From NCBI RefSeq assembly GCF_000564855.1, contig NZ_AYXG01000004.1, positions 1-64,000 on the forward strand: 64,000 bases of DNA, read 5' to 3'. The stretch comes from Actinokineospora spheciospongiae. GTDB taxonomy: Bacteria; Actinomycetota; Actinomycetes; Mycobacteriales; Pseudonocardiaceae. Position 1 is the first letter of the stretch, and every line of letters starts with the position of its first letter. The notes under the pieces were generated by a model. The model searched no databases and was not told the origin of the DNA. It saw only the letters and a list, made by a program, of their open reading frames with translations. The position numbers were made by a program, and so were the translations under genes. Below are positions 1-64,000 of this stretch, piece after piece.

Positions 1-16
1 GAAAGGTCTGAGTGGG

Positions 17-319
17 ATGACCGGTATGGCGGATCGGCTGATGGACGCGTGGGGTGATTACATCGTCGCCCTGCGGTCGAACGAGGGCTTCAAGGAGGAC
101 CTGTACGACAGGTTGGTCTCGGTACTGCGCGACTGCGCACCGGAGTGGCGCGACGCCGAGGCCATTCCCAAGCTGGCTGTGAACGTGCTGGTGGACATCG
201 TGTCCGTGAGCCAGGCCGTGGCCGAGTCCTACTCGGAGCCGGTCCGGCAGCGGGTCTACGAAGCCAATTTCGAGCTCTACGACCTGATCGTCGAATGCGT
301 GGGGGCGGCGCCGAGCTGA
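17..319 (+). CDS. small hypothetical protein, 100 aa
   Basis: The frame has consistent G/C third positions, and the product is an acidic, helix-rich soluble protein with no signal peptide or membrane segment. I do not recognise the family. The start at 17 is preceded by a purine-rich stretch (GAGTGGG); a second ATG lies three codons further on. The gene stands alone before a decayed secreted-protein gene, and nothing here links it to the bicyclomycin cluster downstream. Confidence 0.6.
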   Translation: MTGMADRLMDAWGDYIVALRSNEGFKEDLYDRLVSVLRDCAPEWRDAEAIPKLAVNVLVDIVSVSQAVAESYSEPVRQRVYEANFELYDLIVECVGAAPS

Positions 320-342
320 TGCGCCTGTCGGGGACCGAAGGG

Positions 343-862
343 GTGAGTACGAGACGAGGGGTGCTGGCCGGGCTGGGGCCCTGCTGACGGCGGCGGCGTC
401 GGTGGTGGTGCCCGCGGGCGTCGGGCACGTCGGGGTTGCCGTTGTCCGGGTTCGGGGATGTGGTGGTCGATGCCGCGCACCGGCAGGTGTTCGTGTCCGG
501 GGGGCCGTCGTCGAACAGTGTCGTGGTGGTCGACTTCAACGGGTTGGCGCGGAGGACGATTCCGAACCAGGCGGGGACCGACGGGCTGGAGTTGAGCGCC
601 GACGACTCCCCGGCTGTTCGTGGCCCTGTCACCCGGCAACGCGCACGTGGTCACCGGCACCTCCGCCACCGACCTCCTGATCTACCCGACAGGCGGCGCC
701 ACCCCGACCCGCACGATCACCCTCGACGGCGGCGAGGCACTGCTGCCACGCGGCCTCGCCTGGTCAGCGGACCAGGAGTACCTGGCCGTGGTCAGCCGCT
801 ACGGCAACGAAGCGCAGCCGCGCCTGTCGCTCAAGTACCGCCCCCTGGGCTGGCAGGCCGTT
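343..862 (+). pseudogene. broken secreted beta-propeller (YncE-like) gene
   Basis: A GTG at 343 begins a twin-arginine-like signal peptide (STRRGVLAGLG), but the frame stops after about 14 codons. The rest of the signal region, a propeller blade (VFVSGGPSSNSVVVVDFNG) and later blades (FVALSPGNAHVV, GLAWSADQEYLAVVSRYG) lie in three different frames. One clear frameshift is near 608-615, where one extra base moves the frame. The remnant resembles exported actinobacterial WD40/YncE-type proteins but cannot be translated as one chain. A strong hairpin follows immediately, as expected at the end of a former gene. Confidence 0.6.
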
Positions 863-865
863 CCC

Positions 866-900
866 GGGACCGTCGCCCGGAGCCCCCGGGCGACGGCCCC
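866..900 (+). terminator. strong intrinsic-type hairpin
   Basis: A 15-bp stem with one mismatch pairs 866-880 with 886-900 around a 5-nt loop. It is almost entirely G/C and is followed by CTTTC. It sits just after the beta-propeller remnant and most likely ended that gene's transcript. Confidence 0.7.
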
Positions 901-939
901 CTTTCGCGGTCACCGGGGCTTGGCCGCGATTTCGAGAAC

Positions 940-1390
940 CGACAGCGCCTCCGACAGAACTCCCGCTCGGTCACCGTCGTGCACGACGGCAAGCGGGTGT
1001 CATCGATTCAGAGTTGCGGCGGGTGCAAGCCTGTTCAACACCAGATCGAGATCTGGCACGACCCCGGCGGCCGGTTCACCACCTGCGACGCGCCGGTGCT
1101 GGTGCCGTTCACGAAGAACGTCCGCCGCGACCTGCTCAACGCCCCGTGCATCCTCTGGCCGATCAGCCCTCACGGGTCGAGCCTCTCCGAGGACTTCGTG
1201 GGCGAGAAAGCTGTGATCCGCAAGGCGAACGCGCAGCTCAGGACCACCGTGCGCACTGAGGTCGAGCAGCTGATCCCGGTCCAGCTGACCGGGCGGGATT
1301 CGCTCACGGTGACCCAGGCGATCATCGCCGCCGGTGGCCTCCCGGCCATGGTCCGGGCCTTTCCGCGCGTCGGGTTGTCGTCGGCGCCAT
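940..1390 (+). pseudogene. gene remnant of unknown function
   Basis: One plus-strand frame keeps strong G/C third-position bias over about 450 bases and contains a CGGCK motif near its start, which looks like a real former coding region. No convincing start codon or ribosome site precedes it, and the biased stretch fades into noise near 1390 before overlapping the end of the convergent regulator gene. I do not recognise the family; it may be a truncated downstream part of a lost gene. The minus-strand open frame here has poor codon bias. Confidence 0.3.
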
Positions 1391-1442
1391 CGCACCCCAC
1401 TGACGATTGCCGCGGGTCGCACTGTTCGGCGAAGCGGCGTTG

Positions 1443-2330
1443 TCAACTGGCGAGCAGGGTTGTGGCGGGGAGTTCGTCGCGCAGGATGTGTTCGAAGGCT
1501 TCGCGCACGTTCGGGCCCGGTTCCACGCCCAACTCGCTGCCGAGCCTGTCACGCAGTTCGTGATAGACGCCGACGGCGGTGGCCTGTCTCCCGCTGTCGG
1601 CCAGGGCGAGCATGAAGCAGATGTGCAGTGTCTCGTCCAGGGGTTCGTGATGGGTGGCGGTCGCCAGGAAGGGGACGGTGGCAGGCAGTTCGCCCTGCAG
1701 CGCCGCCACCCTGGTCAGTTCGACGGCGGTGGAACCGAAGCGCAGCCGTATGGGGAGAGTGGGCCAGTGGAGGTCCTCTCCCACTCCGATGTCCGCCGCT
1801 ACGCCGCCTTCCCACAGGGAGAGGGCAGTTCGCAGTTTCTCCAGTGCGACATGCAGGTCACCTCGGTGCTCGGCGACCAAGCCCTGAGTGCGCAGGTGCT
1901 CGAACCGCAGCAGGTCGAGGTGCTCCGAATCGGCGTCGTACTGGTAGCCGCCTCCGGTGGACTGTATGTAGCGGGAGTCGCCGCGACGGCGATGCCCCGG
2001 TTCGAGTATTCGCCGCAACCGGGCCACGTAGGTGTGCACGAGGTTCACCGCTGATCGCGGCGGGCTCTGGGGCCACACCATCTCCACCAGTTCATCGCGC
2101 AGGACGGTGGAGTTCGCCCGGAGCGCCAAGGCGGCCAGCACGCGGCGCTGCTTGACCGGTCCTGGGTCGAGCGCAACAGGGCCGCGGTACAAGCGCACCG
2201 GTCCGAGCACTTTCAGGAAGACCTGGCTGTCGTCGACGGCTCCGCCGACCGATTCGGTCGTCGACGCGTACGGCATCATCGGGCTTCTCCCTGTGTGGTT
2301 GTTCTGCGACTGGTACATCACTACAGACAT
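1443..2330 (-). CDS. SARP-family transcriptional activator
   Basis: Streptomyces antibiotic regulatory protein (AfsR/DnrI/RedD group). An OmpR-type winged helix (FLKVLGPVRLYRG to about residue 135, with KQRRVLAALAL and NLVHTYVARLRRIL) is followed by a bacterial transcriptional activation domain (TPR-like helices, RFEHLRTQGLVAEHRGD onward, ending EPGPNVREAFEHIL). It has no NB-ARC extension, so it is a small SARP. It is divergent from bcmA across about 300 bp and is the natural pathway activator. Two starts are plausible: 2330 (AAAGGA upstream) and 2279 (GGGAGAAG upstream). The second leaves the usual short SARP N-terminus. Confidence 0.9.
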   Translation of the reverse strand: MSVVMYQSQNNHTGRSPMMPYASTTESVGGAVDDSQVFLKVLGPVRLYRGPVALDPGPVKQRRVLAALALRANSTVLRDELVEMVWPQSPPRSAVNLVHTYVARLRRILEPGHRRRGDSRYIQSTGGGYQYDADSEHLDLLRFEHLRTQGLVAEHRGDLHVALEKLRTALSLWEGGVAADIGVGEDLHWPTLPIRLRFGSTAVELTRVAALQGELPATVPFLATATHHEPLDETLHICFMLALADSGRQATAVGVYHELRDRLGSELGVEPGPNVREAFEHILRDELPATTLLAS

Positions 2331-2628
2331 CGGATGATCCTTTCGTGGCCACCGTATGCACCAGCCATCAGGGAGTCAATGGTCCTTTCCGGTGTTCCGT
2401 CGTCAGTACCCGTGAACTGTCGGATGGAAACGTCCGAATATTGAGAACTAGGAAAATTTCTCCGAAAACAGATTATTCCGGACCTGCCAGAGATATTCCA
2501 GAGCGCATACAGACCGACCTGTCAAGGTGGTGCCGAAGCGCCGCGGCGTCCCGGCAGCTCCTCGGCGGGCCACCCTGAAGCGGTGGCCGCGCACACCTGA
2601 GACCGCATATCCAGAACGGTGGGAAACG
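2331..2628. promoter_or_regulatory. divergent SARP/bcmA control region with 11-bp spaced repeat
   Basis: This is the only long AT-rich stretch in the cluster (centre about 2430-2490). It contains CCAGAG twice at 2487 and 2498, exactly 11 bp apart, the same-face spacing typical of SARP operators. A short inverted TCGGA/TCCGA pair lies at 2420-2437. The direct repeat is about 130 bp before bcmA. No textbook -10/-35 pair was recognised with confidence. Confidence 0.45.
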
Positions 2629-3375
2629 ATGTCCGTGAGCACGAGAACCGGTATGGTCGTGGACCCCGCGCTCAGCGAGGTCCGCGCCACCCGGTACAAA
2701 GCGAAGGTCGAGTCGGTATCACCGAAGGCCAACCGGACCGCATTCGAGGACGCCGACGAGTGCTTCCTCGGTGTCAGTCTCGAGAACGACAGCTTCGACG
2801 TGCCGAAGCTGGAGGGTATCGTCGAGTGGATCTCGCGGCGGTTTCGCCGCTGCACGGTGCTGGTGGGTGACAGCATCCACCGGTTGACCCTCAGCGCGAC
2901 GGCGGCGCTGTCGCCGGAACCCGCCCTGGCCAGGGCGCTGGAGCTCGGTCGGGAATTCATCGCCGACCGCCAGCCGGTGTTCGATCTGTTCAGCGACCGC
3001 ACCGACTTCACCGTCGTCACCTGTGCGGAGGTGCGGTGGTGGGCTGATCACGACGGCTTCCACCGGCGATTGCGCTCCCAGTTCGCCGAGGACCCGGTTT
3101 TCCGAGCCTCGGTGGAGTCCTTCGGGCGCAGATACCACTCCCGCGGTGCAACTGACCTGGATGGGCAGGAACTGGCGAAGCGTGTGGCGATCTCGTCGGA
3201 ATACTTCCTGGAGGAGTTCGCCGTCTTCTGCTGCCTACGGGCCAGAGGTCTGTCGGTGATGGTCTACCCGGGCTCATTCAGCAGTCTGGCCGAGGTGGCC
3301 GAGGGCGCGCACCCCGACGCACCACGGGAGCTGCGCGATTTGACCGTGGTTTCCCTGCAACTCAAAGGACGGTGA
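2629..3375 (+). CDS. bcmA: cyclodipeptide synthase (bicyclomycin BcmA type)
   Basis: tRNA-dependent cyclodipeptide synthase, 248 aa, a normal size for the family. It uses two aminoacyl-tRNAs to build a 2,5-diketopiperazine; in bicyclomycin pathways this is cyclo(L-Ile-L-Leu). The nucleophile motif is CFLGVS with Ser50, followed by ENDSF. The helix EWISRRFRRCTVLVGDSIHR is typical. The second motif EYFLEEF gives Tyr192 and Glu196 with the family's Y-x3-E spacing, and VYPG supplies Tyr213. The ATG at 2629 has GGTGGGA upstream; an in-frame extension to 2527 lacks a good site. It is the first gene of a tightly packed operon whose order matches bcmA-G. Substrate specificity is inferred from synteny, not read from the sequence. 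Confidence 0.93.
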   Translation: MSVSTRTGMVVDPALSEVRATRYKAKVESVSPKANRTAFEDADECFLGVSLENDSFDVPKLEGIVEWISRRFRRCTVLVGDSIHRLTLSATAALSPEPALARALELGREFIADRQPVFDLFSDRTDFTVVTCAEVRWWADHDGFHRRLRSQFAEDPVFRASVESFGRRYHSRGATDLDGQELAKRVAISSEYFLEEFAVFCCLRARGLSVMVYPGSFSSLAEVAEGAHPDAPRELRDLTVVSLQLKGR

Positions 3376-3376
3376 G

Positions 3377-4336
3377 ATGAGTACTGAAGCGACTCCTGTA
3401 GCTCGGGGCCGAATCTACCGCGACGTCTACGCCAAGCGCGTGGACACTGACCCGGTCACCGCCACCGCAGACCTCCGCCGCGCCGAACTGGACGCTGACG
3501 GACTGCACTTTGTCTCCGTCGGTGACCGCGCCGCAGCCCTGTCCGACGGCGTCTTCCTGGTGCGGATTCCTGACGGCATTCCGATCCCGGACGGTGACGC
3601 ATTCGCCTCCGGTTTCCACAGGGGGCCGGAGCACCCGCCCTACGGAAGATTCCGCGACATCACCGCCGGCCGTTTCGGCGACCCTCTGCTGGGCTTCCAC
3701 CAACGGGTCAATCAGATTGAGCAGTTCTTGCTGGAACGCCGGTTCTGGCCCACCGACTACCCTCAGGAGATCGCCCGCCTCGGCGAACGGCTGACCATGC
3801 TGTCCAGGCTGATCCTCGCCTCCGTCCTCGACCACGTCGGTGTCCCGACCGAGGAGCGGCACACGGCCACCGGCGGCTGCTCGGATGGCACCGGTTCCTA
3901 CCACCTGACCTTCAACCACTACCGGCCCACGATGTCCTCGGTCGGACTGAGCTCGCACAAAGACGACGGTTTCCTGACGATCCTGCGCACCACGACGCCC
4001 GGCTTGGAGGTCAATCGGAACAACCGTTGGGAACGGGTACCGGTCGATCCGGACCACTTCGTCATCAACTTCGGGTTGTCGATGGAATTGCTCACCGCCC
4101 GGTCGGGCAGCCCAGTGGCGGCCATCATGCACCGCGTCACGCAACAAGGTGAGGACAGGTGTAGTTACGGTCATTTCTCATCGAGCAATTGCCTGCCCGG
4201 CAGTGACGACGGAGTGTACCAGTGGAGTCCGACCGAGGGCCTGACCCGCATCTGCGGATCCCGGGAGCTCATCGACCTGAATGACTACGAAATCTACGCC
4301 GGGACTGACGTTCCCGAGGAGGAATCCGATGGTTGA
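3377..4336 (+). CDS. bcmB: 2-oxoglutarate/Fe(II) dioxygenase BcmB
   Basis: Non-heme iron 2OG oxygenase, 319 aa. The iron facial triad is visible as HKD (about 194-196) and the distal His in MHRV (about 252), with the downstream Arg of EDRCSYG for 2OG binding. It lies one base after bcmA with AAAGGACGG as ribosome site. It is the first of five paralogous oxygenases in the operon. In published bicyclomycin pathways the corresponding enzyme acts late, on the already hydroxylated diketopiperazine (I recall formation of the second ring). It has the longest C-terminal tail of the five, running beyond the 2OG Arg into NDYEIYAGTDVPEEE. Confidence 0.9.
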   Translation: MSTEATPVARGRIYRDVYAKRVDTDPVTATADLRRAELDADGLHFVSVGDRAAALSDGVFLVRIPDGIPIPDGDAFASGFHRGPEHPPYGRFRDITAGRFGDPLLGFHQRVNQIEQFLLERRFWPTDYPQEIARLGERLTMLSRLILASVLDHVGVPTEERHTATGGCSDGTGSYHLTFNHYRPTMSSVGLSSHKDDGFLTILRTTTPGLEVNRNNRWERVPVDPDHFVINFGLSMELLTARSGSPVAAIMHRVTQQGEDRCSYGHFSSSNCLPGSDDGVYQWSPTEGLTRICGSRELIDLNDYEIYAGTDVPEEESDG

Positions 4337-5240
4337 GCAACGGGCGCCCGAACCGGTGGTCCTCGAACGGGCGGCGGTTCGCGGCGGCGGGATCGTGTTC
4401 GCCGAATCCGATGGACTCGGCCGTGCGCTCGACGCCGGGCTCTTCGCGCTCGCCGTGCCCGAAGGCCTCGACCTGCGGCCCGGGGTTCGGCTGTGCAGGG
4501 AGTTCCACCGGCCCCGCACGGGTGCCGACGCCGCGACGAGGCCCTACCGCGGGATGCGCGAACTCGAGGGCGTGTACTTCGACCGCGAGCACTTCCAGAC
4601 CGAGCACCTGCTGGCCGACGCCGAGGCCCGCGCGCGGCACTTCCCGCCCGAGGTCGTCGCCATGGCCGACCGGATGAACGAGTTGGCACTGTTGGTGCTG
4701 CGCACCGCCCTCGACGCGGTCGGCGTGACAGCGCGGTTGTGGTCGCAGGTCACCAGTGGAGCTGTCGACGGCTTCGGCACACACTGGTTCGCGGCCAACC
4801 ACTACCGCAGCGACCGCGACCAGTTGGGGTGTGCCCCGCACAAGGACACCGGGTTCGTCACACTGCTGTACAACGAGCAGGACGGCTTGGAGGCGTTCTC
4901 CGGAGGTCGGTGGTCACCGGTGCCGCCAGTGTCCGGGCACTTCATCGTGAACTTCGGAGGCTCTTTCGAGCTGTTGACGGAGGACCTGGCGCGGTCCGTG
5001 CATGCTGTGCTGCACCGGGTGCGGCGGTGCGCGCCTGCCTCTTCCGACGACGAGCGGTTCTCGTTTGCCGCGTTCGTCAACCCCTCACCGGCGGCGTTGC
5101 TGCACAAAGTCGACGACGGCGGTGGGCACCGGGTGGTCAGCACGGTGGCGGACTTCCTGCGGGATTTCAACCGTGACACCTGGAATGACCGGCACGACGA
5201 CTTCGGCATCGCCACGACCCGGGGTGGTGGTACCGCGTGA
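4329..5240 (+). CDS. bcmC: 2-oxoglutarate/Fe(II) dioxygenase BcmC
   Basis: 303-aa 2OG oxygenase with HKD in PHKDTGF (about residue 171), distal His in LHRV (about 230) and a following Arg in DERFSFA. It begins with ATG at 4329, overlapping the end of bcmB by 8 nt, and has a near-ideal GAGGAGGA site; the longer open frame to 4281 lies inside bcmB and is not needed. It is a sister of bcmB, E, F and G. By position it is the enzyme recalled as one of the early sp3 C-H hydroxylases of the pathway. Confidence 0.9.
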   Translation: MVEQRAPEPVVLERAAVRGGGIVFAESDGLGRALDAGLFALAVPEGLDLRPGVRLCREFHRPRTGADAATRPYRGMRELEGVYFDREHFQTEHLLADAEARARHFPPEVVAMADRMNELALLVLRTALDAVGVTARLWSQVTSGAVDGFGTHWFAANHYRSDRDQLGCAPHKDTGFVTLLYNEQDGLEAFSGGRWSPVPPVSGHFIVNFGGSFELLTEDLARSVHAVLHRVRRCAPASSDDERFSFAAFVNPSPAALLHKVDDGGGHRVVSTVADFLRDFNRDTWNDRHDDFGIATTRGGGTA

Positions 5241-6691
5241 GCGCACCCGAGGCGATCGCGCGGGGCGCGGTCCTGCCTGGCGTGCTGGCCCACCACGACG
5301 GGCCGTGTCCGGTGACCGGCCACCGGGCGTCGTTCCACGAGGCCACGGTGGTGCGAGGCAGGCAGCCGACCGAATACTTCGCCGACACGGGGGTGGCGGA
5401 GCTGGCCGCCGCCGCCGGTGGGGTGTGCACGTTCTGGATGGGCGACACCCCCGCCGTCTACCAGATGACCAACGCCCCACTGGTGCCCGATTCCGCCCTG
5501 GCTCCCTCCACCGACCTCAATCGGGACATGTTCGGAGACTTCATGGGGTCGCTGAACCACGACGACCCGCGCAGACCCGCCAAGCGGCGGATGATCGAGG
5601 CCACGTTGGGCAGCACGCGCTTCGTCGAGTCGCTGGAGCCGCACATCGCCCGGCACGCCGAGGAGTACCTGCGGCCGATGGCCGGGAGGCAGATGCCGAT
5701 CGATCGTTTCGCCACCGGACTTGTCGCGCACGTCGACAGCCACCTCCCCGGTGTGCTCGACCTGACCCAGCGCCCACTGACGGCGTACCTCACCGACCCG
5801 CTGCACCGGCGAGCCGCACTGGAGTTCTTCGAGATCGCCTCGCGGGTGATCGGCACGGTCGACCCGGATGCGATGCGCGAGTTCGACTCCGTCGCCGACT
5901 TCATCCGCGATCTGCTGGTGGCCAACGCGGACGCCATCGCCGCCGCTCCCGCCACGAACCTCGTGCGGGGGCACTTCGCACTCTGGGGCCTGCCCTTCGA
6001 CCGGACCGCCGCCCAAGCACTGGACCCCGTGTTGCTCAAGGAGTTGGGCACTTCGCTCGTGGCCGTCTACGACACCTCGGCGCTGAGCCTGACCTGGGCC
6101 CTGACATGTCTGGGAGCGTGTCCGGCCGCGCACCGGGCGGTCGCCGAGTCCGCCTGCGGCGGTGTGGATCCCGGGCCCGTGCCGGTGGTCGACCTCGCCG
6201 TGGTGGAGGCGGTGCGCTGGGGCGGGTCGAACCCGACCGCGTTGTGGCGGTGCACCACCGAGCCCGTGGAGATCCGGCACCGCGGACGGGCCGGCGAAGT
6301 ACCCGCCGGGACGATGCTGTGGCTCGACCGCAGCCGCGCCAACCGGGATCCGGCGGTTTTCCCCGTTCCCGACCGGTTCGACCTGGCCAACCCCGCCGCA
6401 CTGGTGCGATCGGATCGGGAGACCGTCTCCTCGCTGCTGTCGCGGTCCCGGTACGAGATCAACTCCTTCAGCATGGTCAACACCACCCGCAACCCGCGCA
6501 AATGCCCCGGGCGCCTGTTCTCCGTGCGCGTGCAGTCCGTGCTGCTGCGCACCCTGCACGCGAACTACGACGTCGAGGTGAGAGACGCCGACCCCGGCCT
6601 GCGCCCGGCGTCGGCGATGCCCCGGCCCGCCGAAGCCGGGTTGATCACGCTCACCCCGCGACCCGTCAACCCCAGAGGAGGACGCGCATGA
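5237..6691 (+). CDS. bcmD: cytochrome P450 BcmD
   Basis: 484-aa bacterial P450. I-helix YDTSALSL carries the Asp-Thr pair, the K-helix ExxR is EAVR, and the heme thiolate is Cys423 in RNPRKCPGR. The usual FxxGxxxC heme loop is altered (SMVNTTRNPRKC), which fits an unusual P450 subfamily. It starts with GTG in a 4-nt GTGA overlap with bcmC. In the bicyclomycin pathway the single P450 performs one of six oxidations, after the first hydroxylations. Its position as fourth gene is exactly that of BcmD. No ferredoxin or reductase gene is nearby, so electrons must come from general partners. Confidence 0.92.
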   Translation: MSAPEAIARGAVLPGVLAHHDGPCPVTGHRASFHEATVVRGRQPTEYFADTGVAELAAAAGGVCTFWMGDTPAVYQMTNAPLVPDSALAPSTDLNRDMFGDFMGSLNHDDPRRPAKRRMIEATLGSTRFVESLEPHIARHAEEYLRPMAGRQMPIDRFATGLVAHVDSHLPGVLDLTQRPLTAYLTDPLHRRAALEFFEIASRVIGTVDPDAMREFDSVADFIRDLLVANADAIAAAPATNLVRGHFALWGLPFDRTAAQALDPVLLKELGTSLVAVYDTSALSLTWALTCLGACPAAHRAVAESACGGVDPGPVPVVDLAVVEAVRWGGSNPTALWRCTTEPVEIRHRGRAGEVPAGTMLWLDRSRANRDPAVFPVPDRFDLANPAALVRSDRETVSSLLSRSRYEINSFSMVNTTRNPRKCPGRLFSVRVQSVLLRTLHANYDVEVRDADPGLRPASAMPRPAEAGLITLTPRPVNPRGGRA

Positions 6692-7623
6692 ACCAGTCGA
6701 TGACCTACCGCGACCGGGTGCCACTGCCCCCCATGCCGGACGAGTACGAGGCCGGTCTGCGCTATCCACCCGCGAACCTCGAACGGGCACAGGTGAGGGC
6801 GGGTGAGTTGGTGTTCGACCGCGAGGATGGTCTGCAGCGTGCCTGTGCGCAGGGTTTCTTCCTCGTGGGCATCCCGGAGGGTGTCAACACCGACCCGGGG
6901 GACACCCTGGCCGCCGAGTTCCACCGCGACCGCACCGGAGATCACCTCGACCCGTTCCGAGGGTGGCGGGACGTCGAAATCCCCGGCGACTACCAGGGCT
7001 ACTTCGACCGCGAGCACGATCAGTGGGAGAACCTCTACGTCGAGTCGGCCAACTGGCACCTGCTGCCGCCCGGTGTGGCCCCCCTCGGTCACGCCATGAC
7101 CGATCTGGGGCTGCTGGTCCTGTGCTCGGTCCTGCGGGGCGTGGGGATCCCCCGCGACGCGTGGGCCACCGTGACCTCGGCCTTGTCGGAGAAGCGAGGT
7201 CACCAGATGCTGGCGTTCAACCACTTCCGCTCCACGAAGGACACCCGAGGCTCGAAGTTCCACCGCGACTCCGGCTGGGTCACCGTGCTGCGCTCGACCG
7301 AACCGGGGCTGCTGGCACTCATCGATGGTGAGCTGCGTTCCGTGGATCCGGTCCCGGGACACTTCATCGTGAACTTCGGCAGCTCGTTGGAGGTGCTGAC
7401 CGAGCGCCTACCCGCCCCGGTACGGGCCAACGTACACGGTGTCGCACACACCCGGCGGGCACCCGGGACCCCAGACCGCACCTCTTATGCGATCTTCCTC
7501 GACTCCGCGCTCGGCGGAACCATCCACCGTTGGGAGGACAACACCGCTCACCCGGTGCAGAGCGTGGCGGAGTTCGCCGAGCAGGAGGTCAACCGCACTT
7601 ATGACGACACCACCCACCTGTGA
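6688..7623 (+). CDS. bcmE: 2-oxoglutarate/Fe(II) dioxygenase BcmE
   Basis: 311-aa 2OG oxygenase. HRD replaces HKD in FHRDSGW (about residue 192), the distal His is in VHGVAH (about 250), and Arg is in PDRTSYA. ATG at 6688 overlaps the bcmD stop as ATGA, with AGAGGAGGA upstream. It has about 25 extra N-terminal residues compared with its paralogs (MTYRDRVPLPPMPDEYEAG). By synteny it is BcmE, recalled as the enzyme that hydroxylates the free diketopiperazine first. A much longer open frame reaching back to 5002 is out-of-frame bcmC/bcmD sequence and is not translated. Confidence 0.9.
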   Translation: MNQSMTYRDRVPLPPMPDEYEAGLRYPPANLERAQVRAGELVFDREDGLQRACAQGFFLVGIPEGVNTDPGDTLAAEFHRDRTGDHLDPFRGWRDVEIPGDYQGYFDREHDQWENLYVESANWHLLPPGVAPLGHAMTDLGLLVLCSVLRGVGIPRDAWATVTSALSEKRGHQMLAFNHFRSTKDTRGSKFHRDSGWVTVLRSTEPGLLALIDGELRSVDPVPGHFIVNFGSSLEVLTERLPAPVRANVHGVAHTRRAPGTPDRTSYAIFLDSALGGTIHRWEDNTAHPVQSVAEFAEQEVNRTYDDTTHL

Positions 7624-7636
7624 TCGAGGAGTCGAC

Positions 7637-8524
7637 GTGACCAGCACTTACTCAGGACACAGCAGCGAAAGCACCGAGCACGTGCGGTTGCCCGTCGCCG
7701 GGACCCGGGGTGGTGGGGTGGAGTTCGACCGCCCTGACGGTGCTGCGGAGGCACTGCGGGCCGGGGCCTTCCTGCTGCGCATGCCCGACGACCTCGACCC
7801 CGCACCCGGCCTGGACCTGTGCAGGCGGTTCTACCTCCCGCCGGTGCCCGGTGATCGCTACCGCGGTCACCGGGAGCACGGGCACCCGGCCTCGAAGCTG
7901 GGCTATGAGGATCGGCCCGATCAGGTGGAGCAGCTGCAGATCGAGGCGCACCTGTGGCAGCGGTACTTCCCCGAAGAGGTGACCTCCCTGCTTGAGCGGA
8001 TGGAGGAAATCACCGGGACCGCCCTGCACGCCCTGCTCTCCGCCGCCGGGGTACCCGCGGGAGACGCCGACGAAGCGCTGGGTGGGCACCACGGTGGCCT
8101 GTGCTACACCACAGTCAACCACTACCGGGGTGATCTCGACCGGCGGGTGGGCATCGTCGAACACACCGACAGCGGGTACATCACCCTCTTCCACGCCGAC
8201 CAACCCGGCTTCGAAGTACTGGACAACGGCAGGTGGACACCGATCGAACTCCCCGAACGGCACTTCGTCGTCAACCTCGGGGACGCCTTCGACGTGCTGA
8301 CCCGACACCTACCCCACCCCGGAACAGCGGTGCTGCACCGTGTTGCGGCTGCGGGACCCGGCCAGCCGGACCGTTCCTCCTTCACCATCTACATGGGCCC
8401 CAGCTACGGCATGGTCCTGCGCCAGTACACCTCCGACGGGGAGCTGGTCGACTACCAGTCCTTCCGCGACTTCTCCGTCGCCAAGGCGGCGCGAATGGGG
8501 TACCAGTTCCACGACCGGATCTGA
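7637..8524 (+). CDS. bcmF: 2-oxoglutarate/Fe(II) dioxygenase BcmF
   Basis: 295-aa 2OG oxygenase with HTD in EHTDSGY (about residue 175), distal His in LHRV (about 234) and Arg in PDRSSFT. GTG at 7637 follows GATCGAGGAG at good spacing; the 13-nt gap after bcmE is the first non-overlapping junction after bcmB. It is the most divergent of the five paralogs (different FxHADQPGF segment). In the published pathway the corresponding enzyme is recalled as acting at the end, forming the exocyclic methylene by desaturation; that step assignment is from synteny only. Confidence 0.9.
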   Translation: MTSTYSGHSSESTEHVRLPVAGTRGGGVEFDRPDGAAEALRAGAFLLRMPDDLDPAPGLDLCRRFYLPPVPGDRYRGHREHGHPASKLGYEDRPDQVEQLQIEAHLWQRYFPEEVTSLLERMEEITGTALHALLSAAGVPAGDADEALGGHHGGLCYTTVNHYRGDLDRRVGIVEHTDSGYITLFHADQPGFEVLDNGRWTPIELPERHFVVNLGDAFDVLTRHLPHPGTAVLHRVAAAGPGQPDRSSFTIYMGPSYGMVLRQYTSDGELVDYQSFRDFSVAKAARMGYQFHDRI

Positions 8525-8537
8525 GAGCAGGAAGGAA

Positions 8538-9434
8538 ATGGCGATGCACCACAGGAACGGCTGGGATTGGCAGCGGGCCCAGGTGCGCGACGGGCGACTG
8601 GACTTCCGCGAACCAGACGGGCTGGACCGCGCTCTGCGCGATGGCTTCTTCTTCGTCGACCAACCACCGGACACCGACCTCACCGGTGGCGATCGGTTCG
8701 CCCGCAGCTTCTACCTCCCCGCGGACAGTGGCGACCCCTACCGCGGGTTCCGGGGCTGGGACGAACAGCGCCTGGGCAAGCACCAAGGTTACTTCGGCCG
8801 AGATGAGGACCAGACCGAGCAGTTCTTCCTTTCCAGTGCGCACTGGAAGGACGTCTACCCGCCCGAGGTCGCTGACCAGGCAGCGCGGATGCGGGACTTC
8901 GCCCTGGTGGTGCTGCGGTCCGTGCTGGCGCGGCTCGACCTGCCGGAATCGCAATGGGACACAGCGACCGGCGGGTGCCTCAGCGGCCGGGGAACCTACA
9001 CACTGACGTTCAACCACTTCCGTCCACAGGTGCGCGCCCGTGGCCTGAACGTGCACAAGGACTCGGGCTGGGTCACCGTCCTGCGCTCGACCGAACCGGG
9101 ACTGGAGGTGCTGCGCGACGGCGAGTGGCACCCGATCAACCCCACGCCGGGGGCGTTCATCGTGAACTTCGGCTGCGCCATGGAGATCCTGACAGCACAG
9201 TCCGCGACGCCGGTCTCGGCGGTGGCTCATCGAGTGGGCGAACAGAACTCCCGCGGCGGGCCGGACCGCTTCTCCTATGCGCTGTTCGTCGACAGCAGCC
9301 TGGATGGAGAGGTGAGCCCCGGCATGTTCCGGTACGAACCGGGCAGGGGGCTGGTTCTGGCAGGCCGTTTCGACGAATTCCTGGACCGCATCCTCGGCAA
9401 CACCTACCGCAAGGACACCACCGGCCTGTACTGA
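8538..9434 (+). CDS. bcmG: 2-oxoglutarate/Fe(II) dioxygenase BcmG
   Basis: 298-aa 2OG oxygenase with HKD in VHKDSGW (about residue 173), distal His in AHRVG (about 231) and Arg in PDRFSYA. Start is ATG 8538 or ATG 8544; AGGAAGGA at 8529 is better spaced for 8544. It is the last catalytic gene of the bcm operon and is followed by the only strong hairpin in the cluster. By position it is BcmG, recalled as one of three sp3 hydroxylases. Together the five dioxygenases and the P450 account for the six oxidations of bicyclomycin. Confidence 0.9.
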   Translation: MAMHHRNGWDWQRAQVRDGRLDFREPDGLDRALRDGFFFVDQPPDTDLTGGDRFARSFYLPADSGDPYRGFRGWDEQRLGKHQGYFGRDEDQTEQFFLSSAHWKDVYPPEVADQAARMRDFALVVLRSVLARLDLPESQWDTATGGCLSGRGTYTLTFNHFRPQVRARGLNVHKDSGWVTVLRSTEPGLEVLRDGEWHPINPTPGAFIVNFGCAMEILTAQSATPVSAVAHRVGEQNSRGGPDRFSYALFVDSSLDGEVSPGMFRYEPGRGLVLAGRFDEFLDRILGNTYRKDTTGLY

Positions 9435-9439
9435 TCCAC

Positions 9440-9479
9440 CCTGTGGGTGAGGGCACCGGTTGGCGTCCTCACCCACAGG
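9440..9479 (+). terminator. perfect 13-bp hairpin between bcmG and exporter
   Basis: CCTGTGGGTGAGG (9440-9452) is perfectly repeated in inverse at 9467-9479 around a 14-nt loop. No T-run follows, so it may be a weak terminator, a processing or stabilising element for the bcmA-G transcript, or part of a control leader for the exporter gene 150 nt further on. Confidence 0.7.
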
Positions 9480-9632
9480 TGCTATCGTGGGCCTCTCTGG
9501 GGTTCTTCCCTGCTTCGGCATCTCATACGCGGCGCGGTGTTCTTGCCTGCGCTTTCGCGTGCCCTCCCCCTGCTGCCCAGCCGACAACTGTGGCGGTCCT
9601 GGTCCGCCACCCGCTTGAAAGGTGGTCAGTCG
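9480..9632 (+). promoter_or_regulatory. C-rich untranslated leader of the exporter gene
   Basis: About 150 nt without a supported gene in a cluster whose other junctions are all under 15 nt. The stretch 9500-9600 is poor in G and rich in C and pyrimidine runs, the composition expected of a Rho loading region. Bicyclomycin inhibits Rho, so product-sensitive readthrough into the exporter is conceivable. The frame is open in phase with the exporter back to 9447, but the ribosome site AAAGGTGG lies just before 9633. Confidence 0.35.
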
Positions 9633-10985
9633 ATGAGCGCACACCCCCACCGGTGGTGGGCACTGACTGCGGTGGCTCTCGGGATCTTCTGCATACAGTT
9701 GGACTCGTTCGCGTTGAACCTGGCTCTCCCGGCGATCGGGCGGGGCCTGGGGACGAGTTCGGACGACGTGCAGTGGGTGGTCAGCGTCTACTTGCTGACC
9801 GTGGGCGCGTTGATGCTCGGCGCGGGTGGGCTTGCCGACCGTGTGGGTCGCAGGCTCGTCCTCGGCGTCGGACTCGGCCTGTTCGGGGTGGCATCACTGG
9901 TGTGCGCGGTGGCTCCTGCCCTGCCCGTGCTGGTCGCGGGGCGTGCACTGCAGGGCGCGGGTGGGGCGCTGATCATGCCCGCTGGGCTCGCGCTGCTGTC
10001 CACGGTCTTCGCACCCGGGCGGCGTGAACGGGCGATCGGCGCCGCGATCGGACTGGGCGGTGTGGCGACCGCCATCGGTCCCTTCGTCGGTGGGGCGCTG
10101 ACGGAGGCGCTGGGGTGGCGTGCGGTGTTCTGGCTCAACGTCCCGGTCGCCGCGGTGGCGGTCCTGGCCGCGCTGCGGGCACCGGAGTCCAGGGCTCCCC
10201 GGGCGGGCGGGGACTTCGACCTCCCCGGGCTCGCGCTGGGGACGGCCGCGCTGGCAGGCCTGGCGCTGTTCGTCGATCGAGGTCCGGTGTCCGCGACCGG
10301 GGTGATGGCCGCCGCCTCGGCGGTGCTCCTCGGGGTGGGTTTCGTGCGGCGGGAGCGGCGGGCGCCTGCGCCGCTGGTGGAGTTGTCGTTGCTGCGCAAC
10401 GGTCCTTTCGTCGCGTTGACCGGAGCCGGGATGGTCGCCAACGCGGCGACGGTGGTGTTCCTGTTCGTCGTGCCCTGGTCGTTGCAGCGGGTGTGGTCGT
10501 TGGACGTCGCCGCCGCGGGCCTGGCGTTCCTGGTGCCCGCTGTCCTGATGGCCGTCGCCGGACCCGTGGCGGGAGCGGTGCGCGCCCCACGGGCGGTGGT
10601 CACCATGGCGGTGTGCCTGGTGGCAGCGGCCATCGCTGTCGCCGCGCTGCCGCTTGCGGGTTCGTTGCCGCTCTACCTGGCGTTGAGTGCCGCCGCCGGG
10701 GCCGCGTTGGGGGTGGCCAATGCCCTGACACTGGTCGCCACCCAGGCCCTGGTGCGCCCCGAGCGGGCAGGTGAGGGATCCGGGGTCACCAAGACCGCCA
10801 TCACCGTCGCGGCCGGGATCGGGGTGGTCCTGTCCGGTCCGGTGGCCGACAGCACTCCCGCCGCTCCCACTGCGGACGTGGCCGCGGTGGTGCTGATCAC
10901 GACCGGGGCCGGTTGCCTGGTGGCAGCGGCAGTCCTGGTGCTCTGGCTTCGCTCGGGCACACGCAGGGCACCGGCCCCCGTGTGA
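9633..10985 (+). CDS. bcmT: MFS drug exporter of the bicyclomycin cluster
   Basis: 450-aa major facilitator with about 13-14 hydrophobic segments, DHA2/EmrB-like. Motif A-like ADRVGRRLVLG follows TM2, and the LQGAGGALIMP stretch in TM4-5 is characteristic of drug:H+ antiporters. ATG at 9633 has AAAGGTGG upstream. It exports and probably confers tolerance to the cluster product; no second rho gene is present in the window as an alternative resistance determinant. Published clusters call the transporter bcmT (or bcmH). It ends the cluster: only decayed DNA follows. Confidence 0.88.
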   Translation: MSAHPHRWWALTAVALGIFCIQLDSFALNLALPAIGRGLGTSSDDVQWVVSVYLLTVGALMLGAGGLADRVGRRLVLGVGLGLFGVASLVCAVAPALPVLVAGRALQGAGGALIMPAGLALLSTVFAPGRRERAIGAAIGLGGVATAIGPFVGGALTEALGWRAVFWLNVPVAAVAVLAALRAPESRAPRAGGDFDLPGLALGTAALAGLALFVDRGPVSATGVMAAASAVLLGVGFVRRERRAPAPLVELSLLRNGPFVALTGAGMVANAATVVFLFVVPWSLQRVWSLDVAAAGLAFLVPAVLMAVAGPVAGAVRAPRAVVTMAVCLVAAAIAVAALPLAGSLPLYLALSAAAGAALGVANALTLVATQALVRPERAGEGSGVTKTAITVAAGIGVVLSGPVADSTPAAPTADVAAVVLITTGAGCLVAAAVLVLWLRSGTRRAPAPV

Positions 10986-11098
10986 TTTCAAGGCGCACTG
11001 TCGAGACCTGTTCGGTTCGTGCCGACGGGCGCCGACCTCGCGTAGGCGGGCGAACCCGCTCACCGCTCCTTGGCCACCCTGCCCTTGAAGCGGAGCTG

Positions 11099-11195
11099 AT
11101 GTCCGACGGCTTCGTCCCCGACGTCTCCGACATGCCCAAGCACGACGGCGAAGCGACCTCCGGTCTTTCCCGAAGACCTACCTCTACCCGAGAGC
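11099..11195 (+). pseudogene. 5' stub of a gene cut by an insertion sequence
   Basis: ATG at 11099 with GGAG upstream opens a short, well-biased frame (MSDGFVPDVSDMPKHDGEA) that runs into insertion-sequence DNA at about 11195 and continues only as noise. It looks like the first 32 codons of a gene whose remainder was lost. Function cannot be told. The preceding 110 nt after the exporter hold only a weak 5-bp GCGGG/CCCGC hairpin at 11046-11059. Confidence 0.35.
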
Positions 11196-12316
11196 TGTCT
11201 CGTAATCCGGTGATCGGGTTGTGTGGCAGGTGGTTGTGCAGGTGATCTCGTCGTCGCGTTCGGAGTGGATGGCGCCGTTCACCGGGTTGGAGCCTGTGGG
11301 GTGCCAGAACCCCGCACGGGGCTGCTGAACTGCGGGTTCGCAGGCGATGGATCGTAGGAGCATGATCGAGGCGTGGTGTTCGGCTGCTGTATCTGATCTT
11401 TGCCCGCCTGCTGCGCGCGCACCGAGTGGTGACACCAGGCACTGTCTTGCGATGGCATAGGTGGATGGTCGCGAGGAAGTGGACCTACCCGAACCGGACA
11501 GGGCGCCCACCGCTCGACGACACGGTTGCGGCGTTGATCGAGCGGATGGCTCGAGAGAACGCCGGCTGGGGCTACCTGTGGATCCAGGGCGAACTGCTCA
11601 AGCTCGGTTACCGGGTAGCCGCCTCGACCATCCGGCGCGTGCTCAAGCGCCCGCGGATACCACCTGCCCCGATGCGTACCACCGACCTGTCATGGAGGAG
11701 ATTCCTCCATGACCAGGCTACGAGCATGCTGGCCTGCGACTTCTTCCACGTCGACCGCGCGGTCACCCTCAAACGCGTCTACGTGTTCTTCGTCCTGGAG
11801 GTCGCTACACGCCATGTCCATGTCCTGGGCACCACCACCAACCCTGACGGCCCGTGGACGACTCAACAGGCCCGTAACCTCCTCATGAACCTCGGCACCG
11901 ACATTAAAGGCCGGGCCGACGAGTTCCGGTTCTCGATCCGCGACCGGGCCGGAGAGTTCACCACCGCGTTCGATGCCGTCCTCGCCGACGCCGACATCGA
12001 CGTTGTGAAGATCCCACCACCGTGTCCGCAGGCGAACGCCTATGCCGAGCGGTTCATCGGCACCGTCAGACGTGAAGTCACCGATTGCCTGCTCATCGTC
12101 GGCGAGCGTCACCTGAACTCGGTGCGGGACCGCTACGTCTCGCATCACAACCATCGCCGCCCTCATCGGGGATTGCAGCTCATGCCACCACGACCAGACA
12201 GCCCAGTTCCGCAGCCGAACCGCACAGCTGTACATCGCCGACCGGTCCTCGGCGGCCTGATCAACGAGTACGAACCAATAGGGGCTTGACGCAGGTCAAG
12301 GCCTGCGCACCGACTT
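11196..12316 (+). mobile_element. degraded insertion sequence with DDE (rve) transposase
   Basis: The block from the sequence GAGCTGTCTCGTAATCCGG (about 11193) to about 12316 is insertion-sequence DNA. It contains an N-terminally deleted integrase-core transposase and abuts the C-terminal half of a second, unrelated transposase. About 180 nt of the left part carry no frame. Precise terminal repeats could not be established by eye, so the limits are approximate. Confidence 0.5.
11426..12289 (+). pseudogene. integrase-core (rve) transposase, N-terminus deleted
   Basis: 287 aa from GTG 11426. The catalytic triad is present: Asp in LACDFFHVD, Asp in IRDRAGEF and Glu in NAYAERFIG. The C-terminal HHNHRRPHRGL is typical of this group. 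Relatives have about 100 more N-terminal residues. Here the expected first block (VRLLYLIF, in frame at 11378-11401) is fused directly to ARLLRAHRVV, so an internal in-frame deletion removed the DNA-binding region, and no start codon remains upstream. It is probably inactive. Confidence 0.75.
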
Positions 12317-13027
12317 TTGACACCCCACAGGGGCGCCCAGGACGTGGTGACCCGCACCGACACCCGTCTCTACGGCACCGCGACCGCACATGCCTGGAAC
12401 CGCCTGCATCCACGACTGACCCACCGGGCCGCCTGGATCGATCACGACGGTTCCCTGCCGATCATCGAGGGCACCGTCGTCCGTCTGACCGTCGAACACC
12501 TGCCCAGCGGCGGGGTGAACAAACCGGTCTGGCTGTGGTGCTCCGGCACCGACGCCGACGAGGCCCAGGTCGACCGCTATTGGCAGATGTTCCTGCGGCG
12601 CTTCGACATCGAGCACACCTTCCGGATGCTCAAACAGACCCTGGGCTGGACCAAGCCCCGACTGCGCGATCCCGAGGCCGCCGACCGCTGGACCTGGCTG
12701 CTCCTGGCCGTCCACGCCCAACTCCGCCTGGCCCGCCCGCTGGTCGCCGACCTGCGCCACCCCTGGCAACGACCCGCCGAACCCGCCATGCTCACCCCCG
12801 CGCGCGTCCGTCGAGGGTTTCGCAACCTCCACACGAAGATCGCCCGCCCAGCCGGGGCGCTGAAACCCGGTCACCCCGGCCCAGGACGACCGGCCGGATC
12901 GAAAATCATGTTGTCGCGCAACGCTTCGACGTCGGACTACTCCTGGTCACCGGCCAAGCGCACACCCAACCGGCCCACCACAAGAAGGGCACCAAACCCC
13001 GCCGAAAAGGTTAAAAGACAAGCTTAG
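12317..13027 (+). pseudogene. C-terminal half of a second transposase, frameshifted
   Basis: Encodes the distal part of a large DDE transposase of the type with FLRRFDIEHTFRMLKQTLGW and a terminal GPGRPAGSKN block. The N-terminal half is missing at the junction with the preceding element. Near 12898 the frame slips: the expected tail (HVVAQRFDVG) continues in the neighbouring frame to about 13014. The remnant ends about 20 nt before the sbcC stop codon. Two overlapping IS scars therefore separate the bicyclomycin cluster from the sbcDC genes. Confidence 0.7.
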
Positions 13028-13046
13028 AATGAAGAACTCGAGATCG

Positions 13047-16000
13047 TCAAGCCAGAGTCTGTAGACCTCGCGCGAGATCGTCCTGGGCTACGACGTCGCG
13101 TTCGGCCGCAGTCAACCAGGCTGCTGTGGAGCCGGAGGCGTTGCGCTTCACCCACAACACGTCGTCAACCGCCTCGGCGACGACGTGGAGGTGGCTGATC
13201 ACCAAGACCAAGCGGTCACTGCCCGCTTGTGCGCGCAGGACGTCTAGGGCCGACTCGAGCGCCGTGGTGTCCAACGTTCCGAAGCCCTCGTCGAGGAAAA
13301 GGGCTCCCAGTCTCGGCCCGCTGCGGGAGTGCAGTACCGCCAACGCCAGGGAGAGGGCGAGCGATGCCAGGAACTTCTCACCGCCGGACAGGCGGTTGGG
13401 GGTGTAGGTCACGTCGGACCCGCGGCTGACGATGTCGAAGTTCTCGGCGAAACCGAACCGCATGTCGGTGAGCCTGCCCAACAGGTCGCTCGCGACACCC
13501 AGCAGTGCGCCGGTGTTCAGGGCGGTTAGGTGCCCGAGGAACTTGGCGTCGACGAGGTTGCGGCGCAGCACGTCCAAGGCGTCTCGGCGGGCGGTCCCTG
13601 CGGCGATGGCGAAGTCCAGGTCCGCGGCAGGCTTGACTAGCGCCTGCGCCCGGGCCTCCTCTTTGCGCTGGGTCGCCTCCTCCCTCCGCGCCGTCGCCGC
13701 CGCAGCGACCAATGGGTGCAGCGCGTTCTGGGCGGTCAGGTCGGCAGTGGAGTCGAAGCCGTCGACATCGCGAAGGGGGGCGGCCAACTCCCGGAGGCGG
13801 TCAACCGCGGCACGGGTGCCTGCTGTGTTCACCTCGTGCGCCGTGGTCAGCTCGTTGACGAGTGCGCCGGAGTACGAAGACAGGTCCGCCGCGAACGCCC
13901 GGGTCTCGTCGATTCCCCACGCCGAGGGGCGTTCGACTGCCGTGAGGCGTTGATCCGCCCGGCAGTGGGTGCGGGCCCTCGCTGCGGACTCAGCCCACGC
14001 CTCGAGCGCGCGGCGCAGGGCGTCGAGCGGTTTGTCGTGTTTCGTGATTGCCTCCCTGTCCAGGGCCGCCTGCTCCACCAACAGGTCGGATCGGGTCGCG
14101 CCGAGTGCTTCCTTGGTCTTGATGGTCTGCTTGATCTGCGACAGCAGGTCGGCGAGAGTGACCTGCGCGGCTGACAGGCTTTCAGGGGTGACGTCCGCGA
14201 GTTCCCCCGGCAGCACCGATCGAAGCCTCGGCGGCAGACTGTCCAGGTCCGCGGAGCCGTCTGCCATCGTGAGCCGGAGTCGGGCGGCCCCCGCGTCGAC
14301 TTCGCGGCAACGCCGCTCGTGCGCCTTCTTCCTGGCTTCGAGGACCTTGCTGTCCGCTGCGAGTTCCTCGGTGTGGCGATGTTCGTCGTGGACGAAGCCT
14401 GCAGCGCGATCCGATGCTTCCCGGGCACACGACCCGAGAAGCGCCGTGCTGGATTCCACAAACCGCCTGGCCGCCGCTCCGGCAAGCCCGACCTGGTCGG
14501 TGCGAAGCTCGGCGAACTCAGTCAGCATCGACAGCGCGGAGTCGACGGCGAAGTCCGATCCTGCTTCCTCGGCGAGACGACACACGAGTTCGTAGTCCTG
14601 CCGCAGCGCGGACACGGCTGTCGTGGCATCGCTTCTCGCCTGTGCGAGTCGCGTCGCGCATGCCGCCTCTCGCTTCTGTCCCTGTCCGGCGGCCGCTGTG
14701 GCCTCCGCGACCTCGGTGCCCAGGCGGTTACGGGCCGCCGTCGCCTCCTTGACCCGCGTGCGTGCCGTCCGCAACTCGACCGCGCTCGTGTGGGACGCGG
14801 GCTCGAACCCAGCCGGTACCGGTCTCCGGCACACCGGGCAGTCGTCGCCTGGATGGGTGGTCGAGGCGAGCGCCGCTGCCCGGTCGCGCGACTCGAGCGC
14901 GTCCACCTTCCCACATGCCTCGGCGAGTTCTCGGTCGACTTCGGCGGTGTCGAGTCGGGCGACGAGATCACGGGCGGTCGTCAGCTCGTGGCACGCGGTG
15001 GCGTGGTCTTGTTCTGCTTCGGCGCTGTCGGTCATCGCGGTCCCCACGGCGGTGACGAGTGAGCGGGTGCCCGTGAGGTGTGAGTCGAGCGCACTGCTCG
15101 CCGCGACCGCGATCCCGGTCGCTGAGCGAAGAGCGGCGCTCCGCTCGGCGCGGGTGACCAGGTCCTGCTCCACTCTCGCGATGCCCTTCTGCTCGTCACC
15201 CAGCTCAGTGCCCATCGTCGCCAGTCGGGCCCGTTCGGAGCGGTGTGAATCCGCTCGTGTGCCCAGACCGCGCAGGACCACCTCGGCTTGGATGAGCGCG
15301 TCACGGCCCTCACCCACGGTCTCGGCGTCGGTGATCATCGTGTCCAGCGCGCTCTCGCGGGCGTCGACGTCGTTACGGCGCGATGCCAGGGAACGTCGTC
15401 GGGCGGTGATGTCGGCGGCGACCGCATCGAGGCCTGCCAGGGTTTCCCCGGTTCCGAGAACCGTCCGCCCTCGCAGGTCCTCCAGTGCTGCGGAGATCAC
15501 CGTCGCCTGCTTCTGCCTGGTCGCGATCTCCTGTCGCGCGGACGTCATGTCCTCGATCGTTCCGGCCAGGTTCGTTGCCAGGGCCTCGGCGGCGTCAGCC
15601 GCCGCGCGCGCCGTCGCGGCTGTATGGGTCGGGTTGTCCGGCATGTGCGCGCGGACGGTCCTCGCCTCGGTGAGCCGCAGGTCGAGCCTGGCCTTGCGCT
15701 TCTCGGCCAGGCCCTGCTGATCCGCCAGTGAGTCGGTCGCGAACAGTTCCCGGAGGAGTCCGCTGCGCTCCTTCGGGGTGGCGGTGAGCAGTTTGTCGAA
15801 CCTGCCCTGGGGCAGGAGTCCCACTCGCAGGAAGGTCTCGTAGCCCATGTGCAGCAGGCCCGCGATCCGATTGTCGACGGCGGTGGCGCCGTCGACCTCC
15901 TCCCCGGTGTCCAGGTCGGTCAGGTGATGGCGTCCCGGGGTGGTCTTGGCGTTCATGGTGCGGCGCACTCGCCAGCGGTGCCCGTCGTGCAGGAAGTCCA

Positions 16001-16223
16001 ACTCCACGCTCAGCGAGTCGGCCCCATCCGCGATGAGCGCCCTGGGCTCCCGCGCGTCCCAGGAACTCTTGCGGTACAGCGCGAACGTGATGGCGTCGAG
16101 CAGGCTGCTCTTGCCCGCTCCGGTGTCACCGATCACTCCGACCAGGCCCTTGCCGGTCAGGTCGACCCTGACCTCGGCCGAGTAGCTGCGGAGCCCTTTG
16201 ATCGTGAGTCTCAGCGGTTTCAT
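13047..16223 (-). CDS. sbcC: SbcC-type nuclease subunit (SMC-like ATPase)
   Basis: 1058 aa. N-terminal Walker A GDTGAGKSSLLDAI near residue 37, long coiled coils, a CPVC zinc hook at about 460, and C-terminal signature LSGGEKFLASLAL with Walker B LFLDEGFGTLD. With SbcD it forms the Mre11-Rad50-like complex that cleaves hairpins and protein-blocked DNA ends. ATG at 16223 overlaps the sbcD stop as ATGA; a longer open frame to 16334 lies inside sbcD. The coding region is intact to its stop although IS scars start about 20 nt beyond. It sits divergent to a defence-like operon rather than in a housekeeping context. Confidence 0.93.
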   Translation of the reverse strand: MKPLRLTIKGLRSYSAEVRVDLTGKGLVGVIGDTGAGKSSLLDAITFALYRKSSWDAREPRALIADGADSLSVELDFLHDGHRWRVRRTMNAKTTPGRHHLTDLDTGEEVDGATAVDNRIAGLLHMGYETFLRVGLLPQGRFDKLLTATPKERSGLLRELFATDSLADQQGLAEKRKARLDLRLTEARTVRAHMPDNPTHTAATARAAADAAEALATNLAGTIEDMTSARQEIATRQKQATVISAALEDLRGRTVLGTGETLAGLDAVAADITARRRSLASRRNDVDARESALDTMITDAETVGEGRDALIQAEVVLRGLGTRADSHRSERARLATMGTELGDEQKGIARVEQDLVTRAERSAALRSATGIAVAASSALDSHLTGTRSLVTAVGTAMTDSAEAEQDHATACHELTTARDLVARLDTAEVDRELAEACGKVDALESRDRAAALASTTHPGDDCPVCRRPVPAGFEPASHTSAVELRTARTRVKEATAARNRLGTEVAEATAAAGQGQKREAACATRLAQARSDATTAVSALRQDYELVCRLAEEAGSDFAVDSALSMLTEFAELRTDQVGLAGAAARRFVESSTALLGSCAREASDRAAGFVHDEHRHTEELAADSKVLEARKKAHERRCREVDAGAARLRLTMADGSADLDSLPPRLRSVLPGELADVTPESLSAAQVTLADLLSQIKQTIKTKEALGATRSDLLVEQAALDREAITKHDKPLDALRRALEAWAESAARARTHCRADQRLTAVERPSAWGIDETRAFAADLSSYSGALVNELTTAHEVNTAGTRAAVDRLRELAAPLRDVDGFDSTADLTAQNALHPLVAAAATARREEATQRKEEARAQALVKPAADLDFAIAAGTARRDALDVLRRNLVDAKFLGHLTALNTGALLGVASDLLGRLTDMRFGFAENFDIVSRGSDVTYTPNRLSGGEKFLASLALSLALAVLHSRSGPRLGALFLDEGFGTLDTTALESALDVLRAQAGSDRLVLVISHLHVVAEAVDDVLWVKRNASGSTAAWLTAAERDVVAQDDLARGLQTLA

Positions 16224-17542
16224 CGTCGTGCCTCCGTCCCGGTGACCGTGCCGTCGGTGAGCAGCCCGGTGCGGTCGATCCCGTCGAACCCCTTCCCTGC
16301 GATGGCTGCGTCCAACAGCTCCTCCTCGCAGCACGGTGTGGTGTCGGCCGGATCCGGTTCGGCCCGCATCCCCGCGAACGTGGACATGGCCTGATCCAAC
16401 GCGATCCCGTGCGTCCCGTGCTTGGACAGGTAGTCGTGGAGCATGTCGTGGACATCGGGAAGGTCGGTGTCCACCGCGACGCGGTCGAGCACGGCGGTCA
16501 CGGCGCCGGGGCAGCGCTCCTCGACGTCGACGATCGTTGCTTGGGGAAGCAGTTCCTCCAGCCTTTCGCCCAACAGGGCCATGGGGCTCTCGCTGTCCAC
16601 CACCGCCTTCACCCAGGCGTCGCCGACGCCCGCCGCACGCTGCGCGATCTGGTCGAGCGTTCCGGTCAGGCGCCGCAGCGGCCTGCCGGAGTCCAAGGGG
16701 GCGAGCTCGACCCGAGGCGGCCTTCCCGGGGTGATCTCCACCAGCGCGATGCTCTTGGCGTCGCGCGTTTCGCCGAAGTCCATCTGCAGCGGGCTGCCCG
16801 CGTAGTGGGCGGGATACCCCGCGCGGGGGACGAGCTGCGGCTTGTGGATGTGGCCGAGCGCGCCGTAGTCGACCTCCGGCAGGGCGACGGCCTCGACCGC
16901 GTAGGCGGAGGACACCGAGATCGTTCGCTCCGAGTAGGACGGTGTCGCGCCCTCGACGAACAGGTGGGCGGCGTACACCAACAGGTCTCGCGGACCGCGG
17001 GATGCGGCCAGGCGCCGGTACACCTCCGCTTGCACCTCGCGCATCCGCTCGGCGTAGCTCGCCGTCGCCGAGGCCGGGTCGTCGAACTCGTAGGCGAACC
17101 GGTTGGGGTGCAGGTAGGGAAGCGCCCCGACGCGCACCGTCAGCTCCCCGGTTTCGGCGGGGTACTCCGCCAGCAGGAGCCCTCCCGGCCGGGCGTCGGT
17201 GGCGAAGCGCACCCGCGCCCGATCACCCGTCCGTGCGCCCAGGTCGCTGAGCATGTAGTCCAGGAACGCCAGGACGTGTCGTGTGTCGTGGTTGCCCGCG
17301 ACGACGACGACAGGGGCGATGTCCCCGAGTTCGCGCAGGGTCTGGGCGGCCCGACGCATGTCGTCGAGCGAGGGCCTGGGGCTGTCGAAGAGGTCTCCGC
17401 TGTGCACGATGAGGTCCGGGGCGAAGTCCTGTGCGACGGAGACGATCTCGCCGAGGACGGCGTCGAATTCCCGATCGCGTCGGTGGCGGCCGATCTGGCG
17501 GCCCAGGTGCCAGTCGGAGGTGTGGAGAACACGTGCGGACAA
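16220..17542 (-). CDS. sbcD: SbcD-type exonuclease subunit (Mre11-like)
   Basis: 440-aa calcineurin-fold phosphoesterase. Metal-binding motifs in order: LHTSDWHLG (D-x-H), SGDLFD, AGNHDT, YAAHLF, and LGHIHKPQ (G-H-x-H). A C-terminal capping domain follows. The preferred start is TTG at 17542, with GGGAGG seven bases upstream and the catalytic DWH close to the N-terminus; the ATG 84 nt further upstream has no ribosome site. It forms an operon with sbcC. The start lies about 130 bp from the divergent operon, and the two share a control region with a palindrome. Confidence 0.92.
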   Translation of the reverse strand: MSARVLHTSDWHLGRQIGRHRRDREFDAVLGEIVSVAQDFAPDLIVHSGDLFDSPRPSLDDMRRAAQTLRELGDIAPVVVVAGNHDTRHVLAFLDYMLSDLGARTGDRARVRFATDARPGGLLLAEYPAETGELTVRVGALPYLHPNRFAYEFDDPASATASYAERMREVQAEVYRRLAASRGPRDLLVYAAHLFVEGATPSYSERTISVSSAYAVEAVALPEVDYGALGHIHKPQLVPRAGYPAHYAGSPLQMDFGETRDAKSIALVEITPGRPPRVELAPLDSGRPLRRLTGTLDQIAQRAAGVGDAWVKAVVDSESPMALLGERLEELLPQATIVDVEERCPGAVTAVLDRVAVDTDLPDVHDMLHDYLSKHGTHGIALDQAMSTFAGMRAEPDPADTTPCCEEELLDAAIAGKGFDGIDRTGLLTDGTVTGTEARR

Positions 17543-17622
17543 GGCATGCCTCCCGGGGAAGGAGAGGGGTGCCGCGATGGGCGCGCACCCGGGGTCGACG
17601 GGTTCAGGGCGCCCACCGTACA

Positions 17623-17643
17623 CCATAGTAGGGAAGACTATGG
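17623..17643. promoter_or_regulatory. 21-bp perfect palindrome in shared promoter region
   Basis: CCATAGT and ACTATGG form perfect 7-bp arms around a 7-nt centre. The site lies between sbcD and the divergent defence-like operon, just upstream of a TACGAT -10 element, at the place of a -35 box. This is the classical layout of a repressor operator. The 279-aa gene product immediately downstream is a candidate binder. Confidence 0.6.
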
Positions 17644-17661
17644 AAGAGTCTGGATTTCTGG

Positions 17662-17667
17662 TACGAT
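17662..17667 (+). promoter_or_regulatory. -10 element TACGAT for a probable leaderless transcript
   Basis: TACGAT ends six bases before the ATG at 17674, the geometry of actinobacterial leaderless mRNAs (TANNNT about 7 nt before the +1 A of ATG). No Shine-Dalgarno sequence precedes that ATG, which supports leaderless initiation. Confidence 0.5.
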
Positions 17668-17673
17668 GAGACC

Positions 17674-18513
17674 ATGAGCGACCCCTTGGACGTGCTCGAG
17701 AAGAGCATCGCCGACCTGCGCCGCGCGATCCGTGACGCGTCCGCCGTCGGTGACGCGGAACGCGCGGGCATGCTCCGCGCGCAACTTCGCCGCGCGGAAC
17801 GGGCCTGGGACACGCTCATCGATGTCGACCCGGCGCCTGTCGCCCCGGCCGTCGAGATCCCGCCCCGGACCGGGGCGACGGGTGCCCTGCTCCCCGCTCG
17901 CGAACATGTGCACCGCGCCCTGACGCTCTTGCGGGCCCCGGCCGCGCCGAAGTTGATCGTCAACGTGCACGAGGCGTTCTTCTCCGGTGAGCTGCCGCCC
18001 ACCAAGCTCTCCAGCCTCCGTCGAGACGAGGAGCGCTCCTACCGCTCAGCGCCCGGCGCCCGGCCCTACTACCTGTGCCCGGCCCTCGCCCACGACCTGC
18101 TGGCCCCGGCGCGGGCACTGCTCACCCTCAGCACCTGGCCCCTGGAGCGACGGATCATCGGTCCGCTGTCACCCAGGGTCGATTTCCTCGGTAGCGCGAT
18201 CCGCGTCGGGGAAGCGGTCTTGGCGGCCACCCCGTCGACCGACAACGCGGGCCACCTGGCCACCCGCCTGCTGCGGCGCTTCGCGACGAACATCCCGAAC
18301 GCGCTCCCGCACAGCCACGGCTCACGCGCGCAGTCCGACCCGCTGGATCCGGAACGGGTCATCGATGCGGCCCACGCCGAACTCGAGGTCCACCTCGACG
18401 CCGACCACCGCACAAGGGTCGAGTCCGCCACCCGCGCGCGCAAGCAACTCCGCGACGACGAACAACTGTTCGGAACCCGGCTGCGGCGCGTCGGGAGCGA
18501 GCACCAGGCCTGA
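17674..18513 (+). CDS. unknown protein with coiled-coil start and HTH-like middle
   Basis: 279 aa. The N-terminus is a charged helix (SIADLRRAIRDASAVGDAERAGMLRAQ segment, about residues 9-47). The middle (about 80-130: HRALTLLRAPAAPKLIVNV, then TKLSSLRRDEERSY) reads like a winged-helix fold, and a helical tail follows. I recognise no characterised family. It starts an operon with a nuclease and a helicase 46 nt and more downstream, and its promoter overlaps a palindrome. It could be the operon's regulator or a DNA-recognition subunit. Separate from sbcDC, which is read the other way. Confidence 0.65.
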   Translation: MSDPLDVLEKSIADLRRAIRDASAVGDAERAGMLRAQLRRAERAWDTLIDVDPAPVAPAVEIPPRTGATGALLPAREHVHRALTLLRAPAAPKLIVNVHEAFFSGELPPTKLSSLRRDEERSYRSAPGARPYYLCPALAHDLLAPARALLTLSTWPLERRIIGPLSPRVDFLGSAIRVGEAVLAATPSTDNAGHLATRLLRRFATNIPNALPHSHGSRAQSDPLDPERVIDAAHAELEVHLDADHRTRVESATRARKQLRDDEQLFGTRLRRVGSEHQA

Positions 18514-18559
18514 CCGGACACAGACCACCACACGCGCCACCGCAAGGAACAGAAGCACC

Positions 18560-19702
18560 GTGACACCAACCACCGACGACCGCCTGGACGCGCTCCGCGG
18601 CTCGGCACCGCGCCTGACCTACAGCGCCAGGTCCCTGGCGGCATTGGAGAACAACCCCCGCTGCACGCTCCGGGCCGTGTTGGACGCGTCCGGCTCGGAC
18701 AAGGCGGCCATCGCCACCCACGCCGGGTTCCCCGCCCCCTTCGGGCAGTCGACCTTTGCGATAACCCGGGGCAACGCGTTCGAGAACATGGTCAAGGACA
18801 ACGGTTGCGCCGAACTGCTGCGTGTTCTCAGGGAGACCTTGGGACTCACCCTCCCCGAGGTCGGGTACGTCGACCTCAACGACGTGGGCGGCGACGCCAG
18901 CCAGCCTGCCCGGTTCGCGCGCACCAGAGGACTGCTGGTCGCCGCCGCACGGGGACAGGGCGACGGCACCCTCTTCGACCACCCCGTGCTCCGCTTGGTC
19001 GTAGGCGGGCACGCCGTGTTCCTCGAGCCGGACCTCGTGGCCTTCCGCGTCGACGACCGCTTCCACGTCGTAGAGATCAAGAGCTTCCCGATCGTCGACG
19101 AGCAGGCCGACACGGCCAAGGTGCGGGCGGCGACGACGCAGGCCTGCGCCTACATCATCGCGCTGCGAGCCGTGCTGGCGGAGTCGGGCATCGGCCCCGA
19201 GGCCGTGTCCGAGACGGTGGTCCTGGTGGCCCCCAAGGACTTCGGCAACCGGCCGACCGGGGCCGTGGTCGACGCCCGCAAGCAGGTCGCCACCCTGACC
19301 CGCCAGCTTGCCCGCATCGAGCGCATCGGTGAACTGGTGGGCCTGTTGCCGGACGTGGTCACCTTCGACCTCGACCCGGACGACGCGGGCAGGCCACGAC
19401 GCCCTGCCGACGCGCTGACCGCCGCCTTGGACCAGGTGCCCGCCACCTACCGGCCCGACTGTCTCAACCACTGCGAGATGTCCTTCTACTGCCGGTCCCG
19501 CGCCCGCGCCGAGGGCTCGCTGGACGTCCTCGGTTCCGCGGTGCGCGAGCAGCTTGGTGGCCTGGACACCATCACCATGGCCTTGGGCCTGGCCCAAGGC
19601 GAGCTGGCGCCGGGGGCGGACCAGGCCGAGATCGCCGTCGCACTCAGGCACGCCGACCGGCTGCGCTCCGAGCTGACCGGGACCTCGGGGAGCGCGTCGT
19701 GA
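18560..19702 (+). CDS. Cas4/RecB-like PD-(D/E)XK nuclease with Fe-S cluster
   Basis: 380 aa. The nuclease core is visible as FLEPDLVAF (Asp near 158) and VVEIKSF (Glu-x-Lys near 171-173). A lone Cys near 34 (RCTL) and a C-terminal C-x3-C-x5-C (about 301, 305, 311; DCLNHCEMSFYC) match the split four-cysteine [4Fe-4S] arrangement of Cas4 and AddB nucleases. GTG at 18560 has AAGGAA upstream; earlier in-frame sequence lies within the previous gene. It overlaps the next gene by GTGA. Likely role: 5'- or end-directed DNA cleavage together with the SF1 helicase two genes later. No cas1/cas2 is present, so a CRISPR adaptation role is unlikely. Confidence 0.8.
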   Translation: MTPTTDDRLDALRGSAPRLTYSARSLAALENNPRCTLRAVLDASGSDKAAIATHAGFPAPFGQSTFAITRGNAFENMVKDNGCAELLRVLRETLGLTLPEVGYVDLNDVGGDASQPARFARTRGLLVAAARGQGDGTLFDHPVLRLVVGGHAVFLEPDLVAFRVDDRFHVVEIKSFPIVDEQADTAKVRAATTQACAYIIALRAVLAESGIGPEAVSETVVLVAPKDFGNRPTGAVVDARKQVATLTRQLARIERIGELVGLLPDVVTFDLDPDDAGRPRRPADALTAALDQVPATYRPDCLNHCEMSFYCRSRARAEGSLDVLGSAVREQLGGLDTITMALGLAQGELAPGADQAEIAVALRHADRLRSELTGTSGSAS

Positions 19703-21210
19703 CCACGGTGTCCGCGCTGGCCCGCCTGCACGCCGCGCGGAACATGGCCGCGGAGCCGCTCACCCGGTTCCGGCACCGTCACTTGTCCGACCGGCCACTG
19801 GTGGTGATCCCGCTGACGATGGCAGGTGAGGCGGGTACCCCGCTGGCGGCGATGGTCGGCAACAACAGGCGCGCGCCGACCTTGTTGGTGGTCGGACAAC
19901 CACGCAACCGCGACCAGCGGTTCGCGTTCGCGGCGGCGCTGGGCAGGCTGGTGATGGACCACATCGATTCCTGCCGCCAGGATCGCAGGCAACTCACGCC
20001 CAAGGTGTCCGGCTACACCCGGACACCGCAACTCCTCGTCCCCAACCCCGGCGGCGTCAAGGCCCTGGCGGACCTCGGGCGCGTGTGCCGCTACCGACAG
20101 ACCACCGGGGACCACGCCGTGCCCGGGATCGTGCCCGAGCTGGGGAAGTGGTTGACGTTCCTGGCCGAGCAAGCCGAGCAGGCGGGCACCTCCATGCTGT
20201 TGGCGGTCACCGACCTGCTCGCCGAGCACTGGGCAACCGGCCAGAGCGCGCTGGAGGACCGCAACCTGGCCTCCATCATGGCCTGGATCGAGCCGCCGTC
20301 GGGTCTGACGGTCGCACAGGCGCTGGAGGACGCCGAGAACCCCACGGTGTGGCCCCCGGCGGGACCGACGACCTCACCGGAGTTCGACAACACCTACCTC
20401 TCCACAGCGATCAAACGCTTCGACGCGGCCCGCGCGGCGGGCGATCCGGCCGCGATCGCGACGGCCCAGGCCGACCTGCACGACCTCATCGGCGCACAGA
20501 TCAAGCCCACGTGGCGCATGATGTGGGACGCGATCGCGCTGCTGCGCGGTGTGGCCGAGGCGCCGCGGACGAGTACGCGCTTGGCCCAGGACCGCAAGGC
20601 GTTCACCGGCTACTCCGACTACCAGGAGTCCGAGGACCCGCGCCCGCAGCGCAGGCGGGATGACGCCATCGGCGCAGCGAGACGGCTGAGCAGGCTCGAG
20701 CGGGCGCAGGCGGATTTCGAGGCCGACATGGCCTTCGACGACCCGTTCGTGCTTGCTGACAGACGCAGCGCGGGCGAGGCCTTCGCGGGCGAGGTCGTGG
20801 AAGCAGAACCCGGCCGGGTGGTCGTGAGTGCCGCCAACCGACGGACCCTGCGCCCCAGGGCCACCATCCGCACCCTCGACCCCACCCGGCTGGCCGACGG
20901 GACGACGCTGATCAGCCCTACGATGGGCGCGAGCCACAAGGCCGTGGTCATCTCGACGACACCGGACGGCGCCGCCAGCCTGGTCGAGGTCGAGGTGACC
21001 GCGGGCATGGGCGGAGTCAAGTCCCCCAACACGGGCAACATCCCCACCGCCGGTCAGAGCATCGCGTACCTGCCGGACCCGGGCTGGCGTCCCTGGCCGG
21101 TGTTCCCTGAGCGCGACGATGCCCCCTGGACTCACACCACCGACACCCCGGGGTCCGATGCCCCGGCACCCGACGAGACAGCCGCGGAGGCCTGGGGCGA
21201 TGACTCCTGA
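19699..21210 (+). CDS. unknown 503-aa protein between nuclease and helicase
   Basis: GTG start in a 4-nt overlap with the nuclease gene; its last 11 nt overlap the helicase start, so the three are translationally coupled. The N-terminal third has alternating strands and helices (PLVVIPLTMAGEAG, APTLLVVGQPRNRDQ), the middle is helical and charged, and the last 150 residues look beta-rich (GRVVVSAANRRTLRPRA, KAVVISTTPDGAASLVEVEV) before an acidic tail. No catalytic motif or family was recognised. The strict coupling implies it is a core subunit, perhaps a sensor or scaffold. Confidence 0.6.
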   Translation: MTTVSALARLHAARNMAAEPLTRFRHRHLSDRPLVVIPLTMAGEAGTPLAAMVGNNRRAPTLLVVGQPRNRDQRFAFAAALGRLVMDHIDSCRQDRRQLTPKVSGYTRTPQLLVPNPGGVKALADLGRVCRYRQTTGDHAVPGIVPELGKWLTFLAEQAEQAGTSMLLAVTDLLAEHWATGQSALEDRNLASIMAWIEPPSGLTVAQALEDAENPTVWPPAGPTTSPEFDNTYLSTAIKRFDAARAAGDPAAIATAQADLHDLIGAQIKPTWRMMWDAIALLRGVAEAPRTSTRLAQDRKAFTGYSDYQESEDPRPQRRRDDAIGAARRLSRLERAQADFEADMAFDDPFVLADRRSAGEAFAGEVVEAEPGRVVVSAANRRTLRPRATIRTLDPTRLADGTTLISPTMGASHKAVVISTTPDGAASLVEVEVTAGMGGVKSPNTGNIPTAGQSIAYLPDPGWRPWPVFPERDDAPWTHTTDTPGSDAPAPDETAAEAWGDDS

Positions 21211-22543
21211 CGACAACACCCCCGACCCCGCTCGCGCCGCCGAGGCGGTGACGGCGGCGATCCTGGCGGACCTGGCCTCCACCGACCACCGCGCGGTGGT
21301 CGTCGACTCCCCGCCCGGTGCGGGCAAGAGCACCCTCGTGGTCCGGGCGGCGGGCGACCTCGTCGACGGCGGCGAGCGGCCGATCATCATCGCCCAGACC
21401 AACAACCAGGTCGACGACCTCGTCATCCGCCTGGCCACCGAACACCCCGACCTCCCGGTCGGCAGGCTCAGCGGCGGCAACTACACGGCACCCGCTGCGA
21501 TCACCGACCTCGCCAACGCCACCGTGGGCGGGACCCTGGCCGACCTGGCAGGGTGCGGACTGGTCGTGGGGACCTCCGCCAAGGTCGCGACGGTCCGCGA
21601 CGGCACGTTCGGCTGGGCGATCCTGGACGAGGCCTACCAGATGCGGTCGGACATGCTGCTGCAAGTCGTGCCGCGGTTCGACCGCGGCCTCTTCGTCGGC
21701 GACCCGGGACAGTTGGACCCGTTCACTGTCGTGGGAACCGAACGCTGGATCGGGTTGCCGCACGACCCGACCCAGAACGGCGTCACCGTGCTGCTGGAGC
21801 ACAACGAGGGCACCCCCGTGCACCGCCTCCCGGTGTCGTGGCGGTTGCCCGCCTGTGCCGCGCCGACGATCTCCCAGGCCTTCTACCCGTTCACCGGGTT
21901 CTCGGCGGGGACGACGCACGGTGTCCGATCACTGCGCTTCCGCAGCGCCGGGTTCGGTGGGACAGACCTGGACGAGACCCTCGCGATGGCGTTCACCACC
22001 GGGTGGGCACTGCACGAACTGCCCCGCCGACACGTCCCGCGCACCGACACCGAGACCCTGCGCACCGCAGCGGGCCTGGCGTGCAGGCTGCTCGAACGCG
22101 GCGCGGTCGGCGTGTGCGAACGCCACCCCGGCGAGCGGGACCTGAGCGCCTCCGACATCGCCATCGGAGTCGCCCACCGCGACCAGGCCGGCCTGGTCCG
22201 GTCCGTGCTCGCCCAAGCGCCCAACCCGACGGCCCGGCAGGTGGCGGTCGACACCGCCAACCGCCTGCAGGGCCGCGAGTTCGAGGTCGTGATCGTGGTG
22301 CACCCCCTCTCCGGTCGCCGCGACGCCACCGCGTTCCACCTTGAGGCCGGGCGGTTGTGCGTCCTCACCTCCCGCCACCGGCAGGCGTGCATCGTCGTCG
22401 CCCGCGAGGGGATCGTCGACATCCTGGACAGCCACCCCTCGACCGACCCGGTGCACCTGTCGGTGCCCGCGAAGTTCCCCGACGGCTGGGAGGCCAACCA
22501 GGTCGTCATGGCCAAGCTCGTCGATCACCGGGTCGCGGCGTGA
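21200..22543 (+). CDS. UPF1/Dna2-like SF1 helicase
   Basis: 447 aa. Motif I SPPGAGKST (about 36-44), motif II ILDEAYQM (about 142), motif III GDPGQLDP (about 167), motif V ANRLQGREFEVVIV (about 353) and motif VI SRHRQACIVV (about 389) define a compact superfamily 1 helicase without extra nuclease domains. ATG at 21200 lies inside the end of the upstream gene. Paired with a Cas4-like nuclease two genes upstream, it resembles helicase-nuclease pairs used for end resection or for attacking foreign DNA. It is followed after 106 nt by jetA on the same strand. Confidence 0.82.
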   Translation: MTPDDNTPDPARAAEAVTAAILADLASTDHRAVVVDSPPGAGKSTLVVRAAGDLVDGGERPIIIAQTNNQVDDLVIRLATEHPDLPVGRLSGGNYTAPAAITDLANATVGGTLADLAGCGLVVGTSAKVATVRDGTFGWAILDEAYQMRSDMLLQVVPRFDRGLFVGDPGQLDPFTVVGTERWIGLPHDPTQNGVTVLLEHNEGTPVHRLPVSWRLPACAAPTISQAFYPFTGFSAGTTHGVRSLRFRSAGFGGTDLDETLAMAFTTGWALHELPRRHVPRTDTETLRTAAGLACRLLERGAVGVCERHPGERDLSASDIAIGVAHRDQAGLVRSVLAQAPNPTARQVAVDTANRLQGREFEVVIVVHPLSGRRDATAFHLEAGRLCVLTSRHRQACIVVAREGIVDILDSHPSTDPVHLSVPAKFPDGWEANQVVMAKLVDHRVAA

Positions 22544-22649
22544 ACCCGGAAACCGCTGTCACACCGGACCGGCCCCGTCCGATGTCCCCGCCGACAAGAG
22601 CCCGTCCCGCGCGCAGGTGCCCGATCATCGTCGTCCGAGGAGTCCACCT

Positions 22650-24230
22650 ATGAGCAGCACGCCGGAACAGCCCCGAAGTTGGTGGCGCGGTGTCGTCGCC
22701 AGTGACTGGACCGTGTTCTCCCTGCCCGAGGACATCGTGCGGGATCGCTACTCGGCCTTGCTGGCCGCCCTGGAGGAACTGAGCACCCGGGGTCCTCGGT
22801 CGACCGTGGCGGAGATCGTAGATCGGCTGCGCGCGGTCGGCTTCCACGACCCGTTGACCGACGCCGACCTGCGCGCCCTGCTCGACCAGCTCGCCACCTG
22901 GGGTTTCGCGGAGCCGTTCCGGGATTTCGCCGCACCAGTGCGCAACTACCGCGGTGTCGTGGCCAGGCAGGAGGCGTGGGCGCTGACCCGTCGCGGCCGG
23001 GCCGTGGTCAGCGCCGTCCGCACCGCGGTCGCCTCGGCCGACCGCGCGCTGCAACTGCCCAGCAAGCTCCTCGACAGCGTCGAACAGACGGTCCGGACGC
23101 TGTTGGCCCACGCGGACGACAAGGAGGCCCACGGCCTGCTCGGGGCCGACCTCGGCAACGTGGGCACGCGGATTGCCGAACTGCAGCGGGTCACCGCTGA
23201 CTTCTACGACGCGCTCGGCAGGCTCGTGCAGTCCGACGTGACCCGCGACGAGGTCTTCGGCAGCAACCGCGACCGGGTCGTCGAGGCGCTGCGGCAATTT
23301 GCGCGGGAGTACGACCGGGGCTTGGTCCGGGTCTGTGCCGCGCTGGACGCGCTGCGGCGCGTGGGTCACCAGCACGTGGTCCAGTGCGCTGTCGAGCACG
23401 CCGGGCTGCTCGACTCCTCCGCGCAGCAGCAGTGGGTGACCGAGCAGGTGTCGCTCCTGTCGGCACTGGAAGCCTGGTTCACCCCGGAGGGGAGCATCCC
23501 GGCACTGGTCGAATCCGCCCACGGAGCCGTGAACACCCTGCTCAACGCGATCGACCGACGCTACAACGCACGCCTGCGCGGTGCCGACCTGTCCGTCGAC
23601 TTCCGACTGCTGGCGCACTCGCTGCACCGGCAAGCTGACGACGAACAGGCCCGCCGGGTCTACGCCGCCGCGTTCGGTGACTGGCCCGCCTGGCACGTCC
23701 TGGCAGGTCCCGCGCGCGAAGACGTCGACCACTCCTCCACAGCGGCCGCCGGGACCACTCCCTTCGTCGTGGAGCTGACCTTGCGCGAGCACGAGCGGCA
23801 CGGGCCACCCAGCGGCCGCCCGAGGAAGGTGGCCGACGCGTCGACTGAACGAAGCCGTGCCCTGGCGGAGGCCAGGGAACAGGCACAGCGCCGCGGGCGC
23901 CGCGCGGCGGCGTTGCTCACCCCAGGCGAAGTGGGGCTTGAGCACTTCACCGATCTCGACGCCGACTCCGCCGCCGTGCTCTTCGACGCCATCCAGTCGG
24001 CACTGGACGCGGTCGACCCCGCGACCGGTGTCGGTCAGGTCGACGCGGACGAGGCCGGGGTGCTCGTCGCGGTGCGGGTCCCCGTCGGTGCCGAGCGGAG
24101 CCTCGTGCGGCTGGCGGAGGGCGACCTGGATGCACCCCGGCTGCGCGTCACGGTGACCGCGGCGGAGTCGGCCCTGCCCGATCCCGACACGATCGGCACC
24201 GGATCGAAGGCTTCCCGGAGCGTCGCATGA
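22650..24230 (+). CDS. jetA: Wadjet subunit JetA (DUF2397/TIGR02677 type)
   Basis: 526 aa. The opening ASDWTVFSLPEDIVRDRYSA followed by winged-helix segments is the pattern of TIGR02677 proteins, the kleisin-like subunit of this Wadjet subtype. ATG at 22650 follows CGAGGAG; the open frame upstream belongs to other genes. It overlaps jetB by ATGA. In Wadjet, JetA-JetB-JetC form an SMC-type loop extruder that brings circular plasmid DNA to the JetD nuclease. From memory this DUF2397/2398/2399 version is the type III arrangement. Confidence 0.85.
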   Translation: MSSTPEQPRSWWRGVVASDWTVFSLPEDIVRDRYSALLAALEELSTRGPRSTVAEIVDRLRAVGFHDPLTDADLRALLDQLATWGFAEPFRDFAAPVRNYRGVVARQEAWALTRRGRAVVSAVRTAVASADRALQLPSKLLDSVEQTVRTLLAHADDKEAHGLLGADLGNVGTRIAELQRVTADFYDALGRLVQSDVTRDEVFGSNRDRVVEALRQFAREYDRGLVRVCAALDALRRVGHQHVVQCAVEHAGLLDSSAQQQWVTEQVSLLSALEAWFTPEGSIPALVESAHGAVNTLLNAIDRRYNARLRGADLSVDFRLLAHSLHRQADDEQARRVYAAAFGDWPAWHVLAGPAREDVDHSSTAAAGTTPFVVELTLREHERHGPPSGRPRKVADASTERSRALAEAREQAQRRGRRAAALLTPGEVGLEHFTDLDADSAAVLFDAIQSALDAVDPATGVGQVDADEAGVLVAVRVPVGAERSLVRLAEGDLDAPRLRVTVTAAESALPDPDTIGTGSKASRSVA

Positions 24231-25654
24231 GACAGGACACACTCCTGCCCCCGGACCTCGCCGACTGCGCCAGGCAGTTGGCCGCCCGGGGCAGGCTGCT
24301 GGCGGAGCGGGACCCGGAGCTGTACCGGACCGCGGTCCTCGGGCAGGAGCAACTCGGGAAGTTCTTCGCCACGGAGTTGGGGTGGCGGGTGGACGTCGTC
24401 GAACACGCGGACATGGTCCGGCTGCACAAGCGCAGGCAGGACGTACCGGGAACGCGCGGTCCTCGACTGCGGCGCGAGAGCCGGGACCGGCCGCTGGCAC
24501 CCCGTCTGGTGCTGATCGTCGTGGCTCTGGTCTGCGAACAGTTGTGGAGACGACCTCGGATCACGGTCAACGACCTCATGCAGGCCGTCTCCCAGGTGTG
24601 CGCGGCCGACAGCGCGGACGGGTTGCTGCCGAGGTTCCGCATCGTCCCCGATGAGGAGGTCGGCAAGCGCGAGGCGCGGGAGAACCGGCAGAGCATCGTG
24701 GACGCGTTGCGCCTCCTGGACGCCGACGGCACCATCGTGTTCGAGGGCGACCTGGACCACGCGGTGGACGAGGACGGCGCGGACGGAGTCGTCGCGGCGT
24801 CCCGCGACCGGCTGTCCGCCCGGTTCTCATCGTTGTCGCCCTCCCTGCTCAAGCTCTCGCAACTGCCCCCTGACCGACACGTCGAGGCGCTCGCCTCGGA
24901 CCGGGTGCCGGACGACGCGGACGTGGACGACGGAGGCGCAGAGGATGGAGGCGAGGAGGACTGGGACACCGCGGCGCCAGGCGAGCACAACGCCCGCACC
25001 GCGACGACCGTGCGCCGTCATCGGGCGGTCCGCAGGCTCGTCGACGACCCCGGCACCGACCCGGTGGCCGATGACTACCTGCAGAGCTCGACCGGGCGCA
25101 ACAGGGCACTCAACGTCCTGCACGCGCTCGGACTCGTCGGGACTGTGCGCCGGGACTGGTGGCAGGTGGGCGATCCGACCGGCCTCGGCAGCACGATGGA
25201 CTTCCCCCACGGCAGACGCATGGAGAGGCAGGCGGCGCTCGCCCTGCTGCGGCACCTAGGGACCCGCCCGATGCTCGACGGCGGGGAGGCCCCGGTGACC
25301 TCCGCGGAGATCGAGTCGCTGTTCGAGCGGATCCGGGAACGGTTGCCGCGCTGGGCCGCCGCGTACGACCGGCAGCAGGCCGCCCTGGCCCGTGCCGCGG
25401 CGTCGGAACTCGTCGACGCGGGCTTCCTCGTCGACGTCGCCGAGCCCCCCGACCAGGCGACCGCCACTCCCGAGCCCCACTGGCGGCCCACCCCCGCCGC
25501 GCGGATGTGGCAGGTCAAGGTCACCGAACCCGATACATCCGACAGCCACCACAGGTCTGGTGGCCACCACACATCCGGTGGCCACCAGACATCCGACGGC
25601 ACAGTGCCGAAGCGACCAGTTGTGCCCGACGACTCGGAAGGAGGCCTGTGGTGA
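24227..25654 (+). CDS. jetB: Wadjet subunit JetB (DUF2398/TIGR02678 type)
   Basis: 475 aa. Features of TIGR02678: GKFFATELGWRVDVVEHADM, then PRLVLIVVALVCEQLWRRP and paired winged-helix blocks. It corresponds to the KITE-like partner of the SMC subunit. ATG overlaps jetA; the stop overlaps the jetC GTG. The extreme C-terminus is odd: a tail with three 6-residue units (HHRSGG, HHTSGG, HQTSDG) encoded by an 18-bp tandem repeat. An acidic insert (DDADVDDGGAEDGGEEDWD) sits mid-protein. The tail may bind metal or simply be repeat slippage. Confidence 0.82.
   Translation: MRQDTLLPPDLADCARQLAARGRLLAERDPELYRTAVLGQEQLGKFFATELGWRVDVVEHADMVRLHKRRQDVPGTRGPRLRRESRDRPLAPRLVLIVVALVCEQLWRRPRITVNDLMQAVSQVCAADSADGLLPRFRIVPDEEVGKREARENRQSIVDALRLLDADGTIVFEGDLDHAVDEDGADGVVAASRDRLSARFSSLSPSLLKLSQLPPDRHVEALASDRVPDDADVDDGGAEDGGEEDWDTAAPGEHNARTATTVRRHRAVRRLVDDPGTDPVADDYLQSSTGRNRALNVLHALGLVGTVRRDWWQVGDPTGLGSTMDFPHGRRMERQAALALLRHLGTRPMLDGGEAPVTSAEIESLFERIRERLPRWAAAYDRQQAALARAAASELVDAGFLVDVAEPPDQATATPEPHWRPTPAARMWQVKVTEPDTSDSHHRSGGHHTSGGHQTSDGTVPKRPVVPDDSEGGLW
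25547..25600 (+). repeat. three 18-bp tandem units at the end of jetB
   Basis: Units begin at 25547, 25565 and 25583 and share GGTGGCCACCA and ACATCC segments. They keep the reading frame and encode His/Ser/Gly-rich hexapeptides just before the jetB C-terminus. Copy number is likely variable between strains. Confidence 0.7.
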
Positions 25655-28600
25655 CGGCTCTCATCACCGGTGCGGAGACGGCCGGATCGGCTGCGCGGCA
25701 AGGCCTTCCCGCCGTGGAAGGACGGTGGCAGCCGACCCGCGCCGGTGTCCTGAACAGTTGGAAGTGGACCGACGAGCGGTTCCACTTCGCGAACGGGTGG
25801 TTGGCCTTCATCGGGAGCAACGGATCCGGGAAGTCCCTGACGGCGTCCGGGCTCGTCACCGTCCTGCTGGACGGTGACACGTCCCAGGCCGCGCTCAACG
25901 TGTCGGGCAGCGCGGCGGGCACCCTGTTGAGCAGGCACACCGACAACAGGGAGAAGGAGGACAAGACCGGGGTGTGGTGGCTGGAGTACGGCCGGACCGA
26001 CCCCGACACCGCGACCACCGAATACGTGACCACCGGCCTGTGGCTGCGCTCCTCGGGACCCACCCTGCTGAGGGCGTTCTTCCTCGTGTCCGGCCGGGTC
26101 GGCCACGAGATCGAGCTGCAGCAGGATCGGAACCCGGTGGGCATCGAACGCATCAGCGAGCAGTTGGCGGCCCACGGCGGTGAGCTGTTCACCGACGCTG
26201 CCCGCCTGCGGACGAAAGCCGGGGCGGTGCTGCGGACGGTCAGCCCCCAGGGCGCCTATCGCGCGGCGGTGCGCCTGCGCCTCTTCGCGCCGCTCGATGA
26301 GGTCCAGTACGACGCCCTGCTCAGCGTCCTGCGGACGCTGCGCAGCGTCCGGACGGCCGAGAAGATCTCCGCCAAGGACATGCTCAGCGTGCTCACCGAC
26401 GCCCTTCCCGCGCTGGACCAGGTCAAGCTGGCGGAGATCGCGACGGCGATGCAGCGCATCGCCACCCAGGAGGCGCGCCTGGTCGCCACAAGGGACCAGG
26501 CGAGGAAGCTCACGAGGACCGACCGTGCCTACGACCGGTACCGGCAGGCGGTCGCGCTGGCCACCGCAGCGTCACTCCGGTCGGCCAACACCGAGTTCGA
26601 CAACCTGACCCGATCCGAGACGGCGGCGGAGAACGACCTCGCCCGGGCGACCGCCCGCGCGGACGACGGCAGGGAGGCGCTCATCCAGCGCAAGCAGGAA
26701 CGCTCCCAGTGGGAAGGCAAAGCGGGCGCCGCTGAGACCCTGCTCCGCAAGCACGCTGGGGCCGAACTCCCTTTCCGGGAACAACGCGCCCGAGAGCTGG
26801 ATGAGGCCGCCGAAGCGGCCGAACGCCGCGCGCGGACCGCGATCGACCAGGCCAGGGCCGGGGGAGCCAAGGCGGCCGAGACCGCCCGGGTGGCGGCGGA
26901 AGCGCAGCAGAGCGCGTCCGGCATCGCACACGAACTCGCCACGACCGGGAGACCGCTCGGAGCGGCGGGCGCGTTGGAGAACATGCTGGCCGCCACAGCG
27001 GGGCTGACACTCCCCGAGGCGCTGCTGCCGGACGCACCTGACGTGGAACTGGCCGTCGACGAGCTGGCAGTGGTCCCCCTGGTCTGGGTCGAGGCGCGCG
27101 AGGAGGCTGTGGAGAACGTGGTGACGGCGCTCGGCAAAGTCGGAACCGCCAACCAGTCGGCGGTCGACGCAGGCGAACGACTGCGCCTTTCGCAGGACAT
27201 CGCGGCCCAACGAGCCGACCAGCTCACCCGGCACACCGCGGATCGGGCCAAGGCCGAGCAGCACTTGACGGCCACGATCGCCGAGTGGCACCGGGGATGC
27301 GACCACTACCCACCGGTTCCGGACGACCTGCTCGCGCCGGATCTGGTCGACAACCGGGTCGACCCCGCCGGGCTCGCACACTGGCTGGCCCAGCAGACCG
27401 ACCGGATCAGGCAGGACATCGACGTCCCCGGGCACCGTGGGAGCAAACAGAGCGCCGACCGCGCCGCCGAGCAGGCGGTCGTGTTCGCCCAACAGCAGAA
27501 AGACAAAGCCAACACGGCCGCCGACGCCGTGACCGGGGCCCGACGGACCCTGGACGACCAAGTCCGTGAAGCCGATGACGAGGCGGACAGGGATGCCGCG
27601 GCGCTGGCGGACGCGGAGGCAGCGCACGGCCGTCGGGTCGAGGCCGCGCTGTCGAAGCGCCACGACCACTTCCTCGCGCTGCTCGACGACACCGGTGCCG
27701 CACTGGAGGCCCTCCGGCACTGGGAGCGAGAGGCCGAGCGCTGGCGGACCGGACTGCGCCACCTGAACGGGTCTGCTCTGACCATCCCGATCTCAGCGGC
27801 CACCCGCCTGTCGCGGGAACTTCGCGATGCCCGCCGCAGCGTCGCACAACCGGAACTGGAACAGTCCTCACCTGCGGTCCGCGTCGCGGGCAGCGCCCTG
27901 GAGATGCTCGCCGGGCACGACGACACCGCCCTGCGGTCGGCCGTGGCCAGCGCCGCCCAACAGACCGCGCGGCGCCTGCACGGGAAGGTCGTCGACGCCG
28001 ACAACGTCGTCAGGCGGCTTGGCCAGGAATCGGCCGCGGTGGAAGCCGACTTGGCCGAGGCACGGAAGGCGCCGTCCCCACCCCCCGCACCAGCGTGGCG
28101 GACCAGGTCGGACGGGCACCCCCTGTGGTCATTGGTCGATTTCCACGACGACGTGCCCACCGAGTTGCGCGATTACTGCGAGGGGGCCCTGCTCGCCGCC
28201 GGCATCCTCGACGCGGTGGTCACCGCCGACGGCCGGGCGCGCGTCGGCGACACGGTACTGGCAACCGACCGTCCAGCGGCAGACCGTTCACTCGCCGAGG
28301 TCCTGTTCCCCGAGCGCGATGCCGCAATCGAACCCGGTCGGATACAGGCCCTGCTGCGCGCGGTCGACCTCGTCGACGTCGAGGCGGGTGTGGAGGTGCG
28401 TTCCGGAGTCATCACCGCCGTCGCACCACCCGGCCACACGTCGCGCTTCATCGGCACGACGGCTCGGGAACGAGCCCGAGCAGCGCGGGTCGTCGAGCTG
28501 CAAACCCAGCTCGCTGTCCTCGAGGGTGCACTGGAAACAGCCACCACCGTTCTCCGACGATGCCAGGACGACGAGACCGAGGCCGCTGAGGAGCAGGCCA

Positions 28601-30699
28601 CCCTGCCCGGCTCCGCCCTGTGGCAACCGGCCCACGCAACAGCTCGGGCCACGAACGGTGTCGCCCAACGAGCAGACCGTGACGCCACCACGGAACAACA
28701 GCGGGCCGGAGCGGAACTCGACTCCGCACGCGAAGCGGCTTCGACCGCCCTGCGGCTCAGGGAGCGGAAGCTGTCAGCGGCCCACACCGCCTTCGACAAG
28801 GTGGTGGCCGCCGCCGAGAACGCGGCGAACGCCGCACAGGTGGCGTCGGACAAGGCAGAGGAGGTCAGGGCGACGGCGGCCGAGGCCGCCGCCGCCCTGC
28901 GGAACACGGTCGAGGAACAAGCCGGTGCCGACGAGGAGCGGCAGCGGTTTCCCTCGTCTCAGGCATTGACCGAGGCCAGGGCAGCGGAGGACGACGCGGA
29001 GCGCCGCTCGACCGACGCGCAGGCACAGGTCGTCGAGGCCACTGAGCGGTCCCGGCTCGCCAAGGACAGGTCGAGGCAGGAGATCACCGCCCTCAACCGG
29101 CTCGCCGACCTCGGCGGCGGGCGGATGCTGCCGACCGGGCACCCCGAGATCAAGAAGTTCCGAGACGACCTCCAGCGGCTGTCCCACATGGTCCGGTCCT
29201 GGCAACGGGTCGCCGAGCGGACCCTGCGCCTCTGCGAACAGGCCCGGGTGGCGACCGCCGCGTCGCTGGAGTGGGCAGAACACGCCGAGACGGAAAGGGC
29301 CTCGGCGGCCGAGGCCCGGGCCACCGCTGTGTCCGAGGCCGCCGCTGTCGCGGACCTGCGCAGGATGCATGGTGCCGACTACGAGCTGCTGCGCGAGAAC
29401 CACGACAAGGCCAGGCGGGCATTGGAGGCCGCTGTCAAGGCGGTGGAGGACACCACCAACGACATCCATGGGGCAGAACTCGCAGAGGAAAGAGCCCGCG
29501 CCACTCTGGACGGGATCGCCCCTCGCCGCGCCGACGCCGAGCAGGAACGGGGACGGTGCCTGGACCGCGTGCACCTGCTGGTCGAGGAATCCTTCGCGAA
29601 GGTGGAGGACGGCGTCCCGGTCGACGACTCCGGCAGACCCGCCAACCTCACCGCCGCGTTGACCTGGAGCACACGGTTGCTGGACGACCAGCCGCGTGGG
29701 CAGTCCCGCGAGGACCTGGCCCGAGCGGTCGAGGCCCACCGGTCCCGCTTGGAGGCGGAGGCGAAGCGGGTCAGCGCCGAACTCACCCGCTACGACCGGC
29801 AGGTGACGCTGCAGACGATCCCCCGCACGGACTGGCGTCGAGCCGTCGTCGCCGCGCCGGAGGCCCTCGTCGGCGAGGACCTGCACACGACGGTCACCAC
29901 CTTGGAGCAGACCGCGGAGCAACTCGAGTCCGACCTGCGCGACGATGTCAAGATCACGCTGAAGACCAGCATGTTCACCGCGCTGCGGCGGGACATCGCC
30001 ACGCGACGCGCCGCCGCACAGGAGCTCGTCCGACAGATCAGCTCCACCTTGGAGGGAGTTCGGACGGGAGTGGCCAGGGTGGGCGTCAAGGTCGAGTGGG
30101 CTGTGCGCGACGATCCAGACGCGAAGCGAATGGTCGGCCTCATCAACGCCATACCCTCCGACGACACCTTCCAACAGATGTATGACGTGCTGCGGCAGCG
30201 CTTGGAAGACGCCACCGGGGACACATGGGAAGCGCGCGTCGCGCACACCTTCGACTACCGCATGTGGCACGAGTGGCGCATCGACGTCACCCACGCGTCC
30301 TTCAGCGACGGCACCACCGAGGTCTTCCGCAGGCTCAAACCGCGTTCCAACCCGCTCGCCATGTTCAGCACCGGCGAGATGCGCCTGGCCACGATGCTCC
30401 CGCTGCTCGCCGCGGCGTGGTCGACCTACGAGGCACCCGGCTACCAGGGGCCGCGCCTGCTGTTCGTCGACGAGGTCAACGCCGCGTTCGACCCGCAGAA
30501 CGTCCGCAAGCTCCTGGCCCTCCTGCGCGAATGGGAGTTCGACGTTCTGGCCACCGCGCCGGAGATGAGCGCCATGCTCAAGGCGGAGGCGGAACAGGTG
30601 ATGATCGCGCAGGTGACCCAGATGGGCCGCATGCGGGTGTCGGTGCCCTGGCTGTGGAGCGGATCGGGCCAGCCCGTTCTGGTGGAGGGCACCGCATGA
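25651..30699 (+). CDS. jetC: Wadjet SMC-like ATPase JetC (TIGR02680)
   Basis: 1682 aa, the long SMC/MukB-like protein of this system. Walker A GSNGSGKSLTA is near residue 53, two very long Ala/Glu/Arg-rich coiled-coil arms flank a central globular hinge (about 830-940), and the C-terminal head has STGEMRLATMLPLL (signature, about 1573) and LLFVDEVNAAFDP (Walker B, about 1603). GTG at 25651 overlaps jetB and has AAGGAGG six bases upstream. JetC drives ATP-dependent DNA loop extrusion that senses small circular DNA. The frame extending back to 25159 is jetB sequence in another phase. Confidence 0.9.
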   Translation: MTALITGAETAGSAARQGLPAVEGRWQPTRAGVLNSWKWTDERFHFANGWLAFIGSNGSGKSLTASGLVTVLLDGDTSQAALNVSGSAAGTLLSRHTDNREKEDKTGVWWLEYGRTDPDTATTEYVTTGLWLRSSGPTLLRAFFLVSGRVGHEIELQQDRNPVGIERISEQLAAHGGELFTDAARLRTKAGAVLRTVSPQGAYRAAVRLRLFAPLDEVQYDALLSVLRTLRSVRTAEKISAKDMLSVLTDALPALDQVKLAEIATAMQRIATQEARLVATRDQARKLTRTDRAYDRYRQAVALATAASLRSANTEFDNLTRSETAAENDLARATARADDGREALIQRKQERSQWEGKAGAAETLLRKHAGAELPFREQRARELDEAAEAAERRARTAIDQARAGGAKAAETARVAAEAQQSASGIAHELATTGRPLGAAGALENMLAATAGLTLPEALLPDAPDVELAVDELAVVPLVWVEAREEAVENVVTALGKVGTANQSAVDAGERLRLSQDIAAQRADQLTRHTADRAKAEQHLTATIAEWHRGCDHYPPVPDDLLAPDLVDNRVDPAGLAHWLAQQTDRIRQDIDVPGHRGSKQSADRAAEQAVVFAQQQKDKANTAADAVTGARRTLDDQVREADDEADRDAAALADAEAAHGRRVEAALSKRHDHFLALLDDTGAALEALRHWEREAERWRTGLRHLNGSALTIPISAATRLSRELRDARRSVAQPELEQSSPAVRVAGSALEMLAGHDDTALRSAVASAAQQTARRLHGKVVDADNVVRRLGQESAAVEADLAEARKAPSPPPAPAWRTRSDGHPLWSLVDFHDDVPTELRDYCEGALLAAGILDAVVTADGRARVGDTVLATDRPAADRSLAEVLFPERDAAIEPGRIQALLRAVDLVDVEAGVEVRSGVITAVAPPGHTSRFIGTTARERARAARVVELQTQLAVLEGALETATTVLRRCQDDETEAAEEQATLPGSALWQPAHATARATNGVAQRADRDATTEQQRAGAELDSAREAASTALRLRERKLSAAHTAFDKVVAAAENAANAAQVASDKAEEVRATAAEAAAALRNTVEEQAGADEERQRFPSSQALTEARAAEDDAERRSTDAQAQVVEATERSRLAKDRSRQEITALNRLADLGGGRMLPTGHPEIKKFRDDLQRLSHMVRSWQRVAERTLRLCEQARVATAASLEWAEHAETERASAAEARATAVSEAAAVADLRRMHGADYELLRENHDKARRALEAAVKAVEDTTNDIHGAELAEERARATLDGIAPRRADAEQERGRCLDRVHLLVEESFAKVEDGVPVDDSGRPANLTAALTWSTRLLDDQPRGQSREDLARAVEAHRSRLEAEAKRVSAELTRYDRQVTLQTIPRTDWRRAVVAAPEALVGEDLHTTVTTLEQTAEQLESDLRDDVKITLKTSMFTALRRDIATRRAAAQELVRQISSTLEGVRTGVARVGVKVEWAVRDDPDAKRMVGLINAIPSDDTFQQMYDVLRQRLEDATGDTWEARVAHTFDYRMWHEWRIDVTHASFSDGTTEVFRRLKPRSNPLAMFSTGEMRLATMLPLLAAAWSTYEAPGYQGPRLLFVDEVNAAFDPQNVRKLLALLREWEFDVLATAPEMSAMLKAEAEQVMIAQVTQMGRMRVSVPWLWSGSGQPVLVEGTA

Positions 30700-31946
30700 C
30701 CGACGCCGTGCCGGAGGTGGTCCGGGTGCTCGCCGAGGACGCGGACCTCGTGCCGCTGTGGCAGGCGGTCCACAGGAGACTGTGCGCGGGAGACGCCCCG
30801 GACAGACTCGCAACCGTGAAGGTCGACGGCATGTCCTCGGCGGGCATCGCGGTGCTGCGCGGACTCCTGGACACCACCACCCGCCGGACTCGGGGCAGCT
30901 CGGCCGTCCAGAGCGTCGGTGGAGTCACTCGCGTACCGCTGCGGGAGTTCCTCACCACAGTGGGAGTCGCGGCCGCCCAGCTCCAGCTCCTCGTGGAGGT
31001 GGCCGTGGGCCGTGCGGTGGTGAACCGGGCACACGAACGCGCGGCAGGCACTACCGCCCGCCGGGCACTGTGGGCGACCGTGGAGACGAACCTGGCCGCT
31101 GTCCCCTCGTTGGCCCGGCGGATCAGGGCGGCAGGTGTCTCCGAACCCGACATCCCGCTGATCGAGGCGCAGTCCGAGCAGCTCGGCGCGGCCCTGGCAC
31201 GCATCGCCACCCTGCGAGCACCCGTGTCCTTGGCCAAGTTGGCGCACGATTGCGCGGGCACTCCCCACGCCTTCGACCTCGGTACCCTCACAGGCAGACG
31301 CCTCGTGGAGGCGATCGCGGAAGTGCGCGCCGAAGCAGTACCGGAACGTCCGGACGCCGTGCGCGCCATGCTGGCCCGAGCCCGTGTCCTGGCCGACCGA
31401 CTCTCAACCTCCGTGCTGTTGCTCAACGTCTGGGCCACTGGGCCCGGAGTGGTCGACCAGCGACTGCGACTGGGCGGCGGTCCCGTTCCGGTGACGCTGT
31501 ACGACCTCACCGTGAACCCGCCAATCCTCGGCTCCGCCCCCCTGCTGGTCGTCGAGAATCCCTCGGTCCTCGAAGCGGCAATGGCGGCTGGCCACACCGC
31601 TCCGCTGGCATGCACTAGTGGACATCTGGGCGCCGTCGATCATACGTTTCTGCAGCGAGCCGTCGAATGCGGAGTACCTTTGTCCTACGCTGGTGACATT
31701 GATCGAGACGGGCTAATCATTGCTCGCCAAGTGCACCAGTTCTATGGAGCCGCCATCATGGGCATGGACGCGGACATTGTTCGACGAGCGGGCAGGCACG
31801 CGTCGGTAACACCGTTGGGGCCTCTGCCCGACGGAGTGTCACCCGGCTTGGCGTCCGCGCTGGCGGTCACAAGAAGGGCTGTTTTTCAGGAGAATGATGT
31901 GGTGCTGGATCGTCTATTGGCGCGAAAACAACCAAAGCAACAATGA
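30696..31946 (+). CDS. jetD: Wadjet nuclease JetD (DUF2399/TIGR02679, TOPRIM)
   Basis: 416 aa. The C-terminal TOPRIM fold shows the Glu of LLVVENPSVL (about 288) and the D-x-D of YAGDIDRDG (about 333), the metal site of the topoisomerase VI/Spo11-like DUF2399 nucleases that cut plasmid DNA after loop extrusion. ATG overlaps jetC (ATGA). From about 31610 to the stop, G/C at third positions falls visibly and rarer codons appear (e.g. CAT ACG TTT, CTA ATC ATT), although the TOPRIM motifs are intact, suggesting a mosaic 3' end. It closes the defence block. Confidence 0.87.
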   Translation: MTDAVPEVVRVLAEDADLVPLWQAVHRRLCAGDAPDRLATVKVDGMSSAGIAVLRGLLDTTTRRTRGSSAVQSVGGVTRVPLREFLTTVGVAAAQLQLLVEVAVGRAVVNRAHERAAGTTARRALWATVETNLAAVPSLARRIRAAGVSEPDIPLIEAQSEQLGAALARIATLRAPVSLAKLAHDCAGTPHAFDLGTLTGRRLVEAIAEVRAEAVPERPDAVRAMLARARVLADRLSTSVLLLNVWATGPGVVDQRLRLGGGPVPVTLYDLTVNPPILGSAPLLVVENPSVLEAAMAAGHTAPLACTSGHLGAVDHTFLQRAVECGVPLSYAGDIDRDGLIIARQVHQFYGAAIMGMDADIVRRAGRHASVTPLGPLPDGVSPGLASALAVTRRAVFQENDVVLDRLLARKQPKQQ

Positions 31947-32484
31947 TCCACTATCCTGGATAGGTTGCGCTAACAGAAATGAGTTGTCGCTGATCGCGGG
32001 TTGGCGCACTTGATTTGGTGAATATCCCGACAAGCGATCTCACCGTCTTAATGTGAGGCGCTGCGTCAGGGGCCTTACCCGTCACCCCGAGGTAGGTGAC
32101 GAGTTCCCTGATTCAGCGCTGGTAGACGACCCTACTTTTTGCTGTCGTCGAAGTTCAGCAAGGCGGCGTTCACCAGACTAATCCGGGTAGGTCGCGTGGC
32201 GCTCGGCCACGTACTCCGGACTCAGTGATTTCAGCAAGGAACCGAGGACGATTCCCCGGTGCCCTTGGTGCGACGGCTGAATAGCCCTCAGGTTACCGGC
32301 CCGTCAGGTTCGCGCCCTGTCTCGGGCCATCATCAGGCGAGACACCTGACAGACGCACAAATGCCCCTGCTCTGACCAGGGCAAACGGTCGCTGTGGTCG
32401 CGGTGTGGTCGCATGGCGCGCACGCTCGGTGCGGGCGGCCTGTCGTGGGCCGCCGACAGGACCATTCGAGCCGAGGAGTGCGTG
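31947..32484 (+). other. gene-free interval between jetD and the integrase gene
   Basis: 538 nt, lower in GC than its surroundings, with no supported gene. It holds a small hairpin (GTCACC at 32081 with GGTGAC at 32095), a TGCCC/GGGCA hairpin at 32362-32383, and a pair of 9-bp direct repeats at 32393-32412. An in-phase extension of the integrase frame to 32413 lacks a ribosome site. Confidence 0.5.
32393..32412. repeat. paired TGTGGTCGC sites, probable integrase arm sites (left)
   Basis: TGTGGTCGC occurs at 32393-32401 and 32404-32412, an 11-bp period. The same 9-mer occurs twice in inverse at 33659-33667 and 33670-33678, again 11 bp apart. The four sites bracket the integrase gene, which suggests arm-type binding sites or autoregulatory operators. 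Confidence 0.55.
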
Positions 32485-33687
32485 ATGAAGAGTCCGACAC
32501 GGGGAAGGGTCTACCGCCGGTGTGCCTGCCGGGGTTCTGATGGGCGGCAGCGGGGTGCGAGATGTCCGAAGTTGGGGACCAGGGGGCATGGCCGTTGGTC
32601 GTTCGCGGTGGACTTGGCGACGGTGGACACTGCCCGGAAGACGATGCGTCGCGGCGGGTTCGCGACGCGTCGGGATGCGGAGTCCGCTTTGGGGAAGGTG
32701 TTGGAGTACGAGCGCAGCGGTCTGCATGTGGATGACCGGGAGACGGTGGCCGAGTACCTGCGCCGGTGGTTGCAGGTCAAGGCATTGGAGCTCAAGCCGA
32801 CCACGATGGCCGGGTACGAGGACTACGTGGCCAAGGACCTGGTCCCGGCGCTCGGGGCGCTGCGGTTAGAGGAACTCAGCCATCGGCACATCGCGTTGTA
32901 CATCCGCGACCAGCTCGGACGCGACCGCGGTGCGACCACCTTGCGCCGGTGCGTGGCCACCCTGTCCAGCGCGTTGGGCGACGCGGTCCGTCAGCACCGC
33001 CTGTCTCACAACCCGGCCCGGTACGCGACGGTGCCCCGGTCGCCGAAGTACGAGCCGGTGTGCTGGACACCGGCCGAGGCGGCCCGTTTCCTGCGCTACT
33101 GCGCCGACCAGGGCGACAGGCTGACGAACCTCTTCGAGGTGCTCGTCGGCACCGGCCTGCGCAAGGGAGAGGCTCTGGCCCTGCACTGGGAGGACGTGAA
33201 CCTCGACGACGGTGTACTCCTGGTCCGCCACACCCTGTCGAACATCAACAACACCACCCCGGTCTTTACCGCCCCGAAGACCAAGTCCAGTCACGCGTGG
33301 GTCTGCCTCTCACCCCGCGTCACCGCCGCCTTCCGGGACCAAGCGACCCGACAACCCGGCCGGGACCTGGTTTTCACCCGCGAGAATGGCCAGCCACTGC
33401 GCCCCGAGTACGTGCTGCGCCACTTCCACGCCCTCACCGCCGAGACGGGTCTGCCCAGGATCCGGGTCCACGACCTCCGCCACTTCGCCGCGACAACCAT
33501 GATCAGTGCCAACGTTCCGCTGGCCATGGTCTCGAAGACACTGCGACACTCCACGGTCTCGACCACCACGCAGGTCTACACCCACCTGCTGCTGCCCGCA
33601 GCCCAACAAGCCGTCGGGGCCATCGCCGACGCCCTCGACAATGCCGGGCAGGAATCAGGCGACCACACTGCGACCACAAACCCGTAA
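32485..33687 (+). CDS. tyrosine site-specific recombinase (integrase)
   Basis: 400-aa phage/ICE-type integrase. N-terminal SAM-like arm and core-binding domain (TVAEYLRRWLQVKALELKP), then catalytic Arg in TGLRKGEAL (about 225), HDLRH (about 329) and the nucleophile Tyr in TQVYTHLL (about 364). ATG at 32485 has GAGGAG seven bases upstream. It lies just before a tRNA-Pro(GGG) 3' fragment, its likely target. It would integrate and excise the mobile region to which it belongs. The cysteine-bearing N-terminus (RRCACRG) is typical of actinomycete integrases. Confidence 0.93.
   Translation: MKSPTRGRVYRRCACRGSDGRQRGARCPKLGTRGHGRWSFAVDLATVDTARKTMRRGGFATRRDAESALGKVLEYERSGLHVDDRETVAEYLRRWLQVKALELKPTTMAGYEDYVAKDLVPALGALRLEELSHRHIALYIRDQLGRDRGATTLRRCVATLSSALGDAVRQHRLSHNPARYATVPRSPKYEPVCWTPAEAARFLRYCADQGDRLTNLFEVLVGTGLRKGEALALHWEDVNLDDGVLLVRHTLSNINNTTPVFTAPKTKSSHAWVCLSPRVTAAFRDQATRQPGRDLVFTRENGQPLRPEYVLRHFHALTAETGLPRIRVHDLRHFAATTMISANVPLAMVSKTLRHSTVSTTTQVYTHLLLPAAQQAVGAIADALDNAGQESGDHTATTNP
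33659..33678. repeat. paired GCGACCACA sites, probable integrase arm sites (right)
   Basis: Two copies (33659-33667, 33670-33678) of the exact reverse complement of the left pair, with the same 11-bp period. They overlap the last integrase codons and lie 60 bp from the tRNA core. Being inside coding sequence, the match could be partly constrained by codons. Confidence 0.55.
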
Positions 33688-33692
33688 AATGA

Positions 33693-33730
33693 GACCAGCG
33701 GGCTTGTCCGTGAGGACAAACCCGCTGGTC
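33693..33730 (+). terminator. integrase terminator hairpin
   Basis: A 17-nt stem with one mismatch pairs 33693-33709 with 33714-33730 around the tetraloop GTGA. It begins five bases after the integrase stop codon and ends just before the tRNA fragment. Confidence 0.75.
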
Positions 33731-33737
33731 ACGGCCG

Positions 33738-33778
33738 TCGGGCTGACAGGATTCGAACCTGCGACCCCTTGACCCCCA
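33738..33778 (-). other. tRNA-Pro(GGG) 3' fragment, attachment-site core
   Basis: On the minus strand these 41 bases match the tRNA-Pro(GGG) gene from the anticodon loop (TGGGGGTCAAG) through the variable region, the T arm (GGTTCGAATCC) and the acceptor 3' strand (CAGCCCGA). The sequence beyond 33778 does not continue the anticodon or D arms, so it is a displaced fragment, not a working tRNA. Such fragments are left by integrases that use tRNA 3' ends. Confidence 0.8.
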
Positions 33779-34271
33779 CCTGCGTAAATGCGAATTCGGC
33801 CATCCGCTTCGTGGTGGTTGGCGTCGCCTGGGCGCACTTTGCGCCTCTTGGGATAAGCTCAGATCTCCCATTTGCTTCTTCTCATCGGCATAGTCGGCTT
33901 TGCTGTTGTCCAGCGCTTGGACCGTACATACCGAGTCGACTTCGTCAACCTTCACTCGGCACCGCTCATCGCTCTGCGGCAGTGCGGAGGCTCTGGGGCG
34001 CCGCGACGGGTCGGCCTTGACCGCTCGGCCCAGGCAGGTGCGGTAGTCATCTGCAACGGTGGGTTGGGTCATGACCACCGTTGCCGTCGAGACCGGTTGA
34101 CACTGTGACAGTAGGACGAGCAGGGCACCTCCGCCTGTCGGCGAACTCCATGGACACCGCTGCTAACGCTGTGGTGAGACTTGAGTCACACGTTGTGTGG
34201 TTTCGACGGTGTCGACGAGATGAACAGTGCAATAGGCCCGAGAGGCGCACCATGGATATGAAGGAGAACCC
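33779..34271. other. interval without a supported gene, possible cut antisense frame
   Basis: A minus-strand frame starting at ATG 34072 gives about 100 plausible residues (MTQPTVADDYRTCLGRAVK, then AQALDNSKADYADEKKQ-like charged sequence) but reads straight through the tRNA fragment into antisense integrase DNA. If real it is a gene truncated by integration. Codon bias is mediocre. The final 60 nt before 34272 carry the AAGGAG site of the next gene. Confidence 0.3.
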
Positions 34272-34619
34272 GTGCAAGCCGACCCCGCTGGCGGCAGGGA
34301 CCCCCTCGTAATTGACGCAAGCGGCCGCGGCCGCCTTGCCCGGCTCGTCGACGCCGTGATCACCGCCCGTACCGGGCTGCATCAGGCTCGCGACCGCGGC
34401 GACACTGCCATCGGTTTGGCCGACACGGTTGGCCAGCACGGCGGCCGGTTTGAGGCCACATTCACCGAACCGGACGGGGCGTGCTGGTCGATGTCCTACG
34501 ACGTCCCCGGCGCCCCGCAGACCGCGACCGCGCAGACCCTGCCCGTCCCGCGGCCCGGCCTTGGAGCCGAGATTGGGTCCGAGCTGCGAGAGATCGAGTC
34601 GGGGGACGCTCTCCGGTGA
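34272..34619 (+). CDS. small hypothetical protein preceding a sigma factor gene
   Basis: 115 aa from GTG 34272, five bases after AAGGAG. The N-terminal half is helical (GRGRLARLVDAVITARTGLHQARDRGDTAIGLAD region), and the middle has an aromatic strand pair (FEATFTEPDGACWSMSYDV). The family is unknown. Its stop overlaps the sigma-factor GTG by four bases, so it may be a regulator or cofactor of that sigma factor. No membrane segment, so it is not a classical membrane anti-sigma factor. Confidence 0.6.
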   Translation: MQADPAGGRDPLVIDASGRGRLARLVDAVITARTGLHQARDRGDTAIGLADTVGQHGGRFEATFTEPDGACWSMSYDVPGAPQTATAQTLPVPRPGLGAEIGSELREIESGDALR

Positions 34620-35236
34620 GCCAGTTGCCCATCCCCGGCCAGCAGAAAGGGGGCACATACACCCAAGCGCTGGAGGCCGTCCTCGCGAAGATCCCCGCCG
34701 TCTACTTCCGCCACACCATGCGCAGCATCGGCTACGACAATGCCGCCGCCGACGACATCTGCCAGCAGACCGCGCTCGACCTGTACCTGTACTGGCACCG
34801 CGAGGGTGGGTTCGACGAGCAACGCATCGCCAAGACCTTCTGGACGATCCTCAACCGCCGGATCTCCGACCATCTCGACAACACCCGAAAGGAGGTCGGA
34901 CGTCGCCACCTCCGCGGCCTCGACGGCGCCCACCACGACGGCGTGCGGCCACTGGCCGAGTGCTTGGCCGATCCCGGTGCTGAACACGCCTTCGCTGAGG
35001 TTGTGGATGCCCTCGACCGTCCCGGCGTGTTCGCCCAACTCCTCGACGGCATCCCCGACCCGCAGCGCCAAGCCCTGTTGCTCGTCCATGTTGACAAGCT
35101 CGACCAAGCCGCCGCAGCGGCCAGTCTCGGCCTCAGCGTCCGCGGGCTGCAGGCCCGGCTCCACGCGGGTCGCACCCGCCTGAGAGCCAACTACCGCCGA
35201 CACCGTGACAAGACCCCGGAGGAGGACAACCGATGA
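34616..35236 (+). CDS. ECF-like sigma-70 family factor
   Basis: 206 aa. A region 2-like block (AVYFRHTMRSIGYDNAAADDICQQ, then AKTFWTILNRRISDHLDN, residues about 25-95) and a region 4-like helix-turn-helix (DPQRQALLLVHVDKLDQAAAAASLGLSVRGLQARLHAGR region, about 145-190) with a linker between, as in ECF sigma factors. GTG start in a GTGA overlap. Its own stop overlaps the next ATG, so the next gene is co-translated. It probably redirects RNA polymerase to a small element-specific regulon. Confidence 0.8.
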   Translation: MSQLPIPGQQKGGTYTQALEAVLAKIPAVYFRHTMRSIGYDNAAADDICQQTALDLYLYWHREGGFDEQRIAKTFWTILNRRISDHLDNTRKEVGRRHLRGLDGAHHDGVRPLAECLADPGAEHAFAEVVDALDRPGVFAQLLDGIPDPQRQALLLVHVDKLDQAAAAASLGLSVRGLQARLHAGRTRLRANYRRHRDKTPEEDNR

Positions 35237-38200
35237 TCCCAGAGACCAACGCATACAGCATCGAGGCCCTAGCCACCGCCGCCGCCATGCTCACCCCCCA
35301 GGAGCAGGCCGATCGACTGGCAGCCGTCGACTCGGCGCTCATCGGTGCGGACGCCTCCGACCTCACCGCCGACCACCTCGCCCACGGCAATCTGCACGCC
35401 GCTGCCCGCTGGTACCGCACCGCCCTTCATCACCACGCCGACGGCGCTCGACGCGCACTCGACGATATCGAGGTTCTTGTCCAAACTCCGCACACCCCCG
35501 ATGCCGAGCACATCATCGAAGGCATTCCATTTAAGCCCCGCGACGCCGAACAACGCCGTGAGGCCGCCCTCGCGAACGCAGCCGACGCCGTCCGCGACGC
35601 CCACTGTGCCGCTGACCGTATCCGCGCCGACGCCCAACAGGTCGCACTGCACGCCGAGGACCAGGCTCGACACTTGGTCGACGATGCCCGTGCCGAAGCT
35701 GAACGTCTCATCGCTGAGGCTCGCCACAACATCCGCCGCCCGCGTGAGGGGCACCAGCCTGCAGCCGACGACCGGACAACCGTCGAGAACGATTCCCCAG
35801 ACATACATCGCTTCGATCAAGCGTGGGGCGTCCTTGCGCGCTTGGCACCCAGCAAGACAGGCACGCCAACCGGGCCTCTCCTGCTCCAAGAACTGCGCGA
35901 ACTCGTCATGCTGCTGAGGGCAACCAGCCACGAAGCGGAGGCAGCGTGGGCGCGAAGCGCAGTCACGCTTCAAGAGGACGTGGAACGCGCGATTGCAAGG
36001 CCCGGCGGCCTCAAGCCCGACGAACTCGTCGACATGTTGGCCAGGATGCACATGCTGCTGACGACCTCCCCCGATGCGGCAAACACCCACGACATGCAGC
36101 AGTCTGCTTCTGACCACCTCGCGGAAGACGCCCCCGAGTTGCTCTTCGACGACACCTCACACTCACCGGATGTTGCCGTGCAACCGTCCCAGGCCCCAGC
36201 AGACGACGTCGCCGCGGCCAGTCGCACGCCAGTGCCCAGCCGAGAGGTCGAACCGGGCGTACGCAGGTCGACGACGCCGTTTGCGCGTAGCCGCCAGCAA
36301 GCCGTGGCGCAGGTGCGCGCCGTGCTCAGCACACGCCCACAGCGGCCGCTAGAACTGCGCGAGGAGGAATGGGAGCGACCGGCACTGCCGCGATGGCGTC
36401 CGTGCGCTGTGGTGAATGATCTCGATGAGGTTTTCCGCGCCCGGTTCGACAAGCTCTCGGCAAGGCCTGTGCAGCGTGCCGCGGTCGAAGAGGCCGTCAG
36501 GCTAGCCGAGTCGGGAATCGTGGTGATCGAAGCGCCAATGGGGTCGGGTAAGACCGAAGCCGCATTGCTGGCCGCCGAGGTGCTGGCCCACCGCAGTGGG
36601 GCGGATGGGTACTTCATCGCGTTGCCCACCCAGGCTACGGCTGACGCGATGCTCTCGCGTGTACGCCACTGGTTTGATCGGCTGCCGGGGGATGAGACTG
36701 TGTCGACCACCCTCGCACACAGGAAGGCACACCTCGACGACGAGTACTCCGATTTGGCCCGCCGCAATCTGCATCTCGGCGTCGGAGAGATTAATGACAA
36801 TCGGGCAATTTTGCGCCAGTGGATCAACGGTAGCAAGAAAGGCAGGTTGGCCTATTTCGTGGTTGGTGCCATCAACCAAGTTCTATTCGCCGGGTTGAAG
36901 AGCAGGCACCTGATGCTGCAGCACCTCGCGCTTGCAGGCAAGGTCGTCATCATCGACGAGGTGCATGCCTACGATGTCTACATGTCGCGTTACCTGCACC
37001 ATGTCCTGCATTGGCTCGGGTCATACGGTGCGCCTGTGGTGCTGTTGTCGACTACATTGCCCGACGCTTACCGGGCGGAGTTGGTCCGCGCCTATGCCGA
37101 AGGCAAGGGTGCTATGGCGACGATCACCGACGGGCACCTGGGGTACCCGGCCATCACATCCATGGGGGGGTCGACGATGATCGAGGCGGTGGCTGAGTCC
37201 ACATTGGTTAAGGTAGATCGCCTAGCCGATGACCTCGATACCCTTGTCCGTTACCTCAGGGAAAACCTTGCCGACGGCGGCTGCGTCGTGGTGGTGCGCA
37301 ACACGGTCGCCCGGGTGCAGGAGGCCGCCGCAAGGCTCGTGAAAGAGTTCGGTGTCAAGGTGGTGACCATCGCGCACTCGCGGTTCTTGGCGTGTGACCG
37401 GGCAGCGATCGACCGGTCCCTAGCCCAACGGTTCGGTCCGTTCGGTGATCACCGGCCCGGATTGCACATCGTTGTAGCCTCCCAAGTGGTCGAGCATTCC
37501 CTGGATCTTGATTTCGATCTCATGGTTACCGACCTCGCGCCCGTTGACCTGATCCTGCAACGGTTGGGCAGACTGCACCGGCATGACCACATCCGTCCCA
37601 CCGGAATGCGAACCTCGCGGTGTGCCGTGGTCGGCGTCGAGGATTGGGCCGCCGCGCCGGTGGTTTCGGTGGCGGGGTCACGCCGGGTTTTCGATGACCA
37701 CACGCTGCTGCGGTCCGCCGCCTTGCTGGCCGACCGGGACACCATCGTGCTTCCCGATGACATCGCCCCGCTCGTGCAGTCCGCATACGGTCCCACAGCG
37801 CTAGGTCCGGACTCCTGGCAGCCTGCGATGCGCGCCGCCGCTACGCAGACGGAGGCATTGTCACAATGGCGAACCGACTCGGCCGCCACCTTTCTGGCCG
37901 ACCGGGCAACCAACCGCGGCACGCCCATGGGCTGGTTGATCGCGAGTGAGGGGAACGCCAAGGGCGAGGCGAAGGGCGCCGCCCAGACTCGTGACGGCAA
38001 AAAACCACTGGAAGTGCTGGTCGTGCAGCGCGATGCCGACGGTAGGTTGCTGCTGCCCGACTGGATCAAGGGTGGCAGGGAGCAGATCCCAGAGTATGAA
38101 AGGGTTCCCTGGACACAAGCTAAAATTATCTCCACCTGTTCGTTGCGACTGCCGATGGCGTTGAGTCACGGTGGAGTCATCGCCGAACTGGAGAAGACTC

Positions 38201-38349
38201 GGATCGCCAGCTTCGACCTCACCCCATTGCTTGCCGGTCAGCTCATATTGGTGCTCGATGACAACCGCAAGGCCGTCCTGTATGGCCACCACCTCACCTA
38301 CGACCCGCACAGAGGACTGCTGCATGAACGAGCCCGACCCATCCTTTGA
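35233..38349 (+). CDS. Cas3-type helicase fused to an unknown N-terminal region, HD nuclease absent
   Basis: 1038 aa. Residues 1 to about 385 are an unknown Ala/Arg/Glu-rich, partly coiled-coil region (RDAHCAADRIRADAQQVALH) co-translated with the sigma factor. From LPRWRP (about 386) the sequence is a type I-E-like Cas3: PVQRAAVEEAV, Walker A APMGSGKTEAAL (about 433-444), motif II IIDEVHAYD (about 574), motif III LLSTTLPD, and helicase C with VVASQVVEHSLDLDFD and LQRLGRLHRH. The N-terminal HD nuclease (HD...H motifs) of normal Cas3 is absent. The frame is open across the junction. Either a deletion fused two genes in phase, or this is a new sigma-linked helicase. No cascade, cas1 or cas2 genes follow. 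Confidence 0.85.
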   Translation: MIPETNAYSIEALATAAAMLTPQEQADRLAAVDSALIGADASDLTADHLAHGNLHAAARWYRTALHHHADGARRALDDIEVLVQTPHTPDAEHIIEGIPFKPRDAEQRREAALANAADAVRDAHCAADRIRADAQQVALHAEDQARHLVDDARAEAERLIAEARHNIRRPREGHQPAADDRTTVENDSPDIHRFDQAWGVLARLAPSKTGTPTGPLLLQELRELVMLLRATSHEAEAAWARSAVTLQEDVERAIARPGGLKPDELVDMLARMHMLLTTSPDAANTHDMQQSASDHLAEDAPELLFDDTSHSPDVAVQPSQAPADDVAAASRTPVPSREVEPGVRRSTTPFARSRQQAVAQVRAVLSTRPQRPLELREEEWERPALPRWRPCAVVNDLDEVFRARFDKLSARPVQRAAVEEAVRLAESGIVVIEAPMGSGKTEAALLAAEVLAHRSGADGYFIALPTQATADAMLSRVRHWFDRLPGDETVSTTLAHRKAHLDDEYSDLARRNLHLGVGEINDNRAILRQWINGSKKGRLAYFVVGAINQVLFAGLKSRHLMLQHLALAGKVVIIDEVHAYDVYMSRYLHHVLHWLGSYGAPVVLLSTTLPDAYRAELVRAYAEGKGAMATITDGHLGYPAITSMGGSTMIEAVAESTLVKVDRLADDLDTLVRYLRENLADGGCVVVVRNTVARVQEAAARLVKEFGVKVVTIAHSRFLACDRAAIDRSLAQRFGPFGDHRPGLHIVVASQVVEHSLDLDFDLMVTDLAPVDLILQRLGRLHRHDHIRPTGMRTSRCAVVGVEDWAAAPVVSVAGSRRVFDDHTLLRSAALLADRDTIVLPDDIAPLVQSAYGPTALGPDSWQPAMRAAATQTEALSQWRTDSAATFLADRATNRGTPMGWLIASEGNAKGEAKGAAQTRDGKKPLEVLVVQRDADGRLLLPDWIKGGREQIPEYERVPWTQAKIISTCSLRLPMALSHGGVIAELEKTRIASFDLTPLLAGQLILVLDDNRKAVLYGHHLTYDPHRGLLHERARPIL

Positions 38350-38430
38350 CTCGACCGCACAACTCTGAGCAACGGCAGGCCGGGCGTCAGCCGTACGGTC
38401 GAAAGCCACCTAAACCGCAGCTCAAGAAGT

Positions 38431-38459
38431 ATCTTCCCCGCGCGAGCGGGGCTATTCCC
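38431..38459 (+). repeat. solitary type I-E-like CRISPR repeat
   Basis: A 29-nt sequence with the core CCCCGCGCGAGCGGGG flanked by TT and CTATTCCC closely resembles the actinobacterial type I-E repeat. It lies 80 nt after the Cas3-like gene. No second copy is found at the expected 61-nt interval on either side, so it is an orphan repeat, not an array. Confidence 0.6.
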
Positions 38460-38591
38460 AATTCCTTGGCTGTGGAGACCGAGGTCTTCAGCGGCATCGG
38501 TCTGAGACTGGCCCGCCAGTTCGCCGGCTATGACATCCCGTGATGCTGGTTGCGGACGAGAACCGAGTCCATACCGAGGCTGCGATGCTCT

Positions 38592-39174
38592 TGGGAATTA
38601 CTCGATCCGGTGCGCCTGTACTTACCGGAAGGTCTGGACGGATCGCTGAAGCAGGTCCTCGTTCAGGCGTTGTTGGAGTCGAACCTGGCGTTGGCTGAGC
38701 AGGTACTGGCCGCTGACAGCGACCTCGACGAGCGGCGTGACCGGTGTGAGGAGCAGGGCCAACACTTTGTTGGCCCTGCAGGCCTCAGTGGCCGAGGACC
38801 TGCGCGATGTTGGCCGCCTACTACGGTGCCGAGCGCATGGGCGACCTGGCTGTCCGCATCGCCCATGTCCGCATCGCCCACCCCACCCGGGGCGTCCCAA
38901 CTGAGCTGCCTCCGGTGCCCAGTCGCGTGGGCAAACGGCTGCGGACATGACCGATCGGGTCGGCGAACTGGTCGGCGGCCCCGCGCAGGGCGGGCACACC
39001 GAGTTCGTGGCCGCCGACGAAGTCCTCGACGGCCTGCACGGTGAGGTCTTGGCCCACGTCACCGTGTCATCTTGGGGCATGGCCTCGCCGCTGCGGTCAC
39101 CTTGGCGTTGATCGCCCGTTGCTACGGGCGCTTCGACGACCAAGCGTTGTCGGTCGTCAAACAGTTGGAGTTCA
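38592..39174 (+). pseudogene. phoU: phoU pseudogene
   Basis: Pieces of a PhoU phosphate-signalling protein appear in order but in different frames: VLVQALLESNLALAEQVLAAD with SDLDERR, LLALQASVAEDLRD, YYGAERMGDLAVRIAH, and HGLAAAVTLALIARCYGRFDDQA. At least three frameshifts and a 15-bp tandem duplication (38852-38881) break it. The two halves correspond to PhoU's twin three-helix bundles. It is non-functional and its source (host or element) is unclear. Confidence 0.65.
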
Positions 39175-39869
39175 CCGCCACTGAGGCTGACCGGTTCACA
39201 GCGAGCACGCGGGCATACCGACGGGTACGTGCCGGACCCGCCGCCGAGCAAGTTGGGCGGAAAGGATTCGGTCATGGACCTGGCCGCCAACCCGGTGACA
39301 CTAATGGCCATGCGGTACGTGCGCGCCGCTCCCAGTCCTGGCCCCCTGCCCGACCCCGGTCAGAATCGGTACCCGGGGTACCCGCCGACCCCAAGCTGCT
39401 GGAACGGGCTGCCCGGCTGGCTGGAGGTGCTAGCCGTGGGCGCCGACGGACCCCCGCGGCCGCAGCGCTGTCGGTGGCGCTGCACTCCCATGTCCCCGAC
39501 GGGGTCGTCGCCGAGGCTAACGCCGAGTCCGTCCGGCTGGCAGACCAGTGGTGCACCCCGAAAGCGTCGGGCCCCGGGACGTCATTGAGCACACCGCGGG
39601 CCTGGCTGTGCCAACGGCACACGAAGCACACCGCTGAGTTGGACCGGCATCCGGATGATGACGGTCACCACGCCATATCCCGACGACCATGTGCTGGTGG
39701 CTTCGACGAACCCGTCCGCGCATCAGGTGCGGCCCTTGGCTGCGACATTCGAGAAGTGGCCCGAGCCACATGCTCGAACCCAGTCGAACCAGGCGGAAGC
39801 GGACTGCCTAACGACCTCGTGCATGGTTGGTATCGGGGCGCGTTGAGCTGGGGAAACGACTGTTGGTGA
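39175..39869. other. degenerate DNA without a readable gene
   Basis: About 700 nt where all six frames switch codon bias repeatedly. Short believable pieces (KLGGKDSVMDLAANPVTLMAMRY at about 39250; KLLERAARLAGG at about 39390; DGVVAEANAESVRLADQW at about 39500) lie in different frames and were not recognised. It is best read as a decayed gene between a dead phoU and a dead transposon. Confidence 0.45.
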
Positions 39870-40891
39870 TCACAATCCGGTTGCCGGGTTGAGGGCTGCG
39901 ACTGGCCGACGGTGCAGTCGGCTTTCGTGCTGGAAGTCGAACGGCAGCCTGGCGACGGCACGGAGGTTAGGGTCGAGGGTTTCGCGGTGGCCGAGGTGGC
40001 GGGCGAGGCTGCGCCAGTTCTTCAGGTGGGCGATGCCATGCTCGACCCGAACCCGCCGGGAAGCGTGCTCCCTTCTTTTCGCTGCGCGGAGTCCGGCGAT
40101 GCCCGGCATGCGTTCGAGGGCCTTCTTGTGATGCTTCCGGGTGGGTGTGACGACCTGTTACCCAGGTCTGGGCACCGAGTCCCTGGTATCCGGCATCGGC
40201 GAGGATCTCCACCCCGCGATACTCGAGCAACGGCACGATCCCGGCGTTGCGGGCCTGGGTGATGCCACTCGTGCTGCCCCGGCACGTGGCGCCGCAGAAC
40301 AACAACCGCCCCTGCGCATCGGCGATGATCAACGCCTTCATGGCGTTCTGGCGCGACTCGCCGGAGATGAACCGATGCCGCCCCGCCCGCTTCACGCTCG
40401 GACGGCGAACCTCGATTTCGATCGCATCCATCAACCCCGTCAACCCCGTGTGATCGAGATGGGCGACGACGTCGGCCAGGGTGCGCAACCGGACACCACC
40501 CTCGACACGACAACCCCGTTGAGCCAACAGCGGGCGGATCTCGTTCACCGCACGGGTGATGGTCGAGCGATCCACCCGGAACCACGCCGCCACCACGTCA
40601 TGGGTGGCGTTGAGACGCAGACACGCCAGCGTCGCCAGCAGTCGGTCGACGAACACCAACCGGTACTCCGTGCCCGCACCCGGTGCCCGCCGCCGCGGCC
40701 TGTCTGTCAACCGGGCGGCCTGACGCGCCTGCCACATCGGGCCGATCTCGGCCACCATATCCGCGATCACCCCCCGCCGACAGTCCGGTCACCCGACGAT
40801 TCGACACCACAGCCACATGACCCGCACTAAGATCATCCCAGTCGATGTCCGCAACCATGCACGAGGTAGTTAGGGCGGGGCAACGGACCAT
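39870..40891 (-). pseudogene. IS5-family transposase with two frameshifts
   Basis: A transposase of the IS5 family (DDE_4/HARBI1-like). Segments in order: VADIDWDDLSAGHV and NRRVTGLSAG; then ADMVAEIGPMWQARQ, YRLVFVDRLLATLACLRLNATHDVVAAWF split over one frame; ILADAGYQGLGAQT; and MPGIAGLRAAKRREHAS, VRVEHGIAHLKNWRSLARHLG. Frame breaks lie near 40775 (a C6 run) and near 40155. Both alter the chain, so the copy is inactive unless frameshifting occurs. Terminal repeats were not resolved. It separates the decayed segment from the second biosynthetic cluster. Confidence 0.8.
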
Positions 40892-40982
40892 CCTTAACTG
40901 GCTGAAGCGCCACTAGGCGTGGTGGCGGATGGGCGGAAGGATCGGGGGCGTATCAGCGGCGAACCTGTCTCGGGGAGCAGTC

Positions 40983-41246
40983 ATGGACATCATTTCCGTA
41001 CAGCAGAAGGCGTGGCAGAACAAGGTGTTGAAGGGATTCAACACCACCGATGTGCCCATGGAGTTCTGCATGCTGCAAGAGAAGGTGGCCGCCGCGTTCA
41101 CGGCGTGGCGACGCAAGGACATGATCCTCGCCGAGGAGTTGGCCGACGTGGTGCTCTACGCGTCGAGCATCGCGGAGATGGTTGGTCTGGACCTGGGACG
41201 CGAGGTGCAGGTCAAGGTCGACAAGAACGCCGCGCGGTCCGACTGA
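40983..41246 (+). CDS. MazG-like NTP pyrophosphohydrolase-fold protein
   Basis: 87 aa from ATG 40983 (GGGGAG upstream; the longer frame from 40929 is unneeded). The arrangement PMEFCMLQEKVAAAFTAWRR, AEELADVVLYASSIAEMVG and QVKVDKNAARS follows the all-alpha MazG fold (ExxE helix, then ELADV helix, then KNAxR). The first motif has only part of the usual EExxE acidic set. Possible role: a small nucleotide pyrophosphatase near a nucleoside antibiotic cluster, or housecleaning. Ten nt separate it from the next gene, so it may be co-transcribed. Confidence 0.65.
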   Translation: MDIISVQQKAWQNKVLKGFNTTDVPMEFCMLQEKVAAAFTAWRRKDMILAEELADVVLYASSIAEMVGLDLGREVQVKVDKNAARSD

Positions 41247-41256
41247 AGGGGCGGCC

Positions 41257-42027
41257 ATGCCGGAGAGCACGTCACGGGGGTTGGCGTTCGGGGAAATCGC
41301 CGAGCGTTATGACCGGTTTCGGCCGGGGGTGCCCGCGGCGGCGTTGGACTGGTTACTCCCTGCGGGGTGCGCGGCGGTGGTGGACCTCGGCGCGGGGACC
41401 GGTGCGATGACGCGGTCGCTGGTCGAACGGGTGCCTCGGGTCGTCGCGGTGGAGCCGGATCCGAGGATGCGCGAGGCGTTGGCGCGCGGGTGCCCGGATG
41501 CCGAGCTGGTGGCCGGGACCGGTGAGGACGTGCCCCTGCCGGACGGGGTGGCGGACGCCGTTGTGATCGCCATGGCCTGGCACTGGATGGACCCCGCACG
41601 GGCCATGCCCGAGATCGCGCGGGTGCTGCGGGTCGGCGGCGTCCTCGGCGTTCTGTGGAACCACCGCGACCTATCCGTCCCCTGGGTTGCGGACCTCGAC
41701 CGCTTCACCCGCGCCACGCGCGCCGAGGCGCTTGGGGGAGTCGGCGCAGCGGCACCCACCGAGGACGTCGTCGACCCGCGGCCGGACCCGTGGTTCGCCC
41801 CTGTGGCAGAGCGCAGGTTGTCCTGGTCCATGACTCTGACCGTCGCGGAGCTGGTCGGTCACCTCGGTACGGACGCCAGTGCAGTCGCGTTGCCCGCTGA
41901 GGCGCGGACGGAAGTGGACGAGCAGGTGGCCTGGTACGTGCGCGACCAGCTCGGCCTGGCCAGCAACCAGGCGGTCGACCTGCCGATGGCCTGCCGCTGC
42001 TTGCGAACCGTGAAGACCGGGGACTGA
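41257..42027 (+). CDS. class I SAM-dependent methyltransferase (possible CapS role)
   Basis: 256 aa. SAM motif I VVDLGAGTGAMTRSL, motif II acidic VAVEPD, then DAVVIAMAWHWMD and RVLRVGGVLGVLWN. ATG 41257 has GAAGGGG upstream. In capuramycin-type pathways a carboxyl methyltransferase (CapS) makes the methyl ester that CapW then exchanges for an amide. A CapW-like gene is present here, so this methyltransferase is a candidate for that step, but nothing in its sequence proves the substrate. It could also be an N- or O-methyltransferase. Confidence 0.8.
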   Translation: MPESTSRGLAFGEIAERYDRFRPGVPAAALDWLLPAGCAAVVDLGAGTGAMTRSLVERVPRVVAVEPDPRMREALARGCPDAELVAGTGEDVPLPDGVADAVVIAMAWHWMDPARAMPEIARVLRVGGVLGVLWNHRDLSVPWVADLDRFTRATRAEALGGVGAAAPTEDVVDPRPDPWFAPVAERRLSWSMTLTVAELVGHLGTDASAVALPAEARTEVDEQVAWYVRDQLGLASNQAVDLPMACRCLRTVKTGD

Positions 42028-42069
42028 GAATCCCCATCCAACCAGCACGCTACCGCTTGGAGGAGAGAC

Positions 42070-42795
42070 GTGGTCAGTCCAGCGCCGCGCGAAGTGCGGG
42101 ACCTCCCGCCCCACAGCGGCAACCTGATGTCGGCGGGGCAGCGGCGGCGCATCCTGCTGCGGGAAGTCGACGTGGTGATCGACGGCGGCGCCAATGGCGG
42201 GCAGTACGCAAAGTGGATGCGCAAATGCGGTTTTCGAGGGCGGATTCACTCGTTCGAGCCCGCGTCATCGACCTTCGCGGTGCTGGCGGACGAGGCGGCG
42301 TCCGATGTCGATTGGTACTGCCACAACACGGCTCTGGGGGTCGCGGACGGCGAGGCGACGCTGCACCTGACGCGCACGTCACTCGGGTCGTCGATGTTCC
42401 AGCGCACCGAACTGCACTCCCGGATGTGGCCCCGGGACGTCGAAGCCGGTGTGGAGACCGTCCCGGTGCGCTCGTTGCGCTCGCTGTGGCCGGAGCTGGG
42501 CTGTGCGGGCCAGCGCGTCCACCTCAAGCTGGACGTGGAGGGCGCCGAGCTGTCCGTCCTCGAAGGGGCGGGACCGCACTTGGACGACCTCGCGCTGCTC
42601 GAACTCGAACTGCCCCTGGTCGCTGTGCACCGGGGCGCGCCCTCGTTCTGCGACATCTTGGACTTCCTCACCGAGCGCGGCTTCGACATCATCGCGCTGG
42701 AGCAGAACCATCGCGGCGACGAGACCACCGGGCAGATGTTGATGCTCGACGGCCTCTTCCGGTCGTCAGGTGCCCGGCCGGAAGGCTGTCGGTGA
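42070..42795 (+). CDS. FkbM-family O-methyltransferase (CapK-like)
   Basis: 241 aa with the FkbM pattern: VVIDGGANGGQYAKWMRK and FEPASSTF (SAM site), then LKLDVEGAELSVLEGA. GTG 42070 follows GGAGGAGAG. FkbM enzymes methylate sugar or polyketide hydroxyls; capuramycin clusters contain one, recalled as acting on a ribose or hexose hydroxyl. Its stop overlaps the next GTG by four bases, coupling it to the molybdenum-hydroxylase small subunit. Confidence 0.85.
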   Translation: MVSPAPREVRDLPPHSGNLMSAGQRRRILLREVDVVIDGGANGGQYAKWMRKCGFRGRIHSFEPASSTFAVLADEAASDVDWYCHNTALGVADGEATLHLTRTSLGSSMFQRTELHSRMWPRDVEAGVETVPVRSLRSLWPELGCAGQRVHLKLDVEGAELSVLEGAGPHLDDLALLELELPLVAVHRGAPSFCDILDFLTERGFDIIALEQNHRGDETTGQMLMLDGLFRSSGARPEGCR

Positions 42796-43265
42796 GGCGC
42801 GTCGTCATCACCGTGGACGGTGTGGTGCACGAGTCGGAGGTGGAGCCCCGGCTGCTCCTCGTCCACTTCCTGCGCGACGTGCTGAACCTGACTGCGACCA
42901 CGATCGGCTGCGACACCGGCAACTGCGGGGCGTGCACGGTCGACCTGGATGGGGCGAGCGCCAAGAGCTGCTCTGTCCTCGCCGTGCAGGCCGACGGCAG
43001 CACGGTGACCACGATCCAGGGGATCGCCATACGGGGCGAGCGCCACCCGTTGCAACGGGCCTTTCACGAGCGGCACGCGCTGCAGTGCGGTTACTGCACC
43101 CCCGGGATGATTATGGCCGCCCGCGACCTGCTGGGCCGGGTGCCCTGCCCGCGGCCCGAGGAGGTTCGGGAGGCGTTGCAGGGTAACCTCTGCCGCTGCA
43201 CGGGGTATCAGAACATCATTGCGGCGGTGATCGCCGCAGGGCGGGAGCAGGGCGGTCCGGCGTGA
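42792..43265 (+). CDS. molybdenum hydroxylase 2Fe-2S subunit
   Basis: 157-aa CoxS/XdhC-type iron-sulfur subunit. Plant-type cluster motif GCDTGNCGACTVDL, and second cluster motifs CGYCTPGM and CRCTGYQN. It shuttles electrons between Mo cofactor and FAD in xanthine dehydrogenase/CO dehydrogenase-family enzymes. GTG start in overlap with the FkbM gene; stop overlaps the FAD subunit. Its catalytic partner lies 5 kb away on the opposite strand. Its presence in a nucleoside cluster suggests oxidation of an aldehyde or heterocycle intermediate. Confidence 0.92.
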   Translation: MRRVVITVDGVVHESEVEPRLLLVHFLRDVLNLTATTIGCDTGNCGACTVDLDGASAKSCSVLAVQADGSTVTTIQGIAIRGERHPLQRAFHERHALQCGYCTPGMIMAARDLLGRVPCPRPEEVREALQGNLCRCTGYQNIIAAVIAAGREQGGPA

Positions 43266-44119
43266 TCCCCGCACCGTTCGACTACACGCGTCCCACGACC
43301 GTCGAAGACGCTGTCACCGCCCTGCGAGCCGGCGGCGCGGGCGCGAAGGTGATTGCAGGCGGTCAGAGTCTGGTGCGGATGCTGCAGCGCAGGCTCGTGA
43401 GGCCCACGCTGTTGGTGGATGTGGGCTGCCTGTCCCGGATGCGCGAGGTCGTCGAGGAACCCGATCACCTGGTCATCGGCGCGACAACGACCCAGCACGA
43501 GCTGCTGCACGACGCCCGGGTCCGGGCACACGCCCCGCTGCTGTCCCTCGTCGCGCGGCATGTCGGCGACCCGGCGGTGCGCCACCGCGGCACGCTGGGC
43601 GGGTCTGTCGCGCACGCCGATCCGGCCGGGGACCCGCCCGCCGCTGTGCTTGCCCTGGACGGGGAGATCATCGTGGAGGGACCGCGCGGCGAGCGGGTCA
43701 TCCCGAGCGCCGAGTTCTTCGTCGGTCCCTTCCGGACGGCTCTGGAGCCTGACGAGCTGCTCGTCGGGGTCAGGGTGCCCAAGATGGGCGAGGGCTGGAC
43801 CGTGCACTACGAGAAGTTCCGCCTGTCCGCGCAAAAGCCGACGTTGCTCGGCGTCGCCGTCATGGTGCGCCGCGTGGGCGATTGCTTCACCGACGCGCAC
43901 ATCGCCCTGGCGAACAGCGGCAGCACACCTGTTAGAGCCACAGCGGTGGAGGTGGCGCTGGTCGGAGCCGACGTCACCGAGGAGGCGGTCACGAAGGCAG
44001 CTGACCTGCTGGACGGGACAATGGAACCGTTCGCCCGCCAGGGCGTCTCGCAGGCCTACTTGGCCCACCTGGCGCGCGTGCTGACCCGTCGGGCTGTGGT
44101 CGCCGCGCTCAGCTGGTGA
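43262..44119 (+). CDS. molybdenum hydroxylase FAD subunit
   Basis: 285-aa CoxM-type flavoprotein. FAD-binding AGGQSLVRML and GTLGGSVAHADPAGD are present, followed by the CO dehydrogenase flavoprotein C-terminal domain. GTG start in GTGA overlap with the 2Fe-2S subunit. Its last 11 bases overlap the end of the convergent phosphotransferase gene. Together with the 2Fe-2S and Mo subunits it completes a heterotrimeric hydroxylase. No dedicated MoCo insertion chaperone gene is visible here. Confidence 0.92.
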   Translation: MIPAPFDYTRPTTVEDAVTALRAGGAGAKVIAGGQSLVRMLQRRLVRPTLLVDVGCLSRMREVVEEPDHLVIGATTTQHELLHDARVRAHAPLLSLVARHVGDPAVRHRGTLGGSVAHADPAGDPPAAVLALDGEIIVEGPRGERVIPSAEFFVGPFRTALEPDELLVGVRVPKMGEGWTVHYEKFRLSAQKPTLLGVAVMVRRVGDCFTDAHIALANSGSTPVRATAVEVALVGADVTEEAVTKAADLLDGTMEPFARQGVSQAYLAHLARVLTRRAVVAALSW

Positions 44120-45077
44120 GGCGGCGCAGGGCCGCGCTCGCGGGCGGGCCCCAACTGGGCTTGCCGCCTGGTCGGCCGTGGACCCCATTGTCGCCGATGA
44201 TCAGACAGGCCAGGGCCTTGGTCACCGCCCACCCCCGGGCCCGCAGCAGGGACGCCGCGTCGGCGCCGGGGGTGTAGCCGCGGTGGAAGAGGTCAAGCCC
44301 CCCGTCGGGCAGCACGTGCCAGGCGGCGGCAAGGTCGCAGGCGGGGTCGCCCGCGCAGGTGTCGCCGAAGTCGATCACACCGCAAAGGTCGCCGTCGCGG
44401 GTCAGCAGGTTGGCCGGGTGCAAGTCGCCGTGCAGCCACACCGGGGGGCCGGTCCACTTCGGCGCGGTCACCGCCTCGTCCCAGACCGCGCGGACGGCGC
44501 CCGGGTTGGGGAGCAGCCCGCGCTTGACCGCGTCTTCGAAGAAGAAATCGAAGCCCTCGCTGGTGTCGGCGAGGTCGCCGCCGCGCTTGTGCCTCCCGGC
44601 GGGTACCCCGTCGGCAGCGGTTCCGTGCAGGGTGGAGAGAAATGCGGACAGGGTGCTGGCGGCCTCGAGCCGGGTGACGGGGTCGCGGTCGGCGGGTGTG
44701 CCGGGAACCCAGGTGGTGATCAGCCACGGGTGCGGGAACCGGTCGGACGGCTCGCCCAACCGCAGCGGGGTCGGAATCGGCAGCGGCAGCCGCGGCGCCA
44801 GGGCGGGGAGCAGGGCGTGCTCCTTGCGCAGCAGTTCGTCGGCGTCGGTGGTCGCCCAGGGGAGCCGGACGGCGAGGTCGTCGCCCAAGCGCCACAACTG
44901 GTTGTCCCATCCGCGGGCGCCGAAGGCCAGCGGCAGGCCTGCCAGGTCAGGGTGCTGGTCGCGGAGCAGCGCCGCGACGAAGTCCGCGGAGATCTCAGTT
45001 TCCGTCTCAGCCACAAGGCGAACCCTACTCGAACCATCCCCCGGGAACGCCTGGGGGACCGGGGTCTGGTCAGGCAT
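44109..45077 (-). CDS. APH-family phosphotransferase, likely self-resistance (CapP-like)
   Basis: 322 aa. The aminoglycoside-phosphotransferase fold shows the catalytic loop WLHGDLHPANLL (about 210) and the Mg-binding VIDFGD (about 233), with LITTWVPGTPAD in the hinge. ATG 45077 overlaps the NRPS stop by 8 nt; the frame extending to 45188 lies inside the NRPS. Capuramycin producers protect themselves with an APH-type kinase (CapP) that phosphorylates the antibiotic. Gene context makes that the best guess, though macrolide or generic APH activity cannot be excluded. Confidence 0.85.
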   Translation of the reverse strand: MPDQTPVPQAFPGDGSSRVRLVAETETEISADFVAALLRDQHPDLAGLPLAFGARGWDNQLWRLGDDLAVRLPWATTDADELLRKEHALLPALAPRLPLPIPTPLRLGEPSDRFPHPWLITTWVPGTPADRDPVTRLEAASTLSAFLSTLHGTAADGVPAGRHKRGGDLADTSEGFDFFFEDAVKRGLLPNPGAVRAVWDEAVTAPKWTGPPVWLHGDLHPANLLTRDGDLCGVIDFGDTCAGDPACDLAAAWHVLPDGGLDLFHRGYTPGADAASLLRARGWAVTKALACLIIGDNGVHGRPGGKPSWGPPASAALRRLTS

Positions 45078-48000
45078 CGCGGAACCACCCGGTCGCCATC
45101 TTAGCGGCCCGGTCACGGACGCGGGTCGCGGCCTCTGCGGCGGTGGCCGGGTCCACGCGGGCGCGATCGTGCTCGAACACACCGACAAGGCCTCCGTCGG
45201 CCGAGGACTCGACCGACAGCGCCGTCAGGAACAGGCTGTCGACGGGGCTGTCGAACTCCAGGATCGGGGCTGCGGCGGGCAAACCGGGTGACTCGGGGAC
45301 CGACCGGCGGGTGCCGACCAACTCTGCGGTGCCCGGCGAGCTGTTCTGGAGCGCGAACAGGGCGGTTGCCCGGGGAAGCTCCGGGACCAGCTCGACCAAG
45401 TCGTTGCGCGGTACGTCCTGGCGGTCCAGCGCGTCGATGCACCCGCTCCGCAGCGCGCCGACCGAGGCCCCACCGTCGGGGGAGTGCTCGACCGAGCCGA
45501 AGACCGGGACGAGGTTCATGAAGATGCCCACGCTGCGGCCCCACGAACCGGACAGCCTGCCGGACATGGGTGTCCACACAGGAGCGTGCTGTGCGAGCAG
45601 GCCGTATTCCTCGACGGCACAGCGGTAGGACGCCAGCAGAAGCATGTGCAGGGTGAGCCCCTGTTCGTCCGCGCCTCGCACCAGCGACTCCCGCTCCTCG
45701 CGGCTCCAGCGCAGGGTGACCGCGCCGAGGTCCGCGCTTGCCGGGCGCGGTGGCGCGGCGGCCCCGCCCAACGCCTCGAAGTGCCGCGACCGGATGGCGT
45801 CGGCGACCTCGACCGCCCTGGCTCGGCGGGACACCGCCTGGCGCACGGCGAAGTCGCTCTGCTGGATCGGTGCGGGCCCGGCCGCTGCGGTGTCGTACAA
45901 CCGGCACAGGTCGTCCCACAGCACCCCGAGGGAGTAGCCATCGACGACGATGTGATGCCACGACAGGACCAGGACGTGCGCGTCGCCCGCGCCGACGATG
46001 AGTTCCGCGTGTGCCAGCGGCCCGTCAGCCAGTTTGAACCCCGCCGCTCGATGCCGGTCGACGGCCTCGACCGCGGTCCGGGCGTCGACCACGCCGCTGC
46101 GGATGGCAAGGTCGCTCGTACGCGTCCCCACCCGCTGGCGCCAGCGTCCGCCGACCTCGACGAACGTGGTCCGCAATGCGTCGTGTCGTTGCTGCAGTGC
46201 GGTCCACGCGTTCCGCAGCCGCGTGGGATCCACCTGGCCCGTAAGGGTGAAGACCTGGTGCAGGCCCGCGCTCCGGGTGTACGGCCGATCGCGCGCGATC
46301 TCGAGGACCTCCTCTTGGAAGGCGATGGTGGGGAAGGTCTGACCACTTTCCGCCGCGGTCTCCTGGTGGTCTGGTCGGGTCCGGCCCGGCGCCAGGGGCA
46401 GCGCGTGGTCGATCCGCACGGCGAGGCTGCGGATGGTCGGGTTCTGGAAGAAGTCGGTGACGCTCAGACGCACGCCAAAAACCTCCCTGATCCCGCCCAG
46501 AACCTGGGTGGCCTGCAGGGAGTTGCCGCCAAGCTCGAAGAAACCGGCTTCGGGGTCCGGGGCGGGTGTGCCGAGCACGGGACCGACCAACTCGACGGCC
46601 AGCAGATGCTCGGTGGGGGAGAGGTCGTGCCGGATGTGGCTCGCGTCCGGCCTGTCGTGCTCGACCAGCAGCCGCTCCAACGCGTGCCGGTCAACCTTGC
46701 CGTGCGCGGTGAGCGGGATTTCCGGCAGCGCTACGAACCGACGGGGGACGGCGTACTCGGGCAACCGCGTCCGCGCATGCCGGCGCAGCGCCGCCGTGGT
46801 TGGCGCCGTTCGACCCGGAACGGGGACCACGAACGCGGTCAGCACCCGGCCGATGGAGGGGTGGTCGAACAGCTCCACCCGCACCGCCGCCACACCCTCC
46901 GCCCCGCCCAACCCCTGTTCGACGTCGGACGGCTCGACTCGGAAACCGTTGATCTGCACCTGGCGGTCGTTGCGTCCGTGAAACTGGAGGTTGCCGTCGG
47001 GGCGCCACCGCGCCAGGTCACCGGTTCGGTAGACGCGCTCGCCGACGGCGTCGACGAAGCAGAAACCGCTGTCGGGGCGGTCGAGGTAACCGTCGGCCAG
47101 GCTCGGTCCCGCGACGCACAGCTCGCCCAGTGCCATTGGCGGCTGGAGTTGGCCGCGGTCGTCCAGGACGTGGGTCCGCAGACCCGGCAGGGGCCGTCCG
47201 ATAGGCGGCGGCGTCGACCACCGCCCGTCGCAGCGCATCAAGGTCACCGCGACGGTGGTCTCGGTCGGCCCGTAGCCGTTCCAGAACTCCCGGCCGTCCC
47301 GCGCCCACTCCTCGACCAATGACCCCGGGAACGCCTCGCCCCCGACCGACACCAGCCGGAGGTCGGGGTAGTCCCCGCGCAGCTGCGGCATGAGCGCGGG
47401 TGGCAGCTCAGCGACCGTGACCCGTTCGCCGCGCATGAAGTCGCGCAGCAGCATGGGATCTCGGCGCTGCTCGACCGTGGCGACGCAGACCGTGGCGCCC
47501 GCGTACAACGTCGCCAGGACCTCAAACACCGAGACATCGAAGCTCGGGCGGGCGAAGGCCAGCACCCGATCACCCGGCGCCATCTTGTAGGCGGCCACGA
47601 TCTCGTGGGCGAAGTGCGCGAGGGCGCGCTGCCCCACCACGACTCCCTTCGGCGTCCCGGTGCTGCCCGAGGTGAAGATCACGTAGGCTGGATCGTCGGG
47701 GTTGGCGGAGCGGGCGGTGGGCCGAGCCGCGCTGCCGCGCGGCCTGCCTGCCCCGATGTCGAGGACCGGGATGGAGCCGTCTGCGAGGTCATGGGCGTGA
47801 TGGGCGCCCGCGCCGACGATCAGCACCGAGGCGCCTGCCCCCGCGGTGATCGCCGCCAGCCGCTCGACCGGGGCCTCGACGTCGAGCGGGACGTAGGCGG
47901 CGCCCACCGCGGCCGTCGCCAGGACCGCGCTGATGGCCTCGGGGCCTTGGCTGCTCAGCAGCAGGGTCCGTGACCCAGGTCCGACGCCGAGGGCGGCCAG

Positions 48001-49149
48001 GTCAGCGGCTATGGCCTCGGCGACGGCGAGGACGTCGCGGTAGGTATGTGCGCGACCGTCGTGGCGGACGGCCACGCAGTCCGGCTGCTCCGCGGCGTGG
48101 CGGCGCACCGCGTCGAGCACGGTCGCGGCGGAACCGGTGGTTGGCGGGCCGCCGTCAGCGATCCGCCGGAGCACGGCAGCCTGACGGTCACTGACGATGC
48201 CGAGTTGCCCGACGGGGGTGCGGCCTCCGCGGCACGCGACGCGGACCAAGTGGCCGAATGACTCGACGAAGCTCTCGACGCCCACGCGGTCGCCGCGGTG
48301 GTGCGCCAGCAGCTCCAGACCGCTGCCGCACTGCCGGATCGCGAACGCGACGTCGACGTCCAGCGCGCCGGGAACCACCTCCTCGAGGCTCACCTGGCAG
48401 CCGTCGAGGACGGCGTCGCGCATGAGCGATCGGACGTCGTCGAACGTGTACGCGACAGCTGGTCGATGGTCCGGCACTCCGCGTTCGCCCACTGCGGAGG
48501 CGCTGGTCCCCACCGCGGTGAGGAAGGCCGACAAGTCGAGGTCGAGGTCGACTGCGGTGGTGACGGCCCCGCCCCAGGCGATCGTCACCTCGTCCAAGCG
48601 GTCCCACCGGGCCACCAGAAGGATGAGGAGGCCGAACACCGCCGTCGGCAGGTCGACGCCGACCGCGCCCGCGAGGTCGGTGAGCGCGGTGGCCTCATCC
48701 CGTGTGCAAAGCGCCACATCGCTGTGCGCCGGGGCTGACTCGTCCGCGCGGCGTGGCCGGTCCCAGTGGCCGGGGTCGAGGCGGGCGGGATCCGGTGCAG
48801 TGGTGGCCGCGTAGCAGGCCGCTACCTCCCGCATGAAGGCCGCGACTGAGGTCGAGCCCCACTTTCCCCTGTGGACGGTCCAGAGGAGGGAGTGGCTGAT
48901 GGGGGAGTGGTGGACGAGCGTCGCGCGGGCGGGTACCGGGTCCGCCGACGTCAAGGGGATCGCGGCCTCATCCAGCAGGACTTCGCGCGCCGGTGTGTCC
49001 GCGGCGCGTACGACGCGCACCGGCAGGTCGCCTGCCCACATGCGCAGGGCGGGAAGCTTCCAGGCCGCCGCCCGCAGCGCGGCGAACAGCCTGTCGTCAT
49101 CCACCCCGCCGCGCAGAGCGAACCGGTGGACGGTGGTGAGGTCGGACAT
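45070..49149 (-). CDS. NRPS with degenerate C, A, PCP and terminal C domains
   Basis: 1359 aa. (1) Residues 1-340: condensation-like domain whose HHxxxDG is HHSPISH (80-86), so it lacks the catalytic Asp-Gly. (2) Adenylation, about 345-850: [26 protein letters not shown]. The specificity residues read by alignment to GrsA are D-V-F-E-V-V-G-V-A-K; Glu at the 278 position is shared with Orn/Lys codes. (3) Carrier LGGNSLQA with Ser near 876. (4) Condensation, 930-1350, with intact [10 protein letters not shown]. There is no thioesterase. ATG 49149 follows GGAGG; 49173 is an alternative. A role in an aminocaprolactam-like amine from lysine fits capuramycin logic but is inference. Confidence 0.9.
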
Positions 49150-49150
49150 G

Positions 49151-51466
49151 TCAGCCTCCGCGTTGCTCGTCATCGGCGGTCGCGATCGCCGCCCAGACGC
49201 GGTCGGGGGTCAGCGGCATGTCGAGGTGCCGGACACCGAGGTGGGCGAGCGCGTCGACGACCGCGTTGTGCACGGCCGGGGTGGAACCGATGGTGCCCGC
49301 CTCGCCGATCCCCTTGACCCCGAGTGGGTTGACGTCAGTGGGCGTCTGGCTGACCTCCAGCTCGAAGTCGGGCAGGTCGGGGGCGGCCACGGCCCCGTAG
49401 GCGGCGAGCGCAGCGGTGAGCGGGGTGCCTTGGTCGTCGTGGCGCACCTCTTCGAACAGCGCTTGGGCGATGCCCTGCGCGATACCGCCCTGCCGCTGCC
49501 CCTCGGCCAGGACCGGGTTGAGGATCGGCCCCGCATCGTCGGCGCTGATGTGGCGCAGCACGGTGGTCTTGCCCGTCTCGGTGTCGACCTCGACCACCGC
49601 GAGGTGCGCGCCGAAGGGGAACGTCGGGTGCTCCGCGGTGAACTCGACCTCGGCGCTGATCGGGCCCCCGGCGTGCGCGACGACCTCGCACCACGCCGCA
49701 CCGCGGTCGGGCTGGGCGACGGGGTGCCACCGCCCGGAACAGGTGTCGAGCACGACATCGTCCTCGGCGACACCGAGGAGCGCTGCAGCGTGCGGTCGGG
49801 CCCGATCGCGCACCGCGGCGGCGGCTTGGTGGACCGCTGAGCCGCCCAGTTGCAGCGAACGACTGGAGTATGTGCCGACGGCCTCTGGGATGAGGTCGGT
49901 GTCCCCGTGCGTGACGGTGGTGTCGGCAATCGCGACGCCGAGCGCGTCCGCGACCAGCATCGACCACGACGTCTGGTGACCCTGCCCCTGTGCTGAGCTG
50001 CCGGTCAGCACCGCGACCCGCCCCCGGGCATCCACGGTCACCTTCGCCGTCTCCCCGCCGCCGCCGGTCATCTCGACGAACACGGCGATGCCGATGCCAA
50101 GCGCGACCCGGTGCTTGCTGGCGCGGCGCGCGGCCTGCTCGGTCCGCAGGCGTCGGTAGTCGGCGACGCGGAGGACCTGGTCAAGCACGGCGGCGTAGTC
50201 CCCCGAGTCGTAGCGCACCCCGGTCGCGGTGCGGTGCGGAAATGCCTCCGGCGGGATGAAGTTGCGGCGGCGGACCTCTACCGGGTCCAACCCGATCTCG
50301 GCGGCGAACAGGTCCACCGCGCGCTCGATGGCGGCGGTGGCTTCCGGCCGCCCGGCTCCCCGGTACTTGTTCACCGGGGTCGTGGTGGTGACTACCACCC
50401 GGAATCCGGTCTGCACCTCGGGGATGGCGTATACGCCGGGGGCCATCCGGCACGTCACCGGGGCCAGGGTGCTGGTGCGGGGGTAGGCCCCCGCGTCCTG
50501 GACGACGTCCAAGCGGTAGGCGGTGATCCGCCCCTGGAGGGTGCCCGCGAGGGTGACATGGTTGAGCTGGGCCCGGCCCTGGGTCATAGCCAGGAGGTTC
50601 TCGGTACGGGTCTCCGCCCAGCGCACCGCGCCGCGGCTGCGCCACGCCGCCCAGGCGACGGCGATCGCGTCCCGGTCGATGCCGATCTTCGCACCGAACC
50701 CGCCGCCCACGTCGGGGATCACCACCCGGATCGCCTCGACGGGTACGCCCAAGGCAGCGGCCAGGGAGCTGCGGCAGCGCTGGGCATTCTGGCTGCTGTG
50801 CCAGACGGTGAGTCGCCGCCCGTCGGAGACCGCGGCGGTGGCGCGACCCTCGATCGGCACGCACGCCACGCGGTGGTTGGTGATCTCCTGCTCGACGACG
50901 ACCTCCGCGTCGGCGAAGGGGGCGTCGTCGTAGGTGTCGCGGTCGCGCTGGTCGGCGACGTTGGTCCCGGTGCCCTCGAACAGCAGCGTGGAGCCCCGCA
51001 GCGCCTGTGCGGGGCCGACGACGGCGGGCAGCCGCTGAAAATCGACCTTGACCAAGGCGGCGACGTCCGGGCCCGCGTACCGCGAGGTGGTCAGAACCAG
51101 GGCCACCGGCTCGCCGACGTGCCGCACCCGCTGCCCACACCCGGTGAGCAGCGGTTCGGCGAACAGGGACGTACCGTCCTCCGCGCGCTGGAACGGTGGG
51201 GGCGCGGGAAGGTCGGCCAGGTCCGTCGCGGTGTAGACGGCGACAACGCCAGGGTGGGCCAGTGCCGCAGCGGTGTCGACCCGGGTGACGATCGCGTGCG
51301 CCCACGGCGACCGCACGAAGGTCACGTGCGCGGCGTGCGCGAGATCGGGCACGCGCAGGTCGTCGACGTAGGTCCCGCCCGAGGTGAGTAACGTCTCGTC
51401 CTCGACCCGATGCACCCGGGTGCCGAAGGACGGTCCTCGCGTCCCCTGCGCGGCGTTGGTGATCAT
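49151..51466 (-). CDS. molybdenum hydroxylase catalytic (Mo) subunit
   Basis: 771-aa CoxL/XdhB-family protein. N-terminal a/b hammerhead ([22 protein letters not shown] region), MoCo-binding [13 protein letters not shown] and [21 protein letters not shown], and the catalytic Glu in [10 protein letters not shown] near the C-terminus. The AYRGAGR-type loop (not AYRCSFR) indicates an aldehyde or heterocycle hydroxylase, not a true CO dehydrogenase. ATG 51466 has AAGGAC upstream. It is first of a minus-strand operon with the NRPS and kinase, while its small subunits are on the plus strand. Confidence 0.92.
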
Positions 51467-51552
51467 GTCCTTGATGCTTCCGCTGCGCTCCCGGCTGGGC
51501 TAGTGGCCCTTTCGCCAAGGCAAAGCGGCCGACGGTGGGCCACCGGGAGGGG

Positions 51553-51897
51553 TCAGCCGGGCTCATGCCGGTCGGCGGCCTCCGCCCGAGGCAGCAGATC
51601 GCGTCTGGTGGCCATGACGGCCACCTCCACCCGGGACCCGGCCCCGAGCTTGAGCATGATGCGGGCGATGTGCTCGCGCGCGGTCCGCTCGGTGATGCCC
51701 AGGGCCGAACCGATGCCCCGATTGGTCATCCCGGTGGTGACCAGGTCGAGCACTTCGCTTTCCCGGTCGCTCAAGGTGGCCATCCTGGAGTGGAGTTCTC
51801 CGATCTCGACCACCTGCTTGGCAGTCTTTCCCAACGCATTGCTCCATCTACACCGAGGTCGTGCTGTGGAAGTCTGGTCGCTTGTCAACCGGAACAT
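51553..51897 (-). CDS. LuxR-type HTH regulator, small
   Basis: 114 aa with a complete LuxR C-terminal helix-turn-helix (LSDRESEVLDLVTTG, GIGSALGITERTAREHI, LKLGAGSRVEVAVMA). There is no receiver or autoinducer domain, so it is a stand-alone HTH protein or the end of a shortened regulator. The start is uncertain: ATG 51897, or ATG 51780 immediately before the HTH. It sits upstream of the Mo-subunit/NRPS operon on the same strand and divergent from the capH-like operon, so it is the obvious cluster regulator. Confidence 0.75.
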   Translation of the reverse strand: MFRLTSDQTSTARPRCRWSNALGKTAKQVVEIGELHSRMATLSDRESEVLDLVTTGMTNRGIGSALGITERTAREHIARIMLKLGAGSRVEVAVMATRRDLLPRAEAADRHEPG

Positions 51898-52279
51898 GGG
51901 TGATCGTGGAAGCAGCCTCCGTCCCCCTGGTCAGCGCGATGCGCTGCACTCGGTTGCCTGCGATCAGAATGATCCCATCATCCTTTTCGGCTGTCAAACT
52001 CGCAGGTGGATTATTCCGGGTTCTTCGGGTCCGATGTGGAATGCGGAACTTCCGCATCGTGAAATGGATTGCGCCGATTGTGTGATCTGTGCGAGGGGTT
52101 GACGATGCTCCTCTCGTGCACGTTTTCGGCGTTATCGCAGCGTTGGCTGACCAGCCGGCGTCGAAGAGCCAGTAGTCAGGGATTCCCCACACCGCCAAGA
52201 ATTGAAGTCGTTCGGAGGAATGGTGCGTGGTTGCGCTCCGCGACCCGCAGGCTGGGCACAGCACTCTGGGGGCCAGGCG
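51898..52279. promoter_or_regulatory. divergent control region with 17-bp palindrome
   Basis: 382 nt, AT-richer than the genes around it. ATGCGGAA and TTCCGCAT at 52041-52057 form a perfect inverted repeat with a 1-nt centre, midway between the LuxR-type gene and the SHMT-like gene. TTGACG at 52099 could be a -35 box for the rightward operon. No supported small gene lies here. Confidence 0.5.
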
Positions 52280-53518
52280 ATGACAGACATCCGGCAGTTG
52301 CGCGAGCTGGCAGCGGGGTTCCGCGCGCAGCGGGAAGCCGCTGACGCCGCCGTCAACCTCGTGCCCAGCGAGAACAGGCTGTCCCCGTTGGCGCAGCTGC
52401 CGCTGGCCACCGACTACTACAACCGCTACTTCTTTAACGAAGCGTTCGACCCGGGGTTCTGGCAGTTTCGCGGCGGGCAGGAGGCGGCCGGGGTCGAGGT
52501 GGACTTGGCCTTGGGCCACCTCAGCGAGTTGGCCCGCGCCCCGCACGTCAACGCGCGCCCCATCTCCGGCCTGTCGGCGATGATGATCGCCATGGCCGGG
52601 CTCGGCGGCGAGCCGGGCGGCACGGTGGTCTCCGTCGACGTGGCCTCCGGCGGGCACTACGCCACCGCGGACCTCGCCCGCAGGCTCGGCTTCCGCTCGG
52701 CGACCGTCCCCGTGCTGCGCGGCCAAGTCGACGAGCGGCGCCTGGAAGCGGTCCTGCGCGCCCACTCACCGCGGCTGGTATACCTGGACTTGCAGAACAG
52801 CCGCCACGAGCTGCAGTTGTCCGGCGTGGCGGACCTCATCAGGGCCGTCTCTCCACAGACGCTGCTGCACGTCGACTGCAGCCACACCATGGGCTTGATT
52901 CTCGGCGGCGTCCTAAGCAACCCGCTGGATCTGGGCGCGAACTCGATGGGCGGGTCGACGCACAAGAGCTTCCCCGGGCCGCACAAGGGCGCCCTGTTCA
53001 CCCGGGACCCGGACCTGCACCAGCGGGTGAAGGCCGCGCAGTTCACGCTGCTCAGTAGCCACCACTTCGCCGAGACCCTCGCGCTGGGGCTGGCCGCTGC
53101 GGAGTTCCGCCACTTCGGCCAGGCCTACGCCGAGCAGGTCGTCGACAACGCCCGCCTGTTCAGCAAGTTGCTGGCCGCCGACGGGTTCGACGTCGCCGCC
53201 GACGAAGACGGTCATACCACGAGTACCCACCAGGTCTGGGTCACGCTCGGCGACGCCGAGCGCACCGACGAGTTCTCCGAACGCCTGTACCGCAGCGGGA
53301 TCCGGGTCAACGTTCAGGTGGACCTACCGGGACTTGCGGGTCCGGTGCTGCGTCTAGGCCTCAACGAGTTGACCTTCGCGGGCGGGCGCGAACCCGCCGT
53401 GCACGCCCTCGTCAAGGAGTTCGCCCACGCACGTTCCGGCGCTCCGGACGGCGGGGGAGGCGGCAGACGGGTCCGCGAGCAGTGCGGACCGCCGTTCTAC
53501 TTCGCCGAGTTCGCGTGA
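52280..53518 (+). CDS. capH: SHMT-fold transaldolase (CapH/LipK-like)
   Basis: 412-aa PLP enzyme of the serine hydroxymethyltransferase fold: NLVPSENRLSP, FRGGQEAAGVEVD, and the PLP Lys229 in GGSTHKSFPGPHKG. SHMT-like enzymes of nucleoside antibiotic clusters (CapH, LipK) are L-Thr:uridine-5'-aldehyde transaldolases that make 5'-C-glycyluridine. Here the partner dioxygenase and the downstream Cap15-like enzyme are in the same operon, so that role is strongly suggested. ATG 52280 lies after GGGGG; the frame is open to 52202. It is the first gene of the rightward operon. Confidence 0.82.
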   Translation: MTDIRQLRELAAGFRAQREAADAAVNLVPSENRLSPLAQLPLATDYYNRYFFNEAFDPGFWQFRGGQEAAGVEVDLALGHLSELARAPHVNARPISGLSAMMIAMAGLGGEPGGTVVSVDVASGGHYATADLARRLGFRSATVPVLRGQVDERRLEAVLRAHSPRLVYLDLQNSRHELQLSGVADLIRAVSPQTLLHVDCSHTMGLILGGVLSNPLDLGANSMGGSTHKSFPGPHKGALFTRDPDLHQRVKAAQFTLLSSHHFAETLALGLAAAEFRHFGQAYAEQVVDNARLFSKLLAADGFDVAADEDGHTTSTHQVWVTLGDAERTDEFSERLYRSGIRVNVQVDLPGLAGPVLRLGLNELTFAGGREPAVHALVKEFAHARSGAPDGGGGGRRVREQCGPPFYFAEFA

Positions 53519-53557
53519 CCCCGAAGCCGAACCCCGATTGGAGGTGCGCGTAGACCG

Positions 53558-54709
53558 ATGGCCCCTTCCCACACCATCGTCGTTGACGCCGGATCGTACT
53601 CCTTGTCCGAGACCGCCATCGCGGGCGCGGGACAGCGCCTCGTCGAGATCACCCAGGCCCTCGGCGACCGGCATGCAGTGCGCGTGATTGCCCGCCCTGC
53701 CCCCGACATCGTCGACCTTGGCGCTGCCGACCTTGTCCCGCCGAGCGCCGCGGAGCCGGCCATCGCCGCCGCTGACGCCGTGCTGTTCTTCGACACCCCG
53801 GACCGTGAACGCATCGAGCTTGCCGTCGCCCATCGCAAGGTGATCGTCGGGGAGTGCCGCGCGCCCCTTGAGCACATGGGCTACCCGTCCGTGCTTGCCT
53901 GTCCTGACCCGACCGGCGAGCACCAGCGATTCCTCGGCGCCTACCGACGGCTGTTGCAGGTGGCCCACCACTTCCTATGCCGCTCGCAGGTCGAGCGCGC
54001 GGCACTGCTGTCGACCCTGTGCGCGTTCGGCCGGATCACCCCACCGGACATGGTCCGCTCCTGGACCCTCGACCACCTGGTCACCACCGTGCCGGTCGGG
54101 TTCAGCAGGCGCGGGCTTGCGGCGGCGGACGCCGCCGTGCCGCGCCACCTGGCGGACTTCTTGTGGACCGGTGGCATCTGGGCATTCTTCCAGCCGCTCA
54201 TGCTCGTCGAGGCCATGGCGGTCCTCCGTGACCGGGGAGTGGACGCCACCGCCGCCTACCTGCACGCGGCGCCCACCGAGGACACTCGGGCCACCATTGA
54301 TTCGGTCGCCAAGGCCATCGCCGACGCGGCCCTCGCCGACCGCGTGTACTTGCGCACCGAGGCTTTGCCGCTTTCCGAGCGCGACCAGTATGTCAAGGCG
54401 GCCCAGGCCTACGTCTGCGTTGCCAAACCCGGGGTCGAGAACGAGACCGGCACCCGGCTGCGCCTGCGCGACACCTGGCTGCACGGGATCCCCACGGTCA
54501 TAGACCCGTACGGCATCTCCGGCGACTTGGTCGCCAGCGAGGGACTGGGCGTCGTCCTGCGCGACCCCAGCCCTGAGAGCTTGGCGGACGCGCTGCAGGC
54601 AGTGAAGACCGGTGCGGTCGCCGCGCCGGGCAGGCGGCTTGAGCGGCTCTATGAAACCAGCACCGCCGCCTTCGCCGACTGGCTGGACGAGGAACTGCGC
54701 CGGGGCTGA
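53558..54709 (+). CDS. GT-B fold glycosyltransferase
   Basis: 383 aa. The C-terminal half has the GT4-like nucleotide-sugar domain: FLWTGGIWAFFQPLMLVEAM, then LYLHAAP-like strand, ERDQYVKAAQAYVCVAKPG and ENETGTRLRLRDTW with HGIPTVIDPYG. The N-terminal half is a matching Rossmann domain with an early IVVDAGSYS strand. ATG 53558 has GGAGGTG about 11 nt upstream. It probably attaches a sugar to the nucleoside core; given the 2,3-dehydratase and 3-ketoreductase genes three and five genes on, a 2-deoxysugar donor is likely. Exact acceptor unknown. Confidence 0.8.
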   Translation: MAPSHTIVVDAGSYSLSETAIAGAGQRLVEITQALGDRHAVRVIARPAPDIVDLGAADLVPPSAAEPAIAAADAVLFFDTPDRERIELAVAHRKVIVGECRAPLEHMGYPSVLACPDPTGEHQRFLGAYRRLLQVAHHFLCRSQVERAALLSTLCAFGRITPPDMVRSWTLDHLVTTVPVGFSRRGLAAADAAVPRHLADFLWTGGIWAFFQPLMLVEAMAVLRDRGVDATAAYLHAAPTEDTRATIDSVAKAIADAALADRVYLRTEALPLSERDQYVKAAQAYVCVAKPGVENETGTRLRLRDTWLHGIPTVIDPYGISGDLVASEGLGVVLRDPSPESLADALQAVKTGAVAAPGRRLERLYETSTAAFADWLDEELRRG

Positions 54710-54751
54710 GTCCGCACCATCCGGATGTCAACAGTAAGGAAATGGAGCCGC

Positions 54752-55897
54752 ATGTTGGAGTACGGGGACCTTGGCGTCCCACCCGTTGTCAGCGCGCAGG
54801 CCAACTCGACTCCCCTCGGCGGTTGCACGCTCAGCGACGGCGTCATTGCGGCGATGCGCAACGCCGCCCGGTCCCACATCGACCTGAATCGGTTCTGGCG
54901 GGCCGCAGGCGACTTCCTGGCCGGGGTCACCGGCAGCCAGGACGCGTGCCCGGTGACCGGGGCCGCCGCGGGCATGGCGATCGCGGTGGCCGCCTGCGTG
55001 GCGGGCACGGACCTTACCCGCGTCCAGCGTCTGCCAGACCCGGGTGACCGACCCAACGAGGTCGTGCTGCAGAAGGGTCACTCCATCAGCTATGGCGGCG
55101 CGCCGATCGCGCAGATGATCGCCCTCGGCGGCGGCGGCGTCGTCGAGGTGGGGGCGGTCAACGGGACCTCGCGTGACCACGTGGCGGGCGCCATCACCCC
55201 GAGGACCGCCGCGCTCGTCTACGTCACCTCCACCACCCACGCCGTGCACCGCAAGGGCCTTTCCCTGGTGGAGCTGGTCGAACTGGGACGCGAGCACGGC
55301 GTGCCGGTGATCGTCGACGCCGCGGGCGAGAGCGATCTGCGGCGCTGGGTGGCCAGCGGGGCCGACCTGGTCATCTACAGCGGGCCCAAGACGCTGGGCG
55401 CCCCGACCTCCGGGTTCATCTGCGGCGGGGCCGACCTCGTGCGGGCTTGCCGGATGCAGTACGCGGGCATCGCTCGACCGATGAAGGTCGGCAAGGAGAA
55501 CCTGCTTGGCCTGCTCCAGGCGGTCCGGGAGTACATCGCCGTCCCCGAGCGCGAACGCGCGGCAGCGCAGCGGGAGCGGATGACCAAGCTCGCCGCGCGC
55601 CTCGATGGGCTCCCTGGCCTGTCGGCCAGCATCGTCCAGGACGACTCCGGCCGCATGATCCACCGCGTTCTGCTTGAAATCGACCCGGTCGCCGCCGGGC
55701 GGAGCCCCGAGCGGCTCGTCGAAGAGATGGTCTCGGGCGAGCCCGCCATCCACCTGCGCGACTTCAAGCTTCACGTCGGACTGCTGGAGGTCGACCCGCG
55801 CGCGCTCAGCGCCGACGGCGAGGAGGAGTTGGTTCGCCGGTTCACCGAGCTGCTGAGCGGTGACGCCCCGCGCGTGGGCCTGGAGGCGAGCCGGTGA
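54752..55897 (+). CDS. cap15: SelA-fold PLP monooxygenase-decarboxylase (Cap15-like)
   Basis: 381-aa fold-type I PLP protein of the selenocysteine synthase (SelA)-like group: GVPPVVSAQANSTPLGG at the start, TAALVYVTSTTH, and the PLP Lys213 in YSGPKTLGAP. Cap15 of the capuramycin pathway belongs to this otherwise unrelated-looking family and converts 5'-C-glycyluridine to uridine-5'-carboxamide by oxidative decarboxylation. Co-occurrence with CapA- and CapH-like genes makes this the decisive marker of a capuramycin-type cluster. ATG 54752 has GGAG at 54744; ATG 54725 is a weaker alternative. It overlaps the next gene by GTGA. There is no SelB, SelC or selenoprotein context. Confidence 0.85.
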   Translation: MLEYGDLGVPPVVSAQANSTPLGGCTLSDGVIAAMRNAARSHIDLNRFWRAAGDFLAGVTGSQDACPVTGAAAGMAIAVAACVAGTDLTRVQRLPDPGDRPNEVVLQKGHSISYGGAPIAQMIALGGGGVVEVGAVNGTSRDHVAGAITPRTAALVYVTSTTHAVHRKGLSLVELVELGREHGVPVIVDAAGESDLRRWVASGADLVIYSGPKTLGAPTSGFICGGADLVRACRMQYAGIARPMKVGKENLLGLLQAVREYIAVPERERAAAQRERMTKLAARLDGLPGLSASIVQDDSGRMIHRVLLEIDPVAAGRSPERLVEEMVSGEPAIHLRDFKLHVGLLEVDPRALSADGEEELVRRFTELLSGDAPRVGLEASR

Positions 55898-56829
55898 GGC
55901 GGATCGCGGTGATTGGCGCGGGGTTCCTCGGCAGCGCGCTGACCGCGGGCGCAGCACGGCGTGGTTGGGACGCCACGGCCATTAGCCGGTCGGACCCCTA
56001 CGACACCCAGCGGGCCGACCCCGGGATGGGCGTGCTCCGCGTGCTCGACGGCGACGGCGTCAAACGGCTGCCCGAGGCTCTGGACCACGGCGTCGAGGCC
56101 GTCGTCATCGCTGCGGGCGGGCACTTCCCGCTGCCTTCAGCCGCCGCGCCCGCCGCCGACGCGATGGGCACGCTGTCACTGGTGATCGGACTCTGCGAGG
56201 CGGTCCGCGCGCGCAAGCCTGACACCAGGGTCGTCTTCCTCTCCTCAGCGGGCGCGGTGTACGCCCCCGGCGACGGTCTCAAGAGTGAGTCCGACCCCGG
56301 CGAGCCCACCTCCCCCTATGGCATGTCGCGGCGCGTCGGCGAGGAGTACATGGCCTACTACGCGCGGGTGCACGGACTGTCGACGCTTTCCTTGCGTTGC
56401 GCGAACATCTACGGCAGGTTGCTGCCCCGCTCGCGCGGGCAGGGCGTCGTGTCGGCGGCTTTCTGGAGCGCGTTGACCGGGGCCCCGTTCACCCTCCACG
56501 GCACCGGGCGGCAGCGGCGGGACTTCCTGCACATCGACGACTTCGTGGCCGCAGTGCTCGACCTGCTCGACGGCGACCCGCCTGCGACGGTCAACGTGGG
56601 CAGCGGTGAGGGCAGCTCCATCACCGACGTGCTGGCCGCAGTCGAGGTCGCCACCGGATCGACCATCACCACCACCCCTGGTCCCAACGCACGCACCGAC
56701 ACCGGTCAGCTGGTGGTCGACCTGTCGCTGCTGCGGAAGGTCGTCGACTTCACTCCGCTGGACCTCGCCGCCGGGATCGAGCGGATGGCCCGCGCAACCG
56801 CGGCGGGTGGGCTCCCCGACCACCAGTGA
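55894..56829 (+). CDS. extended SDR, NAD-dependent sugar epimerase/reductase-like
   Basis: 311 aa. N-terminal GAGFLGSALTAG Rossmann motif, VVFLSSAGAVYAPGD and RRDFLHIDDFVAAV are those of sugar-nucleotide epimerase/reductases. The active-site YxxxK is YGMSR (Tyr142, Arg146): the catalytic Lys is replaced by Arg, which is unusual. It may be a 4-ketoreductase or epimerase for the deoxysugar; it is too short and too divergent to call a 4,6-dehydratase. GTG start in a GTGA overlap with the Cap15-like gene. Confidence 0.8.
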   Translation: MRRIAVIGAGFLGSALTAGAARRGWDATAISRSDPYDTQRADPGMGVLRVLDGDGVKRLPEALDHGVEAVVIAAGGHFPLPSAAAPAADAMGTLSLVIGLCEAVRARKPDTRVVFLSSAGAVYAPGDGLKSESDPGEPTSPYGMSRRVGEEYMAYYARVHGLSTLSLRCANIYGRLLPRSRGQGVVSAAFWSALTGAPFTLHGTGRQRRDFLHIDDFVAAVLDLLDGDPPATVNVGSGEGSSITDVLAAVEVATGSTITTTPGPNARTDTGQLVVDLSLLRKVVDFTPLDLAAGIERMARATAAGGLPDHQ

Positions 56830-56870
56830 CCCCCGTCCCGCCGCAGCGCCGATTCGGAAGAGAGCCGCCC

Positions 56871-58253
56871 ATGCCCGCCAAGGCACCCCGGTCCGACGGA
56901 TTTCTGGCGTCGTCGTTGACCCCGACCACTGAGCAAACACCGGACCCCGATGAGTTCCTGGAGAAGCGGTCGGCGTCCTCGGACTACCGCATCGAGGAAG
57001 TGCCGCTCGACGCGCTGCCCAACTGGCGGATGGGCGACCGCCTCGCCCATGCGTCCGGGCGGTTCTTCGCCGTCGAGGGCCTGTCGATCCGCACGGACTT
57101 CGGACCCCGGCGGCACTGGTGCCAGCCGATCATCATCCAACCGGAGATCGGCATTCTCGGCATCCTCGTCAAGCGCATCAACGGTGTGCAGCACTTCCTG
57201 ATGCAGGCCAAGATGGAGCCCGGCAACAGCGAACTGGTCCAGTACGCCGCGACGGTGCAGGCCACCCCGAGCAACTACCAGCGCGTGCACGGCGGCCGGG
57301 AGACCCCGTACCTCCACTACTTCCGCGAGCACGCCGGGCGCCGCGTCGTGTTCGACCAGCTGCTGTCGGAGCACGCCTCCTGGTACCTGCACAAGCGCAA
57401 CCGCAACATGATCATCGAGATTCCCGAGGACGAGGACGTCGAGGTCGCCGACGACTTCGCCTGGCTGACCCTTGGGCAGCTGCGGCGCCAGCTCGAACGC
57501 GGCAACCGCGTCAACATGAACGCGCGCACAGTGCTGTCCGGGATCTCCTATGCCCCCGACGACGACCCAGGCGCGCACGGGGATGTCGAGGACGCCTTCC
57601 GCCACCAAGTCGTCGAGTCATACGGCAGCGGCCGCTCCGACGAGGACCTGGCCGCAGCCATGACCTGGCTGATCGACCAGAAGGCCAAGTTCACCTTGGA
57701 CGTGCGGCGGATCAGCCTGTGCGACATGGAAGAGTGGGACCGCGGCGCCGCCATCCGCCACCGCGACGACCGCTTCTTCCGGATTATCGGCCTGTCGATC
57801 ACGGCCACCAGCCGCGAGGTCGACGCTTGGTCGCAGCCGATGCTCGCGCCGACGGGCGCCAACGTGGTCGGACTGGTCTGCCAGCGCCGCGACGGGGTGC
57901 TGCGGGTCCTCGTCCAGGCGATGGTGCAGCCCGGGCTCACCGACCGGCTGGAGCTGGCCGCGACGGTGCAGCTGACCCCGAGCAGCTACGACGGCCCGGA
58001 GGACGTCCCGCCGCTCGCGGAGTACCTGGACGCGCCCGCGGCTTGGATGCGGCTGAACGCCGTGCAGTCCGAGGACGGCGGGCGGTTCGCACGCGCGGAC
58101 ACGACGCACGTCGTGGTCGAGGTCCCCGAGGGGCGCCCGGTCGAGGCCCCGGACAACTACCGGTGGATGACCTTGGGCCTGCTCAACCGCCTGATCCACT
58201 CTGGCTACTACGTCAACGTCGAGGCCCGCAGCCTGATCACCTGCCTGCTCTGA
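56871..58253 (+). CDS. NDP-hexose 2,3-dehydratase
   Basis: 460 aa, the usual length. Two tandem homologous halves are visible: FFAVEGLSIRTDFGPRRHWCQP with GILVKRINGVQHFLMQAKMEPGN, and FFRIIGLSITATSREVDAWSQP with VGLVCQRRDGVLRVLVQAMVQPG, each followed by ATVQ(A/L)TPS. The enzyme removes the C2 hydroxyl of an NDP-4-keto-6-deoxyhexose, the first step to 2-deoxysugars. ATG 56871 has GGAAGAGAG upstream; a GTG at 56826 overlapping the previous stop is possible. Known capuramycins, as I recall them, have no 2-deoxysugar, so this gene is the main hint of a different product. Confidence 0.92.
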   Translation: MPAKAPRSDGFLASSLTPTTEQTPDPDEFLEKRSASSDYRIEEVPLDALPNWRMGDRLAHASGRFFAVEGLSIRTDFGPRRHWCQPIIIQPEIGILGILVKRINGVQHFLMQAKMEPGNSELVQYAATVQATPSNYQRVHGGRETPYLHYFREHAGRRVVFDQLLSEHASWYLHKRNRNMIIEIPEDEDVEVADDFAWLTLGQLRRQLERGNRVNMNARTVLSGISYAPDDDPGAHGDVEDAFRHQVVESYGSGRSDEDLAAAMTWLIDQKAKFTLDVRRISLCDMEEWDRGAAIRHRDDRFFRIIGLSITATSREVDAWSQPMLAPTGANVVGLVCQRRDGVLRVLVQAMVQPGLTDRLELAATVQLTPSSYDGPEDVPPLAEYLDAPAAWMRLNAVQSEDGGRFARADTTHVVVEVPEGRPVEAPDNYRWMTLGLLNRLIHSGYYVNVEARSLITCLL

Positions 58254-58279
58254 GGGCAATGACAGAAGGGAGAGGCACC

Positions 58280-59254
58280 ATGTCGGCCTCCACTATTGAT
58301 TGTTCGCCGTTCCGAGAAGAGTTGGCCGAGCTCGCCTCGGCGCTGCCCGGGGTGCCGCGCGCAGACCTGGACGTCTTCTTCCAGGAGTCGGTGCGCCTTG
58401 CCGAGCGCCTGCCGAGCGAGCTGCGCGACCGCGTCGACGAGTTCAACGACAATGGCAATGTCGACGGCTACCTGCTGTTGCGCGGGCTGCCGGTGGAACC
58501 GGACGAGGACCTGCCCGCGACCCCGACGGCCAGCCCGCCGCCGCAGGACCGGCCGCTGTTGTCGATGGAGGCCATGCTCTGCCTTATCGGCAGCCAACTG
58601 GGCCTGCTCACCGCCTACGACCAGGGCTATGGCAACCGCCGCTCGATCACCGTGCTGCATGAGCTGTACCCCACGCCCGAGGCCCACCACCTCTCCGGCG
58701 GGACGTCCACGATCCAGCTGGAGTTTCACACGGACCTGTCCCACCACGCTCACCAGCCCAACTACATCCTGCTGTCCTGCTCCCGCGGCGACCATGAGGG
58801 CAAGGCCGCCACTCTCGTCGGCTCGATCCGCAAGGCGCTGCCTCTACTGAGTCCCGAGGTCCGCAGCCATCTGTTCGATCGGGTTTTCACCCGGCAGTTC
58901 GACGCGGCGGACCCGGGTGCCACGGCCAACGTCAAACCGCTCTACGGCGACCCGGACGACCCGTTCGTGAGCTTCAACCGGTCGTTCCTCACCGCCGAGA
59001 CCGAGGAGGACGTCGCCGCCTTGGACGCGCTGTCGGCCGCGCTCACCGCTGTCACCGAGCCGGTGCTGCTCACCCGGGGCGACCTGCTCGTCATCGACAA
59101 CTTTCGGATTGCCCACGGGCGGGCGCCGTTCAGCGCGCGCTGGGACGGCCGGGACCGCTGGCTGCACCGTGCCTATGTCCGCACCAAGCGCAACGGCCAG
59201 TTCGAGGGCGGCGAGCGGCCGGGCGCGATCATTCCCTTCATCCCCCGCCGTTGA
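58280..59254 (+). CDS. VioC/AsnO-like 2OG/Fe(II) amino acid hydroxylase
   Basis: 324 aa. Clavaminate synthase-like fold: DGYLLLRGLPVEPD, the iron motif HTD in LEFHTDLSHH (about 156), NYILLSCSRGDHEGKAAT, and the distal His in FRIAHGRAPF with Arg in RWLHRAYVR. This pattern is that of arginine/asparagine beta-hydroxylases. It probably hydroxylates an amino acid (free, carrier-bound or lactam) used by the NRPS branch. ATG 58280 has GGGAGAGG upstream (ATG 58259 is out of frame). It is unrelated in sequence type to the CapA-like dioxygenase two genes on. Confidence 0.85.
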   Translation: MSASTIDCSPFREELAELASALPGVPRADLDVFFQESVRLAERLPSELRDRVDEFNDNGNVDGYLLLRGLPVEPDEDLPATPTASPPPQDRPLLSMEAMLCLIGSQLGLLTAYDQGYGNRRSITVLHELYPTPEAHHLSGGTSTIQLEFHTDLSHHAHQPNYILLSCSRGDHEGKAATLVGSIRKALPLLSPEVRSHLFDRVFTRQFDAADPGATANVKPLYGDPDDPFVSFNRSFLTAETEEDVAALDALSAALTAVTEPVLLTRGDLLVIDNFRIAHGRAPFSARWDGRDRWLHRAYVRTKRNGQFEGGERPGAIIPFIPRR

Positions 59255-60222
59255 TCCGCCGTATGGACTTCCTGCTGATCGGCCTATCGCGATTCGCCCG
59301 CCGCCGCGTGCTCCCCGCCGCCGACGCGCTGCCAGGGATCACGCGGATCGATGTCGCCAGCGCGCACGCGGACGCCAGGGACCTCGCGGACGTGGCGAAG
59401 CTCGGCCGTCTGCATCGCGACTGGCGGGACGCGGTGACGGCGGCTCGGCCCGGCCTCGTCTATGTCTCCTCGGCCAACGGCGACCACGCCGAGGCCGTCC
59501 GCCTCGCGCTGCGAGCCGGGCACCACGTGGTGGTCGACAAGCCCGCCCTGCCCGACTTGGCGACCGCCGTCGAACTGGTCGAGCTGGCCCGCTCGTCGTC
59601 GCTTGTCCTCGCCGAGGCGACCTGCTACCCGTGGCACCCGGCGTTCGCGGTGGTCGAGTCAACCCTGGCCGACTTCGGCGCGGAGATCACCAAGGCGGTG
59701 GCGGTATTCACCCCGCCGGTGCCGCCGGACGACTGGCGGCACGACCGACTCCGGGGCGGCGGCGCACTGGCGGATAACGGTCCCTACGCGGTGTCTCTTG
59801 GCCGGGTGCTATGGGGCGTGGAGCCGGAGAGCGTGAACGCCGTCGTGGGTGATCGGGCCGCCGACGGGCTTCCGACGTCGTTCAGCCTGCTGGCGGGCTA
59901 CCCCGGCGGCCGGACCGTGGTCGGCCAGTTCGGCTTCACCACGGCCTACCAGAACACCGTCCGGCTGCTGGGGCGCGGCTTCGCGATCGAGGTCCAACGC
60001 CCGTTCTCCGCGCCGCCAGGGATGACGGTCGAGGTGGTGGTCCAGGTGGGCGGTGACCGGCGCGTGCACACGGTCGAGCCCGCCGACAGCATGGCCGCCT
60101 TCCTGTCGGACGTTCTCGCGGCCATCGCCGCGGGATCGGGGGATTTGATGGAACCCCTGCTCAGCGACGCCCGGGTACTCGCGCGCCTGACGCGGGCCGC
60201 CTCCGGGGCCGGGAGCACCTGA
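59251..60222 (+). CDS. Gfo/Idh/MocA-type NDP-hexose 3-ketoreductase
   Basis: 323 aa. Rossmann start FLLIGLSRFARRRVLPA, VYVSSANGDHAEAVRLAL, HVVVDKPALPD (the EKP-like motif is DKP) and EATCYPWHPAF. This family supplies the 3-ketoreductase that follows NDP-hexose 2,3-dehydratase (as SpnN follows SpnO). The pair, plus a glycosyltransferase, is the minimal 2-deoxysugar signature. Start is TTG 59251 (TTGA overlap with the previous stop) or ATG 59263; neither has a clear ribosome site. Confidence 0.85.
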   Translation: MIRRMDFLLIGLSRFARRRVLPAADALPGITRIDVASAHADARDLADVAKLGRLHRDWRDAVTAARPGLVYVSSANGDHAEAVRLALRAGHHVVVDKPALPDLATAVELVELARSSSLVLAEATCYPWHPAFAVVESTLADFGAEITKAVAVFTPPVPPDDWRHDRLRGGGALADNGPYAVSLGRVLWGVEPESVNAVVGDRAADGLPTSFSLLAGYPGGRTVVGQFGFTTAYQNTVRLLGRGFAIEVQRPFSAPPGMTVEVVVQVGGDRRVHTVEPADSMAAFLSDVLAAIAAGSGDLMEPLLSDARVLARLTRAASGAGST

Positions 60223-60268
60223 GCCTCACATCCGCTCGACCACCAAGCTCGCCAGAGGAGGCGACAGC

Positions 60269-61093
60269 GTGCAGCAGTTGCACACCGACTTCCGAGACCC
60301 GCAGTGCGGAGGGCGCATCGCATTCCCCGACCGCGACGCGCCTGCGGCACTCACCCGCGCCACCGAGGAGCGTGGGTTCGCCGTGGCCGCGCTCGCGCCG
60401 TCGCAGCCGCCCGACGACGCGCTCGCGGCCGTGGCCGCCGCGCTGGGGCTGGGTACCCCCTACATCCCCGCTCTCTACCGGTACCCCGAGACCCGGGCGT
60501 ACTCGGCCGCCTACAGCCACATCCGCAGCGACCCGGGCGACCGGCACCCCGGGTTCAGCACCACCGCGGGCCAGGCCTGGCACGTCGACGGCCTGCTCGA
60601 CGAAATCGGCACCATCAAGACCACGATTCTCTACTGCGTCCGGGCGGCGCACCGCGGCGGCGACACCCTGCTGTTCAACTCGCTGGCCGCTTTCGCCGAG
60701 CTGCGCGCCTTGGACCCCGACGCGGCGCTGGCGATGCAGTCGCCGAAGGCGCTCAACCGCCGGTCGACCATCCCGGCCATCGGCGTCGACGCCGACGGCC
60801 CGGTCTTCGCGCGCGACAGCTTCGGTGCCTGGACCACCCGCTACACCGATAACGACACATGCACCTGGAACTTCGCCGAGGGCCCGCCGGGGGGCCTGCG
60901 CCGCGGGCTGGAGTTCCTGCGCGCCGCCGCGCGCGAACCGAGGTACCGCCTGGCTGTGTCGCTGCGCCCCGGGGAGGCTCTGATCTTCCGCAACGACCGC
61001 CTCTCCCACGGCAGACAGCCTTACGAGGACACCCCAGCCGCTCCCCGTCACCTGATCAGGGCGCTTTACGCCGACGGCCCCACCCCGCAGTGA
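60269..61093 (+). CDS. capA: TauD-type dioxygenase, CapA/LipL-like UMP oxygenase
   Basis: 274 aa. TauD-fold 2OG oxygenase: iron motif HVD in QAWHVDGLLDE (about 109), IKTTILYCVRAAHRGGDTLLFN, and distal His in RLSHGRQPYED with the 2OG Arg in RHLIRALY. The opening TDFRDPQCGGRI resembles CapA/LipL enzymes, which convert UMP to uridine-5'-aldehyde, the entry step of capuramycin- and caprazamycin-type nucleosides. GTG 60269 has AGAGGAGG upstream. Substrate assignment depends on the neighbouring CapH- and Cap15-like genes. Confidence 0.82.
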   Translation: MQQLHTDFRDPQCGGRIAFPDRDAPAALTRATEERGFAVAALAPSQPPDDALAAVAAALGLGTPYIPALYRYPETRAYSAAYSHIRSDPGDRHPGFSTTAGQAWHVDGLLDEIGTIKTTILYCVRAAHRGGDTLLFNSLAAFAELRALDPDAALAMQSPKALNRRSTIPAIGVDADGPVFARDSFGAWTTRYTDNDTCTWNFAEGPPGGLRRGLEFLRAAAREPRYRLAVSLRPGEALIFRNDRLSHGRQPYEDTPAAPRHLIRALYADGPTPQ

Positions 61094-61103
61094 GGAGTAG
61101 GAC

Positions 61104-62306
61104 GTGACCAGAGGCGGATTCTCGGAGAAGCGGCTCAGCCGTGTGCGCGACGTACTGGAGCGCCACGTCGACACCGGGGCGGGGCCGGGTGCGGTGGCCG
61201 TGGTCGCCCGGCGCGGCGAGGTCTACGTCGAGGCGACCGGCATGCTGGCCTTCGACGGCCCGGGGTCGACCACGGCGATGGGGCCCGACACCCTGGTCCG
61301 CATCGCGTCGATGACCAAGTCGGTCGTCGCGGCCTGCGCGATGGCGCTCATCGAGGACGGCACGCTGCGCCTCGACGACCCGGTCGACCCACTGCTGCCG
61401 GAGTTGGCGGACATGACCGTGCTCGCCGACCCGGACGGGCCGCTGGAGGACACCGTCCCCGCTGAGCGCCCGATCACCGTGCGCGACCTGCTCACCTGTC
61501 GCCTTGGCACCGGGACGATCGTTGCGGAGCCGGGCACCGTGCCGGTCTGCGACGCGATCGAGGCCCTTGGCCAGGTTGAGCGGCCGGGCGACCCCGACCC
61601 GACCCCGGACGAGTGGATCCGACGGGTCGGGGACCTGCCCCTGGTCTGCCAGCCGGGCAGGCGCTGGCTCTACAATACCGGCCCCACCGCGATGGGCGTG
61701 CTCATCTCCCGGGCGACGGGGATGTCGCTGGGCGATGTGCTGCGCGAGCGGATCTGCGAACCGCTCGGGATGCGCGACACCGCCCTGACCGTCGACGAGG
61801 ACCAGGTAGGCAGGCTTGCCACCCCGTACATCCACGACGCCGCGGGCGAACTGGTGGTCGAGCCGGGATCGGCGGGGGTGTGGAGGCAGCCTGCGGCGTT
61901 CAAGGCGGCGGCCAGCGGGCTGGTCTCCACCGCCGAGGACTGCCTGGCGTTCGCCTCCGCGCTGCTCGCAGGCGGTGCCCACCGCGGCCAGCGGGTCCTG
62001 TCCCGGCCTGCGGTCTCGCTGATGACCAGCGACCAGCTCACCTCGGCGCAGAAGGCGGCGTCGCGCTGGTTTTGGCCGGTCGACCACCACGACGACTACG
62101 GCTGGGGCTTCGGAATGGAGGTCCACACCCGGCGCGCGAACCTGGGCCCCTCGGCGGGCAGCTACGGCTGGTACGGCAAGTACGGAACGGCGTGGGCCAA
62201 CGACCCTGCCGAGGACATGACGCTGATCCTCATGCTGCAGCGGCCATTCGACGTGGCGTTCCAGCAGGACTTCTGGACCGCCGCCTACCAGGCGATCGAC
62301 GACTGA
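61104..62306 (+). CDS. capW: class C beta-lactamase-fold amide synthase (CapW-like)
   Basis: 400 aa. Serine beta-lactamase/esterase fold with SxxK as SMTK (69-72), YxN as YNT (190-192) and a Gly-rich GSYGWYGKYGT segment in place of KTG. No signal peptide is present, so it acts in the cytoplasm, against a role in wall metabolism or beta-lactam resistance. CapW in capuramycin pathways belongs to this family and swaps a methyl ester for an amide. GTG 61104 follows GAGGAG, ten nt after the CapA-like stop. Other serine hydrolase roles remain possible. Confidence 0.82.
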   Translation: MTRGGFSEKRLSRVRDVLERHVDTGAGPGAVAVVARRGEVYVEATGMLAFDGPGSTTAMGPDTLVRIASMTKSVVAACAMALIEDGTLRLDDPVDPLLPELADMTVLADPDGPLEDTVPAERPITVRDLLTCRLGTGTIVAEPGTVPVCDAIEALGQVERPGDPDPTPDEWIRRVGDLPLVCQPGRRWLYNTGPTAMGVLISRATGMSLGDVLRERICEPLGMRDTALTVDEDQVGRLATPYIHDAAGELVVEPGSAGVWRQPAAFKAAASGLVSTAEDCLAFASALLAGGAHRGQRVLSRPAVSLMTSDQLTSAQKAASRWFWPVDHHDDYGWGFGMEVHTRRANLGPSAGSYGWYGKYGTAWANDPAEDMTLILMLQRPFDVAFQQDFWTAAYQAIDD

Positions 62307-62319
62307 CCGCGAGTAGGCC

Positions 62320-64000
62320 ATGACCCCGACCCCCGCCCTGCGGCGCTCGGCCGCGCGCACTCTGCTGCGGCTGTGGCCGCTGATCCGACCCGTACGCGTG
62401 CACATGATCACGGCGGTGTGCGCTGCCGTCTTTGCAACGGGGGCCAGCCTGACCATCCCGTTGGTGCTCAAGTGGATGGTCGATGGGCCGGTGTCCACCG
62501 GCGACCTCGCCGGCGTGTGGGCGGGCGGCGCGGTGTTGCTGCTGATGGGCGGTGCGGAAGCGGTACTGGCCGGGCTGCGGCGCTGGGTGCTGGCCCGGCC
62601 GCTCGCACGGGTCGAGGCCTCGTTCCGCGCCCTGCTGCACGCGCGCCTGCAACGGGTGCCCATGGCCTTCCACGACCGGTGGTCGTCGGGCCAGCTGCTG
62701 TCCCGGGTCACCAGCGACCTCAACCAAATCCGAATGTTCCTGTCGTTCCCGCTGATGTACCTGGTGGTCAACGGCACAACCATCCTGGGCGGCTACGCGA
62801 TCCTGCTGGCCCAGCGGTGGACTCTGGGCATGGTGCTGCTGGCCCCGGTGGTCCCGCTGCTGGTGCTCTGCGCCGTGTTCGAGTCCCGGTACCTGGTGGC
62901 CTCGCTGCGGGCGCAGGACCAGAGCGGGGACTTGGCCACCGCCGTAGAGGAGTCGGTCCTGGGCATTCGGATCATCAAGGGCTTCGGCCGCCAGCGCCAT
63001 CAGATCGACACCCTGGTCGGATTGGCCGGTCGGATCCGCGACACCGAACTGGACAAGGCGCGGCAGCTGGCGGTGGTCCGCGCCGCCAGCGCCCTGCTCC
63101 CCGAACTCGCGCTCGGTGCGGCACTGGTGATCGGCGTGGCGCAGGTCGCGGGCGGCGACCTGTCAGCGGGCACGCTTGTCGCCTTCTTGACCACGGCCCT
63201 GGCACTGCGCTGGCCCGTCGAGTCGATCGGATCGCTGCTGGCGATGGGCAACGAGGCCGCCGCCGCGACCCAGCGCTGCTTCGAGGTGCTGGACGAGCCC
63301 GAGGAAGGGGAGCGGGAGCCGAAGCCGACTGCCGTCACCACCACCCGGACCGGACCCGGCGAGCTGGTGTTCGAGGGCGTTGAGTTCCGCTACCCGGATG
63401 CCCTCGCCGGTTCCCCGCCCGTCCTGCGCGGAGTGGACCTGCGCGTCCGGGCGGGTGAGACGGTGGCAGTCGTGGGCGCGACCGGCTGCGGCAAGACGAC
63501 CCTCACCGCGCTCGTCACCCGGATGCACGACCCGACCGGCGGGCGGATCCTGCTCGACGGCGTCGACATCACCGACATGCCGCGCGAGCGGCTGCGGACC
63601 GAGGTCGCCGTCGCCTTCGAGGAGGCCACCCTGTTCGCCACCACCGTCGCCGACAACGTCCTGCTCGGCGGCGACGGGCTCGGCGAGGCAGACATGTGGT
63701 CCGCGCTGGAGGTGGCGCAGGCCGCCGCGTTCGTCGCCGCCCTCCCGCAGGGCGCGCGGACCGAGGTCGGGGAGCGGGGGTCTCGCCTGTCGGGCGGCCA
63801 GCGGCAACGGCTGGCGCTCTCCCGCGCCATCATCGCCCGCCCGCGCTACCTGGTCCTCGACGACTTCCTCTCGGCGCTCGACATCCGCACCGAGGTACTG
63901 GTCGAGGCAGCCCTGCACGACGTGCTGGCCGACACCACGGCCCTGGTTATCGCCCACCGCCCCTCGACGGTGCTGTTGGCCGACCGCGTGGCACTGCTCT
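62320..64000 (+). CDS. ABC exporter, fused permease-ATPase (right end cut)
   Basis: The first 560 residues are in the window and the frame is still open at the edge. The N-terminal half has six membrane helices (from VHMITAVCAAVFATGASL), then NBD motifs: Walker A VGATGCGKTTL (about 385), signature LSGGQRQRL (about 490), Walker B YLVLDDFLSALD (about 509) and an H-loop IAHRPST. ATG 62320 follows the CapW-like gene by 13 nt with a weak GAGTAGG site. Type IV (MsbA-like) exporter half, probably secreting the nucleoside product. A second half-transporter may follow beyond the edge. Confidence 0.9.
   Translation, partial: MTPTPALRRSAARTLLRLWPLIRPVRVHMITAVCAAVFATGASLTIPLVLKWMVDGPVSTGDLAGVWAGGAVLLLMGGAEAVLAGLRRWVLARPLARVEASFRALLHARLQRVPMAFHDRWSSGQLLSRVTSDLNQIRMFLSFPLMYLVVNGTTILGGYAILLAQRWTLGMVLLAPVVPLLVLCAVFESRYLVASLRAQDQSGDLATAVEESVLGIRIIKGFGRQRHQIDTLVGLAGRIRDTELDKARQLAVVRAASALLPELALGAALVIGVAQVAGGDLSAGTLVAFLTTALALRWPVESIGSLLAMGNEAAAATQRCFEVLDEPEEGEREPKPTAVTTTRTGPGELVFEGVEFRYPDALAGSPPVLRGVDLRVRAGETVAVVGATGCGKTTLTALVTRMHDPTGGRILLDGVDITDMPRERLRTEVAVAFEEATLFATTVADNVLLGGDGLGEADMWSALEVAQAAAFVAALPQGARTEVGERGSRLSGGQRQRLALSRAIIARPRYLVLDDFLSALDIRTEVLVEAALHDVLADTTALVIAHRPSTVLLADRVALL

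What the first reader, a model, noticed from the sequence alone, without database searches (positions are those of the whole stretch)
17674..22543. Possible undescribed defence operon: HTH-like protein, Cas4-like nuclease, unknown 503-aa protein, SF1 helicase
Three of four genes are translationally coupled, the nuclease has the split four-Cys Fe-S arrangement of Cas4/AddB, and the helicase is a compact UPF1-like SF1 enzyme. The set lies between sbcDC and a Wadjet system, a typical defence-island setting, and matches no named system I can recall. The 503-aa protein has no recognisable family yet is locked between nuclease and helicase.
Basis: partly seen in the sequence, partly recalled or inferred. 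Interest (0 to 1): 0.8.

Follow-up and report, generated by a model that had tools for sequence, protein, structure and literature searches.

The report
DNA-end-processing module beside plasmid-cutting Wadjet
Next to a known plasmid-destroying bacterial immune system (Wadjet) sits a previously unnamed set of six co-arranged genes, Mre11-Rad50 (SbcCD) plus a regulator, a Cas4-like nuclease, a protein of unknown fold and a helicase, that recurs beside all three types of Wadjet across actinobacteria and probably finishes off the DNA that Wadjet or other attacks leave with open ends.

Summary
The four genes are real, intact and conserved. In 107 loci from many actinobacterial genera the order nuclease - p503 - helicase is nearly invariant. 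No Pfam, NCBIfam or PADLOC family names the regulator, nuclease or p503. The nuclease is a PD-(D/E)XK enzyme with four conserved cysteines and a Cas4/AdnA-like fold; the helicase is UPF1/Dna2-like SF1; p503 models confidently (pLDDT 92) and matches no known structure. The HTH-like gene has a conserved operator of TGGAA direct repeats, found once in the host genome and absent from copies lacking that gene. A second lineage of the triad is a core gene set of Streptomyces (142 of 150 genomes) without regulator, sbcDC or Wadjet, so the triad is not purely a defence system. Best reading: a split helicase-nuclease for DNA ends, recruited with SbcCD as an accessory module of Wadjet. No function was tested.

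The parts
13047..16223 (-). sbcC (Rad50-type ATPase), divergent arm of the module
   Evidence: ORF 13047-16334; homologous to sbcC in the module of 40+ loci; annotated 'SMC family ATPase' beside the module in NZ_CP108489.1
16220..17626 (-). sbcD (Mre11-type nuclease); by comparison with L061 the true start is probably TTG at about 17542
   Evidence: TIGR00619 sbcd 123.8 bits, over its cut-off; a second, 36% identical SbcD lies elsewhere in the genome, so this is an extra copy
17641..17667 (+). conserved operator/promoter: TGGAA-N5-TGGAT-N3-TGGTA-N3-T direct repeats, 10 then 8 bp apart
   Evidence: coding-strand CTGGAA copies in 82 of 87 p279 loci, 143 on the coding strand vs 2 on the other, shuffles about 4 per group; consensus; once in the 7.5-Mb host genome
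17674..18513 (+). p279: predicted winged-helix-like DNA-binding regulator with an N-terminal coiled coil
   Evidence: no family hit; conserved LRRDEERS...RPYYLC core; operator present only where p279 is present
18560..19702 (+). Cas4/AdnA-like PD-(D/E)XK nuclease with four conserved Cys (probable Fe-S cluster)
   Evidence: D158, E172, K174, Q194, Y198, C35, C301, C305, C311; model pLDDT 91.5 matches Cas4 SSO0001 E 4e-5, MGME1, AdnA, Exo5, RecE; PDDEXK_1 in 11 of 55 members
19699..21210 (+). p503: unknown protein; N-terminal alpha/beta part, long helical bundle, C-terminal beta-barrel
   Evidence: model pLDDT 92.0, pTM 0.89; no PDB or viral structure match at E<=0.001; no PDB sequence match
21200..22543 (+). 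compact SF1 (UPF1/Dna2-like) helicase
   Evidence: AAA_11/AAA_12 over cut-off, TIGR00376 IGHMBP2 and NF040671, PDB SMUBP-2 and Dna2; SF1 motifs invariant in 41 sequences
22650..24230 (+). jetA, Wadjet type II
   Evidence: PF09660 DUF2397 1.9e-52; PADLOC JetA2 1.5e-43
24227..25654 (+). jetB, Wadjet type II
   Evidence: PF09661 DUF2398; PADLOC JetB2 4.7e-30
25651..30699 (+). jetC, Wadjet type II SMC-like ATPase (start uncertain, 25651 or 25714)
   Evidence: PADLOC JetC2 2.6e-146
30696..31946 (+). jetD, Wadjet type II nuclease subunit
   Evidence: PF11796/PF09664, PADLOC JetD2 3.8e-50

Best explanation
The finding is the right arm of a divergent six-gene DNA-end-processing module (sbcD-sbcC on one side; regulator p279, Cas4-like nuclease, p503 and SF1 helicase on the other) that works as an accessory of the adjacent Wadjet system. 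Proposed steps: (1) p279 binds the TGGAA direct repeats between the two arms and controls the module (inferred from the operator). (2) Wadjet extrudes and cuts small circular DNA (established for Wadjet by others; the window's Wadjet is intact by sequence). (3) SbcCD opens blocked, hairpin or protein-capped ends (established for SbcCD elsewhere; inferred here). (4) The nuclease, p503 and helicase act as one split Dna2/AdnAB-like machine that unwinds and degrades DNA from those ends, so the linearised plasmid cannot be re-joined or repaired, or so that linear replicons which Wadjet cannot cut are attacked too (inferred). Shown here: gene content, order, conservation, catalytic residues, folds, the operator, and the repeated link with three Wadjet types. 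Not shown: any activity, any physical complex, any effect on plasmids or phages.
For: Order p279-nuclease-p503-helicase kept in essentially all fetched p279 loci whose contigs allow it. 39 of 47 loci with sbcDC have a Wadjet gene in the held flank, 1 of 60 without it (Fisher p 5e-20, not corrected for kinship). Wadjet type I, II (window) and III (JetA3 1e-173, JetC3 6e-283) all occur, with at least 14 changes of type on the module tree. In a sample of 150 Streptomyces genomes six of about ten sbcDC-bearing copies are adjacent to a Wadjet, against 0.3% expected from Wadjet density; none of the 15 core Streptomyces copies whose flanks were read has one. Operator conservation. Nuclease fold and residues. 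In two genomes where the helicase gene lies about 40 kb away it is still present, pointing to joint function. Literature: Wadjet cuts circular but not linear DNA and linear plasmids escape it (PMC10586767); SbcCD attacks hairpin ends (PMC12624138); Wadjet is enriched in Actinobacteria and at Streptomyces chromosome ends (PMC10482375).
Against: Most Wadjets lack the module: in 150 Streptomyces genomes type I is in 5, II in 52 and III in 147, so Wadjet does not need it. The sbcDC-Wadjet link lies mostly in one clade (five changes of sbcDC on the tree; paired test not significant). Some sbcDC-bearing copies have no Wadjet within reach (L084, L072, L121, L126, L129, L142, L147, L156, L157, L161). 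The core Streptomyces triad has no defence neighbours. Wadjet and module may merely share plastic regions such as chromosome ends.
Confidence: 0.5

Rival explanations
1. The triad is a general DNA-repair or end-resection machine of actinobacteria. The p279 and sbcDC-bearing copies are mobile duplicates that repair or process the host's own or a linear plasmid's ends; Wadjet is a neighbour by shared niche only.
For: Core paralogue in 142 of 150 Streptomyces genomes with conserved synteny; conserved chromosomal site in Actinomadura without sbcDC or Wadjet; SbcCD is a repair enzyme; some copies lie in terminal inverted repeats of linear chromosomes (G245, G319) and on a linear plasmid.
Against: The repeated adjacency to three different Wadjet types at far above background, including swaps between near-identical modules (L082 type II vs L074/L075 type I), is hard to explain by niche alone; the island copies carry their own regulator and an extra SbcD.
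Confidence: 0.27
2. p279-nuclease-p503-helicase is a stand-alone anti-phage or anti-plasmid system of its own, and islands simply collect it together with Wadjet, restriction systems and others.
For: Many p279 loci without sbcDC or Wadjet (36 of 107); type I restriction genes beside it in L069, L087 and L124; a methylase/helicase-type cluster around L041; patchy in the window's genus, 2 of 16 species.
Against: Absent from phage and viral-contig collections and rare on plasmids; a near-universal core form in Streptomyces is unlike most defence systems.
Confidence: 0.15
3. The module counters Wadjet rather than helping it: on plasmids and chromosome ends it repairs or protects linear or cut replicons.
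For: Two plasmids carry module plus Wadjet together, so the carrier must live with both.
Against: Module and Wadjet usually lie on the same element and mostly in one direction; a degradative nuclease and SbcCD fit attack better than protection.
Confidence: 0.05

Closest known systems
Wadjet (JetABCD) types I, II, III
   Same: A complete type II operon follows the module in the window; types I and III do so in relatives
   Different: No Wadjet description I could find or recall includes sbcDC, a Cas4-like nuclease, p503 or a helicase (paper searches)
Dna2 (single-chain Cas4-like nuclease plus SF1 helicase)
   Same: Fe-S-type PD-(D/E)XK nuclease, UPF1-like SF1 helicase, same order; weak sequence match of the helicase to Dna2 structures
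   Different: Split over three genes, nuclease not matched by any Dna2 or Cas4 Pfam family, and p503 is not recognisably the Dna2 barrel
AdnAB / AddAB / RecBCD end-resection enzymes
   Same: Nuclease fold matches the AdnA nuclease domain
   Different: Helicase is UPF1-like rather than UvrD-like and not fused to the nuclease
Cas4 and solo Cas4
   Same: Fold (SSO0001, E 4e-5) and split four-Cys pattern
   Different: No hit to the Cas4 family profile; no CRISPR link except a Cas3 gene about 13 kb past the operon without an array
Mokosh (MkoA/MkoC), PLuB
   Same: Weak helicase-domain hits
   Different: Only the shared SF1 core; none of their other domains or partner genes

Membership tests
Wadjet type II | jetA2, jetB2, jetC2, jetD2 in one operon | tested here: met
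   PADLOC and Pfam hits, 22650-31946
SbcCD | SbcD over the curated cut-off beside a large SbcC ATPase | tested here: met
   TIGR00619 123.8 vs 77.65 bits; adjacent 1058-aa sbcC
Cas4 family | PD-(D/E)XK core with four Cys in the Cas4 pattern | tested here: met
Cas4 family | hit to Cas4 profile (PF01930) | tested here: not met
   no hit for the window protein or for any of 55 relatives; the genome's only PF01930 hit lies on another contig
Dna2 | nuclease and SF1 helicase in one chain | tested here: not met
   separate genes in all loci examined; in two genomes the helicase gene lies about 40 kb away
Dna2 | UPF1-like SF1 helicase | tested here: met
AddAB/AdnAB | UvrD-type helicase fused to the nuclease | tested here: not met
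Mokosh | full-length MkoA/MkoC with partner domain | tested here: not met
   only the helicase core matches
Any defence system | protects cells against phage or plasmid | not testable with these tools
   needs experiment

The most novel reading that the evidence does not exclude
A new immune complex class: SbcCD plus a three-part helicase-nuclease with a p503 subunit of new fold forms an end-sensing effector that couples to any SMC-type sensor (Wadjet I, II, III, perhaps Lamassu-like) and lets it destroy both circular and linear, protein-capped replicons of actinobacteria.
Probability: 0.22. Interest if true: 0.88.

Novelty: new variant of a known kind. Interest (0 to 1): 0.66.

Why it matters
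Wadjet cuts circular plasmids but it is unclear what finishes the job, and linear replicons escape it. Actinobacteria are rich in linear plasmids and chromosomes, and in Wadjet. A module of Mre11-Rad50 plus a split helicase-nuclease that is repeatedly paired with every Wadjet type makes both questions directly testable. It also points to three unassigned protein families, one without any known structural relative, and shows that a near-universal Streptomyces gene set is still unnamed in the family libraries.

Tried and rejected
Stand-alone four-gene system: rejected as the main reading because sbcDC and Wadjet recur with it. Split Dna2 by descent (p503 = Dna2 rift barrel and stalk): suggested by gene order and by p503's long helices plus C-terminal barrel, but Foldseek found no Dna2/UPF1 match in its listed hits, only weak HerA-type barrels, so kept as analogy only. 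A palindrome CCATAGT-N7-ACTATGG upstream of p279 looked like an operator but is absent from relatives; the TGGAA direct repeats are conserved instead. Cas4/CRISPR link through the nearby Cas3: no array in 38200-41200. Phage origin: no phage or viral-contig relatives. PDB profile hits for the nuclease (designed repeat proteins) and for p279 (coiled coils) are composition artefacts.
Full report
WHAT IS THERE. The four ORFs exist as described: p279 17674-18513, nuclease 18560-19702, p503 19699-21210, helicase 21200-22543. Nuclease and p503 overlap by 4 nt, p503 and helicase by 11 nt, while p279 and nuclease are 46 nt apart. Left, on the other strand, are sbcD and sbcC; right, 106 nt after the helicase, a complete Wadjet type II operon. 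Beyond these lie transposase genes (11465-13027), a phage-type integrase (32572-33687), a sigma factor and a Cas3 gene without a CRISPR array: by appearance a mobile island among biosynthetic genes (P450, 2OG oxygenase, MFS, NRPS). In the window's genus only 2 of 16 species carry p503. The host has a second SbcD elsewhere, 36% identical, so this sbcDC is an extra copy.

THE PROTEINS. None of p279, nuclease and p503 is recognised by Pfam, PADLOC or NCBIfam. The nuclease keeps D158, E172, K174, Q194, Y198 and four cysteines C35, C301, C305, C311 in nearly all of 107 loci; its AlphaFold model (pLDDT 91.5) matches Cas4 SSO0001 (E 4e-5), MGME1, AdnA, Exo5 and RecE, and 11 of 55 relatives weakly hit PDDEXK_1. 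So it is a Cas4/RecB-type nuclease, probably with an Fe-S cluster (inferred). The helicase is SF1 of the UPF1/IGHMBP2/Dna2 kind. p503 models at pLDDT 92 with an alpha/beta N-terminal part, a long helical bundle and a C-terminal beta-barrel; no PDB or viral structure matches at E<=0.001, the best partial resemblance including HerA-type barrels. p279 has a coiled-coil-like N-terminus and a conserved core that looks like a winged helix; its structure was not predicted.

WHERE IT OCCURS. p503 was found in 29 of 198 genomes of the class. The triad order is kept; in two genomes of one genus the helicase gene lies about 40 kb away but is still there. Three settings appear. (a) A Streptomyces core locus with conserved flanks, no p279, no sbcDC, no Wadjet (that the genus is Streptomyces follows from contig-length matches such as G101:C18 = S. 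aureus NRRL B-1941 contig18); the nuclease is in 142 of 150 genomes of that genus. (b) p279 plus triad at conserved or variable sites, for example Actinomadura. (c) p279 plus triad plus sbcDC, usually divergent upstream, sometimes directly downstream (L121, L126, L129, L147). The window belongs to (c). A scan of 84,980 species with p279 gave 337 loci; the 80 kept are all actinobacterial but for one 4-kb contig of a metagenome bin labelled Melainabacteria, probably mis-binned. No phage or viral-contig relatives were found.

LINK TO WADJET. Two Streptomyces plasmids carry the module followed by a type I Wadjet; the window has type II; L064, L070, L083 and others have type III on the sbcC side (JetA3 1e-173; positions). 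Over 107 loci, 39 of 47 with sbcDC have a Wadjet gene in the held flank (17 type I, 12 type II, 10 type III) against 1 of 60 without sbcDC (Fisher p 5e-20). A few of these calls rest on partial or decayed Wadjets (L099, L125, L131, L065), and one locus (L059) was set to type II by hand because its contig holds a JetA2 about 8 kb away. Wadjet type changes at least 14 times on the triad tree among Wadjet-bearing loci, even between near-identical modules (L082 vs L074/L075). In 150 Streptomyces genomes roughly 220 Wadjet jetA genes were counted, so a random point has about a 0.3% chance of one within 10 kb; six of about ten sbcDC-bearing copies examined have one (G101, G218, G229 type II; G288 type I; G280, G327 type III; none found at G285, G245, G319, G300). 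Caution: the sbcDC-Wadjet link sits mostly in one clade and the paired phylogenetic test is not significant; and most Wadjets have no module.

REGULATION. Upstream of p279 lie direct repeats CTGGAA, 10 and then 8 bp apart, ending in CTGGTAnnnT, which looks like an extended -10 promoter element. In 87 p279 loci there are 143 copies on the coding strand and 2 on the other, against about 4 per group in shuffles; the element is absent before the core nuclease genes that lack p279 (1 of 23 has a single copy) and before nuclease or jetA within the module. In the 7.5-Mb host genome the composite pattern occurs once, at 17641-17667, with up to one mismatch allowed. This fits p279 as a dedicated autoregulator (inferred). 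The element lies in the divergent space and could control both arms.

MECHANISM. Known from others: Wadjet cuts circular, not linear, DNA and linear plasmids evade it (PMC10586767); Mre11-Rad50 attacks hairpin telomeres (PMC12624138); Wadjet is common in Actinobacteria and enriched at Streptomyces chromosome ends (PMC10482375). Inferred here: SbcCD opens or trims ends and the nuclease-p503-helicase machine degrades from them, completing Wadjet's work or reaching linear replicons. Nothing of this was tested. The strongest rival is a general repair or resection machine, because of the core Streptomyces form.

NOVELTY. No description of this module was found (open-access papers only, no preprints). 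The parts are of known kinds except p503; the combination and its coupling to all Wadjet types appear new.

Noticed in passing
L126:7118-9948, also L124, L127, L137: In Actinoplanes-type genomes a divergent pair (about 122 and 820 aa), the larger an SMC/ABC-type ATPase hitting mad3 and Lamassu LmuB profiles, takes the place of divergent sbcDC beside p279-nuclease-p503-helicase.
   Followed up: partly
L041:12404-13522: One Streptomyces lineage has a nuclease with the catalytic VEIK changed to VLIR (E172L, K174R) while the cysteines are kept; it sits between large methylase/helicase-like genes and may be a dead scaffold. Loci L153-L155 look similar but were not read in detail.
   Followed up: no
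G245:C1 22955 and 10653050; G319:C1 23150 and 8508313: Module copies sit at mirrored positions of single-contig chromosomes, i.e. apparently inside terminal inverted repeats.
   Followed up: no
window 35233-38349: Cas3 gene (Cas3e-like) next to a sigma-70 region 4 protein, with no CRISPR array detected in 38200-41200.
   Followed up: partly
window 25651-30699: JetC of the window is about 1660-1680 aa, some 300 longer than the type II profiles (about 1360-1400); type II jetA of the module loci (G218, G229) scores far lower against DUF2397 than most Streptomyces jetA, so it looks like a separate sub-lineage.
   Followed up: no
Streptomyces genus sample: JetA3 (Wadjet type III) is found in 147 of 150 Streptomyces genomes, i.e. 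it behaves as a core gene there.
   Followed up: no
window 11465-13027 and 32572-33687: Transposase genes on one side and a tyrosine integrase on the other bracket the sbcDC-module-Wadjet block, suggesting it moved as a unit.
   Followed up: no
L069, L087, L124: Type I restriction-modification genes lie beside the module where no Wadjet is found.
   Followed up: partly
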